A stretch of DNA of 64,000 nt. It comes from Artemia franciscana. Its lineage: Eukaryota; Arthropoda; Branchiopoda; Anostraca; Artemiidae. Below, piece by piece: positions 1 to 64,000 of the stretch (positions within the stretch are counted from its first letter, which is position 1; each line of letters begins with the position of its first letter). Made by a program: the position numbers and the translations under genes. Under the pieces are notes generated by a model that was not told the origin of the DNA, ran no database searches, and was given only the letters and a program-made list of their open reading frames with translations. The DNA lies in the NCBI RefSeq assembly GCF_032884065.1, contig NC_088868.1:8008963-8072962 (forward strand), written 5' to 3'.

Positions 1-180
1 AGCCAGAAGCAACACATGATTTTTCATCCAATTTACAAAGGTGGAAAAAATCAGAAAAAAAAACAAAAAAAAACATATGGATAATTATATACATTTACTA
101 AATAAAACATATATAAAATTTATATTTAATACGTATTTTAAATTAAAAAATGTTTACATATATAAAAAAAAATAATTTAT
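1..180. other. AT-rich stretch without a gene
   Basis: Very AT-rich, with runs of A and TATA-like steps. I see no coding potential. It leads into a short repeat that recurs near 51.4 kb, where the copy is also preceded by an AT-rich tract. Confidence 0.5.
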
Positions 181-330
181 GCATATCATGACAGAACTAA
201 AGAGTGATTGAAAGCAGTCAAATTAAAATACGTCCGCCAGGGGGTGTTATTGTTTGGATATAAAGAGGAACAACGAGACCCGACGCATGGCCATGCAATA
301 TACCTCATTCGTTTTTGAAGCGCCAACGAC
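181..330 (+). repeat. Dispersed repeat, copy 1 (TCATGACAGAACTAAA family)
   Basis: The motif TCATGACAGAACTAAA, followed by GTGATTGAAA, a similar AAATTAAAA-type stretch, GTGTTA-TGTTTG and CCATGCAATA, occurs in the same order at about 51410-51530. The two stretches are therefore diverged copies of one repeat. Both follow AT-rich DNA. No protein is evident; the short ORFs here start at TTG and look accidental. Confidence 0.5.
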
Positions 331-884
331 GGAGAGAAAAAGAACAACTCGTGGCAGTCATCTTGTTGGTCAAAATTGTTCATCTCTAATAGGAAGAAAT
401 AATAAAATACAAACAAATTCCGTCTCCCACCATATCTCCAGTGCAGTTAGAACACAAAATTTTAATCTGGCCAACAGAGAGGGAGTACTAGAAGGGCACT
501 AACTACAAAACAGTCCAACTATTGTCACCTTTGTAGCAGAATCTAGCCTAGTTATTTTTCGTAATGGTTCAGAATATTAATTTGTTAGGGTCAAATTTTC
601 CCTAAAAACTGGAAGGTCAAACCAGTTTCTTGGGTCATAAACATCTAGACATTGTCGCAGAGAATCTGGCAGATCTTTCGGTTTTTTCTTTTTAGAAATT
701 CGTTGCCTTTTTTGGCATCTAAAGAAATACTTTTTCCAAGATTTCAATTAGGCTATTCTTCCAACAGTATGTTTGAAAATCCTATCATAGGCAACGTAAT
801 TGCGCTGCCTAAGTAAAGAGCGATGTGGGCACAACGTGTTATTTTTTTCACCAAGGCACTTCGTATAAAACGAGTTGTCTTAGA

Positions 885-2735
885 AACTGTAGAAGGAGCT
901 TATGCGATTGGATTCTGAAAGGTCTGCAACGAGTACTACCAGGGCTGGGGGTATTGAAGTGAAACTTTCAGAAAATGTTGAGGGGAAGGTTGAGCTAAAT
1001 CAAAACATACTATCTGCATACAGATTGTATGCACAAAAACGATCTGTTTATCGTTTTTGTTTATTTACAATACTCTGTACTTTGTGATTTTTTTATACTT
1101 TTACGGGTAACAAAGTTCATTCATTCGTTCATTGTCATAAGGGTGTATCAATAATATTTAGGGAACGGCTTACAATATCATGCTGAAACTTCCAGGGATC
1201 ATGAAGAGGATGTTCAGCCTGCTAAAAGGCAACACATATTACTACTGATATTAATACTGCTTCTACTACCGTTACTACAACACCAGCACAAGGATACTAC
1301 TGCACCTACTATTACCGCCACTAGTATGATACTAGTACTATTAAGACTAAGGGTAAAAGGTGAAATATTTGAGAGAATACAGAGGGAAAATTTGAACTAA
1401 ATCTCAACACACTATGGACCTGCAGATACTCAGAAACAGCATATCTCTGGAATGGATTAAGGTATTAAGTTGGAACTTTCAGGGAATGCTTAAAGGGGAA
1501 GATCAATTGACCAAAGGGTAACCTTCGCACAACACTACTACTATTACTGCTACAACTACTACTACCACTACAACCACTGCTTTTGTAGCGAGTACTACCA
1601 AGGCTGTGGATATTGAAGTGGAAATTTGAGGAAATGTTCAGGGGAAAGTTGAAATAAATTAAAACATACTATGTGCATAGACATTGTCAAAACAGTGCAT
1701 CAGCAATATCTTTGGTATGGCTTGCCGTATCAAGCAGAAACTTCCAAGGCATCATGAGGGGGATCCTCAAGTGGCCAAAAGGTAACATGATCATATTACT
1801 ACTGCTATTAATACTGCTCCTAATACTGTTACTGCTACTACTTATACAACACTACAACTGCTACTACTGTTACTACAGCTAATAATACAACGCTAGTACT
1901 GCCACAACTACTATGATACTAGTGTGGAGGGTATGAATGTGGAAATTTGAGAAAATATAAAGGAGAAATTTGAACAAAATCAAAACACACTATGTGCATG
2001 CAGATTGTCAACAGAGTGTATCTCAGGGATGAATTAGGAAATTAATCTGGAACTTTCAGAGAATGCTTAAGGGGAAGATCAATTGACCAAAAAGTAATAT
2101 ATGCAAACTACCACTAACACTACTACCGCTGATACTACTATTGCTACAACTACTACTTCAACTGCAACTACTACTAATGCTAAGAGTATGAAGATAAAAA
2201 TTACAATAATTGTTGAGGGAGAAGTTGAACTCAACTAAAACACTACGGATGTACAAGTTATCGAAAACGCATATCAGCAATGCCATAGCAATGGGTTTAA
2301 ACTTACAGGGCTCGATGAGGGGATTTTTAAATCGACCAAAAGGCAACAGGTTCATACTACTGCTGCTACTAGAGCTAGTGGTACTAAGCCTCTCCGTACT
2401 GCTGCGACAGTGACTACAATTACAACAATGGCTAAGTGTATGAAGCTGAAATTATCAGGGGATATTGAGGGAGGAAGTTGAACTGAACCAGAACACGCTG
2501 TCTGCATGCTGGTTCTCAAAAGGGGCTTATCAGGAATATCTTAGGAACGACTAGGTGTATAAAGTTGAAACTTATAGGACTTGTAGATGTTGGACTAATC
2601 AAAAGGTGATATTTGTATTCATCTACTACTACCTCTACTACAGCTACTACTACTACTGCTATTACTATTACTAATGCTAAAGATATTAAGGTGAAAACCT
2701 TAAGGAATGTTGAAACAGTATTGAACTAAATCAAA
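885..2735 (+). repeat. Degenerate tandem array with TAC-type triplet tracts, left part
   Basis: A unit of very roughly 250-350 bases recurs with the same order of landmarks: GAAACTTTCAG or a variant, a GTTGA-CTAAATCAAAACA block, CTATGTGCAT with an AGATTGTC-like block, GGCATATC, a second AACTTTCAG, and a run of TAC/ACT/GCT triplets such as ACTACTACTATTACTGCTAC. Units are visible near 930, 1600, 1930, 2190 and 2440. Divergence is high, so the array is old. Short ORFs through the triplet tracts are low-complexity and not genes. Confidence 0.6.
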
Positions 2736-2774
2736 AGTGCACTTTTGATTTGATTTAATTGATAACTAAATCAA

Positions 2775-3331
2775 GCACTGCCTTCATGGAAAAATTCCCT
2801 TCCCCCATGAAACATTACTTCATGGAAAGATCCTTCAACGTAAACTCCCAGCCACCAGAAATCCCCCTCGGAAACATTTGTATACTCTGCAACAACCAAT
2901 ACTATACGTAAACAATGAGCAAAGTTCACAGCTTGCAGCCCTTCCCGAGGGGAATGTGGAGGATTAAGTAATCCTCTAAGACATAATTATTACATTTTCC
3001 GACTATGCTGACCAAAATGCCTATCTAAAAATTTCAATCAGGTGACTTTGGGGAAAAAATGGGGGTGAGAGGGGGCCTAATTGCCCTCTAATTTTTTTGC
3101 CACTTAAAAAGGGAGCTAGAACTTTTTCGAAAATAAGGCGAACTTCTTGAGGCTCGTAAGTTTGTATGGGTAAGACTAAACTTGATTAAACTTATACATT
3201 TGAAATCAGCATAAAATAAGATTCTTTTGACATTATCTATTGGTATCAAAATTCCGTTTTTTTAGAGTTTTGGTTACTATTTAGCCAGGTCGCTCCTTAC
3301 TTACAGTTCGCCACCACGAACTGTTTGATGA
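2775..3331 (-). mobile_element. Non-coding hairpin-ended repeat (TATCAAACAG family), truncated copy R1
   Basis: Reverse-strand copy of the family also at 10631, 18914, 24020 and 53370. Read on the minus strand it starts near 3331 with CATCAAACAGTTCGTGG and the hairpin arm. It continues through the AAAACGGAATTTTGATACCA block, the TTACGAGCC block and the GGGCTGCAAG/GTTTAC block, stopping near 2775. It interrupts the triplet-rich tandem array, so it inserted after that array formed. No coding capacity. Confidence 0.65.
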
Positions 3332-3965
3332 TGAGGGGGATGAGCAACTGACCAAGGGCATGTTAAACTAACCAAAAGGCACTATGTGCATGTTGTCACT
3401 ATTGCTACTCTTGCAACAGATATAACTACTACTTGTACTGAGGTAAAACTTTCAGATTATATGGGGGGGGGGTGTTGAAGTAAATCAAAACATACTTTGT
3501 GCATTCAGGTTGCCCAAAAGGTGTATGAACTATTTTTCAAAAATAGCTTATAGTGTTAAGTTAAAACTTTCAGTACATTTTGAGATGGATGTTGAACAAG
3601 CCCAAAGACTATGTGCATACTACTACTATTGCTACTACTGCCACTATTATTGTTATGGCTACAATTACTGAGGCTAAGGTTACGACGTTGAAACTTTCAG
3701 TGAACGTTTAGGGGGGTGTTGAATTAAATAAAAACACACTCTGTACAAGCAGGTTACCAAAAAGGCATATCAGCAGTATCCCGGGAAAGGTCTATGGTAT
3801 TAAGTTGAAACTTTCAGGACATGTTAAGGGGGATAATGAACAAGACAAATTTCAAAATGTGCATATTTCCTATAACTATTAACACTACTGCTATAACTTT
3901 TACTGCTACAACTAGTACTGATTGTATACTGGAAGGCTTATAGCATTTAAACCTTTAAATGTCAC
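3332..3965 (+). repeat. Degenerate tandem array with TAC-type triplet tracts, right part
   Basis: This continues the array seen left of 2735. The same blocks recur (AAACTTTCAG, GGGGGTGTTGAA, AAATCAAAACATACT, GTGCATRCAGGTT, CCAAAAGGCATATCAGC, then ACTACTATTGCTACTACTG). At least two further units lie near 3440 and 3680. The array was split by the hairpin-ended repeat between 2775 and 3331. Confidence 0.55.
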
Positions 3966-4591
3966 TTTCAAAACTTCAGGGATTGAACAGTTTTAAGGGT
4001 GTTTGCATAAAACTGTCTGGCTGATCTCTAAAAGATGCTTATTTCTCTTCTTTCATTTCTTTGTTTTTATTTCTACATAGACTGTTTCTTAAGCATTTCT
4101 GATTTTTTTTTTTGTCTGCATGTTACACAGTCAAATTTGAGAGACAAAAAACACTGCTCTTGGAGGTATCTCAATTATGCCAGATATACAATCAGATCTT
4201 TCAGCTGGCATAACTACTGCTGAGGTACATTTGGGATTTGCTGACTGAGGTCAAAATAAACTTAGTGTGCTCTTTAAAAAGAACTAAAAAGTAATCTCGA
4301 GACAATAGGGAGATAGATAATTAGATATGTACATATTTATGTGATAATATGTGCACTTGTATTTGGCTGAGCTACCTCTCTCTTATCAGTGAGTATTGCA
4401 GAAATAAGCGAAAATTTATTGGTTAATATCAACTGCTGGTGTTTGGTATTAAATTGGATAGATCAAGTGTAAATATTGAATTAGTTTTTTTCTTCCTCAT
4501 TTACAATTATTATTCTTCATACCCCAACTATTTATTATTAGTTTCCTTTACTAGCCTTAGCTCTGAGGGCATACTTAAATTGTTGCATTAC
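3966..4591. other. No gene seen
   Basis: T-rich and AT-rich single-copy-looking DNA. The short open frames here are hydrophobic, compositionally biased and without recognisable domains. Nothing further can be supported. Confidence 0.4.
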
Positions 4592-6412
4592 TGCAGGGTT
4601 CGGACAGGTCGGTTCGTTTCAAATTATAGGCTCTGTCCCATTTTTATAGGATTTCCCGGGCCCAAATATAGGCCAATTATAGGATTCGGAAGTCCTCGGG
4701 ATCAGATCTGAGGTAGATGGCGTGGGATACCTGGTCACATAAATTACCAAGTTTCATCCCGATCCCTCCAATCTAAGCGTTTTCCATGATTTTAGGTCCC
4801 CCCAAATCCCCCCCAATGTCACCAGATCCGGTCAGGATTTAAAATAAGAGCTTTGAAACCCGATATCCTTCTAAATATCAAATTTCATTGAGATCAGATC
4901 ACCCGTTCGTAAGTTAAAAATACCTCATCTTTTCTAATTTTTCAGAATCAACCCCCCCCCCAAACTACCCCAAAGAGAGCGGATCCGTACTGGTTATGTC
5001 AATCATGTATCTAGGACTAGTGCTTATTTTTCCCACCAAGTTTCAGCCCAATCCCCCCAATCTAAGCGTTTTCCATGATTTTAGGTCACCCCAAACTCCC
5101 CCCAATGTCACCAGATCAAGTCGGGATTTAAAATAAGAGCTTTGAGATACAATATCCTTCTAAATACCAAATTTCATTGAGATCCGATCACCTGTTCGTA
5201 AGTTAAAAATACCCCATTTTTTCTAATTTTTCAGAATCAACCCCCCCCCCCCCCGCCAACTACCCCAAAGAGAGCGGATCCGTTCTGGTTATGTCAATCA
5301 TGTATCTAGATTTTGTTCTTATTTTCCCCACCAAGTTTCAGCCCAATCACTCCACTCTAGTGTTTTCCAAGATTTTAGGTTTCCTCCTCCAAACTCCCCC
5401 AATGTCACCAGACCCAGTCGGGATTTAAAATAACAGCTCTGAGACACGATATCCTTCCAAACATCAAATTTCATTAAGATCTGATCAACCGTTTGTAAGT
5501 TAAAAATACTTCATTTTTCTATTTTTTCTGAATTAATGGGCCCCCCACTCGCCCCAGATGGTCAAACCGGCAAAACGACTATTTCTCATTTAATCTGGTC
5601 CAGTTCCTGATACGCCTGCCAAATTTTATTGTCCTAGCTTACCTGGAAGTGTCTAAAGTAGCAAAACCAGGACCGACAGACAGACAGACCGACAGAATTT
5701 GCGATTGCTATATATCACTTGGTTAATACCAAGTGTCATAAAAACATCATGCTACTATGAGATTAACCGAACAGACGGACCAAAGGACGATAAGGCGATA
5801 AACGATAAAAAGCTGATTCCGACAATCTTCCATACAGGAGAGCCAACTTTGCACTTATATCAGGGACATCAAACTTACGAATTATCTTACCATTGCTATA
5901 CCATGGGGGGAGATAAAGTAAAAATTTACAATATCTGAAATAAAAAGTCCGAATCTGATTAACATCATTTTTCTTTAGAAGGGGATAAAGACTAGATAGA
6001 TAAAGGACAGATTGATCACGGAATGTAGCATATAGCCTACCAAGTCCATGTCTAGTACACTTACCTGGATTAGCAACTATCTTAGAATAGCCCATTTGAA
6101 TAACTGGGCCGTATTCACATCAGCCAGCCAGCATTCAGCCAGGAAACACATAAGTCGCAAGAACTCCAGTCTCATTAAGCAGAGACTGCTAAGCACAACA
6201 CAAAGCATTAGTTCAGTTCAAAAAGCTCAACAGTTGTAATTAATTACCAATCTACACAAAAAGACAGAAAATTGCAAATCATGAGCAATGTTCTTAGTGC
6301 TCTTCAGCCGAAAATATAGGAATAATAGGATTTTAGCCAAAATATAGGCATTTTATAGGAGTGCATTAAAATATAGGAATTTATTGGAATTTAAAGGGGA
6401 GTCCGAACACTG
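4592..6412. mobile_element. Possible remnant of a hAT-like DNA transposon (outer ends only)
   Basis: The left boundary reads CAGGGTTCGGAC and the right boundary reads GTCCGAACACTG, an imperfect 12-base terminal inverted repeat beginning with CAG, as hAT-superfamily ends often do. Both ends are followed inward by ATATAGG-type motifs in opposite orientation. The flanking 8 bases (CATTACTG and TTAGAGAG) do not match, so there is no target-site duplication. No transposase is visible. The interior holds a satellite-bearing element (4740-5748) and unassigned DNA. Chance similarity is possible. Confidence 0.25.
4740..5748 (+). mobile_element. Satellite-bearing element A (Helentron-like, 5' truncated)
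   Basis: Three tandem units of about 290 bases can be seen. Each runs through AAGTTTCATCCCGATCCCTC, CTAAGCGTTTTCCA, GATTTAAAATAAGAGCT, TATCCTTCTAAATATCAAAT, CGTAAGTTAAAAATAC, a poly-C tract and GAGAGCGGATCCGT. The array ends in a unique tail with GACAGACAGAC, then CACTTGGTTAATACCAAGTG-like sequence (8-base stem, TAAT loop) and CATAAAAA. The 5' end present in the three other copies is missing here. Non-coding. Confidence 0.6.
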
Positions 6413-6413
6413 T
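5749..6413. other. No gene seen
   Basis: I recognise no protein or RNA. The short open frames on both strands overlap each other and look accidental. The last 120 bases carry repeated ATATAGG motifs that belong to the possible hAT-like right end. Confidence 0.35.
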
Positions 6414-6434
6414 TAGAGAGAGAGCTTTGTTTGT

Positions 6435-7909
6435 TCACTCGGCTTTGTTTAGCAAATCCGTAAAAAAAGGTACAAACGAATTTGCGTGGCGGTTCGTGCG
6501 TGAAGCTATTGGAACCAGTTTATTTTGGTGACGCGTACGGTTGTTGGGCGGTGCAGTAGGTGGTAAGATGTATCGATGCTGGGGTTTAGAGAGAAGAAAC
6601 TTCCCAAACCTCAGGATAGTCTGGTCGTATCTTTGGGCCAACGTGGGGAGGTCGAGTTTAACAAGCGCTTCACCATAAAATAGTTGTCGATCGCCAATAA
6701 TAATGAACACGGCTCGCTTTTGCACCGACTCAAGTTCTTGGATGAGGTAAACAGTTCGCAGTGCTGCAGGCCCCCATAGTGGGCTTGCATATTCCAGAAC
6801 TGACGGACGTATGTAAGATAAGCTAGCAATAGGCACTGGACATCACAGACAAATCTACGCATTGTACTCAAAGACTGCAGACATGCATTTGCGTTTTTAA
6901 CAACATTTTCAACGTGCAAGCCGAAAGAACAATCACTTGAAAAAGTAACTCCCAAAATCTTTATTGAGTCGACAATCGGAAACGGAACATACGGTTGGCT
7001 GAATGTGCGCTTCAACGGATTAAAGCGTAAGACCTTTGACTTATTCGTGTTAATGATCAATTTAGAGACATTGCACTCGGCAATAAACGCAACGAAGAAA
7101 TCGTCAATGAACTCTTTCTTAACAATCCCGTTTTCAACTAAGTATTTCAATAGAAAAGAGATATCGTCTATAAACTTGTAATGATCCTCATATTCGACTA
7201 GTAGGTAGTTGATCACGGCTATAAATACAATGGCAGCCAACTTTGTGCCCTGCGGAGCTCCACATGTTATACTTGTCCAATCGGAGTCAGAATCCCCCTC
7301 AAACAGGGCATAAAAACGCTGTTTCCTATTAGATAAGAAATCCATAATCACGGATAACACGCGCTTTTTCGCACCCATTATCTTCAAATTTTGGCCAGCA
7401 ATCAGGTGGTTAATGAAATCAAAAGCTTTTTGGAAGTCTATTGCACCTAGATCCAGGAACCGATTACCTTTATTCAGCCATGTAAGTATACAATCATACA
7501 TACGCACTAGATAAATTGTAGTACTGCACTCCTGGAGTCCACCATACTGGTACTTATCGATAGAAGAACTGATTTGGTCGAGCAATCAACGGAGTACAAA
7601 TGCTTCCGTAACTTTAGCCAGGTAGGGGGTTATCGAGATAGGACGCAATTCATCACATGCTTTAGGGGGGCCCGACTTCGGAATAACCTGGATATATGCC
7701 TTTTTCCAAATATCTGGGAAAGTACCAAGCATGAAACACAGGTTAATCAACACGGATAATGGCTTGGCAATGAAGGGGGCGTATTCACGAACATGTTTTA
7801 CAGGAAGTTCCGAAGGATAGGATGCACTGTTGGGCTTAATTTTCATTAATTCTTTGAAGACGTCTTCTTCAGTGACTTCAATAACTTTCTCTTCTGAGCA
7901 GCTGTACAA
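6435..7909 (-). pseudogene. LINE-A copy 1 reverse transcriptase region
   Basis: The reverse-transcriptase part copies element RNA into DNA at the nicked target. Motifs visible on the minus strand are RPISITP (fingers), IDFQKAFDFINH (motif A, with the first catalytic Asp), CGAPQGTKLAAIVF (motif B), KFIDDISF (motif C, FIDD in place of the usual YADD) and ILGVTF (motif E). Compared with the second copy, a CGA arginine codon has become TGA near 7586. A one-base deletion near 6800 shifts the frame in the thumb/C-terminal part. The C-terminal frame resumes at 6836 and stops at 6435, the same stop as in copy 2. Confidence 0.85.
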
Positions 7910-8662
7910 TCGGCTTTTTGGGACTCGGTGGGTGGAGGGTGGGTTGTGCAGATTTCAGTGAAGAAGAGTTCACATCTGTCGCAGTGAGAATATTAATGAG
8001 AATATCGTCCAATATTCTCACACTAGAGGAAGTGGATTTTCTCGACATTTTTCGAACATACTGATGCCATTTCTTTGGATTACTGACGCGCATAGGTGAC
8101 ACTGATAAATGGCCTTATTGAAGTTTGGCCTTCCGTATTACAGTGACGGTGTAATTTCGTAGTTTCTTTGTGTTTACTAAATCACCGATAGAATATAGGC
8201 GGCATCTCTCACGGATGAGTTTCTTTATGGCAGGAGTAATCCATGGCTTATCAAACTCACTAATGGTAACTGACTTGGTGGGGAAGATTTCGGTGTATTT
8301 GGAGTACAGATTGTTGCTGAATCTTTTAGTCTTTTCGTGGATGCTTTAATATCCGTCAACTTCTGGGAAACTATAATTGCCTATCCACTGACCATAGGCT
8401 CGAATGGCAGAGTCCGTTAGCGGGCGGGTAACCACGCGGCTTAGTTTAGGCTTGGGCAATGAACTGTGGGCTTTCCACAGAATTGCAAAATGGTCGGGCT
8501 TGGCCACTGGTCCGAGAGAAACAGGATTACAGTAGTAGGCCTCACATTTCGTAAGAATGAGATCCAGAATGCTGCCTGAGACGTGAGTAGGCATGTGAAC
8601 CACTTGTTTAAGGGATAGACAGGATGAAAGCCAGCCTTTTTTCGTCTGGTTGAAGTCGCCTG
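7910..8662 (-). pseudogene. LINE-A copy 1 endonuclease end and linker, multiply frameshifted
   Basis: This connects the endonuclease and reverse-transcriptase domains. On the minus strand, fragments such as VVHMPTHVSGSILDLILT (endonuclease core end), KPDHFAILW (the SDH-type catalytic His region, with the Ser replaced) and SPMRVSNPKKWHQYVRKMS can be read, but in different frames. About 12 bases near 7900-7910 are absent from copy 2. No continuous ORF survives. Confidence 0.75.
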
Positions 8663-9553
8663 CTATAAAAAAGCAGGATTACTATAGTGGATCCGAAGCA
8701 GATCAACAGTCTTTTGCAAGTAAGAGACAAGGTCTCGGCGATTCTTTGCACTTTCTGGGTAATATACTGATGCTACAATTATGCACGAGTATAAGCGGGG
8801 CAAGTAAGTCGGTCTGCACATCGCCCAGATTACTTCATGGTCCGGATTAGCGAAATCAGAAAGGAGTTTACAGGGTATATCTTCTCTTACAAACAGACCA
8901 ACACCGCCCCCAAGTTTCGATAGACCACGATTAGAGCGAGTGTTCAAGAACACAGAGTATCCAGCCACACAACCTTTATTTTCATCGAGGTTCCATGTTT
9001 CAGTAACGGCTGCTATGGCAATGTTGTTCTGGCGAATAACAGCTTCAAAATCTTCTGTTTTGTTGCACAGCGATCTAGTGTTGCAAACGAGGAAGTTAGG
9101 AAGGCCACGACGAGCGTTGAATGTAACAGGTCTTAGGATAGGAGGCGTCTCATTGGCATAGTCGTAAACGGGCAAACTGTCGAAGCGTTTGATTACGGGT
9201 AAGTCTGTGAGACTCGATTCAGTCAGTCTGCCTACATTGGCGTGGGTGTCACTTAGAGCGGATAAGTTACTCGGTTCCACTAGGGGATTCCTCCTCTCAG
9301 AAACGCGTTTACCACTTCTGCAACCGCGACTCGTTTTAATGGGAGGCTTAGAAGTAGCTCTACTGTGAACAGTGCTGACATCTAAAAAAGGGGCGGTTGC
9401 AGCATCTGGTGGCTTCGTCAGAAGATTAAAAGTCACCAAGTTCAAAAAAGTAGATGGCGCTACCATATACAGGGGTGAAGAAAGGTCAAATAAAGTATCT
9501 TTCTTGTACTTAATTTGCATATTGATGGCACAGAAAACTGTCAGGATAGCCAC
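8663..9553 (-). pseudogene. LINE-A copy 1 N-terminal region and APE-type endonuclease
   Basis: The endonuclease nicks target DNA to prime reverse transcription. The open frame covers an unassigned N-terminal segment of roughly 120 residues, then FLVCNTRSLCNKTEDFE (Asn of the first APE motif), AVTETWNLDE (catalytic Glu) and GGGVGLFVREDIP. It stops just before the AGDFN motif because of a two-base loss near 8665 relative to the other copy. Upstream of about residue 110 the protein differs completely from copy 2 apart from APSTF, although the rest is nearly the same. The frame can start only at GTG or an internal ATG. Confidence 0.8.
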
Positions 9554-9725
9554 TGCTTTAACTGGTTACCCAAGTAACTGAAATAACCCAAGAACAAGGG
9601 AAGCGTAAGGACCCCCTCACCTATTCCCCGCCATTTACGGGTAGCTGAATACCGGCGGGTACAATACGGCACTTCCGGGGGGTTCCTTCCCCTCTTCTGC
9701 TTGTTCTGAGAAAAAATCAGCACTT

Positions 9726-10262
9726 AATGAAAGGTTTCTCCAAATGTAAAAGATAAACGAATCAGTGTAATTAATCTGCGGACTTTTGGAAGACAGATAT
9801 ATGAAACCGGCGCTATATGAAAAGCCACAAAAATATTGTTCTATGAAAAAGGCGATGTAGATGGCGAGCTGGTCAATATGAGAAAAGAGATGGCGCTGAT
9901 AGAAACATCCAGAGAAAAAGACCTATACTAGGAATTGGAGAGGGTCTCTCAAATTCTCCTTAGCTAAAAATCTATCTCTAGAGTGTAGAAATCAATAAGA
10001 AAAAAACATCAAAGTAATGCAGAAGCTTTATCCCATTAACAGCAAAAAATCAAACTCAACCACAATCACCCTGGATTTAGCATAGATGAAAACTACCATT
10101 TACTGGGTTGGAGCAAATGGTTATGACATGGTTACATATAACCCCTAGCTAAGATGCCCCCCCCCCCCAAAAAAAATTCCTTTGCCCCTGTAATTGAGCA
10201 AATCTTTTACTATAATTCTCACACTTATTAAAGAGCTACATCACTAATAGAGCTTAACTCAC
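9726..10262. other. No gene seen; intron side of the first exon
   Basis: AT-rich DNA between LINE-A copy 1 and the small exon at 10263-10308. On the minus strand this would be the start of the paralogue's first intron. Apart from a short poly-C/A stretch near 10158 I recognise nothing. Confidence 0.4.
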
Positions 10263-10308
10263 CCTTTTCTGCAACAGGAGGCTCTGAATAGCTTACTGGT
10301 TTCACCAT
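10263..10308 (-). CDS. First coding exon of a second zinc-finger gene paralogue (partial gene)
   Basis: On the minus strand, ATG at 10308 opens a 46-base exon encoding MVKPVSYSEPPVAEK plus one base of the next codon, followed by a GTGAGT splice donor. It matches exon 1 of the zinc-finger gene at 60519-60564 (MLEPESYFEPPVVKK) in length, phase, donor position and the YxEPPV core. The DNA on the upstream side is also similar. I infer a paralogous gene transcribed leftward. I found no exon 2 or zinc-finger exon between 1 and 10262, so they are either beyond the left edge or lost. It could also be a stranded duplicated promoter/first exon. Confidence 0.6.
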
Positions 10309-10630
10309 TTTTGGAATTGGTATGAATTTTATTGACAATTCTCCAAATGATATTAGTATGTTTGATGATGTGATATCTTCAAAGCTACAAGTTGAAGAAA
10401 GTAGAAAACTCCTTTTCTGTGTGATAGAATGTCAGCAAATTATCCTAAAATGCACAAACGACAGTAATGAAAAAAGTAGTAAGTAGAAATAAATCCTCAC
10501 TATTAGAAAGCAAAAACTAAATACAAGGATGAAATTTTGTGATAGCCTACAGATCAACTGCAATTTATAACAAGGTGCTCTTCTAGAAACATTTCTATTT
10601 CTTCCTTTGGAGAACGAATTCACATTAGGA
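10309..10630 (-). promoter_or_regulatory. Duplicated 5' flank of the zinc-finger gene paralogue
   Basis: This stretch aligns in order with 60565-60850. Shared blocks include AGAAAGTAGA, AACTCCT-TTCTGT, GAATGTCAGCAAAT, AAAATGCA and GTAGAAATA/GTAGCAATA. In both places it lies immediately upstream (minus strand) of the 46-base first exon. I infer conserved 5' UTR or promoter DNA carried by a segmental duplication. I cannot define a TATA box or start site. Confidence 0.45.
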
Positions 10631-12210
10631 TATCAAACAGTTCATGGTAACAAACTGTAGTAAGGAGTGACCAGGCTCATTAGTAACTGAAACTCTAAAA
10701 AAAGGAATTTTGATACCAATAGTTACATCAAAAGAATTGCATTTTAAAGCTGATTTTAAATATATATATAAGTTTCATCAAGATTAGTCTTACACATCAA
10801 AAGTTACGAGCCTGAGAAAATTTGCCTCATTTTAGAAAATAGGGGGAAACACCTCCTAAAAGTCATACGATCTTCAGAAATCACCCCATCAGATTCAGCA
10901 TATCAGAGAACCCTATTGTAGAAGTTTCAAGCATCTATCTACAAAAATGTGGAATTTTGCATTTTTTGCCAGAAGACAAATCATGGATGTGTGTTTATTT
11001 GTTTATTTTTTGTTTGTTTTTATCCCAGGGGTGATCGTATCAACTCAGTGGTCCTAGAATGTCACGAAAGGACTCATTCTAACGGAAATTAAAAGTTCTA
11101 GTGCCCTTTTAAAGTGACCAAAAAATTGGAGGGCACCTAGGCCCCCTCCCACGCTCATGCTCATTTTTTTCCTAAGGTCACCGGATCAAAATTCTAAGAT
11201 AGCCATTTTATTCACCATAGTCGAAAAACCTAATAAATATGTCTTTGGGGACGACTTACTCCCCTACAGTCCCCATGAGAGGGACTGCAAGTTACAAACT
11301 TTGACCTGTGTTTACATATAGTAATGGTCACTGGGAAGTGTACAGACGTTTTCAAGAGGATTTTTTTGGTTGGGGGGGGGGGGGAGTTGAGGGGAGGGGT
11401 TACGTCGGAGGATCTTTCCAAGGAGGAACTTCTCATGGGGGAAGAGACTTTCAATGGAGGGGGCGCAGGATTTTCTAACATTATTTAAAAAAAGTGAAAA
11501 AATAAATATGAAAAGTTTTTTCTACTGAAAGTGAGGAGCAGCATTAAAACTGAAAACGAACAGACATTATAACAAATATGAGGGGTTTACCTCCTCTTAA
11601 TGCCTCGCTCTTTACGCTAAAGTATTTTTAGTGACTACAACTACTTATTCTACAGCCTTTGTGATTCAGGGGTCATTCTTAAGGAATTGGGACAAAATTT
11701 AAGCTTTAGTGTAAAGAGCAAGGTATTGACAAGAACAAGTCCCCTCATATACGCAATAAGAACATACGAATACAGAAGTTCACTACATAAGTTAATTTGT
11801 AAGTTATGTATATTTTTTACTTATGAAAACGTTCATAAAAATTTAAAATTAATGCCTTTTTAAGTAATCAAAAATTGGGGGCAACTAGGCCTCCTCCCTT
11901 GCTCCTTTTTTCTCAAAATCTTCCAATTGAAACTATGAAAAAGCCATTTAGCCAAAAAAAATTAATATGCAAATTGCGTTTTAATTATTTATGTGCAGAG
12001 AGCCAAGATCAAAACATGCATAAATTCAAAAACTTCCCGAAATAATAAAAAAAAACAAGTTTTTTAAATGAAAGTAAGGAGCAACATTAAAACTTAAAAC
12101 AAACACAAATTACTCCATATATGAAAGGGGCTTTTCCTCCTCAACGCCTCGCTCTTTACGCTAAAGTTTTTTACTGTTTTAAAAAGTAGAGTTAGGAGAA
12201 CGAGTCAAAC
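10631..12210 (+). mobile_element. Non-coding hairpin-ended repeat (TATCAAACAG family), copy F1
   Basis: Begins with TATCAAACAGTTCATGGTAA. In the family consensus this forms ACAGTTCGT-GGTA-ACGAACTGT, a 9-base hairpin with a 4-base loop. Landmarks follow in the order shared with 18914 and 24020: AAACTCTAAAAAA, TTTTGATACCAATAG, GTTACGAGCCTGAGAAAATT, GGGGTGATCGTAT, CCTCGCTCTTTACGC and its inverted counterpart TTTAGTGTAAAGAGC, then a second CCTCGCTCTTTACGC. It is inserted in the upstream region of the left first exon. No ORF is plausible. The right boundary is approximate. Confidence 0.65.
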
Positions 12211-12339
12211 TCTTTGTCTTTGAGTCCCAACAAATTCAGTCCCACATTTTGTATACAAGTCCAGTTGACATTGTCCATCATGAGTCAACCCAAAAATGTC
12301 AATCATCCCTTAGTTATATGACTATCTACCTTACTTCAA

Positions 12340-12540
12340 CCCTAGGATAGATGAAAGACTACGTATCAAAAAGTGAAAATTGCCTCATTTTTATACCATC
12401 CTGAAAAAGGCATATGCCAGCTTTACCTCTTGCTCAGACTATGTGTCCTGGCTTTATCTCCAATTAGCCATGGCTTGATAGCAACTTGGTTTTATTTCAA
12501 TTTAAGCAATATCTAAAAATTCCTTCTTAAGAACCACTGT
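12340..12540 (+). repeat. Segment duplicated at 63130-63310
   Basis: Clear similarity to 63130-63310: GACTATCTA, ATCAAAAAG, TGCCTCATTTTTATAC, ATCCTGAAAAAGGCAT, GTGCCAGCTTT-like, CTTTATCTCCAATTAGCCAT and CTTGATAGCAACTTG. With the paired first exons this marks two segments in the same relative order and orientation, each upstream of a 46-base exon. I infer one duplicated block later broken by insertions. Confidence 0.6.
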
Positions 12541-13199
12541 TCTAGGCTTACAACCATAATATACAGAAAAACTGTAGTTAACAGATTCTTATTGGGATTC
12601 AGCTGCACTTTGCCCAAACCCCCCTCCTGATACAAAAATATATAGCACTAGTTATGTATTATTGGGATATCTATCTAACTGGATATTTTTTTGCATATAT
12701 TGAGCAGTCCACATTTCTGACAAATGAATAAAGTGAAAATAACACTAGATATCTTTTTGTATGCTCTTTCTGAATATAATAATTGCTTTTGTTGCAAATT
12801 CAATTGTAAGCCCTTTATGGATCCTCAAAGATGATACATTTTTCTTTTATTTTAGATATTGTTAATATACCTTTGTTATAACTCTTGTTAAAACCAGTTT
12901 CCTCAAAAATGTGATCAATGGTGACCAAAACAAGAATAAAAAAAAAAAATAGGAAATAAATAATATGGGCTACAGTGCACTAAACCAGTTACCAGCCCCC
13001 TACAAATAAAGTAACATCCCCCTCCAAAAAATGAGGAGACTACTTATACCTCACTGATTTCCTTTCTTCTGTTTGAGCAGACAAGGCCTTTTCAGTCAAG
13101 ATTATTCACCCTTTAACTTTTAACTCCCTCTATGAATTGAAATGGACTATTGCAAGTGGTTGCTCCTTATTTGACTTGTATTGGCTTGAATCTGATTAG
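12541..13199. other. No gene seen
   Basis: AT-rich DNA with a short poly-A tract near 12937. A motif GCAAATTCAATTGTAAGCCC near 12797 is echoed near 16857. No coding or RNA gene is recognisable. Confidence 0.35.
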
Positions 13200-15740
13200 A
13201 TATTGTGCAGTAAATCTTTTGATTCTAAAAGTTGAAATATACCAGTGCTCTGGGTGCAGGTATGGTCAGCTAGACTCTTAGCTGATGGTGAGATTGTGTA
13301 ATGTTTGAAGCACTTTAACCGTTTATAATGGAGGTCAATCTGTGCAGACGTCTGCATTACATTCAAATAGGCAATAGTCTATTATTTCATGTTTTATATT
13401 GCAATGTCTACAAAGAGGGGTTGAGAGGAATGAGCCACCTGAATTTGAAAACTGATGCAAAAAAGCCTGAAAATTTAGTCAATTTGACCCTGAACAAATT
13501 CTATGATATATTTTAGATAGGTGCTTGCTGGGGAAGGGAGATAAATTTGGTTTATTCTTATTTAAGTGTACCTTTTATAACCTCCAGCAATATATGAGGA
13601 TTGGTCTCCCACTTGGCTGGTCAATATTTAGGGAATTTCTTGCAATTTCATCAGTTTGATGGTTATTAGTTATACCAGAGTGGCTTGGAACATTGAAGGC
13701 ATGTTCTTGTGCCTCTTGAAGAAAAGAGTATGACTGATATTAAGACAGTAAAGTGTTTCAGTATCAATCTTATGTTGAGAAGCTGAGTACAGCAGGTCTA
13801 GGCGTGGCAAAGACTCAAAATGTACAATAATATTTCATATATTAGGAACCATGGGATGATTTCATTTATTGTTGATAATCCACTCTCAGTAAGTAGAAAC
13901 TTAGTACTTATTGGTTTCCTAAGACTAAATATGAGGTAGATTATATCCTTTTGTGCTGTTTCAATTTTTTGCAACTGGGTCTTTGTGCAAGCATCATAAA
14001 CAATGAGCTCATTATCAATTGGGGCCTTATATGTGATTTATAAAATTGGAGAAAAGTTTTCTCATTACAACCCCAATGTATGGATAGAAGTCTTTTTTTT
14101 AACTCTGATTTTCCGATGGATTTTTTTTTTTTTATTTTTACTGCATTTGTGATGTGAAGGTGGAAATGGAGTTTTTGGTCAACTGTAAGACCTAGATAAT
14201 TTATTTGATTATCCCCTGGAATGGTTATGCCATTTAGCATTAGTTTCGCATTAATAGTTTTGCACTTATGGTAGAATTGGATGATTTTTGACTTGGGAGG
14301 TGCAATGGGTAAATCAGATTATTGAGCAAATTTTTCAAATTGGAAGTGACTTTTGCAACTTTGACTGTGCAATTTCAATAGTGTTGCCAATTGCCTATAA
14401 TACTAGATCATCAGCATATTGTAAATTAGTGTGTGTGAGGTTCATGTCCCAGAGAAATAGGGAGAACATGAGGCAGCTCCAGACTGCACCCTGTGGAAGA
14501 CCTTTAGTTATTGTAGTTTTTGGCTGCTGAACCTGCATAAACAAAAAACATCTATTTCCAATGAGAGATTTTATGAAAGATAATAGCTTTGGGGTAATCT
14601 AAGACTTGAAACATTGGCTAAAAGGATCTAGTTGTTCAAATTGTCATACATCCCTTCAAAATCTAGGAAGGATGCAACAAGGACATTATTTTTTGACAGA
14701 GATTCATTTATTGCATTTCTTAACAATACAAAAGTATCTGTAAAGGAATGGTGTTTCCTGATACCACTTTGAATATAGGGTATACTTTTCCCAGCACAGG
14801 AGCTGGGAAACAGGCCTAAAATCATTTTAGGCCTGTACACCATGGGGTCAATTTTGGGTATATTTTTCTTTACAATTAAGTGGATGGAAGAGCATTTTCA
14901 AACATTGGGGAATGTGTATGTAGCCCATGCAAAACTATAGCAATTTAGAAGTTCCTGTTTATATGAAGGGGTGATTTTTTTTCCATGTAGGGTGAATCTT
15001 ATTATAGCTACTTGTGGCCTTGGCCTTAATGTGATGTATAGCACTATTCAGTTTAGGAATTGTGAATGGACAGGTTATGTACTCTGAGCCTGGGCAAGGC
15101 TGGTATATAGGATTTATGGTTATTGGGGCAGTGTTACTATTTTTATCTGATGTGAGCTTATTGGAAAAAAATTTACAAATAATCTTGCCTTTTCAATACA
15201 TTATCATAATAGGTATTATTGGGAAAAAGGTCAGGCTAGAGAAGGTTGGGAGAGGTTTTTTCCCAACAGATGTGGCTTATAAGTTTGTTTATGATTTGCT
15301 CACAAGTTTCTTGGGAAAGACTATTTGCAACATTATTTCAGACTATTTGCATCCCTTTAATATATTTTGCAGTTGACCAACTTGCTATTCTGTAAGCTTT
15401 TGAATTGAATTCTTAGAACTGTTATCTAACCTTTGCTTATTGGGATTTGAATTACATTGTTTCTATGGGGTTTATGTTTCTGGAAATTGGAAGTAGGATA
15501 GTAGGTTTATTATTTTATGGTGTTTCCAGACAAGTAGAACTCAGATAGGAAGTTCATTTCTTGTCTTACCTTGGTCAAGTTCTAGCCTTGTATTAGCTTC
15601 AAAACATTGTAGTTGTCTGCTGTTATCCTAAGAAAAGTGTCTGCTTTTGGGTTATGTGTGACAGGTGTGAGGGGCACATGTATTGGCAATGTATCCCTAC
15701 AGTTCTGTCAACAAATAATGCTGGATCATTGAAAGAGCTT
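13200..15740 (-). pseudogene. LINE-C copy 1, old non-LTR retrotransposon remnant with RT
   Basis: Aligns in order, on the minus strand, with the better preserved copy at 20490-23005. Recognisable pieces: a zinc-knuckle/C-terminal-like part (13200-13500), an RT thumb fragment with LNGITIPGDNQINYLGLTVD (about 14240-14180), a YADD motif followed by LVL (around 14400-14425), a fingers/palm fragment with FLDFEGMYDNLNN (about 14628-14670), and further degraded sequence to about 15740 that may be the end of an endonuclease. Stops and frameshifts are dense. It is more diverged than copy 2 and extends further toward the 5' side. Confidence 0.7.
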
Positions 15741-15754
15741 GAAGAGTTCTTAAA

Positions 15755-16515
15755 GTTGAAAAAAAAAGTTTTACTGCTAGACATGTTTAGAAGAATAGAA
15801 GTTCTATTTTCTTAGTTAAAACTGTTTCTTTTTTAAATTTTTTTTTTTACTTTTTGATATCATAATTTTATTTGTTTTCAATACAAGTATCTGAAGATTG
15901 AATTTTTCTTTTTGATATTTTTACTTTTATTTGTCTTCAATACAAGCAACTGAAGGTTTAAATTACTATTACAGGTTTAAATTATTAAATTACAGTAATT
16001 ACTAATGATAACTGGAATTAGCATCTAAAACATAATTTCAGTCATATTGTACAACCCCAAATTTTCCCTCAGCTTCAAAACCCTGCCCACATTACACATT
16101 TTTAGTTTGCCCCATGGAGGAGGAGGATCAACCAGAAATGGATGTGCTTTTTGAATTAGCATTTCTAAGTGCTAAAGTATGGAAACTATGCTGCTTTGTG
16201 GCCTGGTTTCCAGTTTAGACAGCTAGTGATGGAACTAAACAATTACCAAAAAGTTTTACTGCCAGACATGTTTAGAAGAATAGAAGTTCTATTTTATTTG
16301 TTAAAACTGTTTCTTTTTTAACATTTTTTTTTTTACTTGTTGATATCATAATTTTATTTGTTTTCAATACAACTATCTAAGTTAATTTTTTTTAACACAT
16401 AATTTTCTCTATCATTTTAACTTAACTCATTTTAACTTTCAGAGTTAATTTTTTTCTTTTTGATATTTCACTTTTATTTGTCTTCAATACTAGGAACTGA
16501 AGGTTTAAATGTAGA
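15755..16515 (+). repeat. Direct duplication of about 485-base period, non-coding
   Basis: The blocks AAGTTTTACTGC-AGACATG, TTTAGAAGAATAGAAGTTCT, GATATCATAATTTTATTTG, TTTTCAATACAA and TTTATTTGTCTTCAATAC recur in the same order at about 15765-15960 and 16250-16510. The DNA is T-rich and non-coding. Its origin is unknown to me. Confidence 0.55.
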
Positions 16516-17026
16516 GGAACTAGTCTGATCCCAGTCAGAAAACCAGTTGTTTCCCTTGCTGGTCTTCAGGTTAACACGTCTGAGTATGTGAATGAAAGTA
16601 AGTGTTGGAAAACTGTTTTGGCATGTCATGTTGTAAGTGTTAGAAAAGTACTTTTATATATTACCAATGCTGCTGTTAGCATAAATTTCAAAGTGGATGA
16701 AAATATACAGTGACAGAGCATTTTAGATGAAGTATAAACCATATGTCAGTCAGTTGTTTTGTACTGACTAAAGTGCAGAATAGTGTTCTAATGTTTGGCA
16801 AACCATTTTAGTATGCTATATAAGGGTAAGGTTAGGGGGATAAATATTCATGCTCTTGCAAATTCAATTTTAAGCCCTTTTTAGGCTCTTAGCTTCAATC
16901 TTGTTTAAACTGGTTAACCCATAAATTGACTCAGTAGGGACAAATTTGAGAAATAATGAATACATGTGAAATAAGCCATATAATATGTTCTACATACTTG
17001 GTTAAAGTTAGAAAGGTTAGGTAAAA
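16516..17026. other. No gene seen
   Basis: AT-rich DNA between the direct duplication and the MITE-like elements. I recognise no coding or RNA feature. Confidence 0.35.
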
Positions 17027-17657
17027 AGGTAAAATTCTACTTGAGTGACTTCTTGTTATCTCAGAAAGGAGTAAGGTTAGGAAAATGAAACTTTCAGGGT
17101 TGGGTCTACAGGCTCAAGTACATCCTGGGAAGGTATTTTAAAGTACCCACCTCTACTCCTTCTCCCTCTAGAGAGCCCTGAAATTTGTCTACATGATAGG
17201 TCTATGCATATTGAAATTTTGACAAAACAACATTTTACCTTAATTTTCAGTTACTAATTGTTTTTTCTCTGCCTTTAGTTCTGAAAATGCAATTCCTGTT
17301 ATTTGAGAAGAATTCTGAGCAATATCAATGTTGTTTTTTTTTCAAAATTTAGGAAATGTATTTGCATATCTTTAAAACCTTATAAATTGGGATTGAGCAA
17401 AGTTGTGAAGCTGAAAACAATTTTGTTGTAGTTCATTCAAGCAGAAGATCTATTTTACAAGATCTCTTTTTATAACACATATTTTGAAGGTCATCAAAGG
17501 TTAGGGCCTTCTAGAGGGGGAAGGAGTGGAGGTAGGTACTGCAAAATATCTTCTTTGTACATACTTTAGCCTGTAGACCCATCCCTGAAAGTTTCATTTT
17601 CCTAACCTAACCCCTTTCTGAGATAGCAAGAAGTCAATCAATCAGAATTTTACTGGT
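17027..17657. mobile_element. MITE-like element with long terminal inverted repeats, copy 1
   Basis: The left arm (about 17027-17200) contains GACTTCTTGTTATCTCAGAA, GGTTAGGAAAATGAAACTTT, GGTATTTTAAAGTACCCACC and CTCCTTCTCCCTCTAGAG. The right arm (about 17490-17657) carries the reverse complements in mirrored order (CTAGAGGGGGAAGGAGTGGA, TTCATTTTCCTAACCTAAC, TCTGAGATAGCAAGAAGTC). The centre is AT-rich and non-coding. Non-autonomous and foldback-capable. A transposase family cannot be assigned, and I see no convincing target-site duplication. Confidence 0.6.
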
Positions 17658-17933
17658 AAAAATCAGATTTGCAACAAAAACAGTTATTATAATCAGAAAG
17701 TGCATTAAAAAAGGTATCAAACAGAAAGCTATAGCCTGTTCACTAGTTTAATTTATATGAATCAAGAATTACCAGGTTATATTTAGTTAGGTAAAAATTA
17801 AATTTGCAATAAAAGCAATTATTATAATTGGAAAGAACATAAAAAAAGACTGAGGGGTAGGCCTATGTTCACTTTAATTTAGGTCAAGGATGTAGACTGC
17901 TCAATATTTACTAATGTTTTGCCTTAGATGTAA

Positions 17934-18529
17934 AGGTAAGATTCTAGTTAATTGACTCCTTGCTATCTTGGAAAGGGTTTAGGCTAGGAAAATGAAACTT
18001 TCAGTGATGGGTCTACCGGCTAAAGTATATCCCAGGAAGGTATTTTAAAGTACCCACCTCTACTCCTTCTCCCTCTAGAGGGCCCTGAAACTTGCCTACA
18101 TGACAGGTCTATATCCTACCTATTGAAATTTTGACAAAACAACATTTTACCTTAATTTTCAGTTACTAGCTGCTTTTTCTATTTGAGTAGAATTTTGAGC
18201 CATACCAATTTTTTTTTTCAAAATTTAGGAAATGTATTTGCATATCTTTAAAACCTTATAAAATGGAATTGAGCAAATTTATGAAGCTGAAAACAATTTT
18301 GTTGTACTTCAATTAAGCAGAAGATCTAATTTGCAAGGTTTCACTTTTATAACACATATCTTTAAAGGCCATCAAAGGTCAGGGCCCTCTAGAGGGAGGA
18401 TTGGAGGTAGTTGCTTCAAAATACCTTCCCAGGACATACTTTAGTCTGTAGATTCACCCCTGAAAGTTTCATTTTCCTAACCTAAACCCTTTCTGAGATA
18501 GCAAGAAGTCAATTAACTAGAATTTTACC
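17934..18529. mobile_element. MITE-like element with long terminal inverted repeats, copy 2
   Basis: Same architecture and central sequence as the copy at 17027-17657. The ends read GTAAGATTCTAGTTAATTGA at the left and TCAATTAACTAGAATTTTAC at the right, which are close reverse complements. Landmarks GGTATTTTAAAGTACCCACC and ATCAAAGGTCAGGGCCCTCT are present in both. The two copies lie head-to-tail about 0.9 kb apart. Confidence 0.6.
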
Positions 18530-18913
18530 TAAGTAAATATGGTTGGATATTTTCCTTATCCATTAGGTTCTCAAGAAAATCCACTAAGGCAATTTTCCAT
18601 AGATGAAAGCCCAGCTCAGGCATAATGGCTCATCACAGAAGTAAACATAGGGTCTATCCTACAATGGCATGTTATAATTCAGCCCTGTTATAGACTGGAT
18701 GCATAAAAATTACTCAAAACAAAACAAAACGTTAGACTTAACAAAGGAATTGCAATTCGTCAAGTAGTATCATCACCTTTCAAATCTTCCAAAAAACATC
18801 TTCAATCCTTTTCTTCTTCTTCTTCATCTTTGGCAGACGTGGGTTTTTCAGTAGAGAATTCAGCCCTTTTCCGTTTGATCCACTTGAACAGGGTTACTGA
18901 TTCGGTTGCTTCG

Positions 18914-20475
18914 TATCAAACAGTTCGTGGTAACGAACAGTAGTAAGGAGCGCCCCGGCTCAATCGTAACTGAAACTCTAAAAAACGGAATTTTGATACC
19001 AATAGTTCCATCAAAAGAATTATATTTTAATACTGATTTTAAATATGTAAGTTTCAGCAAGTTTAATCTTGCTGAAAGTTATATGCTCGCAAAAGTTACG
19101 AGCCTGAGAAAATTTGCCCTATTTTAAAAAACAGAGGAATCCCCCCTAAAAGTCATAGAATCTTAACGAAAATCACACCATAAGATTCAGCGTGTTAGAG
19201 AACCCTGTTGTTAAGGTTTCAAGCCCCAATCTCCAAAAATATGGAATTTTGTATTTTTTTCCAAAAGCCAGATCACGGATGCGTGTTTATTTGTTGTTTT
19301 TTTCCCTCAGGGGTGATCGTATCGATCCCGTGGTCCTAGAATATTGCAAGAGCGCTCATTCTTAGGGGAATTAAAAGTTTTAATGCCCTTTTTAAGTGAC
19401 CAAAAAAATTGGAGAGCACTTAGGCCCCCTCCCACGCACATTTTTCCCCAAAGCAACCGAATTAAAATTTTGAGATAGCCATTCTGTTCAACCTAGTCGA
19501 CAATCTAATGACCATGTTTTGGGGACGACTTTATCTCCCATAGTCCCCGGCGAGGGGCTGCAAGTTACAAAATTTACCATTATTTACATATAGTAATAGT
19601 TTTTATGAAGTGTACAGACGTTTTCAGTGGGAATTTTTCACGTTGGGGTGGGAGTGGGTCGGTGGAGGGAGTTATGGCGGAGGATCTTTCCATGGAGGAA
19701 TTTATCATGAGGGAAGAGAGTTTCTATGAAGGGGGCGCGGTATTTTCTAAAATTATTTAAAAAAAGAATAACTATAAAAAAAAAACTTTTTGGCTTTTGT
19801 AATTCAGGGGTCATTCTTAAAGATTTGGGATAAAATGAAAGCTTTACTGTAAAGATCGAGGTACTGATGAGGGGTCAAACCCCCTCATATACGTAATAAA
19901 AATACACAAATTTAGAAGTTCGTTACGAAAGTTTATTTGTAAGGTACGTATGTTTATTACTGACAAAAACATTAGTACAAAAAATGAAAAAATCTAGTTG
20001 CATTTTTAAATATCCAAAATTTGGAGGGCAACTAGGCCTCCTCCCTCATCCTCCTTTTTATCAAAATCATCCGATCAAAACTGTGAGAAAGCCATTTAGC
20101 AAAAAAAAGTAATATGCAAATTTGGTTTTAATTATTCATGTGCAGTGAGCCAAAATCAAAACATGTATTTATTCAAAAACATTCAAAAATTAAATTAAAA
20201 AAAACAAGTCTTTTTAACTGTAAGTAAGGAGCAATATTAAAACTTAAAAGGAACAGAAATTACTCCGTATAAGAAAGGGGTTGTCCCCTTCACAACGCCT
20301 CGCTCTTTACGCTAATTTTTTAATGTTTTGAAAAGTAGAGTTGTGACAGAGTCAAACTTTAGCGTAAAGAGCGAGGCTTTTTGGAGGGGATAACCCCTTT
20401 CATATACAGAGTAATTTCTGTCCACTTTAAATTTTAATATTGCTCCTTACTTACAGTTAAAAAAAACTTGTTTCT
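18914..20475 (+). mobile_element. Non-coding hairpin-ended repeat (TATCAAACAG family), copy F2
   Basis: The most complete copy. It starts TATCAAACAGTTCGTGGTAA and continues through the family blocks (AAAAAACGGAATTTTGATAC, GTTACGAGCCTGAGAAAATT, GGGGACGACTTTATCTCC, GGAGGATCTTTCCATGGAGG). It finishes in a large imperfect palindrome (20208-20475). The far end GCTCCTTACTTACAGTT is a near reverse complement of the CAGTAGTAAGGAGC stretch next to the first hairpin, so the element has subterminal inverted repeats. Non-coding throughout. Confidence 0.65.
20208..20475. repeat. Large imperfect palindrome at the end of repeat copy F2
   Basis: Left-arm blocks, in order: CTTTTTAACTGTAAGTAAGG, AGCAATATTAAAACTTAAAA, CAGAAATTACTCCGTATA, GAAAGGGG and GCCTCGCTCTTTACGCTAA. 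The right arm carries the reverse complements in mirrored order: TTTAGCGTAAAGAGCGAGGC, GATAACCCCTTTC, ATACAGAGTAATTTCTG, TTTTAATATTGCTCC and TTACTTACAGTTAAAA. The arms are about 110 bases around a spacer of about 45 bases. Single-stranded DNA here would fold into a long hairpin. Confidence 0.7.
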
Positions 20476-20489
20476 TTTATTTTTATCTA

Positions 20490-23005
20490 GAATCACCTCA
20501 GATTTCTTTCAGTAGGTCTTTTGATTCTAATAGTTGAAATATAAGACGATAAATGCTGATTTCTGAATTCTGTGTGCAGGTGTAGTGAGATACTCTTGGC
20601 TTATGGTGAAATTTTTGTAGTGTTTGAAGCATTTTGAGTTTACATTGCGGAATATTCTGTGCGTCAGCCGTCAACCTATTACATTCAAAAATGCAATGGT
20701 CAATTGTTTCATTTTTCAAATTATAAGACCTGCAAAGGGAAGAATAGGGAATTGCTCCACTTGAATTAGGGAATTGATATGAAAACGCCTGAAAATTTAG
20801 CCCATTTGAGCCAGACCCAATTCTATGATAAATCTTAGAAAGGAGCTTATTGGGGAAAGGCAATAGGATCGGTTTATTTTTATTTAACAGTACCTCTGAT
20901 AATCTCCAGCGGTAAATATCTCTAATGAGGATTGGTCTTCCACTTGGCTGGTCAATATTTAAAGCATTTTTTTTGCAGTTTCATCCGCCTTATGGTTACT
21001 AATTATACCTGAGTGGCTTAGAACATATTGGAGATAAGTTCTTATTCCTCTTGAAGCAAGTTTGTCAGTAATGCTAAGAAAGTGAAACGTGTCTATATCT
21101 ATCTTTTGCTGAGAAGCTGAAGAAAGCAGCTCTAGGCTTGATAAGAGTCAGAATATTTTGCAAATCAACAATCATAAATTCATTATTCGTTAGGTGCTCT
21201 AATGCCATGATTATGGCGTTTAACTCAGCAGTCATTACAGACGCATTGTCATGCGATTTCTCTCCCAAAGTAATATTAAGGGTTGGGATAAACGCTCCAT
21301 TCGCCACTTTCTCATTCATTTAGGACCCATGGACAAAAATTTGGAAATGATTTTATATGTAATTGTGTAAAGCTCGGCAAAATTTTTCTGAATGAAAACA
21401 ATGGGGGTACGTTCTTTAGTCCACTTTGAAAAATAATTATTTATTGCGGAGATTGGCGATGGGAATTTCTTCTGGGTATTGGCGTGATCATTTGCAATCC
21501 CTCTGTACATGAAGGAATTTCTTAACCAGTTATGCAGGGTATGAGAGCTATTGGCTTCAATTTTTGTAAGATAATTAATCAAAAGAAATCTTCTTCTTTC
21601 GTTTATTGTTAATAGACCACTCTCTGTAAGCAGAAACTTAGTGTTTGTTGGTTTCCTTAAGACCAAAAATGAGACGGATTATATCATTTTGTGTTGTTTC
21701 AATTTTTTGCATATGGGTCTTTGCTCAAGCACCATAAACGATGAGGCCATAATCAATATAGGATTTTATATGTGATTTACAAAATTGGAGTAATTTTTTC
21801 TCATTACAGCCCCAAGGTGTGGTTAGTAGTTTTTTTTTATTATTCTTGTTTTTGCATAGCATTTTTTTTATTGTGACGTGAAGGGTGGAAATTAAATTTT
21901 GGTCAAGTGTGAGGCCTAGGTAATTGATTTGAATGTCCTCTGGAATAATCATTCCATTTAGAGTTAGCCTTACATTAATATTATTTCGCTTGTGGTGGAA
22001 TTGGCTGATTTTAGACTTAGTGGGTGCAATAGGTAAATCAGAATTTTGAGAAAACTTTTCAAATTGGAAAAGTGATTTTTGCAACTTTGAATGTGCAATC
22101 TTAAAGGTGTTGCCAGTTGCCCATAATACCAGATCATCAGCATGTTGTAAATTGGGGTGTGGGAGGTTCATGTCCCAGAGAAATAGAGAAAGGAGGAGGC
22201 TGCTCAGGACTGCACCATGTGAAAGACCTTTTGTTATTGTAGTTTTGGGTGAGGAGGCTGAACCTACACGAACAATAAAACTTCGATTTTCTATGAAAGA
22301 TTTTATAAAGGATACAAGCTTGGGGAGGAGGAGGGGGGGTTATTCAAGATTTGCAAGTTTAACTAAAAGAGTTTGATGGTTAACATTGTCATATGCCCCT
22401 TCAAAGTCTAGGAATCCATGGATTAGGACATTGTGTTTGGATAGGGATTCATTTAATGATTTTGTTAACAATATAAAAGCATCTGTTGAGGAGTGGTTTT
22501 TCCTGAAGCCAGTTTGAGCATGTGGTATCATATTATTCTTCTCAACAAACCATAGCAATCGTTGGTAAATCATTTTCTCCATTACTTTTCCCAGCACAGG
22601 AGTAATCATTCTAGGTCTATTTGACTCAGGGTCATATTTAGGTTTATTTTTCTTTAAAATTGGTAGAAGAGATGAACATTTCCAAACATTGGGGAATGTG
22701 GGTGTAGCCCATGTGTGGTTATAGCAATTTAGGAGTTCCTGTTTGTACAAAGGGGTAAGATTCTTCATCCATGTAGGGTGTATATTATCATAGCTACTTG
22801 TAGCATTGGCCCTAATATGTTTTATTACATTGTTCAGTTCAAATATTGAGAATGGATGGCTCATATACTCTGATCCTGGGTGGGGCTGGTAAATTGGATT
22901 TATCAAGATTTGAGTGGTGATACTTATATTATTTGATGTTAGGTTTTTTGAGAAAGGGTTGAAAATAATTTTGCCTTTTCGATATCATTGTCATAGTGGG
23001 TATTA
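20490..23005 (-). pseudogene. LINE-C copy 2, non-LTR retrotransposon with RT and RNase H remnants (5' truncated)
   Basis: Minus-strand order: RT fingers and palm (22906-22340; PMITPVLGKVMEK-like, GFRKNHSSTDAF and FLDFEGAYDNVNH as motif A), palm continued (22171-21725; LQHADDLVLWAT as motif C, INYLGLTLD as motif E), connector (21666-21316), an RNase H-like piece (21319-21074; MTAELNAIIMALEHL and FMIVDLQN) and a C-terminal region with a CX2-type Cys/His cluster (20863-20498; CRSYNLKNETIDHCIFEC). RT plus RNase H is typical of I-group elements; the exact clade is uncertain. The first RNase H aspartate appears lost (FVHGS then a stop where YTDGSK is usual). Several frameshifts; non-functional. Confidence 0.75.
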
Positions 23006-24019
23006 CCGTGTAGTAGTTCACATTGAATAAAATCTTCGAAAAATTAATCGAAGTGTCTCTTCTCTTTCTTCATGAGGAGATTTGACCATGATATTTTTAA
23101 GATAGTAAAACCTACATAGCAAGGGCTTTACTGGCGATGTGAAAAAAAAAAATCATGGGCGAACCTTCTCATGAAGAAACAGAATCATTTGAGATTGAAG
23201 ACCAGTTACTCGTACGAAATTATCTTCTTTGGATTTTTAAAACAATACCTTTTTAATTATCAATTTGTAAAGTTCTACCTTGATTGCCAGACTCCTGCGC
23301 AAAATTATGGACCATATAAAGGCAAGATATGTCGACAAATGGGTCCAAATATGACTGAAAGTGAGAGATTTAGTAATAAACTTTGTTAGAGATGTACTTC
23401 AAGTCATATAAAAGAAATGAATCCTAAATATTTTTATAAAATAAAACATAAAACAGTACTTAACTATTATTTAAATTCGTGTAGTAAGATGCAAAAATGC
23501 GTATAGAGTCTAGTAAGACAAACAAGAGAAACTTACACTTCAGTTCTATTTTCATCTTTATATTACCAATTTATATGAGGGTCGAAATGGATAAAATGTT
23601 TATTTTTATGGCTATTAAGACGCATCGATTTCTTTTTGGCGGCAAATAGTTGATTTTTTGTGAAAACGGCGGCTCACCGCTAATTTTTTATGGTAGCGCA
23701 CTGGCTGACGCCGATATTTATTATTAGGGAAGAGGTTCAAGTCTACTCAAAACACCCTGAGCGACTTATTAATCAAATTAGAATAAATAGAAAAGTCTGT
23801 TAAAGCCTTTTAGAACTCTATAATCACCTACTACATAATGATACACATAGATTCAAGGAATGCGCAAAACAAGCAACAACACTCAAAATTCTGATGATCA
23901 AAAGTCTTTTCCAGACATTTAATCTCTTGCTTTTTTAATAAACGGTAACGTTTATTTTCCTCCGTGTTTATGCTTTCGCGTTATCTGTTGTTGTGCTCAA
24001 TAAAACCAAGAAATTGCAG
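23006..24019. other. No gene seen
   Basis: Unassigned DNA between LINE-C copy 2 and repeat copy F3. A 72-residue open frame at 23171-23389 has no recognisable feature and is probably accidental. Confidence 0.35.
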
Positions 24020-25335
24020 TATCAAACAGTTCGTGGTAACGAACTGTAGTAAGGAGCGACCCGGCTCAATAGTAACAGAAACTCTAAAAAATAGAATTTT
24101 GATACCAATATTTACATTAAAAAGAATCGTATTTTAATACTGATTTTAAATATATAATTTTCATCAAGTTTAGTCTTGCCCATTAAAAGTTACGAGCCTG
24201 AGAAAATTTGCCTTTTTCATAAAATAGGGAGAAACACACCCTAAAAGTCATAGAATCTTAACGAAAATCCCATCATCACATTCAGCGTATCAGAGAACCC
24301 CACTGTAGAAGTTTCAAGCTCCTATCTACAAAAACGTGAATATTGGTATTTTTTGGCAGAAGACCGATCAAGGGTGCGTGTTTATTTTTTTTTCATGGGT
24401 GAAGTCAGGTCAGGTACCGACTCAGTAGTCCTAGGATGTTCCAAAAGGGCTCATTCTAACAGGAATTAAAAGTTTTAGTGCCCTTTTTAAGTGACCAAAA
24501 AACTGGAGGGCATCTAGGCCCCCTCCCACGCTCGTTTTTTCCCCAATGTTACCGGATCAAAATTCTAAGATAGGCATTTTATTCACAATAGTCTAAGAAC
24601 CTAAGAACCTAATAATTATGTCTTTGGGGACGATTTACTCCCCCACAGTCTCCGTGGGAGGGGCTACAACTTACAAACTTTTACCAGTGTTTACATAGAG
24701 TAGTGGTTATTGGGAAGTGTACAGACGTTTTCACGGGGATTTTTTGGTTTGGGGGAGAAGTTGAGGGGAGTGGGGTTGCGCGGGAGGATCTTTCATGGAG
24801 GAATTCGCCATGGGGGAAGAGAATTTCAATGAAGGGAGCGAAGGATTTTCTATCATTATTAAAAAAAAAACAATGATAAAATTAATATGAAAAGTTTTTT
24901 CAACTGAAAGTAAGGAGCAGCATTAAAACGTAAAACGAACAGAAATTATTACGCATATGAGGGGTTTACTTCCTCGTCATACCTCGGTCGTTACGCTGAA
25001 GTATTTTTAGTAATTTCAACTACTTATTCTAAGGCCTTTGTGATTCAGGGATCAGTATTAAGGAATTGGGAAAACATTTTAGCTTTAGTATAAAGAGCGA
25101 GGTACCGATGAGGGGTGAACCCCCTCATATACGTAATAAAAACATACGAATATAGAAGTTCGTTACGTAAGTTAACTCTTAAGTTGTGTATATTTTTACT
25201 AATGAAAACGTTCGTAAAAAATTAAAAGTTCTATTGCCTTTTTAAGTAATAAAAAAATTGGAGGGCAACTAGGCCTCCTCCGCCACTCCTTTTTTTTCTC
25301 AAAATCTTCCGTTTAAAACTAAGAGAAAGTTTAGG
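24020..25335 (+). mobile_element. Non-coding hairpin-ended repeat (TATCAAACAG family), copy F3, 3' truncated
   Basis: Begins TATCAAACAGTTCGTGGTAA with the perfect ACAGTTCGT/ACGAACTGT hairpin. It follows the family order through GGGGACGATTTACTCCCCCA and CTTTAGTATAAAGAGCGAGG to the AGGCCTCCTC block. It stops near AACTAAGAGAAAG, short of the large palindrome present in copy F2. No coding capacity. Confidence 0.65.
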
Positions 25336-25699
25336 CTGGATTCATCAATCCAGCCTAAGGTCCACACTTTCCATAAAAACCACAGAAGTTAGACCCTTAC
25401 CACTTTCTAGGAATAAGCTGAAATCAGGGTGCTAGAAAAAAAAAACATGACAAAACCAAAGTGTTGCTCTCGCAACACAAATAAAAACAAAGAAGAGAGA
25501 GAAATTACTCAACTGGAAAAAACCGACGAAAAACTGCCTCTGCAGAAAGAAATAGAGGGACATCCGGAGGGATGGAGTTCCATAATAGAATTGACTTATA
25601 AACAGGATAACTCTGATCGTTTGGTAAAATAAATCTGGGAGAAGAATTATGTACAAAAGAAGAGTACCTACCTGAGCCTGTCTGTGAAAAAAATTGCCA

Positions 25700-26490
<791 letters not shown>

Positions 26491-26582
26491 TTATTTAAAC
26501 AACAACGTAGCTAACAGCTAATTTGCGTTGCTTCACTATGCTAAATAACACACTAACACAAAAAAAAAGAAAAAAGAAAATA

Positions 26583-27887
26583 TCACTCGGCTTTGTTTAG
26601 CAAATCTGTAAAAAAAGGTACGAATGAATTTGCGTGGCGGTTCGTGCGTGAAGCTACAGGAACCAGTTTATTTTGGTGACGCGTACGGTTGTTGGGCGGT
26701 GCAGTAGGTGGTAAGATGTCTCGATGCTGGGGTTTAGAGAGAAGAAACTTCCCAAATCTCAGGATAATCTGCTCGTATCTTTGGGCCAACGTGGGGAGGT
26801 CGAGTTTAACAAGTGCTTCACCATAAGATAGTTGTCGATCGCCAATAATAATGAACACGGCTCGCTTTTGCACTGACTCAAGTTCTTGGATGAGGTATAC
26901 AGTACGCAGTGCTGCAGGCCCCCATAGTGGGCTTGCATATTCAAGGACTGGACGGACGTATGTAAGATAAGCTAGCAATAGGCACTGGAAATCACAGCCA
27001 AATCTACGCATTGTACTCAAAGACTGCAGACATACATTTGCGTTTTTAACAACATTTTCAACGTGCAAGCCAAAATAACAATCACTTGAAAAAGTAACTC
27101 CCAAAATCTTTATTGAGTCGACAATCGGAAACGGAACATACGGTTGGCTGAAAGTGCGCTTCAACGGATTAAAGCGTAAGACCTTTGACTTATTCGTGTT
27201 AATGATCAATTTAGAGACATTGCACTCGGCAATAAACACATCGAAGAAATCGTCACTGAACTCTTTCTTAACAATCCCGTTTTCAACTAAATATTTCAAT
27301 AGAAAAGAGATATCGTCTATAAACTTGTAATGATCCTCATATTCGACTAGTAGGTAGTTGATCACGGCTATAAATACAATGGCAGCCAACTTTGTGCCCT
27401 GTGGAGCTCCACATGTTATACCTGTCCAATCGGAGTCAGAATCCCCGTCAAACAGGGCATAAACACGCTGTTTCCTATTAGATAAGAAATCCATAATCAC
27501 GGATAACACGCGCTTTTTCGCACCCATTATCTTCAAATTTTGGCCAGCAATCAGGTGGTTAATGAAATCAAAAGCTTTTCCGAAGTCTATTGTACCTAGA
27601 TCCAGGAACCGATTACCTTTATCCAGCCATGTAAGTATACAATCGTACATACGCACTAGATAAATTGTAGTACTGTACTCATGGAATCCACCATACTGGT
27701 ACTTATCGATAGAGGAACTGATTTGGTCGAGCAATCGACGGAGTACAAATGCTTCCGTAACTTTAGCCAGGCAGGGGGTTATCGAGATAGGACGCAATTC
27801 ATCACATGCTTTAGGGGGCTCGATTTCGGAATAACCCGGATATATGCCTTTTTCCAAATATCTGGGAAAGTACCAAGCATGAAACAC
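26583..27887 (-). pseudogene. LINE-A copy 2 reverse transcriptase ORF fragment (434 codons)
   Basis: The longest surviving LINE-A frame. Motifs in order: ELRPISITPCLAKVTEAF (fingers), GGFHEYSTTIYLV, LGTIDFGKAFDFINH (motif A), TGITCGAPQGTKLAAIVF (motif B), YKFIDDISFLL (motif C), LIINTNKSKVLRF (motif D), IKILGVTFSSD (motif E), then AYLTYVRPVLEYASPLWG and the conserved C-terminal LESVQKRAVFII stretch. It ends in FTDLLNKAE and TGA. The N-terminal part of the RT (27994-27779) is in another frame because of a one-base deletion near 27830. Catalytic aspartates are intact, so the decay is recent. Confidence 0.85.
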
Positions 27888-27993
27888 AGGTTAATTAACA
27901 CGGATAATGGCTTGGCAATGAAGGGGGCGTATTCACGAACAAGTTTTACAGGAAGTTCCGAAGGATAGGATGCACTGTTGGGCTTAATTTTCA

Positions 27994-28641
27994 TTAATTC
28001 TTTGAAGACGTCTTCTTCAGTGACTTCAATAACTTCCTCTTCTGAGCGGCTTTTTGGGACTCGGTGGGTGGAGGGTGGGTTGTGCAGATTTCAGTGAAGA
28101 AGGAGTTCACATCTGTCGCAGTGAGAAGTTTGCCACTATCATCCAATATTCTCACACTAGAGGTAGTGGATTTTCCCGACATTTTTCTAACAGACTGATG
28201 CCATTTCTTTGGATTACTGACGCGCATAGGTGACACTGATAAGCGGCCATATTGAAGTTTGGCCTTTCGTATTACAGTGACGGTGTAATTTCGCAGTTTC
28301 TTTGCGTTTACTACATCACCGATAGAATGTAGGCGGCATCTCTCACGGATGAGTTTCTTTATGGCAGGGGTAATCCATGGCTTATCAAACTCACCAATGA
28401 TAACTGACTTGTTGGGGAAGATTTCGGTGTATTTGGAGTACAGAATGTCACTGAATCTTTTAGTCTTTTCGTGGATGTTTGAATCTCCGTCAACTTCTGG
28501 GAAATCATAATTGCCTATCCACTGACCATAGGCTCGAATGGCAGAGTCCGTCAGCGGGCGGGTAACTACGCAGCTTAGTTTAGCCTTGGACAATGAACTG
28601 TGGGCTTTCCACAGAATAGCAAAATGGTCGGACTTGGCCAC
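27994..28641 (-). pseudogene. LINE-A copy 2 linker between endonuclease and RT
   Basis: This 215-codon frame opens with KSDHFAILWKAHSS, the C-terminal SDH motif of APE endonucleases (catalytic His). It continues with the endonuclease-RT connector (ITPAIKKLIRERCRL, SPMRVSNPKKWHQSVRKMSG). The change of frame relative to the upstream ORF is a one-base difference near 28650 (GGTCCGAAGAAAC here, GGTCCGAGAGAAAC in copy 1). A further shift near 28040 separates it from the RT. Confidence 0.8.
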
Positions 28642-29603
28642 TGGTCCGAAGAAACAGGATTACAGTAGTGGGACTCACAGTTCGTAAGAATGAGATCCAG
28701 AATGCTGCCTGAGACGTGAGTAGGCATGTGAACCACTTGTTTAAGGGATAGACTGGATGAAAGCCAGCCTTTTTTCGTCTGGTTGAAGTCGCCTGCTATG
28801 ATAAAAGCAGGATTACTATAGTGGATCCGAAGCACATCAACAGTCTTTTGCAAGTAAGAGACAAGGTCTCGGCGATTCTTTGCACTTTCAGGGTAATATA
28901 CTGATGCCACAATTATGCACGAGTATAAGCGGGGCAAGTAAGTCGGTCTGCACATCGCCCAGATTACTTCATGGTCCGGATTAGCGAGATCAGAAAGGAG
29001 TTTAAAGGGTATATCTTCTCTTACAAACAGACCAACACCGCCCCCAAGTTTCGAAAGACCACGATTAGAGCGAGTGTTCAAGAACACAGAGTATCCAGCC
29101 ACACGACCAGTATTTTCATCGAGGTTCCATGTTTCAGTAACGGCTGCTATGGCAATGTTGTGGCGAATAACAGCTTCAAAATCTTCTGTTTTGTTGCACA
29201 GCGATCTAGTGTTGCAAACGAGGAAATTAGGAAGGCCACGACGAGCGTTGAAAGTAACAGGTCTTAGGATAGGAGGCGGCTCATTGGCATAGTAGTTAAC
29301 GGGCAAACTGTCGAAGTATTTGATTACGGGTAAGTCTGTAAGACTCGATTCAGTCGGTCTGCCTACATTGGCGCGGGTGTTACTCGGTTTTCTTTGTCTA
29401 GTTTTAATTCGTATTCCAGCTCTTTTCCCACGCCGCCTTCTTCTTTTCTGACCGTACACAGTAACAGGTCCTGGTGGGGCCTTCAGCAGTCCAAGTTCGT
29501 TTAAACGGATGAAGGTGGATGGCGCTAATGGTGAAAATGGATAGGGTCTAATTTTAATGAACGTTTTCATCAAACTGCTGATACCTGCTTGGTTGGTCGT
29601 CAC
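28575..29603 (-). pseudogene. LINE-A copy 2 N-terminal region and APE-type endonuclease
   Basis: Frame of 342 codons. The first ~90 residues are basic (YGQKRRRRRGKRAGIRIK) and may bind nucleic acid. They bear no resemblance to the same part of copy 1 except APSTF. The endonuclease follows: FLVCNTRSLCNKTEDFE (Asn), AVTETWNLDEN (Glu), GGGVGLFVREDIPF, IIAGDFNQTKKGW (Asp and Asn of GDFN) and SILDLILTNCE. The predicted first codon is GTG; the first ATG is about 11 codons later (MKTFIKIRP). The upstream in-frame stop is close, so initiation is uncertain. Confidence 0.8.
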
Positions 29604-29945
29604 ACCGATTATTAGTCTGTGAGCAACTGCATTCAGCAGTATATGAATTTCTTAGGGTGTTTAATTTGATCTCACACATAAATAGAGCTAAACTTTCCAG
29701 ATGGTCTATGGCAAGCGCCATCTAGGTTAATGTACGGATGTTGTATATAGATGGCGCTACCACCTAGCAAGGTGAAAAAGGCTCAAGTAATAGATCTAGT
29801 ATCTAATTTGTATGAAATATCTCTAAGCAAAGTCAGGAACACTAAGTCTTCGTCACTTACACCATCACTGCAGGAAACTTGAGACAAACAGCACAAAAAA
29901 GCTAAAAACTGGGATGATAAGGGTCAGCTATTTATAGCGCTCACA

Positions 29946-31790
29946 GCGCCATCCCATCCATTCAAGTAGGACTCCATGCACTCCAAATAAAGATAGTTTA
30001 GACAAAAGAACAGTGGCCAACCATGTCAAAGGCCTTTGAAAAGTCGAGAAATAGACCCAAAACATACAAGCCCTTGTCCAGATTAACGCGCACAGACTCT
30101 GTTGCGTCTGAAAGTGCATACAAGGTAGAGATTGAGGGACGAAAACCATATTGATGGTTAGTTATGAGAGAATTTCCTGCAGTCGTATTAGTACTAAACA
30201 AAAATGAAATGAGTCTACCACACACTACTTTTTCAACAACCTTAGAGATGATGGGAAGAAGAGAAATAAGTCTTTACTTTGAAATCGAATCACCTTTTGT
30301 ATGCAAAGGTACAATAGTAGCAACTTTAAATAAACGAGGAAAAATTCCAGAAGAATGAGAGAGGTTAGCTATGTGTGAGATAGGGTTAGAAACAAACTGA
30401 CCAATTTTTTTTAGGACATTTTTATTCAAACCAAATCTATCAGCTGAACGGCTGCTTGAAAGTTGAGAAATAATGCTAGAAATCTCAGTAGCACTGCATG
30501 AGGAAAGAAAAAAAAACCTTGTCTGCCAAGGGAAAACAACTTACTCTACTCTGGGGTGGAATGAGACTGAGGGAAGTGTGGTGAAATACGAATTGAAGGC
30601 ACTCGCTAAGGATTTTAGTCCACAATGGATCTATCAGCTTTCCCATAAAGACATGAGGAAGACTGTTTGAGTTTCTTGTGGGAAAGAGCTTCATTAACTA
30701 CAATCCAACCCTTGCGAAAAATCCCCTTACACTTATTAATTCGAAGCGTAAAATACAGCTTTTTTGCTGCACAGACTGAAGTGAACAAATTTTTGTAATG
30801 TTTAGACTTCAAAACATCTTCCCGTGTCTTACTTTTACATGCAGCCTTGAACAAAGACACCTTCATATGCAACTCTACACATCCATGGGCATTTGGGTGT
30901 AGAATTCCTTGGCCTTTTACTAAGTTAGAAATTTCTTTATCTGTAAAAGTTCTAAAAGAAGACTCACCTTTCTCATCCACAATAATCTCTGTTTTAGGCA
31001 CAAATAGTGATAGACAAGTAGTGAAGTGACCAGAAAGATCAGTGAAAACAAGACCAGAAGGGAACTTCAAACTAGGAGAATGAGAAACGCAAATATTATC
31101 CATTAAATTGGCAAAATTTCTTGTAGGGTCAACACTAGCGAAAAAAAAAATTAAAGAAAGTAGTCCAGAACAAGGAAGTACATCAAAAAGATGGTCACTT
31201 GATCCAGCTTGATCACTTGATCCAACATTTGAATTATTGCAATTAAAATCTCCCAAAACGTTTTTTAGAGAGAGTCCCCACACCAGAAAGCTGATCAAGC
31301 AAATCGCAGAACAGATGTGTTGGAAAAGGAGGGGGTTTATAAAACAAACAAGCAGTATCACGTAAAAATTGGCTTTTCAGATCAATGACAAAAGAATAAA
31401 CCGTCCTGCTATTAGACAACACTGATGTAAACAAGGATTCAAGGTCAGATCGTCTACTAAATTTAATATAAGATTTTATGAATAAGATTTTGATTTTATG
31501 TCACAGGCTGCCAAGCCTATGACATCAAAAGCATAAGAACTATCAGACGACAAATATGATTTCAGACTAGCCCACTTAACTCTTACCCCACGCACATTCA
31601 AACAAAATACATTAAAGTTACCAATTAAAGAGACTGGGGCAATAATTTTATCACAATAATCAATAGTAGTGTAGTCATTGTAACTAGAATTATTCATAGA
31701 TTCAAGAAGAGGGTCAAATGTGTGAGCCTCCTGTTTACCAGCACTACTTGGTTGATCAAATATAACTGATCTAAGATAGAATAATTCAAA
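29946..31790 (-). pseudogene. LINE-B, 5' half (endonuclease and N-terminal RT)
   Basis: Minus strand from about 31790: an endonuclease beginning NVFCLNVRGVRVKWASL (Asn motif) and YAFDVIGLAACD. Further on come MDNICVSHSP and VFTDLSGHFTTCLSLFV (the SDH-type end with Ser-Gly for Ser-Asp), a linker, and RT fingers/palm with ITNHQYGFRPSISTLYAL and LFLDFSKAFDMVGH (motif A, 30225-29998). The coding sequence halts at LLEWM near 29950, where LINE-A copy 2 begins. Motifs B and C are found on the far side at 26392. Multiple frameshifts. Jockey/CR1-superfamily in character; clade unassigned. Confidence 0.7.
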
Positions 31791-31978
31791 AGAAAAGAGA
31801 AATCACCCAGATATACAACACAAGACAAATGCAAACAATATATTTACAAATGAATACAAAATCCATACAAGCAGGCTGAAGTAGCAGAGGATGGATTGAA
31901 AGATAAAACATATAGGCAACAAAGAAGAAAACATCTGCAAGAAAAAAGAACAATAACAAACAAGAAACTTCAAGGAAA

Positions 31979-34058
31979 ACAAGAGCTAAGAGCTCATATG
32001 GCACTTGTGACGCGGTCGAAAGAGCCAAGAGCCAGGAGCTCATATGGTATGAGCTCTAGCAAATTTCTAAGAATCAATGGATTGCTTTAAAAGGAAAATC
32101 AGAGGCTTAATGCCGATCGGGATTTAAAATAAGAGCTCCGAGTCACGAAGTCCTTCTAAATATCAAAATTCAGTAAGATCCGATCACCCACTCGTGAGTT
32201 AAAAATACCTCAATTTTTCCTCTCCCTTCAGCCCCCCAGATAGTCGAATCGGGAAAAACGACTTTATCAAGTCAATTTGTGCAGCTCCCTGACACACCTA
32301 CCAGTTTTCATCGTCCTATGAAGTCCAGAAGCACCAAACTCGCCAAAGCACTGAACCCCACCATCTAACTCCACCAAAGAGAGCGGATCCACACCGGTTA
32401 CGTCATTTTCGTATCTACGACATTTATAAGCGTTTTCCAAGATTTCCAGTTTCCCCTTCCAACGCCCCCAATGTCAAGACATCTGGTCGGGATTTGAAAT
32501 AAGAGCTCTGAGACAAGAGTTCCTTCTAAATATCAAATTTCATTAAGATCCGGTCACCTGTTCTTAAGTTAAAAATACCTCAATTTTTCTGATTTTTCCA
32601 AATTAACAACCCCCAACTCCAATAAAGAGAACGGGTTAGTACCAATTATGTCAATCTCGTATCTATAACTTGTGCTTATTCTTCCCATCAAGTTTCATCC
32701 CGATCTCTCCACTCTAAGGGTTTTCCAAGATTTCCGGTTTCCAAGATTTCTGTTTCCCCCCTCCAACCCTCTATGTCCTCGGATCCGATTCAAATTGAAA
32801 ATGGAGCATCTGAGACATAAGGTTCTTCTATATATTAAGTTTAATTAAGATCCGATCACTCATTCTTAAGATACCTGGATTTTCATGTTTGCCAAGAATG
32901 CCAGTTTCCCACTCCGACTCTCTTCAATGTCACCGGTTCTGGTCGAGGTTTAAAATGAGAGTTCTAAAGCACAAGATTGTTCTAGATATCAAATTTCATT
33001 AAAATCTGATCACCCGTTCGTAAGTTACAAATACCTCATTTTATCTAATTTTTTTGAATTAACCCCCCCCCCCCAAAAAAAAACTCCACCAAAGAGAGCA
33101 GATCCGTTCAGGTTGTGTCATTCACCTATCTTGGACTTGTGCTTATTTTTCCCACCAATTTTCATCCCGATCCCTCCATTCTAAGCCTTTTCCAAGATTT
33201 TAGGTTCCGCCCCCCCCCCCCAACTTCACCTTCACCGGATCCGGTCAGGATTTAAAATGAGAGCTCTGAGACACGATTCCCTTCTAAACATCAGATTTCA
33301 TTAAGATCCGATCACTCCTTCGTAAGTTAAAAATACCTCATTTTTTTATTTTTCAGAATTAACCCTCCTCCCCCAACTCCAACAAAGAGAGAGGGGCGTT
33401 TCGGTTATTTCAATCACGTATCTAGGACCTATGATTATTTTTATCCCGATCCCTCCATTCTAAGCGTTTTCCAAGATTTTAGGTCCCCCCCCAACTCCCC
33501 CCAATGTCACCGGATCCAGTCGGGATTTAAAAGAAGAGCTCTGAGAAACGATATCCTTCCAAAAATCAAATTTAATTAATTAACCTTATTTTTATATTTT
33601 TTAGAATTAACTCTCCCCCCAACTCCCCCAAAAATAGCAGATCCGTTCCGGTTATGTCAATCCCATATCTATAACTTGATCCGATCACTCCTTCGTAAGT
33701 TAAAAATACCTCATTTTTTCTAATTTTTCAGAATTAACCCCCCCCCCCCAACTCCCCCAAAAAGAGCAGATCCGTTCCGGTTATGTCAATCATGTATCTA
33801 GGACTTCTGCTTATTTCTCCCACCAAGTTTCATCCCGGTCCCTCCATTCTAAGCGCTTTCCAAGATTTTAGGTCCCCCCCAACTCTCCCCAATTTCAGAG
33901 GATCTGGTCGGGATTTAAAATAAGAGCTGTAAGACACGATATCCTTCCAAGCATAAAATTTCATAAAGATCCCATTACCCGTTCGTAAGTTAAAAATATT
34001 TCATTTTTTCTATTTTTTCCGAATTAACCAACTTGGTTAATACCAAGTGCCATAAAAA
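31979..34058 (+). mobile_element. Satellite-bearing element B (Helentron-like)
   Basis: 5' end: AAGAGCTAAGAGCTCATATG, then GCACTTGTGAC, a 23-base palindrome built on AGAGCTCATA-TGG-TATGAGCTCT, and CAGAGGCTTAATGCC. About seven tandem satellite units follow, with GATTTAAAATAAGAGCT, CATTAAGATCCGATCACC, CGTAAGTTAAAAATACCTCA and a poly-C tract. 3' end: ACTTGGTTAATACCAAGTGC then CATAAAAA. TATGGCACTTG near the start is the reverse complement of CAAGTGCCATA at the end. The GACAGACAGAC tail seen in other copies is deleted here. Non-coding. Confidence 0.7.
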
Positions 34059-37000
34059 TAATAACAAACATGTATAAGGACAAAAACAAATAAAGAAAAA
34101 GGCAAAACAATAAAGAAGCAACCGGAGGAAAGAGGTATCAATGGTTTGTGCAATCCAGTTAAATAAATAATGTAAAACTACATGAATGCAAGCATAAGAA
34201 AAACTATTAAATCATAAATAGCGTTACAAAACAGAGCTTAATGAAAATAAATAGTGTATTTCAGTCCTGGGAGAGGCTTGGATGCAGTTGACTGAACGAA
34301 GACATCAACTTGAGATACCTCTTTAGCAGTAACCCCTTTACCATCATTTCAATGCAAACTTCTGCGGAGAAAGTCCTGTTGTGACATGACAGGTTATTAC
34401 ATAGTTGAAGCTGAAACAATATCTAAAATCGTACCGCAAATTTAAAAAAAAAAAAATTCAGGGACTTGGTTGAATTTTGCAAAAAATTTTAACCTTCTTT
34501 CTTTCTTCTTTTCAAAATCTAAGTAAACTTTCTAGAATGGTACGATAAAATACAAAATTCTTTGCCTTCGCTTTTTCGTAGTTTCGCCAGATTGCCCCAA
34601 TTTAAATAAGAAAGCAAAATCTGTTTCAGACCTTAAATAAGTCATTCGCTTATCGAATTTACTGCTTTTTTTTACTTTTCAGCTTTTGCGGCTGAAGTTG
34701 AATAGTGAGCAATAAATAAAATAAAAATAAATAAGCAATATAAAACTTTGACAGCAAGAGTTCAAGAATATACTTTCAACTCTAACCCTCTTAGAAATAT
34801 TCTTAACTGAAAATCTTTGATCTGAGGTCAAGATTTCAATTTTCACCTTATTTTTATTTAATTTGGGGGTTAATATTTAATGAAATCAATACTAGCAAAA
34901 TTCATTTATGCCTCATATGAAATTTTTAGTTGCCACCAACTAAGTGAAAACAAGAAGAAAATTTCCAATTTAATAAATAATGTAACCGTCTGTTTATACA
35001 TCAAATCTTAGTTTCATAAAACCTTATCTACTCTTTAAAAATTTATCAATTTTCTTCCCCGATTTTTTACTGAATATTCATTACATCCTTGAGGTACCCA
35101 TTAAAAAAACAAAGATGTTTAGTTCGCTTTTGATGTAAAACATATTTTTCAGCTTTTTATATAAGGTGTTAATACCCAAATTAGATGAAAATCCGGTGAG
35201 TCATTTCTTTTCCCTTCAAAAGTAAACCAATATTAATAATAAGTAATTCAAAATTAATTAATAATATAATAATACAATAGTATACGGTAATTCCAAACAT
35301 TAATGGAATTAAATCAAATCAAGAAAATGTAAAATAGTGATCTATGACTTTTAGGGTGCATTATGTATAATTATTAAACCCAACATGTGCAGCTTTTTTT
35401 TTTTACATAATCATCAATAATCTATTGTTTTAGAAAACAAAATGTATTAGAAAAACTTACAACCTTGTGTTAAGTTTTAATGAAAAAAAAAAATCCTTGG
35501 TGAATGTTATTGTGCTGATGACTCGATGCATGTTGTAAATTTTTTAAAGAGAATTCAATTTTATTCAAATGAAAGAGTCAATTATTCATTGACTTATTGA
35601 CTTATTATCAATGACTTATTGACTAATAAGTCATTGACTTATTAGAGTCAATGTCATAACGAATGTATGCTATCTGCGTCACCATGCACAAAATTTTGTC
35701 TAAGACTTCGTTTTGTCTAAGACTTAAAATATTTGTTGTATGCACTTTGCATCATGCATAAGACAGAACTAAATTGTACATTAGATGCACTGCTCTTTAA
35801 TAGTTCATATTATAGACTAGTTGGTGCGAGTATGGACTCTATTACATTCATGTGTAAACTTAACTGACTTACTATGATGTTTTTTTTTTAATTGTATTTT
35901 AAGTACCGGTCTGTATTTATGTTTTACTTGGGACATAAAGACTCGTAATAACTTATTGTTGTTTGTTTTAAATTCCATATTAATAAATTTTTTATTCATA
36001 TAAATTCAAGAACAAACCCCCTTACTGTTCATGAAGCCCAGAACAATTTTGACTTTTGAAGAACTCTTTCAATTATTCCAAAGACTCCTTGTCGTCCGTA
36101 GGGACCACTTTGGGATTAGCTGATACAGAAATGTGTGAAATTTTGTATCAGCGTGCAAAATATGTGAAACTTCCATATAGGTTACGTCTTCATGAAAAAA
36201 GGCTGTATGTAATGCCAAGACCACTTCACAGCCACACTTGTCGATAAAATCAAAATTACTTCCGACTACAGCACCAATTATGTTCCCCGTTCATAATTAC
36301 TCAGATTGAACATCGATCAACTTTCAAGGATAAAATTATTCACTGATCGATCAGAGTTTTAGAATCGATCGAACTAGATCGAACTGATCGAACTAGAAGG
36401 TTTAGAACAACAGTTTTTCGATCTTTGATAAGAATTTGACTAAAGTTAAGAAGACGTAGTTGGTAGAGAATAGTGGGACACAAATTAGTGTTGGAGGAAA
36501 CTCTTTAAACTAATTTCTTGCATTTTCAATTTTCCTTCTTTAATATAATTGTGACAATCAAGAAAAATACTATCTCATTGATTTGATTTTCCTTTATTAT
36601 CGACAGGTGTGACTATGATGTAGCTCGGGCTTGATAAATACACTTATTCATTAAGAGTAAAGCGGAAAAAAGGTCTAACATCAAAATGACACACAACTAT
36701 ATTGCTATTTAAATATGCACCGCCTTCGTCATTTCTTAAGTTAAACCATGTTAAAGTTCCATGAACAAAATTTGGGACTGACCAATCACGGTAGAAGTTT
36801 CACAGTAGAAGTTTGAAATAATCAAAAACTGGCAGCATAGATTAACAGTATTTCTGTCGATTGGGCGAATTAAGCAAACGATGCAAAGACTTGGCTTCTG
36901 TAGACAATGGTCAGGAGCAACTTAGTGTCAAAACATACTTTTTAAAACAATTTTTGTCATGCTAAAAGAATGTTACTTTTTTGTATTTAAAACAATAAAA

Positions 37001-37940
37001 TCAAAGGAAAACATGTGTCATTCATAGAATTTGATTCTAACCAACATACTTAAGTATTGTGGGACTTGGAAATAATGCCAAAGACACTTGATAGTCACAC
37101 CTGTCGAGTAAAAAGAAGACTTATAAATGATTCATGATTTTCCTAGATTTTAACTTCGCACTTATACTGCAGAAACATAAAATAAAAAGGATAGAAAATG
37201 GGTTTAAAAAGCATCTTTTAACTTCGTACATATGATAGAGAAACATAAAATAAAAAAGACAGGAAAAAAGACAGGTTGATACGCTGATTGTTGAATTAAA
37301 AGCAACTTGGTCGAAGTAATGAAAGACTTCAGAGCCATGGCTAATTTGAGCAAAGATAAGACAGATAATCTCAGTGAGAGACTATTTTGAATTAACATCC
37401 ACTTGTTGGAAGTGATGAAAGGCTTGAGAGCCGTGCCTAATAGGATTAAAGCCAAGAGAGATAGTCTCAGTGAGAGGCAAAGCTGTCACAACCCTTTTTA
37501 CAGTCCTTTGCCTAATAGTGCTATGTCTTCAGATTAAAGATCTTTCACCCTAATCATCTTATCTTGGGTTCATATATACAATTTTCTTATGTGAAATACC
37601 ACATTCAAAACTCCTAAAACTACTTCAAACAACTCAACTATGTTAATATATTGAATTATTTAGAGTTAGACAGTTTTCATCACTTTTGGGGTTTCACTTA
37701 TGAGCAGTCAAGCTCTACTTTCCAACAACACTCATGTTGCAGCATTTAAATCAGACTTTCTAATGAAGTTTCATACACATCGTTTATAGACATTTATCTG
37801 AAATCTTTTTATAAAGCCCACATTCTGTTTCTACCTATCCATTCTATGAATTAACATGTTCCCAGATGTTAAAAAGCACGTCCCTGATTCCAACGAAAAA
37901 CATAGGTATAATAATCTTAACTTTAACTTTGGATTTGTGA
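34059..37940. other. Long AT-rich stretch without a recognisable gene
   Basis: I see no coding exon with support. It contains a short tandem repeat of CATTGACTTATTGACT type (about 35575-35655) and a 16-base inverted pair, TCGACAGGTGTGACTA near 36600 and TAGTCACACCTGTCGA near 37091, that might bound a small MITE. It also has two short tandem duplications (near 37145-37260, and 37270-37485 with a unit of about 105 bases). On the minus strand it lies downstream of the zinc-finger gene. Confidence 0.4.
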
Positions 37941-37944
37941 GAAG

Positions 37945-38665
37945 CTAGTGCATCATCACAAAACCAAAGCGACTTGGACGCCCTGACAGAAAAGCTCGAA
38001 GAATTGCAGCTGTTACCAAATGTAGCAAAATGGTCTCTCGTCCATCTTGGCCGCCAAAATCCGAAGTACTCATACAAAGTCTGAGCCTGGACCTCAAACC
38101 AGAAAAGTATATCGGCCTGGTTGTGCGTAAAGCATCAAATACTCTCTGGCTACTCACTCAATTCCTACGATACCTTGACATTCACTCAAAGATCTCTGCA
38201 TACACAAGCTACGTCAGGCCACAGCTTGAACACATCGCTGTCATCCGGTCGCCATATCTCAAAGAGGATATTGATAGAATAAAACGTGTCCAGAAACGCT
38301 TTGTAAAAGGACTTCAAGGATTTAGAAGCTCTAAGAAGGCTCACTCTCCATACACTTGAGACAAGAAGAACAATCTTAGACTTAAAAACCCTCTTCAAGG
38401 TAGTTCACGAGAATTTTGGGAACGTAAAAGACGAGCTTGTTCAAATAACTCCCCAAAGCAACAGAAGATCGCACAGTCTGCAATTGGAGCCTGTGAATAT
38501 GAAGATTGCAAGATCTAATTCTTGCCATCATTCGTTCATACCCCGGGTAATCAGGATCGGGAACAAACTGCCATTCCCAGTCGAAAAGATGAAATCACTG
38601 GAAGCCTTCTCCAATAGCCTAAACACAAACATACCGTTTCTCGAGGCTTTCAATGTATAACGATT
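37945..38665 (+). pseudogene. LINE-E 3' fragment (RT thumb and C-terminal part)
   Basis: Plus-strand translation with frame changes gives DLDALTEKLEELQLLPNVAK then HLGRQNPKYSY (the region after RT motif C). It then gives SYVRPQLEHIA with SPYLKEDIDRIKRVQKRFVK, and a C-terminal run including RRTILDLKTLFKVVHEN and FIPRVIRIGNKLPFP ending at a TAA near 38660. This is the usual 3' portion of CR1/Jockey-type LINE ORF2. It is a dead, 5'-truncated insertion just downstream of the zinc-finger exon. Confidence 0.75.
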
Positions 38666-38844
38666 TTAAATGGCCATCGTGCCGCAGTCGATCCACTTTT
38701 CGCCCTGCTATAACATTTTTCTTTAAATAAGGTGTCAGTCATGTGGAAATTTTGTATTGAGAGGTATGAGGAACAAATTATTATTATTATAAGTTATTAT
38801 AGCACATTGAAAGGTCACATCTGTGAATCTAAGCACAATAGTGT

Positions 38845-39644
38845 CTATGTATCTTCAGGTAGGTTAAGCTTGTCTAATGGTTCACATTTGGGCAGTTTTC
38901 CACCGTGTATCCTCAAATGAACAGTCAAATTAAATTTTCTAGAAAATCTCTTCAGACATATTTTACATTCGTATGGCTTCTCCCTAGTGTGAATTTTTCT
39001 GTGATCCTTCAAATTCTGCCCTTGACTGAAGCACTTCTTACACTGTGAACATTCATATGGTTTGTCACCCGTATGGGTCCTCTTATGTACAGTCAAATTA
39101 CAACTTTTAGCGAATTTCTTATGACATATTTTACATTCATATGGCTTCTCCCTGGTGTGAACTCTTATATGATCCTTCAAATACTGCCCTTGACTGAAGC
39201 ACTTTTTACATTGTGGGCATTTATATGGTTTATCACCAGTATGGATCTTTTTGTGTCTATATAAATTTGCTCTCGTAACAAAGCTTATTTTGCAGTATTC
39301 ACACTGATATGGTTTTTCACCTGTATGAATCCTTGAGTGATCTATTAACTCTCGTTTATTGGAAAAAGTTTTATTGTAAACATCGCAATCATAGATCTTT
39401 TCTACAACTGGGGACAGTACTTTCTGCAGATGATTGACAGGATTCTCTATCTCTTCCTGTCTGGCATCATACATTCCAGAAATCGCTTCCACTTTGATGA
39501 AAGTGAAGCTTCTCATCTGATCTTCATCTTTTTCTATCCATGGTTTATGGGTTTCTGGTTCTGAAGCTGATTCTATTTCTTCCTTAACATATACCTCCGG
39601 ATAGTCAGTCGTATAATATGGTTCGGCTGATGACAGATTCAAAT
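38845..39644 (-). CDS. C2H2 zinc-finger protein, terminal exon (zinc-finger array)
   Basis: Likely a sequence-specific nuclear DNA-binding protein. On the minus strand the exon follows a TTATTATAG acceptor at 39645-39646. Its first two bases complete a codon, then 265 codons run to TAG. An acidic N-terminal region has VKEEIE and IKVE motifs of the SUMO-acceptor type. Next is one degenerate finger (CDVY in place of CxxC, HxxxH intact), then five canonical fingers starting at CEYC, CPQC, CKIC, CSQC and CKIC with TGEKPY, TGDKPY and TREKPY linkers. The CSQ/CPQ fingers and the CKIC fingers alternate, suggesting duplication of a two-finger unit. There is no ATG at the exon start, so upstream exons are needed: phase-compatible ones lie at 47105-47269 and 60519-60564. 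Its molecular targets are unknown. Confidence 0.85.
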
Positions 39645-39914
39645 CTATAATAAGGAAAATAATCTTCAGACTATCAAAAGCAGTACCAACAAATTCTTAT
39701 TTTAGCCGGCGACTTTTTAAGAAGGGAATGAATTTAATTCATTTAATTCAGTTTTCGGAGAGGAATTTATTGAAGGCAATGAAATTTAGAATGTAGAAGG
39801 AACTTTTCCAGCAAATCTTAATAGATACTGAGCAAGGCTTTTGTCAAAAATGATTTGCTTTTGAAAATTAACGTAAAAAATGTCATTTTAACTCCCTCCC
39901 TTTCCGAAAGAAAA
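39645..39914 (-). other. Intron 2 of the zinc-finger gene, splice-acceptor side
   Basis: Begins (minus strand, reading toward the exon) in AT-rich DNA and ends with TTCCTTATTATAG at the exon boundary. No other feature is recognised. The rest of the 7.5-kb intron (to 47104) holds element C, LINE-D and unassigned DNA. Confidence 0.5.
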
Positions 39915-41737
39915 ACAAGAGCTCATATGGCACTTGTGACGAGGCAAGAAGAGCTAAGAGCCAAGAGCTCATATGGTATGAGGTCTAGCAAAATCGTAAG
40001 AATCGATAGATTGATTTAAAAGGAAAATCAGAGGCTTAATGCCGGTCAGGATTTAAAATAAGAGCTCTGAGTCACGATTTCCTTCCCGATCACCCACTCT
40101 TAAGTTATAAATACCTCATTTTTTCAAATTTTCCCTCTCCTTTTAGCCCTCCATATGGTAGAACCTGGGAAAACAACTTTATCAAGTCAATATATGCAGC
40201 TCCCTGACACGCCTACCAATTTTCATCGTCCTAGCACGTCCAGAAGCACCAAACTTGCCAAATCACTGAACCCCTCTCCCCAACTCCCCCAAAGAGAGTT
40301 AATCCAATACGGTTAAGTCAATCACGTATCAAGGACATTTGCTTATTCTATTCACCAAGCTTCATCCCGATTCCTCCACTCCAAGCGTTTCCAAGATTTC
40401 CCCCTCCAACTCCCCCAATGTCAACAGATCTGGTCGGGATTTGAAATAAGAGTTCTGAGACATGAATTCCTTCTAAATATCAAATTTTATTAAGATCCAG
40501 TCACCCGTTCTTAAGTTGAAAATACCTCAATTTTTCTAATTTTTCCAAATTATACCCCCCAGCTCCTCCAAAGAGAACGGATCCGTTCCAATTATGTCAA
40601 TCACGTATCTAGAACTTATGCTTATTCTTCCCATCAAGTTTCATCCCGATCTCTCCACTCTCAGCGTTTTCCAAGATTTCTGTTTCCCTCCTACAACCCC
40701 CTATATCCCCGGATCCAATTCGAGTTGAAAATGGAGCATCTGAGACATAAGGTTCTTTACCTATTCGTAAGATAAAAATACCCCAATTTTCACCTTTTCC
40801 AAAAATTCCGGTTTTCCCCTCCAACTCCCCCCAATGTCACAGGATCTGGTGGGAATTTAAAATTAGAGCTTTAAAGCACAAGATCCTTCTAAATATCAAA
40901 TTTCATTAAGACCTGGTCACCCATTCGTAGGTTAAAAATACCTCACTTTTCCAAATTACCCCCCCCCCCAACTTCACCAAAGAGAGCAGATCTGGTCCGG
41001 TTATGTCAGTCACGTATCTTAGACAGGTTTTAATGCTTCCCATCCAGTTTCATCCTGATCTCTCCGCTATAAGTATTTTCTAAGATTTCCGCCCCCCCCC
41101 CCCAATGACACTGGATCCAGTTGAGATTTAAAATAAGAGATCTGAGTAACGAAGTCCTTCTAAATAAGAAGTTTCATGAAGATCCGATCACTCCTTCGTA
41201 GGTTAAAAATCCGTCATTTTTTTCTAATTTTTCAGAATTAGCCCCCCCCCCACCAATAGAGCGGATCCATTCCAATTATGTCAATCACGTATCTAAGACT
41301 TCTGCTTATTTTTCCCACCAAGTTTCATCCCGATCCCTCCAATCTAAGCGTTTTCCATGATTTTAGATCCCCCCCCCCAACTCCGCCAATGTCACCAGAT
41401 CCGGCCAGGATTTGAAACAAGAGCTCTGAGACACGATATCCTTCCAAACATCAAATTTTATTAAGATCTGATCAACCGTTCGTAAGTTGAAAATACTTCA
41501 TTTTTTCTATTTTTTTCGAATTAACCGGCCCCCACTCTCCCCCCCCCCCCAGATGGTCGAATCGGGAAAACGACTATTTCTAATTTAATTTGGTCCGGTC
41601 CCTGATACACCTGCCAATTTCATCGTCCTAGCTTTCCTGGAAGTGCCTATAGTAGCAAAACCGGGACCGACAGACAGACAGACAGAATTTGCGATTGCTA
41701 TATGTCACTTGGTTAATACCAAGTGCCATAAAAAAAG
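39915..41737 (+). mobile_element. Satellite-bearing element C (Helentron-like), in intron 2
   Basis: Shows both ends of the family. The start CAAGAGCTCATATGGCACTT is followed by GTGACGAGGCAAGAAGAGCT and the AGAGCTCATATGGTATGAGG palindrome. About six degenerate satellite units follow. The tail has GGGACCGACAGACAGACAGA, and the final CACTTGGTTAATACCAAGTG hairpin is followed by CCATAAAA. Subterminal TATGGCACTTG and CAAGTGCCATA are inverted. Non-coding; antisense to the host gene. Confidence 0.7.
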
Positions 41738-43549
41738 ACATGATCGAATACCCACTGCATAGAAGCATGATCAAGATGCCTATATATAAACAATACATAT
41801 CCACATACAGAAATTTGATAAACAAAAGAAGGTTCTTTGGGGCAAATTTTCGATTCTTGTTCATCTAGACATAAAATATTTTTTAAATTTGACTATATAT
41901 ATACACATAGAAATTTGATTAATAAAAGAAGGTCTTTTGGCCAAAAAAGCAAGCTTTTCATTGACTTAAAGGTTCACTGAAAGCATTTTGGGCCTTTACA
42001 CAGTGAAAAACCCTGACGAGCAAAAGCTTTTTTTTTCGGGTCCAATAAGAAACCTTCTTATAACTTAATTTGCAAAGTATGGAATGGTAAATATCCAAAA
42101 ATGTGTGCTTAATGAATCAATTCGGTAAGTATTATTGGTTTTACTATGGTATCATCCTATTCACCAAATTTATGGATCTAAAATCTATGGAGCTAGTTGT
42201 TGAGGAGGCAGAGCACATTGAGAGCTATTATAATAATATTCAGTTTCGAATTTAGCATTTTATCACATGAAACTGATCGAGATGTCCATTTTTGATCCTT
42301 TGATATAATGAACCCTGTGGCAAAACAGTGGATTGGGGTTCTACTTGGCCACAAGAAGTTCAGGGCTCGATTATCACAACCAAAAAGCTGAGCCCCAGTA
42401 TTGCTTCCTCTCCCTCTAATAAAATAATAAAACAACTGGAACGTCGATTAGACGCCGTGTGCACCATCAATGGCTCTGAAGCATCTTTATCCTCTCATTA
42501 TCCTGATATCATAGTACATCCAAAAAAGACACTGCCCAGAAAAGACACTGATGTACTGCCCAAAAAAGGCACTGCCCGAAGGAGGAATATTTTTGCCAGA
42601 AGGGCCAATAATTGTAATATATTTGATTCCCTGAAAATTCGTAGAACCTAAACATTGTGGCATCAAATAGAATCTTCCTGAATCAAGACTGAAAATACCT
42701 TGAGAGACTTCAAATATATTTGTCGGTATTGAAAACATTTGTATGCCTATTTATGCCTCAAAATCATAATTCTGCAAGTGACCTGTCGCATTTGATGAAG
42801 TTTCCCTGGCCTCAGCAATCCAATCAAATTTGAGCTCCCTGAATTTATTCAACAACAGTACTATGGTCCAGGGAAAATGACCAGGGTCAATGTCTGACAC
42901 AACTGAGCAATAAATAGACCCCACATGTCAGTACCACTAAGTTATTCAGAATGCGAAAACACTATTTATGTTTATACGTTAAACAGGATGTTACGCTCCT
43001 ACCTCTTCAATACATACCTGAAGTGTGGGGTAACATACACTTATATACAAAATGCGTGGGAATCACCTATGATACACGCCTAGTTTCTACCACAATTCCT
43101 ATAAAGGGCGTACCCAGGATTTTCGGTCGGACGAGGGTGGGGGTAAAAAAAAAATTTCAAAAAATTGAAAATTGCTTATATGAATTTGTGCTACTTTTTA
43201 CGAATCAAAATAAAATTAGGGGCGGGGGGTCAAACCCAATCAAAGCAGTGCATCAAAGCATGCCAGCCAGAATTTATTTAAACACTATTACTGTATTTTC
43301 TTGGAATACACCAGATTTTCTTAAGCATACCCAAACAATGCATGTATGTATTGTAAGGGTTCTAAAATCCAAGAAAAAATATAATGATTAATACATAACT
43401 ATACTATATAATAATATACTCTCTAAATGTCATTCTAATTAATATGTATAATTTTTACAGTCCCCCTCCCTCATCTTTGCATCCATTAGGTGGGAGTCAT
43501 CATCTTTCCCTTCTCCTGTACCTCTCTTTTAAGTTTAAGCATTCATTCT
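41738..43549. other. No supported gene
   Basis: Mostly AT-rich. A 107-codon plus-strand frame (42328-42651) is basic at its C-terminus (RRRNIFARRANN) and contains a locally duplicated KKTLPRKDTDVLPKKGT-type stretch. I recognise no domain, it starts at GTG, and it could be a decayed LINE ORF1. Nothing else is supported. Confidence 0.35.
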
Positions 43550-45240
43550 CAGTAACTTATGGATCTTACTACACCCTTCAAAATGCTGGTCTTGATTGAA
43601 TTGAATATTTTCAGGAATTTTACAGTGGATGAAGATAATAAACTAAGAAAAGCAATTAAAAAGGAAATACGTAAATCTACCCAATCCTACTACAAGAATA
43701 GGGATGAAGAATTGTTTTCCAATAAACCCAGAAAATTGGAATTTCGAGGTAAAAAGTTGCGTGGCATGAGTCTAGACCAGCTTGATTTCAACCAACCCGA
43801 ATCCCCACAAGTTACTACTAATAATCTTAACAAGTTCCTTACTTTTATCATCCAGAGCCTTCCGACATTTCCTTATCAATTACCAACTGATGAACTCCCA
43901 CCTGCTTTCCTCTCCACATCTCCGTCAAAGATCGAAAGAAGAATTGGGAAACTAGGAAAAGCAAGAGGCTGCCCTTTAGACATCCCGTTTCCTCTTTTTA
44001 GTGGTTTCAATGACTTCCTTTCAAAGCCCTTGTCTGTTCTTTTCAATGAGATTACTCAGTCTGGCCAATATCCGAAATTTTTTAAACAGGGTTTCATAAC
44101 CCCAATGAAAAAGAAAAACGAAAAAACGGGTTCTGAAGGTGTTCGTCCTATTTCACTCACTCCTAAATTTTCTGAACTATGTGAAGGATTCCTTGAAGAT
44201 TGGCTAAAAGAAAAAATCCTACCTGTTATTGACTTGTGACAATTCACGAACCTCAAATCCCTTCCACTTCCCATTACTTTGTTTTTCTTACTGACTCAAT
44301 TGAGAAAATTCTCGAAAACCTAATTGCTGGCTAAATTTAATTTCCTTCAAAAACCATTTGATCTTGTTGACCACAATATTTTCGAAGAAAAACTTGTAAC
44401 TCAATATTTCAATATTAATTCTTTCCTGGTTGAATTGGTTGCCTCCTAATTATGACATAGATCAGAGGTAGTCAAATATCAAAATCATTATTCCGGCCCC
44501 CTCCCTATCCACAATGGAGTACCCCCAGTTACCCTCCTAGGATCCCTCCTTTTTTCTGTTATGACAAATAGCCTCGCTAAGGAATTTACCAACAGATTAA
44601 AATTTGTGGATGACCTAACGGTTGTTGAAACTTGCAATAGAAACTTAGTAAGCACCTATATTATGATCCTTAACGATATTGCAGACGACGCTGCGGACTA
44701 AGACAGGAGAGTAAACCCCTCTAAATCTATTATAATACCAATATGTTTCCTTAGAACCTCACCCCTTTTCCCCAACCCTATCCCATCCGATATTTCTGTC
44801 TTCCTTTAAAGTACTTGGGGTTGCAGTTTCATCTAATTTAAAGTGGGATATCCACGTTAAAGATATTGTCCGTAGAGCTAATGCATCCATGTCTCCCCAT
44901 AAGCCCTGGAATAAATTTAACTTTCCCCCATCCCATTCTCTAAGGATCTATGGGTTTCTTTGTCCACCTGCATCTTGAATATACTTGTCCAGTTTGGCAT
45001 CCTGAAATCTCCCATGATGAATAAGAAATCCACTGAAAAAAAGCCTTGAGGATAATTTCTAAAGAAGCTAACGTACCATACTCGCTCCTTTTAAAAAAAA
45101 AGGACCAAGCTGGAAACTCTTGAGCACAGGAGAGGAACGTTGTGCCTCCGTTTACAAACAATACAATAATAAACCTTCGCAAGGGAAACACTTTCCCCAA
45201 AAGAAACTCCCCACCCAAACAGCATCTGCCAAGTACTATT
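43550..45240 (+). pseudogene. LINE-D reverse transcriptase remnant
   Basis: Plus strand. A frame from 43559 to 44239 covers the linker and RT fingers: KARGCPLDIPFPLF, KPLSVLFNEITQSGQYP, FKQGFITPMKKKN and GVRPISLTPKFSELCEGFL. Beyond the stop, in broken frames, come KPFDLVDHNIFEEKLV (motif A region), NGVPPVTLLGSLLFSVMTN (motif B) and RLKFVDDLTVVE (motif C, FVDD). A decayed thumb continues to about 45240. It resembles CR1/L2-type RTs. The element lies within intron 2, antisense to the zinc-finger gene, and is non-functional. Confidence 0.75.
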
Positions 45241-46429
45241 TCTTAACCCGTTACTATCTTGTCCCCCATCCGTTGCTTTGCCTCAAGGTATGAAAAGACC
45301 TTTGTCAACTTCACTGATGATTATTACTTTATTACGGAAAATGCACAGCTAGTTTTCCTTTTTTTTATTTTTCGGTACAAGTAATACCTAAGTTTTATGT
45401 TCGTTTGATACTTTTACTCTCTTCTCCTTTTCATATGTTCTCTTTTAAACCCTTTTAACGTGTATTTTATTTCACTCGTTTTTAATTTCTTTTTTAGTTT
45501 TTACCTTATTCACTTTCTGACATTTTGCCACTTAATATTTTTGACTAATGAATGGTTTTGCCATTCTGATGTTGTTTTTGGGAATAATTTGCAAAGTTGT
45601 TGTGCCTTTTTTGTGATTATTTTTTTTTTTTGGTTTTATGACTCCGAAATGCGAATTCGGCTCTTCGGGGCTTGTCATAGAATTTTTCTGAAAGAAACAG
45701 CTTATCTTATGCATACTATAGTAAATATACAGAACAAAAGAAAACTTTCACTGAAAAGAAATGTTTCACTCTTATCATATTGTAGTCAGCCCCTTCGCTT
45801 CACAAATTTCAGGATTCACAACTGAACCAACACTATAGTCACTGCTACTGACAAAAAAGCCCGAATAATCTATGTTTTTGTTGCATTTCGCCATCAGTCG
45901 CGTAATCAGAAGCAGAAACTTAGACGATAATAACTTATTTTGGTTTGTGCATACCCTTACCCCCCCCCCCCCCAGAATGCAAATAAGATAGATTACTATT
46001 AACAGTGTCAGCCATATGCTGTTTCGTTCTGTTAAACAATGTGGCTTCTTCTTTTTCTTCCCACTTTAGACCCGTCACTGTTCGTGTTTTCCTCTGGTGC
46101 TATGTAACTTCGACCTTCAATAAACGCTGTATAGACTCTTCTGTTCACTTAATAAGTTTCGAATTTAAACGTTAGAATAGCAAGATTAGCAGTAACGGAC
46201 TTAAATGTTTTTCATAGTTACTGAACACAATATTTAAATGAGTGTAACACCACTCGTAGCTACATTATTTTAAGTCCATATGTCGGAATTGGGGTATTAC
46301 AATGTTTGTGGGATTGAGATTCGGAGAAGTGGCAGTCCCAAGGGTCCTCCCCTTCTCCACCTTGAAACCTGCTTGGATTTGAAGATTTATCTTGGGATTT
46401 GATAATCACGCAACTTATTCAATTTTCAG
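45241..46429. other. No gene seen
   Basis: T-rich DNA with a poly-C run near 45960. A 121-codon frame at 45460-45825 is made of Phe/Leu/Ile-rich low-complexity sequence from T tracts and is not credible as a gene. Confidence 0.4.
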
Positions 46430-46545
46430 GACTCTGGCGGCCAACCTCCTTCTCACTTTTTGGGCTTCAGAGCAGCAGAGAAAAACACCGGTCTATAATA
46501 GAAACACTTGCTAAAAACAAAGCAGATCCAGATATTCCCGACAGG
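46430..46545 (+). CDS. Possible isolated internal exon with an ankyrin-like segment
   Basis: Plus strand. A good acceptor (TTATTCAATTTTCAG) precedes 116 bases with one open frame, and a GTATGT donor follows. The 38 residues include LFGLQSSREKHRSIIETL and KNKADPDIPDR. The second piece resembles the helix end and ADPN-loop of an ankyrin repeat. No partner exon is visible and it lies antisense inside the zinc-finger gene's second intron. It may be a chance ORF or an exon of an interleaved gene. Confidence 0.2.
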
Positions 46546-47104
46546 GTATGTTTCAAACTATTAGTATTTTTGTTACTAGGCAATCAGACTTGGCTTTAAG
46601 GATTTAGCCTGGGATTAGATTATCTATTCGTGCAACTTCATTATTTCTATTTGGAATACTAATGAACGTCAATTGACAAAATCAAGGTTTCTTTTAGGCT
46701 TATATATTCTAGAATAAGTCCAGTGACAAATTACTTCGGGTCATCAGCGAATGTCCCTACAGCTTGTCACACTGGGTCACAATTTTAAAAAACGAAGACT
46801 TTCTTCTTCAGCTCTGACATACTAAAAACAGAAGCAAACCCAACATCCATTACCATGAAGGGAAGCTTTTATTGGGCAACCTTAAATCTCGCAACCAGCA
46901 CAAAATATGACCTTAGTCAGAAAACAGTAGCTGCAAAATATGACCGCAGATGCAAATCCCTCTTAGAATAGAATCCCTCAGAAAAGTGTCACCTTATGCA
47001 AGGAAACGCTTATTTTTTACTTGTTTCTAACTGTACCTAGGATAATATGATCCAGAAAACCAGAAACGTTATATTTGGATTATATGGATAGAAATGTACG
47101 ATAC
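46546..47104. other. No gene seen; donor side of intron 2
   Basis: AT-rich intronic DNA between the possible plus-strand exon and exon 2 of the minus-strand zinc-finger gene. The intron donor GTATCG at 47104 (minus strand) marks its right end. Confidence 0.4.
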
Positions 47105-47269
47105 CTTTGTCATTACCAGCAGTTGAACCCAAGTCAGAGAAGCCAGAGAAAGTACCAATCGGAGCAGATATACAGGGCAAGGCAGGCAAAGACAAACCTT
47201 CAGGTGGCATAACAGAATTTGTAGGTTCAAACGGGCCATCAGCGTGGCGTACTGGTGTATCTTCAATTT
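47105..47269 (-). CDS. Zinc-finger gene, predicted exon 2
   Basis: Minus strand. The acceptor ATCTCTTTTTTCAG precedes 165 bases, and the exon ends ACAAAG before a GTATCG donor. The frame used has no stops: two bases complete a codon, 54 codons follow (IEDTPVRHADGPFEP near the start, then a Pro/Ser/Gly-rich segment ending SAGNDK-like), and one base is left over. This phase 1-1 exon fits exon 1 (60519-60564, one base left over) and the zinc-finger exon (first two bases complete a codon). The junction codons become GAA (Glu) and GAT (Asp). The segment has no known fold and is probably a disordered N-terminal region. Splicing is inferred, not observed. Confidence 0.6.
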
Positions 47270-47654
47270 CTGAAAAAAGAGATATTTCAAATTAGAATTT
47301 TTATTTAACTTTGTTTTTGAACTAGAAATTGAATATGTGTTTGCTTTGGACCTTTATGGAAGGTTCTCTTGTAAAAACGAAAATAAAAACAAGACAGCTT
47401 TTACCCCCTTCCAAAGTAGAAAAACTGGGGCTACTGCCCCAGTCTCTCCTCTAAGCTGAATTGCAAAGAATCCTCGCTAAATAAGTACGTCTCACATGAA
47501 TTATCTTCAAACAATTTCTTTTTAATTCCTACTATGAAATAAGGAAGATTTTTTTTTAGGTTCCTTAGAATACAGAAAAATGTGTTTCGCATGATAATTT
47601 TTAATAGTTCTAGTGCTAGAAGTAATATTTCAAAGACTGTTCTCTATTTCTAGA

Positions 47655-47725
47655 GCTAGTCCTAGCCGAATGGCTAGCGCCCTGGACTTGAAATGGTTAG
47701 AACAGGGGTTCAAGTCCTGGTAATG
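47655..47725 (+). mobile_element. tRNA-Ser(UGA)-like pol III head, probably a SINE or tRNA pseudogene
   Basis: A perfect A-box match TAGCCGAATGG (47663-47673) and a perfect B-box match GGTTCAAGTCC (47707-47717) are present. Between them lies GGACTTGAAAT, an anticodon loop CTTGAAA with anticodon TGA (47689-47691), as in tRNA-Ser(UGA). The anticodon stem does not close on its 3' side and there is no long variable arm, so it is not a functional tRNA. DNA after it (to about 47850) could be a SINE body. It lies in intron 1 of the zinc-finger gene. Confidence 0.5.
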
Positions 47726-47869
47726 CTTGTTATTTAATTCGGAACAGGGATCAGTGGTATGACTCTGTAAGCTCATCCAGAGCTGTACTAGCTCTAAATG
47801 TGTACCTACCGAAATCGTGGGGGGGGGGAGGCACAGGAAGATAATGAAACAAGTGAAATATATGAAAAA

Positions 47870-48049
47870 CATAAGGAATCAAACCAATAAATTGTAAGGT
47901 CATTCATATTTCAAGGGAGAGAGGAAGCCAAGTGTAAAAAAAAGAAAAACCTCGGATATGAGCGAGAAGCGAGACATGAATTCTAAAGATGAAATAGAAA
48001 ATCAGCAAAAAACTTAAAAAAAAAATTGAATGATTATATATACATTAAG
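47870..48049. other. No gene seen
   Basis: A-rich intronic DNA without recognisable coding or RNA features. Confidence 0.35.
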
Positions 48050-48570
48050 TGCAGGGACCCTGGCGGCTTCGCAACCCGGCCCTGGCACTCGGCAGGATTC
48101 TATATATGGATTCTTATTGTCCCTTGTCTTCTAACCGCAAGCATTTTGAGATAATTTGATGTCTTTTCATACTGTAGTCCTTTCAAAGATTATTGATTAT
48201 AATAACAAATCCAATTTCTAACAACGACATCTACTAAGGTTCAAACTTTTGGTTTTCTTTATTAAGGTTTTTAAATTGTTATAATCTCTTGTTAAAATAT
48301 ATATATATATTTTTGCAATCGCTAGCCGCCTGGCCCCAGCACTTGGCAGGCTTCTATATATGGTTTCTCATAGATCGCTTGTCTTCTAACCATAGATAAT
48401 TGGCTGTCTTTTCATATTGTAGTCTTTTCAAAGATATTCGATTATTAAATCAAGCCGGATTTTTAACAACGATATCTACTAATCTTCAAACTTTTGAATT
48501 TCTTTCTTAAAGTTTTTGAATTGTTATAATCCCTTGTTAAACTATATACAAATATTTTTCCAATTACCTC
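48050..48570 (+). repeat. Two-unit tandem duplication of about 260 bases
   Basis: Units at about 48050-48320 and 48321-48570 share, in order, CACT-GGCAGG-TTCTATATATGG, TTGTCTTCTAACC, TGTCTTTTCATA-TGTAGTC, TTTCAAAGAT, TTTTTAACAACGATATCTAC or a variant, TTCAAACTTTTG, TTGTTATAATC and CTTGTTAAA. The blocks are clearly homologous but diverged. Non-coding. Confidence 0.65.
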
Positions 48571-48585
48571 TTGTTAAATCAGACA

Positions 48586-51273
48586 TGACAAGAGCTAAGA
48601 GCTCATATGGCACTTGTGACGAGGCAAGAAGAGCTAAGAGCGAAGAGCTCATATGGTATGAGCTCTAACAAAATTCTAAGAATCAATAGATTGATTTAAA
48701 AGGAAAATCAGAGGCTTAATGCCGGTCAGGATTTAAAATAAGAGCTCTGAGTCACGATGCCCTTCTAAATATCAAAATTCATTAAGATCCGATGACACGC
48801 CTACCAATGTTCATCGTCCTAGCACGTTAAGAAGCACCAAACTCGCCAAATAACTGAACACCTCCCCCCAACTCCCCCAAAGAGAGCGAATCCAGTACGG
48901 TTACGTCAATGACGTATCAAGAACAGTCCCTTATTCTATCCACCAAGCTTCATCTCGATTCCTCCACTCCAACTGTTTTCCAAGATTTCCCCCTCTAACC
49001 CCCCTCCCAATGTCAAAAGATCTGGTCGGGACTTGAAATAAGAGCTCTGAGACATGAATTCTTTCTAAATATCAAATTTCATTAAGATCCGATCACATAT
49101 TCGTAAGATAAAAATACCCCGATTTTCAAGTTTCCTAAGAATTCCGGTTTCCCCCTCCAACTCCCCCCAATGCCACAGGATCTGGTCGGAATTTAAAATT
49201 AGACCTTTAAAGCACAAGATCCTTCTAAATATCAAATTTCATAAAGATCTGGTCACCCTTTCGTAAGTTACAAATGCCTCAATTTTCAAAATTACCCCCC
49301 CCCAAAAAAAAAAACTCCACCAAAGAGAGCAGATCCGGTCCGGTTATGTCACTCACGTATCTTAGACAGGTTATTATTCTTCCCATCCAGTTTCATCCTG
49401 ATCTCTCCACTTTTAAGTATTTTCTAAGATTTCTGGTCCCCCCAACGCCCCCCAACGATTTAAAATAAGAGATCTGAGTTACGAGGTCCTTCTAAATATG
49501 AAGTTTCCTGAAGATCCAATACCTCCTTCGTAAGTTAAAAATACGTCATTTTTTCTAATTTTTCAGAATTACCCCCCCCCCCCAATAGAGCGGATCCGTT
49601 CCAATTATGTAAATCACGTATCACGTAATAATACGTAAGACTTCTGCTTATTATTCCCACCAAGTTTCATCCCGATCCCTCCAATCTAAGCGTTTTCCAT
49701 GCTTTTAGGTTCCCCCATCCCAAACTCCTCCCCAATGTCACCAGATCCGGTCGGAATTTAAAACAAGAGCTTTGAGACAAGATATCCTTCTAAATATTAA
49801 ATTTTATTGAGGTCCAATCACCAGTTCGTAAGCTAAAAGTACCTCATTTTTTCTATTTTTCAGAATTAACCCCCCCCCCCCCCCGAACTACCCCAAAGAG
49901 AGTGGATCCATTCCGGTTATGTCAATCATGTATCTAGAACTTGTGTTTATTTTTCCAACCAGGTTTCATCCCGATCCCTCCCCTCTAAGTGTTTACCAAG
50001 ATTTTAGGTTTCCCCTCTTAACTCCCCCCCCCCAATGTCACCAGATCCGGTCGGGATTTAAAATAAGAGCTTTGACACCCGATATCCTTCTAAATATCAA
50101 ATCTCATTGAGATCAGATCACCCTTTCGTAAGTTAAAAATACCTCATTTTTTCTAGTTTTTCAGAATTAACCCCCCCCCCCCCCATAGAGCGGATCCGTT
50201 CCAATTATGTAAATCACGTATCTAAGACTTCTGCTTATTTTTCCCACCAAGTTTCATCCCGATCCCTCCAATCTAAGCGTTTACCATGATTTTAGGTTCC
50301 CCCACCCCAAACTCCCCCCAATGTCACCAGATCCAGTCGGAATTTAAAATAAGAGCTTTGAGACACGATATCCTTCTAAATATCAAATTTCATTAAGATC
50401 CGGTCTCTCGTTCGTAAGTTAAAAATACCTCATTTTTTTTTAATTCTTAAGAATTACCCCCCCCCCCCAACTACCCCAAAGAGAGCGGATCCGTTCCGGT
50501 TATGTCAATCATGTATCTAGGACTTGTGCTTATTTTTCCTACCAAGTTTTATCCCGATCCCTCCACTCTAAGTGTTTTCCAAGTTTTAGGTTTCCCCCTC
50601 CCAACCCCCCAACCCCCCAATGTCACCAAATCCGGTCGGGATTTAAAATAAGAGCTCTGAGACACGATATCCTTTTAAACATCAAATTTCATTGAGATCC
50701 CATCACTCGTTCGTAAGTTAAAAATACCTCACTTTTTCTAATATTTCATAATTAACCCCCCCCCCTCCCAACTACCCCTAAGAGAGCGGATCCGTTCCAG
50801 TTATGTCAATAATGTATCTAGGACTTGTGCTGATTTTCCCCACCGAGTTTCATCCCGATCCCTCCACTCTAAGTGTTTTCCAAGTTTTAGGTTTCCCCCT
50901 CCCAACTCCTCGAATGTCACCAGATCCAGTCGGGATTTAAAATAACAGCTCTGAGACACGATATCCTTCCAAACATTAAATTTCATTAAAATCTGATCAA
51001 CCGTTCATAGGTTAAAAATACTTCAATTTTCCTATTTTTTCCGGATTAACACCCCCCCCCCCCCCCCCCAGATGGTCAAATCGGGAAAACGATTTGACCA
51101 TCTGGTCAAATTAGAACTATTCATAATTTAATCTGATCCGGTCCGTGATACGCCTGCCAAATTTCATCGTCCTAGCATACCTGGAAGTGCCTAAAGTAGC
51201 AAAACCGGGACAGACAGACCAACAGAATTTGCAATTGCTTTATGTCACTTGGTTAACACCAAGTGCCGTAAAA
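48586..51273 (+). mobile_element. Satellite-bearing element D (Helentron-like), longest copy, in intron 1
   Basis: Starts GACAAGAGCTAAGAGCTCAT then ATGGCACTTGTGACGAGGCA, with the AGAGCTCATATGGTATGAGC palindrome. About nine tandem satellite units of roughly 290 bases follow, most carrying a homopolymer C tract of 9-17 bases before CAACTACCCCAAAGAGAGCG. The tail contains GGGAAAACGA, CGTCCTAGCATACCTGGAAG and GACAGACAGACC-like sequence. The end is CACTTGGTTAACACCAAGTG then CCGTAAAAA. The inverted TATGGCACTTG end pair is present with one mismatch at the 3' side. Length variation among copies is mainly unit number. Confidence 0.7.
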
Positions 51274-51303
51274 ACACATATTTCATGGGTACATCAGAAA
51301 AAA

Positions 51304-51305
<2 letters not shown>

Positions 51306-51395
<90 letters not shown>
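51306..51395. repeat. (AT)n dinucleotide microsatellite
   Basis: About 90 bases of uninterrupted AT/TA repeat directly after element D. The open frame running through it encodes only alternating Ile and Tyr and is not a gene. Confidence 0.95.
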
Positions 51396-51396
<1 letters not shown>

Positions 51397-51404
51397 CCCT
51401 TTCA

Positions 51405-51530
51405 TATATGTCATGACAGAACTAAAAGGTGATTGAAAATACCCAAATTAAAAAATGCCCAATACGGAGTGTTACTGTTTGAATTTAAAAAGTAAAAATA
51501 AGAACAGAAACACCTGTCCATGCAATAAGG
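51405..51530 (+). repeat. Dispersed repeat, copy 2 (TCATGACAGAACTAAA family)
   Basis: Matches 181-330 in block order: TCATGACAGAACTAAA, GGTGATTGAAAA, AAATTAAAAAATGC, GTGTTACTGTTTG, CCATGCAATA. The AT microsatellite abuts it on the left, as AT-rich DNA does at the other copy. Confidence 0.5.
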
Positions 51531-53239
51531 CATTGATGACTTTTGTGGAGCCCCTCAGATCTTTTCCCAAAACTAGGGGGCAATGAATAATTTCTGAGAC
51601 CACAATGACTAAGCATAACCAGACGAGAAGAAGACATGTGTTAATAAGAAAAACAAGGATAGTTCCAGTCAAACAGTACAAATATTTCGACCAAGACCTC
51701 TGCTCAGCCATACTCTATGCAGAAATAGAAAAATAAAAACAAATACTAATTAACCCTAAAAACAACCACTAATTTAAAAGATCTGACATGAAATGGCAAT
51801 TCAGTCTACTAAATCTGAGTTTTAAATTTACTATTTTTGTGTCAGGTTTGGTTTCATGGAATTTTATTAGGTTGCAAAATGTTGTCATGTGATAGAGAAA
51901 AACCTGATTTAACAATTTCATTATAAATGAGAGCAGCTCTTAGTAAAGAAAACTGATTCCTCTAGTTATATCTACTGAGAACTAATTTTTTTGGTATATT
52001 TTTCTTAATTCCGTCTGCCTCTCTGAAAACTTGCATGAGACCTTACAAAGGGACAATAATGGAGGTTTATTTCAAACAAAATGAAACAGTATAGGTTACC
52101 CTTGGTTTAGCATCTTGATGTGTCAATCAATGGGACCATATTGGTTCACAGCCTTTTTTTCAATTAGCGTTAGTAGCTATTTCCTTCATTTTCGTTTTTC
52201 TTGTTTAACTGTTTCAGTGCCAATATACCTGCTAATCAATTTAAACAATTTATCTCTGTAATAAAATAGAAGGCTTTGCACTCTAAAACAGATCAGCAGA
52301 TGCTTTAGGAATCGAAACATTAATTTCGAACAGCCAAGCAGAACATTAGCCCACTGAGTTACCATAGAGGTTCTGCTTGTGGATTTCAGCCTACACGTAA
52401 TACTACCTTTCATGAAAAATTTGGCTGATTTTCTTCCGTCATTGGCAAATCACGGCCTAAAGCTGTCAATAAGAATTCTTAAACATTTTTACTCACTGAC
52501 AAAATTAATAGCTGACAACATGTTCCTAACGATACTCCCAGTGGAAGCAGACGAATTAGTATGATGCATTGGGCTACTTTCCACCAATCGCATCTTTCAA
52601 ATGTAAATAATATGGATAGGCCAGGAGCTAGTTTTTAAAAATATCTGCATTTTTAACCTGTTGTAAGATAACATAAATTTACCGGAAACAGACTTGTAGA
52701 AGGCTATCTGTAGAAGTCTAAAGCCTACTGCGTCATTAGCGCTATAATGAAAACTATATGTGACTCGAACAGTATTGGAAAAAACTAGTAAAATTAAACT
52801 GAATAGTTAGTATATAATAATATTAACTCCTGAAAGCTCATCAGGCCAAGATTTTATTTAATTGTACTTTTATGTACAAAATAAAATTGTATGTAATATA
52901 ATATATTTTCAGTAAAGGGTCAATGATGCAGAAGGCTTTATACTTCTACACTTAGGCAAGGGGAAGCAGCCTAACTCTTGTTATTTATTCATTTGTATTA
53001 GTATCGATTGTATGTTTGTTTAGTGTGATTGTTTATTTAATCTCTGTTGTTTATGGCTTTTATTAATTCTTTAATAATAAAAGATTTTTTCGTCCATTTT
53101 AAGCTTGATTGGCATATTTAATTTAAGTTTTACTCGTTTTAAGATTAATTTTTTCATTTTGTATGGTACCTGTTCTATGTTGGTTCTCTATGATTTTTTA
53201 CTTAATATCTATTTGTTCTGGATTTCATTTCTTCTTTAT
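51531..53239. other. No gene seen; intronic
   Basis: AT-rich DNA within intron 1. On the minus strand, 51715-51685 reads CTGAGCAGAGGTCTTGGTCG then AAATATTTG. This is reminiscent of the conserved CTGA...CGAAATAT segment in the Penelope terminal repeat nearby, so it may be a very old trace. The short ORFs have no recognisable domains. Confidence 0.35.
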
Positions 53240-53370
53240 ATATATCTAAAATCAGCATTAAAATGCGATTTTTGATGTACAATTGTAACAAAATTCCGTT
53301 TTTTAGAGTTTTGGTTACTATTGAGCCGGGTCACTCCTTACTACAGTTCGTTACCACGAACTGTTTGATA
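53240..53370 (-). mobile_element. Non-coding hairpin-ended repeat (TATCAAACAG family), short copy R2
   Basis: On the minus strand it begins at 53370 with TATCAAACAGTTCGTGGTAA and the hairpin. It continues GTAGTAAGGAGTGACCCGGC, AAACTCTAAAAAACGGAATT and GCATTTTAATGCTGATTTTA, then stops near 53240. Only the first ~130 bases of the family are present. Confidence 0.7.
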
Positions 53371-53689
53371 GTAATTTCTAGTCGTTTTGAGTTTGAATCA
53401 TTACAGGTTTTTATTCCTACAGATCTTAAGCTCAATATGACCTTTACTTTTCTTTGAAAAGCTTCTTTTCGTAAAACTTTACTTAATTAATTCTGGCCGT
53501 TTTTGATAGCCATTTTTTAAGTTTTCCAAAGTTTACTTTCAATTTTTTTAACATCTAAGTTTCATCAAAGTATCAAAAAGCAACTTTCGTAACTTGCACC
53601 TCTTGCCCCATAAACAAAATCTACCTCGTCAATCAGTAAATCAAAATCTGAAAGTAAACAAGATATGAAAGTAACAATAAGCAAGTTTC

Positions 53690-55490
53690 ATAACTTACAG
53701 TCTTTTCCCTGGGGGCTAGGGGAGAGGGGAATTTCAACTCCAGAGGCATAGTTATTTGGCCTTTGAACTATTTCAAATAAAGTGGTTATCTAAAAATTTG
53801 ACTGAATGCCTTTGAGGAGAAGGGGTTGGGGGAGGGGAGGGTTGGACAAGATGACCTGTGATCACTTTTGACTCAAAAGAAGCTAGAAGTTTCAATTTCC
53901 AATCAAATGAGCCCCCTCTAAAGTTAATACTACAACCTCTCATGTTACCGATGGGCAATTGGCATCCGTCTCTTTTCAACCCCTAGATAACAACTATTTG
54001 AATTTTGGACTATTTGGAAGAAATGGTTATTAAAATTCTGAATCGGATGTCTTTGGGAAGAAAAGGGAGCGAAGAGGGGGGCAGGTTAACCTCTGATCAT
54101 GTTCGTCTCTTAAGAAGGGCAAAGGAAATTTTAATTCCCAATCAAATTAGCCACATCCAAAGTTCATACGCGCAGGCCTTCCATTAAAACTTTATATGTT
54201 AATGATGGGTAACCACCATAATCTACAGCTCTTTCCTCGAGGGCTGGCGGGGGGAGGTGGTTCAAATCCCGAACCATAGTTATTGGAAATCTGAAATATT
54301 TTGAAAAAAATGTCAAAATTTCAATCCAACACACTTGGGGAAAAGCGGGCATGAGGGAGGGAAGGGTTAGTTACCCACCAGTCAATTTTTACTCTTAAAA
54401 AGAAGCTAGAATTTTCAATTTTCAGTCAAATACTCTCATCACTTTTGACTCTTTAAGGGGTAAATAGAACTTCCGATTTCCAGTCCAATGAGTCTCCTCC
54501 AAAGTGTACGCGGGCACCTTTTCCATCTTACATGCACCAGGGGCAAAACCTACAACCCTTGGCCCAAGGGTCTGGGGGATTGGGTTGAATCTAAAGGCAT
54601 TGTTATATAATCTTAGGGCTATTTTGAGCACAATGGCTATCTCAGATTTTCGATTGAATATATTTGAAGGAAAGAGGGCGTAGTGGGTTTTGCCCTTTGG
54701 TTATTTTTGGCTATTAAAATGGGGAACTAGAATTTTCAATTTCCAGTCAAATGAGCATCCTCCAAAGTATATACTGTTATTCATTTCCATAAAACCTTAT
54801 ATACCTCTGAGAAACAGCTTAGAACCCTTGACCCCGTGTTTTGGGTGACTGTGTCAACCCGATATGCATTGGTATATGATAAATAAACTATTTTTAATAA
54901 AATGACTATCTCAAAAGGTTGATCGAATTCATTTGGAGAAAAGGGCGAGGGGGAATCTAGTTACCTTCCGATCCCTTTTTATCCTTACAACGGGAACTTG
55001 AACTTAAAATTTTCGATCGAAAGAGCTCCCTCCAAAGGTAATAAGACTATCCTTTCCATAAAAACCTCATATGCCACTGACACATAACTTACAACACTTC
55101 CCCCCCCCCGGTTTCTGGGGGTTGTGTTGATCACGAGGGTTTTGTTATCTGATCTTTGGACTTTTTAAAACAAAATGGCCATCTAAAAATTAGTATTGGG
55201 TGTATTTGGAGAAAAGAAGGCATGGGGCAGGGGTTAGTTGCCCTCTGAGGGAGTGTATCTCCCAGAGTTTTGAATATCTGATCCTTGAACTATTTTCAAC
55301 AAAATGGTTATCTCAAAAAATTTTATTGCATAAGTTCGGAGAAAAGAGGGCATGGGGAAATTTATCTGCCCTTCAATCACTTTTGACTTTGAAAAGGGGA
55401 AATAGAACTTTCAATGTCCAATCAAATGAACCCCCTCCAAAGCTCATACAGCTACCCCTTCCATAAAAACCATATATGCCCCTGGGCAAC
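53690..55490 (+). repeat. Degenerate satellite array (module shared with the TATCAAACAG family), left part
   Basis: Six or more units of roughly 240-300 bases. Landmarks: CTTTTGACTCTTAAAAAG-like, AACTAGAACTTTCAATTTCC, AATCAAATGAGCCCCCTCCA, CCTTCCATAAAAACCTTATA, TGCCCCTGGGCAAC, TTTTGTTATCTGATCTTTGG, AAAATGGCTATCTCAAAATT and GGGGAAAAGAGGGCATGGGG. The same blocks occur once, in the same order, inside the hairpin-ended repeat at 2775-3331. The array is diverged and non-coding. A Penelope composite is inserted in one unit between 55500 and 59905. Confidence 0.65.
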
Positions 55491-55500
55491 GGTTAACAAT
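55491..55500. repeat. Target-site duplication, left copy (GGTTAACAAT)
   Basis: Ten bases GGTTAACAAT immediately left of the Penelope composite, repeated exactly at 59905-59914. The surrounding satellite reads naturally across the gap when the insert is removed. Confidence 0.8.
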
Positions 55501-55924
55501 AGCGACGAAGACCACACTGCCTTTCCATAACAAACAAATACAACGTAGAAACAATAGGGAAAGTTTTTTCAAGACAATGGAAATTATTTATGTAGATATT
55601 TCGGCCCTATGTCCAAGGGCCGTCTTCAGCACAATACAATACTATATATATATATATAAAAGAACTTACATCAAATTGTAATAATTCCTCTGAAATAGTT
55701 ACATCTATATTTGTATACATGGAAACAATGTCGAAACTACTAACTATTGTGTTTTCTGAAATACTTGTGCTGCTAAGTTTTTTAATCAAATCTGCCGAGT
55801 TATGAATATAGGAATTTTGAGAATACAATAAAGGTTTGAAAGCTGCACAAAGCCATTTTCCAATATTGGCAGCGAGAGCTTTGGTACAAGCTACAATAGG
55901 TCTTAAGGGAATACCCTGTTTATT
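55501..55924 (-). mobile_element. Penelope-like element, inverted and internally deleted 5' part
   Basis: Minus-strand piece of the same element family. Read from 55924 downward: an RT segment from ATAAACAGGGTATTCCC to TTTCAGAGGAATTATT (equivalent to 58039-58281). A direct jump to ACAATTTGATGTAAG in the 3' UTR (equivalent to about 59757) follows. Next comes the whole terminal repeat, and finally the first ~30 bases of the ORF (ATGGAAAGGCAGTGTGG to CTTCGTCGCT). The deletion removes about 1.5 kb without GT-AG borders, so it is not an intron. One substitution (AAAGCTCTCGC versus AAAGCTCCCGC) is visible. Confidence 0.85.
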
Positions 55925-57005
55925 TTTGCTCCCATTCATATATAAATGCAGAAATAAATTTTATCAGAGATATTCTTTTTGGTAATGGATACCCCATTCC
56001 TTTTGTAAATAAAATAATTAGCCGTAGAATAAAAAGACATTCTTGTAAAATCGAAGAAGATACTTCACAATGTGAGGCTATTGATAAGCCCTCAAATATT
56101 GTCTATCTTCCGTATATCCCAAAGATTACAACAAAATTAAAAAATATTTGCACAAAAAATAATCTGTACGTAGTTTTTACTAATAATTTTAAAATCATCA
56201 ATTTCTTAAATTCGGGTAAAGATAAGACCCCAGTTACTCGCCAAAGAGGGGTCTATCAAATACCCTGTGATTGCGGAAAATACTATGTCGGCAGGACCCA
56301 TCAGAATCTAGACAAAAGGTTACAACAGCATAAAAATGACATAGACAAGGCCTTAATTTCAAATGGTTCCAACAATTCCTTTGATTCTGCTCTAGGTTGG
56401 CATATATTTAATAATCCGTCCCACATGATACTTTTTGAAAACTCTTCACTCATTAGTAATGATTTGGGAATAAAACAGGTGGTTCGAGAATCAATTGAAA
56501 TTAATCTCAAAATAAATAAAAATATTTCTTTGAACAGGGACTTGGGGGAATACTCACTAAATTCTTTATGCTCAAATTTAATTAAAAATGATCTAACAAA
56601 ATATTTTACTAAACCAATTTATAATAGTACTGAACCAACTACGAAAAGGCCTTTGAGACAGGCTGCTAAACAAGCAAGATTAGCTTTAAGAAATTGCATC
56701 TAATCATTTTATTCTCTTTAGTTTGAATGAGTTTATATTTCTTCATTTCATTCTTTTCGCCAGTCCTGGTTGAACTTCGCTGAAGTAAGGATGCTAGGGC
56801 TATATTTTAAAAAAAAAATTGTTTTAATAAGTGTTTTTATATTCAGTTTTATTCTCACAATTTGATGTAAGTTCTTTTATATATATATATAGTATTGTAT
56901 TGTGCTGAAGACGGCCCTTGGACATAGGGCCGAAATATCTACATAAATAATTTCCATTGTCTTGAAAAAACTTTCCCTATTGTTTCTACGTTGTATTTGT
57001 TTGTT
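55925..57005 (+). mobile_element. Penelope-like element, forward 5'-truncated copy with terminal repeat
   Basis: Nearly identical to 58825-59904. It holds the last ~259 codons of the ORF, including the GIY-YIG domain, and ends at TAA 56701-56703. The 3' UTR follows, then the terminal repeat (TATATAGTATTGTATTGTGC through CGTTGTATTTGTTTGTT) that directly abuts the ATG of the full copy. By eye the differences are one G/A change near 56570 and small length changes in A and AT runs. It provides the upstream, promoter-bearing terminal repeat for the complete copy. Confidence 0.85.
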
Positions 57006-59603
57006 ATGGAAAGGCAGTGTGGTCTTCGTCGCTATTTTCGTCTAGCTTATGGGGAGCAGTTGACCTATGATATCTTTTATTTTATTAGTCTAGGTAAAAA
57101 ACATGCTAATATTATCAATCAACAAAAATTTTTAGAATCCTGTAGAAAGGAAAACCTTATTCCCAAGTCTTTAAGATATAAATTACATTTAAATACCCGA
57201 AAAGAAGCGCAATTTGCCCATACACTACAGTTAAAAACCCTAGTCCATATTATTAAGGCCAAAAAACAGAAACGACATATTATTTCTTCAGAGAGAAAAT
57301 CGTTGGAAACTTTTTTGCTGGAAAACCTGTCCACTGTTGATTTTGCTCAAGTTGTTAGATTAGAAAGGAATTTGTTTAGCCACGATTTTCGCTTGTCCAA
57401 GGAACGCCTCTATAAAAAATTAGAGGGCTTACGAAATGAATCTTCGATGAGAAACCGTATTTATTCTCCAAGATTCACTCCTGGGCCTGCTATCGTTAAC
57501 CTCTCTTCTAAAACATTGGAACCCCAGGAAATCGAAACACTAGAAAAAGGTCCAAAATTTTCTTTTCTACCGAAACAGGTTCCTGTGGCAGATATAGTTT
57601 CCTCTCTAGAGTCCGCTTTGCATAAACACTATCCTTCTGTCTCTAACCCGGATGAAGTTAGATCTGGTCTAATAAATATCCTCTATAATAGCCAAAAAAA
57701 GTTTAAGCCTCCTACTAATTCCACACCGGAAAATTTGCATGACATAAAAATACTATCTAATCTCCGAAAAGATCCTTCTATTATAATAACTAAAGCAGAC
57801 AAAAGCAATTCACTTGTTGTCATGAATACAACAGACTATGACAACAAAAATTTTTCGCATTTAAATGACACAATTACATATCAAACAATAACTCATGATC
57901 CTACTGATCAGTTCACTAATAATATTATAAATGAATTAAAGCAGCTAAAACAAAATGGTAAAATCACCCCACAACTATACAATAAATTTTTTCCCCGTGG
58001 TAGTTTCTGTCCTAAACTCTACGGTTTACCAGAAATACATAAACAGGGTATTCCCTTAAGACCTATTGTAGCTTGTACTAAAGCTCCCGCTGCCAATATT
58101 GGAAAATGGCTTTGTGCAGCTTTCAAACCTTTATTGTATTCTCAAAATTCCTATATTCATAACTCGGCAGATTTGATTAAAAAACTTAGCAGCACAAGTA
58201 TTTCAGAAAACACAATAGTTAGTAGTTTCGACATTGTTTCCATGTATACAAATATAGATGTAACTATTTCAGAGGAATTATTAAAAAACAAAATAGAAGA
58301 AAATTACCACTTGATCGAGACTTCAGCGACAGGAATTGATTGTGAAGTTTTAATGACTCTTGTTAAAATTTGTAATAAGTTTTCTATGTATTTTCAATTT
58401 CGCGATTCTTTTTATCAGCAAAAAAAAGGATTACCCATGGGGGCACCTTTATCCGGGCTACTAGCAAATATTTACATCGAAAATCTTGAGAATTGGGCAT
58501 TGAATTCTTATTTTCTAAAACATGTCTATTGGGGTCGTTATATGGATGACGTAATTTCACTTTGGAATTATGGGGAAGCTGAACTTCGGGGCTTCTTAGA
58601 TCATCTTAACACTTATGACCGAAATTTGCAGTTCACCCTTGAAGTTGAAATTGAAAATAAACTACCGTTTTTAGATGTATTAATTATTCGTAATGCTGAT
58701 AAACTGGATTTTACTATATATCGAAAGCCAACACAAAACAATAGATATCTTCACTTTAATTCAAATCACCCCCCACAAGTTAAAAGAGCAGTTGTAATTT
58801 CCCTCATTGATCGTGCCCTAAATATTTGCTCCCATTCATATATAAATGCAGAAATAAATTTTATCAGAGATATTCTTTTTGGTAATGGATACCCCATTCC
58901 TTTTGTAAATAAAATAATTAGCCGTAGAATAAAAAGACATTCTTGTAAAATCGAAGAAGATACTTCACAATGTGAGGCTATTGATAAGCCCTCAAATATT
59001 GTCTATCTTCCGTATATCCCAAAGATTACAACAAAATTAAAAAATATTTGCACAAAAAATAATCTGTACGTAGTTTTTACTAATAATTTTAAAATCATCA
59101 ATTTCTTAAATTCGGGTAAAGATAAGACCCCAGTTACTCGCCAAAGAGGGGTCTATCAAATACCCTGTGATTGCGGAAAATACTATGTCGGCAGGACCCA
59201 TCAGAATCTAGACAAAAGGTTACAACAGCATAAAAATGACATAGACAAGGCCTTAATTTCAAATGGTTCCAACAATTCCTTTGATTCTGCTCTAGGTTGG
59301 CATATATTTAATAATCCGTCCCACATGATACTTTTTGAAAACTCTTCACTCATTAGTAATGATTTGGGAATAAAACAGGTGGTTCGAGAATCAATTGAAA
59401 TTAATCTCAAAATAAATAAAAATATTTCTTTGAACAGGGACTTGGGGGAATACTCACTAAATTCTTTATACTCAAATTTAATTAAAAATGATCTAACAAA
59501 ATATTTTACTAAACCAATTTATAATAGTACTGAACCAACTACGAAAAGGCCTTTGAGACAGGCTGCTAAACAAGCAAGATTAGCTTTAAGAAATTGCATC
59601 TAA
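57006..59603 (+). CDS. Penelope-like element polyprotein: reverse transcriptase plus GIY-YIG endonuclease
   Basis: Intact 865-codon ORF. ATG at 57006 follows the terminal repeat directly; the in-frame TTG at 56991 is an unlikely start. The N-terminal ~250 residues are basic and unassigned. RT: TKADKSNSLVVMN, FCPKLYGLPEIHK, SSFDIVSMYTN (motif A, Asp409), KKGLPMGAPLSG (motif B, about 473-484) and GRYMDDVISLW (YMDD at 512-515). The Penelope-typical LPFLDVLI and YRKPTQNNRYLH stretches follow. GIY-YIG nuclease: GVYQIPCDCGKYYVGRT with GVY at 715-717 and YVG at 727-729, the conserved Arg and His in DKRLQQH, and a Glu in ESIEI as the likely metal ligand. All core catalytic residues are present. It copies element RNA at sites cut by its nuclease and is probably nuclear. 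It lies antisense in intron 1 of the zinc-finger gene. Confidence 0.95.
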   Translation: MERQCGLRRYFRLAYGEQLTYDIFYFISLGKKHANIINQQKFLESCRKENLIPKSLRYKLHLNTRKEAQFAHTLQLKTLVHIIKAKKQKRHIISSERKSLETFLLENLSTVDFAQVVRLERNLFSHDFRLSKERLYKKLEGLRNESSMRNRIYSPRFTPGPAIVNLSSKTLEPQEIETLEKGPKFSFLPKQVPVADIVSSLESALHKHYPSVSNPDEVRSGLINILYNSQKKFKPPTNSTPENLHDIKILSNLRKDPSIIITKADKSNSLVVMNTTDYDNKNFSHLNDTITYQTITHDPTDQFTNNIINELKQLKQNGKITPQLYNKFFPRGSFCPKLYGLPEIHKQGIPLRPIVACTKAPAANIGKWLCAAFKPLLYSQNSYIHNSADLIKKLSSTSISENTIVSSFDIVSMYTNIDVTISEELLKNKIEENYHLIETSATGIDCEVLMTLVKICNKFSMYFQFRDSFYQQKKGLPMGAPLSGLLANIYIENLENWALNSYFLKHVYWGRYMDDVISLWNYGEAELRGFLDHLNTYDRNLQFTLEVEIENKLPFLDVLIIRNADKLDFTIYRKPTQNNRYLHFNSNHPPQVKRAVVISLIDRALNICSHSYINAEINFIRDILFGNGYPIPFVNKIISRRIKRHSCKIEEDTSQCEAIDKPSNIVYLPYIPKITTKLKNICTKNNLYVVFTNNFKIINFLNSGKDKTPVTRQRGVYQIPCDCGKYYVGRTHQNLDKRLQQHKNDIDKALISNGSNNSFDSALGWHIFNNPSHMILFENSSLISNDLGIKQVVRESIEINLKINKNISLNRDLGEYSLNSLYSNLIKNDLTKYFTKPIYNSTEPTTKRPLRQAAKQARLALRNCI

Positions 59604-59904
59604 TCATTTTATTCTCTTTAGTTTGAATGAGTTTATATTTCTTCATTTCATTCTTTTCGCCAGTCCTGGTTGAACTTCGCTGAAGTAAGGATGCTAGGGC
59701 TATATTTTAAAAAAAAATTGTTTTAATAAGTGTTTTTATATTCAGTTTTATTCTCACAATTTGATGTAAGTTCTTTTATATATATATATAGTATTGTATT
59801 GTGCTGAAGACGGCCCTTGGACATAGGGCCGAAATATCTACATAAATAATTTCCATTGTCTTGAAAAAACTTTCCCTATTGTTTCTACGTTGTATTTGTT
59901 TGTT
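59604..59904 (+). mobile_element. Penelope-like element 3' UTR and downstream terminal repeat
   Basis: Same sequence as 56704-57005. It contains an AT run (about 59779-59791), then GTGCTGAAGACGGCCCTTGG, ACATAGGGCCGAAATATC and TTTCCATTGTCTTG, ending in TGTATTTGTTTGTT. The CTGAAGA...GAAA core resembles part of a hammerhead ribozyme, which Penelope terminal repeats are known to carry in several animals. Stem II (GGCCCT/AGGGCC) is clear, but I cannot show stems I and III. Confidence 0.8.
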
Positions 59905-59914
59905 GGTTAACAAT
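59905..59914. repeat. Target-site duplication, right copy (GGTTAACAAT)
   Basis: Exact repeat of 55491-55500, followed by ACGTTCCCCGGGGCTC, which continues the interrupted satellite unit. Confidence 0.8.
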
Positions 59915-60480
59915 ACGTTCCCCGGGGCTCTAGAGGGGGAGGGGGTTGTCGACCCTGGAGTTTTTGTTGTCTGATCTTTGGAATATGTAAAATGGCTATC
60001 TAAAAATTTTGACCAGATACATTTCAGGACGGAAGGCATGCAAGGGAGGCTCATTGCCCTCCAGCCATTCTTCACTCTTAAATAAGGCAATAGGATTTGT
60101 CAATATTCCATCAAATGAGCCCCTTCTGTAGTTAATATGACCACCCCTTCCATAAAAACCTTATATGCCCTAGGGCATTACTACCGATGCTTGCATTGGG
60201 TCTAACGGGATGTCACCCTGGAGTTTTTGTTATCTGATCGATAAACTAATTTAGTCTGATTTTAACCAAAATGGCTATCTCAAAATTTTGATTGGATGCA
60301 TTTGGGGAAATGAGGGCGTGGACGGGGGGGGGGGAGTCTGGTTTCCCTACGATCACTTTCCACTCTTATAAAGGGAACTAGAACTTCCGATTTCCTATTG
60401 AATGAGCGCCTCTGAAAAAAAAAATACCAACATTAAAGCCTTATGGACTTTACTATAGGCAACACTTTCGATTCAAATGC
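59915..60480 (+). repeat. Degenerate satellite array, right part
   Basis: Continues the array left of 55490, with TTTTTGTTGTCTGATCTTTG, AAAATGGCTATC, GGCAATAGGATTTGTCAATA-like, CATCAAATGAGCCCCTTCTG, CCTTCCATAAAAACCTTATA and GGGGAAATGAGGGCGTGG. About two more units are visible before the zinc-finger exon 1 neighbourhood. Confidence 0.6.
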
Positions 60481-60518
60481 CTATTAAAAAACTAAACCAA
60501 TAAAAGAGCTAAACTTAC

Positions 60519-60564
60519 CTTTTTTGACAACAGGAGGTTCAAAATAGCTTTCTGGTTCTAACAT
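60519..60564 (-). CDS. Zinc-finger gene, predicted exon 1 (start codon)
   Basis: Minus strand. ATG at 60564 (context TTCAAAG before it) opens 15 codons, MLEPESYFEPPVVKK, plus one base, then a strong GTAAGT donor. The phase matches exon 2 at 47105-47269 across a 13.2-kb intron, giving Glu at the junction. The paralogous exon at 10263-10308 has identical length and phase, which supports a conserved coding exon rather than chance. The acidic/proline-rich peptide has no known domain. An in-frame stop upstream makes this ATG the plausible start. Confidence 0.65.
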
Positions 60565-60850
60565 CTTTGAAATTAATATAAATTTTCTAAAAGTTATCAA
60601 AATGGTAGTAGTACACTTAGTGATTGGAGATATTCAAGGCTACAAAACATAGAAAGTAGAGAACTCCTCTTCTGTAAGACGGAATGTCAGCAAATCTTCC
60701 TGAAATGCAAAAACTATAAAATAGAACAAAAAATAAGCAGCAAGTAGCAATAACTTTCACTAAGAGAAAGTAAAAACTAAGTACAAGAGTAAGTTTTCTG
60801 AGTGCCTTCAGTGCAATACAAACTAATTTTGCATATTCTTATTTCAAAGA
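60565..60850 (-). promoter_or_regulatory. 5' flank of the zinc-finger gene, conserved in the duplicate
   Basis: Aligns with 10309-10630 (blocks AGAAAGTAGA, GAACTCCT-TTCTGTAA, GAATGTCAGCAAATCTTCCT, TAGCAATAA, CACTA-GAGAAAGTAAAAACTAA). As the immediate upstream side of exon 1 on the minus strand, it probably contains 5' UTR and proximal promoter. No individual control element can be named. Confidence 0.45.
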
Positions 60851-62779
60851 AATTATTAATAAAATGTTGAAATTGATGGAAGTTTCCCTACTAGAGCAAT
60901 TCCTGTAGGTATCCCTACCAAAGTAGGCAACACAATTGATAGCATTTGTAAGGAGTACAATACAGTAGATATCTCTTTTAACATTAGGCCCCAACTGATA
61001 AGGATTTTTGAGTTCTGATACTGGCATAAAACAATAGCAAAGACCAATAGAATTGCCAATAAATTCTTCACTGGAAAAAAACCTTACCTAAAGTTTAAAC
61101 CTTGCATTTATTCATACTCGCATGTTGGTCTACTAGACACCAAAGAGCAGCCACAATAATCCATTGTGGATTCCAAATAATGAAAAAAACTTCCCACCTT
61201 AGCTATGCCTCCCACTGGACATCTTGGTTTTAATCGATTGCATCTTGGATCTTTTACCCACACAAGTGAACATTCATTAAACAAAAACGTATGATTTACT
61301 ATATTTTTTTCAGTTATTTGATATAAGTTGTATATTCTTGAACGCACTTTATCTTTTAAACTTTGCTGCACCAGATGTACATGCAACTCAGTGCAGACAA
61401 GCTCCACAACAGCAAACAAGCCGAGTGTTTAATCTACAGCCAATTATGGCGACTCATAAGGTAGCTACAGGTGGTCAAAATTGTTGTCTGATTTATTGTG
61501 CTATGGGCTTTTTAGATAAAATCACCATGCAGGTTGCTAGAAACAACAAAATGTGCCAACTTGATTAAACTAATTGGATGATTTAATGCAGATGTATGCA
61601 TATACACAACAGACTCCACAAAAAGTATTTATTTTAACACCATTGTAGAACTCTAACTGAGTTCTTTTCTTCTCCAGCTTCACCAACTATCAAGTTATAG
61701 TACTTATACAACACACAGTATATTAAAAAAAATAATGATAAATTTGCTACTTGTGAATAATGTTTACTGCTGTCACCCAGATTTCACAAACCAGCATAGT
61801 TACTTTTATTTATAAGCTGCTTCAGTCTCATGTTACCTTGTTCCACTGTATGACTAAAGGCAGTCCATTATGGCGTTCACTCTGTAACTAATGGTATTCC
61901 ACCAGCAGGATACAAACATTTTATTTATTTAAGGAGTGACATGGCCACAAGGCAAATCTAAAGCTTAAGCAAGATGGAACAAGGAGAACAAATCTATGTC
62001 ATTGCCTATTTCAAAGTTAACCTTAGTGTTTACAGCCAACATATTTTAACTTCATTTGACCTACCTCTACTGCTCTCTCTGCCATGGTAAAACTTAAATG
62101 GTGCATCCATCTCCAAGCACTAGACAAGCTAAAACTACCAGAGGAAATCTGACACCATCTTCTGGATAAATGGCAAAAAAAAAGGCCAATTTTTTCAATA
62201 GCTAATAATGACAATGACCCCCCATTTCAGTCAGGTAATGTCAGCTGGGTAATATGTTGGTTGAGCCGAAGTTAACATTTACAAGTTTATTGTTTTAAGC
62301 TTCACACTATTAAAAAATAGTGCTAATTTCAGTCCATCTCTTCTGGCATTTCAGTGTTGACAAGGTCAAGCTCCTTGGGGATTATTTTAATTGCAGAATC
62401 CTCATTTTCAATAGAAAATGATCCTTGTTTTAACATTCTCCAGAATCCTACCAGTCATTTTTGGTATCAAGATTCATGTGTGTAGAAATGTATTCCCTAA
62501 TCAGTTTAGACAATTTTTAATATTGGTAGGGCTTTTATTTCGCAAATGCTTCTGAGAGGGATTTCAATTCATCTAAAGCTTATATAATCAAGAAATTGTC
62601 CCTCAACTTAATGACTGTAATAGGCTTAAGTACTATTCCAGAGTTTCTAGTCTGTTGTGTAGTGGGGTCTGTAGATCATGTTTATAAGCCTCCTAAATCA
62701 TGTTTATATGCTCTATTTTAAGTATGACAAGCCACTTATAGAGTTTTACAAAAATTTAGTTATCTAAGTGTTTCAAACT
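60851..62779. other. No confident gene; one possible transposon-derived fragment
   Basis: AT-rich DNA upstream of the zinc-finger gene. A minus-strand frame at 61419-61108 encodes FLFNECSLVWVKDPRCNRLK and PVGGIAKV. This faintly resembles the C-terminal VWV...G domain of Ty3/Gypsy-type integrases, but there are no other pol motifs near it. Nothing else is recognisable. Confidence 0.3.
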
Positions 62780-62993
62780 TAGCAGCACAACACAAGAGGA
62801 CACCAAGAAAAAAAATTCAAACTTATTGCAGTAAATAGATCAAGGGACAACTTTTGGAGTGTCTGAGCAATGGCTAACTGGAACTCACTGCCAGAAATAG
62901 TTGGGAAACAGGAAACCTTGAATAGTTTCAAAAATGGCCTCAATCAATTTTGGAGAGAGCATTTTAACACACATGAATCATAGACTAGGTTAT
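62780..62993 (+). pseudogene. LINE-F 3' terminal coding fragment
   Basis: Plus-strand translation gives NRSRDNFWSV, a stop, AMANWNSLPEIVGKQETLNS and FKNGLNQFWREHF, ending at TAG near 62993. The WNSLP...SLNSFKN...LDxFW pattern is the usual C-terminus of CR1/Jockey-type LINE ORF2 proteins. Only this tail is present. Confidence 0.6.
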
Positions 62994-63129
62994 AACCTTA
63001 CCCTTGGTTTCGATTACAAAACCCAGATAGCCATGGACTCAGAGGAACACAATCTTGATGGAACATCTGACAGCTGTCTAGAGAGTGTTGATACAGGGAC
63101 ATGTCCCTAACAGCACTGAGGATCCTGTA

Positions 63130-63310
63130 TGATAGACTATCTATCAAAAAGGGAAAATTACCTCATTTTTATACTATCCTGAAAAAGGCATGTGCCAGCT
63201 TTGTCTATTGCTCAGGCTATGTGTCTTGGCTTTATCTCCAATTAGCCATGACTTGATAGCAACTTGATTTTATGTCACTTTAAGGAATATCTAACAATTC
63301 TTTCTCAAGA
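63130..63310 (+). repeat. Segment duplicated at 12340-12540
   Basis: Matches 12340-12540 with blocks GACTATCTATCAAAAAG, CCTCATTTTTATACTATCCT, GAAAAAGGCATGTGCCAGCT, TTATCTCCAATTAGCCATGA and CTTGATAGCAACTTGATTTT. It lies 2.6 kb upstream of exon 1, compared with 2.0 kb at the left copy, where a 1.6-kb repeat has inserted. Confidence 0.6.
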
Positions 63311-63566
63311 AGATGATGATGGTGATGCAATATGGCAACACCAGCTGTTTTTTGCTCTGTGAATAATAGTGAATTGTGGCGGACATAGAACACTAACCAA
63401 AGAACAAAATTGGCAAATATACTAAACCAAAACTGTAGAACCAGAAAAAAGAACTTTTCCTGTGTAATATGGACCAGTGTTAGACTTCCAGAACCGCGGT
63501 TGTGAATAAAAGTGCTGCCACCTACGAGTACGAACTAATTACAGACTTTTCGAGAAAGAACCACAG

Positions 63567-64000
63567 ATGGCATCGCAGTCATCTAAGCGGAAGAAAGACA
63601 GTCCGATTAAAGGCCAAGACAAATGCTCAGCGTGCGCGGTAGCATTAGACCCTAACTCATCTGCCCTTGAATGTGATTCTTGTGAAAATTGGCTGTGTAT
63701 AAAGTGTTTGGAGATGCCCCTGGCTGAGTACAATCTTTTCACAAAGATGACAAGGAGAATTGGTTGCCAGTGGGTATGCCCAGTGTGCAAACTCAGGGCA
63801 CCGCAGTCGTCCAATCAAAGTAACATTGGTAACCAAGTAAAAACCCTCCTTTCCGAGTTTGAAGATCGAATCACAAAAAAGTTTGATGATTCGTTCGACT
63901 TATTTAAGGACAGTATCACAAAAGAAATAAGCGAGGCAGTAAACCCACTCAGTGATCGGATCTCCAACATTGAAAGAGACATGGCATCTAAGTGTTCTGT
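63567..64000 (+). CDS. PHD-like zinc-finger and coiled-coil ORF, cut by the window end (probable LINE ORF1)
   Basis: ATG at 63567 in good context (CCACAG before it) opens a frame with no stop for 144 codons to the edge. A basic start (SSKRKKDSP) is followed by a PHD-type finger: CSAC, CDSC, WLCIKC, and CQWVCPVC with a long loop, i.e. paired CxxC ligands with the hallmark Trp before the last pair. From about residue 90, heptad-like Leu/Phe/Ile spacing with charged residues (LLSEFEDRITKKF, FDLFKDSITKEI, LSDRISNIERDM) suggests a coiled coil. PHD plus coiled coil is typical of ORF1 proteins in some CR1-group LINEs. A host chromatin-reader gene is the alternative. The remainder lies outside the window. 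Confidence 0.7.
   Translation, partial: MASQSSKRKKDSPIKGQDKCSACAVALDPNSSALECDSCENWLCIKCLEMPLAEYNLFTKMTRRIGCQWVCPVCKLRAPQSSNQSNIGNQVKTLLSEFEDRITKKFDDSFDLFKDSITKEISEAVNPLSDRISNIERDMASKCS

Follow-up and report, generated by a model that had tools for sequence, protein, structure and literature searches.

Satellite DNA is known in the Helentrons of oysters and flies, and the review passages considered here discuss several models for the origin and change of its arrays. Satellite-bearing non-autonomous Helentrons (HINEs) are likewise already described in the passages of PMC7492417 and PMC4067079 used for comparison. In Cg_HINE of the Pacific oyster, as laid out in that part of PMC7492417, the left end comprises a subTIR of 11-12 bp, an inverted repeat of 7-12 bp that lies 1-12 bp away, and microsatellites of the GTCY type, and the right end comprises a subTIR and then a palindrome. 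At the protein level, Helentrons with VTD or OTU deubiquitinase domains are described in passages of PMC9741609. Four related repeats, copies A-D, in the 64,000-nucleotide stretch of DNA analysed here (the window; C6:8008963-8072962 of a 1.27-Gb genome assembly) look like old copies of a rolling-circle element carrying its own satellite DNA. We are highly confident that they are HINE copies on the minus strand, that their arrays are largely inherited, and that the likely driver belongs to the family of a protein encoded on contig C4112. The finding is a new, large family within a known class, the non-autonomous Helentrons.

The original prediction held that copies B-D share their ends and their satellite units and that copy A keeps the end it called 3', and these features are present as described. 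A 20-base hairpin is located at 5716-5735, 34030-34049, 41706-41725, and 51246-51265 in A-D, respectively, with 0-1 mismatches (shuffle mean, 0.02), and all nine sites in the window that match TATGGCACTTG with at most one mismatch lie inside A-D (shuffle mean, 1.26). The tandem units, claimed to be ~290 bases long, were confirmed as units of ~300 bases: TRF reported 5.4 copies with a period of 299 at 49457-51063, and a 300-base unit taken from D found matches in all four copies. The claimed termini held to within a shift of 0-4 bases, and the positions given below for each copy are the adjusted ones.

Copy D (48588..51274, minus strand, as are all of the features that follow) is complete at both ends and, among the four, has the longest array, with eight X units and a partial X near the 3' end. 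Its 5' end (51241..51274) consists of a T5 run, the 5' subTIR TACGGCACTTG, which has one mismatch to the family sequence, an 8-nt spacer, and a complementary inverted repeat, and is adjoined by a short GTCN microsatellite (51209..51224). Between the microsatellite and the satellite array lies a T module (51074..51211) with a 24-bp inverted duplication that is absent from A and C. In the array itself (48722..51048), X units of ~135 bp alternate with Y units of ~150 bp, at ~295-300 bp per unit. Toward the other end, the palindrome AGAGCTCATA-CCA-TATGAGCTCT (48644..48666) is situated just inside the 3' end, followed by the 3' subTIR (48606..48616; minus-strand sequence CAAGTGCCATA) and by the 3' palindrome GAGCT-CTT-AGCTC (48592..48604), which pairs in the fold and is 3-4 nt from the 3' terminus.

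Copy C (39915..41734, start approximate) also has both ends, and a 7-base deletion shortens its 3' palindrome. Copy B (31979..34058) keeps both termini and has an internal deletion near the 5' end, which took part of the inverted repeat (the inner hairpin arm), the microsatellite, and the T module. Copy A (4740..5744) is a 3'-truncated HINE in which the 5' end is followed by T, X Y X Y X, and an incomplete Y. C-runs of at least 8 in the window fall inside A-D in 19 of 22 cases, and G-runs of at least 8 in 0 of 4, so that the minus strand of the element carries long G-runs. A search of Rfam at the gathering score gave no match.

The window contains other elements as well. A Penelope-like element at 56991-59603 (plus strand) has an 870-aa frame encoding reverse transcriptase and GIY-YIG domains, and its repeats (55498-57005 and 58822-59904) are 99.7% identical as direct and 97-99% as inverted copies; given this high identity, the element is perhaps young. 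Two LINE copies (6435-9253 and 26583-29384), 95% identical, contain reverse transcriptase and EEP endonuclease frames, and a single-frame C2H2 zinc-finger protein with several fingers (38845-39642, minus strand) overlaps a 168-bp tandem repeat.

The orientation given in the original prediction was not borne out. Its two ends are exchanged, and the hairpin end that it called 3' is, biologically, the 5' end of an element on the minus strand. Read on that strand, the 5' end runs TTTTT, the 5' subTIR TATGGCACTTG (with one mismatch each in A and D), an 8-nt spacer, CAAGTGACATA or a variant of it, ~17 nt, the GTCN microsatellite, the T module, and the array, and the family pattern of this end is TTTTTATGGCACTTGG...GTCN. 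CAAGTGACATA is the inverted repeat complementary to the 5' subTIR, and the terminal hairpin CACTTGGT-TAAT-ACCAAGTG is the 5' subTIR together with its inverted repeat. The true 3' palindrome is GAGCT-CTT-AGCTC, at the opposite end from this hairpin; the 3' end runs GAGCTCATA-CCA-TATGAGCTC, the 3' subTIR CAAGTGCCATA, 17 bp from the terminus, then GAGCT-CTT-AGCTC, TTG, and T.

A reading on the plus strand was rejected, as the TATGGCACTTG end would then be followed by no complementary inverted repeat, the microsatellite would lie at the opposite end, and the reading direction of the C4112 Rep frame, described below, is toward the GAGCTC end. A strict grammar test with exact 11-mers was passed by one of three window copies (C) in the minus orientation and by none of three in the plus orientation, which makes the test weak by itself. 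The subTIR pairs are exact in B and C and have one mismatch in D. In folds of the window copies, the inverted repeat pairs, being truncated in B, and the 3' palindrome folds in B and D and is shortened in C. The element ends with TTTTTATGG and GCTCTTG, then T, and these ends do not fit a canonical Helitron (5' TC, 3' CTRR, insertion between A and T).

The genomic copies, whose collection had been proposed together with the prediction, are numerous. In the assembly, 7,814 exact 20-base 5' hairpins (3,961 + 3,853) and 8,690 exact 23-base 3' ends (4,302 + 4,388) were counted, and the reversed-pattern controls gave 0 on both strands for either end. We sampled 48 copies whose 5' hairpin is exact, taking 1.5 kb of downstream sequence for 8 of them and 4.5-5.5 kb for the other 40. 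The sample is non-random, as it is confined to the initial 10.7 Mb of contig C1, and not all of its members are independent: L022 has flanks in common with L023, as does L048 with L049, and L030 and L034 lie in copies of one repeat. The 3' end was present in 28 of the 48, all of them among the 40 with longer flanks; in the other 12 of these 40, family similarity breaks off early. The 3' terminus was read in 25 of the 28 by a pattern requiring one T, which L013, L017, and L044 failed, and these three were excluded from the counts.

Among the 25 scored copies, the 5' subTIR is TATGGCACTTG in 23, the 11-bp subTIR pairs are exact in 20, and the inverted repeat CCAAGTGACATAT and the GTCN run are each found in 24. 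The stretch after the 3' subTIR, with the palindrome GAGCTCTTAGCTC, is identical in 18, and the other 7 have variants or a duplication. In the pairwise comparison for Helentron/HINE membership, 271 of the 300 pairs that these copies form passed, and the same comparison in the window gave 86.7% for B-D, 77.6% for C-D, and 68.7% for B-C, counting the 7-base deletion of C.

L027 and the short-flank L002 contain just 71 bp of the HINE, from the start of its 5' end, inside another repeat of ~1 kb, which also has a short frame that by eye resembles the N-terminus of the L050 Helitron protein. Two LF-RF pairs are, by eye, unusually far apart: L051, a HINE interrupted by a stretch with frames that by eye look LINE-like, and C1:1251342-1255620. 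Searches for relatives with 4 patterns gave 0 matches each in viral contigs and none in phages and plasmids; the lone match in wider genome contigs (L001, 27 bases, bacterial contig) was taken as chance. A literature text search for the motif strings of the element returned none.

The search for an autonomous Rep/helicase partner with the same ends, also proposed at the outset, gave a candidate: a Rep/helicase/endonuclease frame with a HINE-like 3' flank was found, but a HINE 5' end was detected neither on its contig, C4112, nor in the 7.8 kb upstream on C11, which carries a partner copy. Within the window, regular expressions for Rep/helicase motifs gave nothing convincing, with scattered short hits and no P-loop hit. 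The frame on C4112 is open over 2,446 aa (L054:309-3001 and L056:1-4645), and Pfam, searched in two pieces, identified UCH, DUF6570, Helitron_like_N, PIF1, and Exo_endo_phos_2, the UCH-type peptidase domain being at the N-terminus. Approximately 160 bp past the stop of this frame, 97 bp (contig 17309-17405) match the 3' part of the HINE L012 at 95.9%, and 67 bp downstream of the frame are 100% identical to the 3' end of L011, L012, and L034. The match stops 26 bp before the predicted terminus, at the contig end, and this 3' variant was seen in just 3 of the 25 scored copies.

Over 5 kb, the partner copy on C11 is 97% identical to C4112, and the two agree in the first 40 bp of the 3' end before the C11 copy diverges. 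Because C11 has part of the same 3' end at the same place, the C4112 match is not merely an inserted HINE. The upstream piece of C11 (L061) holds a separate HINE, 98.9% identical to L011, and C4112 has none there. As the 5' end was not found, we call the C4112 frame the candidate driver, linked by the 3' end only. Judging from the sequences, the driver is likely to be the family of this Rep/PIF1/AP-endonuclease frame, which shares its 3' end with one HINE subfamily.

A driver made of Rep and helicase without an endonuclease, as in a Helitron2-type or other endonuclease-less rolling-circle element with similar ends, is improbable in our judgement. In its favour, the genome is rich in Rep proteins (for PF14214, 150 of 7,435 candidates were scored and all 150 passed the cut-off), and L050 (1,688 aa) and L052 (2,701 aa) show no Pfam endonuclease; however, L050 has TC...CTAG ends, neither L050 nor L052/L053 has the HINE subTIRs, and among the few Rep candidates read the sole frame with a matching 3' end does have an endonuclease. 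A second Pfam family, PF20209, gave 47 matches from 59 candidates. Both L050 and L052/L053, each with a Rep/PIF1 frame, were rejected as partners, the former looking like a canonical Helitron and the latter having none of the HINE ends. The 2,701-aa frame (L052:646-8748), which contains DUF6570, represents another Helitron-like lineage of the genome.

The insertion preference, which the original prediction had left to be defined, is for T-runs without a detectable target-site duplication (TSD), and paralogous empty sites were found. The 5' T-run has exactly five bases in 33 of the 48 sampled copies, and the base after the T at the 3' end is T in 25 of the 25 scored copies. Window copy D is an exception, with one T instead of two at the 3' junction and C as the next base. 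TSDs, which would have pointed to another class, were sought at the borders, and none was detected: in the 25 copies, direct repeats at the borders were no longer than those obtained when flanks were permuted between copies, with 154, 171, 122, and 103 of 200 permutations reaching the observed mean at a slop of 0, 1, 3, and 5, respectively. The flanks of copy B contain an 11-bp direct repeat that is offset by ~20 bases from one border and was equalled by 1 of 300 local controls; nothing comparable was seen in the flanks of C, D, and A.

Empty sites were searched with joined flanks of 120 bp. For L034, they were found over the whole query, in L013 (94.4%) and L020 (92.1%); the others reached up to 87.1% for L030, up to 86.4% for L037, and up to ~76% for L018, and a full-length empty site was absent for most of the 25 copies in the sequence examined. 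By the rule given in the cited part of PMC4067079 (90% over 90%), L034 alone passes; by that in the cited part of PMC7492417 (80% over 85%), L030 and L037 also pass, and L018 passes neither. In the alignments for L034, L037, and L018, the junction lies within the T-run, with no duplication. Another repeat family in the window (10631, 18914, 24020, 3193-3329, and 53239-53379) shares an end with the hairpin ACAGTTCG...CGAACTGT, and copies of this repeat act as HINE insertion targets and empty sites, for example for L018. These data indicate that insertion of the family takes place in T-runs and leaves no TSD.

These junctions bear on two further readings. A LINE- or SINE-like retroposon on the plus strand, whose A-run and the truncation of copy A would result from target-primed reverse transcription, is scarcely tenable. 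On the plus strand, each of the four window copies does finish in five or more A, and the other end is missing in copy A and in 12 of the 40 genome copies; but there are no TSDs, empty sites rejoin inside T-runs, the run is exactly five in 33 of 48 copies, and, with 8,690 exact copies, the opposite end is no less sharply defined. A MITE or foldback DNA transposon with terminal inverted repeats, suggested by the 11-bp inverted motifs near both ends, can be all but dismissed, as the motifs are subterminal, the ends otherwise differ, the T-runs lie outside, and there is no TSD. The assignment to the non-autonomous Helentrons, made in the original prediction from its ends and repeats, is supported by the subTIRs, the inverted repeat, the microsatellite, the tandem repeats, the 3' palindrome, and the T-rich sites without a TSD.

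The array units X and Y are framed by T modules, and in 19 of 29 copies (25 from the genome and A-D; among the window copies, only C) the array starts with T and finishes with X Y T X. The remaining 10 differ at one array end or the other. X and Y were not supported as halves of one ancestral monomer, since shuffled sequences aligned as well in 222 of 500 trials for X-Y, 120 of 500 for Y-T, and 33 of 500 for X-T. The 142 X units in the 19 copies have a mean identity of 0.804 between copies, 0.797 within a copy, and 0.806 between neighbours. For 138 of them, the best match is in another copy; the 4 own-copy matches, compared with 6.8 (sd 2.8) under label permutation, show only that there is no excess, and thus give no sign of in-place homogenisation. 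Growth of the arrays in place, from which an own-copy excess is expected, was rejected accordingly. In the window, own-copy best matches numbered 2 of 21 for X units (permutation mean, 5.3) and 7 of 18 for Y units, five of them in D (mean, 4.4; 883 of 5,000 permutations reach 7). The Y units D3-D5 are 96% and D6-D7 94% identical, and from these identities local duplication among some Y units of D is likely.

Position within the array is kept between copies. Counted from the 3' end, 101 of the 138 X units have their best match at an equal index, compared to 62 when counting starts at the 5' end; X identity is 0.84-0.93 for equal 3' indices versus 0.74-0.82 for unequal ones. Unit trees of the window copies showed the same grouping by position. 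When arrays of unequal length were aligned, the extra X units fell 104, 58, 67, 48, and 11 by fifths from 5' to 3', these 288 placements coming from overlapping pairs and thus not being independent. Since unit positions are conserved from copy to copy, the array for the most part moves together with the element. These results indicate that the arrays are largely inherited, not regrown in place, and that they differ mainly toward the 5' side. The 5'-side differences may reflect rolling-circle copying, and passages of PMC12628747 describe a model of 5' parts being amplified through rolling-circle errors. The same pattern could arise if the copies descend from a small number of length classes.

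For the HINE reading, the following course of events is proposed. The Rep/helicase/endonuclease protein would nick the element at its 5' end, one strand would be peeled off, copying would halt at the 3' subTIR and palindrome, and the product would be joined into a T-run. Each new copy would inherit the array of its parent, with units gained or lost mostly toward the 5' side. With thousands of copies, fixed termini, and a module order, the history of the arrays is readable copy by copy. Tentatively, a more general proposal may be made, which we consider possible and do not favour over its denial: a Helentron lineage with a UCH-type deubiquitinase transposase might mobilise satellite arrays as heritable, position-preserving blocks; rolling-circle copying would add or remove units close to the 5' side, which would make the array a record of replication.

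The candidate driver may extend the range of deubiquitinase types described for Helentron proteins. Like the Helentrons in the cited passages of PMC9741609, the C4112 frame combines Rep/helicase, a C-terminal AP endonuclease, and a deubiquitinase-type accessory domain; it matches PF00443 (UCH), whereas those passages name VTD and OTU, and the part of PMC4067079 considered likewise has OTU proteases where the candidate driver has UCH. Among the literature matches listed for UCH or USP with Helentron, none besides PMC9741609, which itself mentions UCH and USP, concerned the combination, which may already be published.

The family resembles HINE-Mo/DINE-1, as described in passages of PMC4067079, in the subTIRs, the 3' palindrome, the T-runs at the boundaries, the preference for TT, the lack of a TSD, and, in its candidate driver, Rep, Hel, and EN, and it resembles DINE-1 in the inverted repeat beside the 5' subTIR. 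It differs from the elements in these passages in the second palindrome inside the 3' end and in the distance from the 3' subTIR to the terminus, 17 bp here versus 38-60 bp in the mite families. With Cg_HINE, by the layout described in the cited part of PMC7492417, it shares the module order, a satellite-like array, and T-rich insertion without a TSD, whereas the array unit is here a two-module X/Y unit of ~295-300 bp framed by T modules, compared to monomers of mainly 140-180 bp in Cg_HINE.
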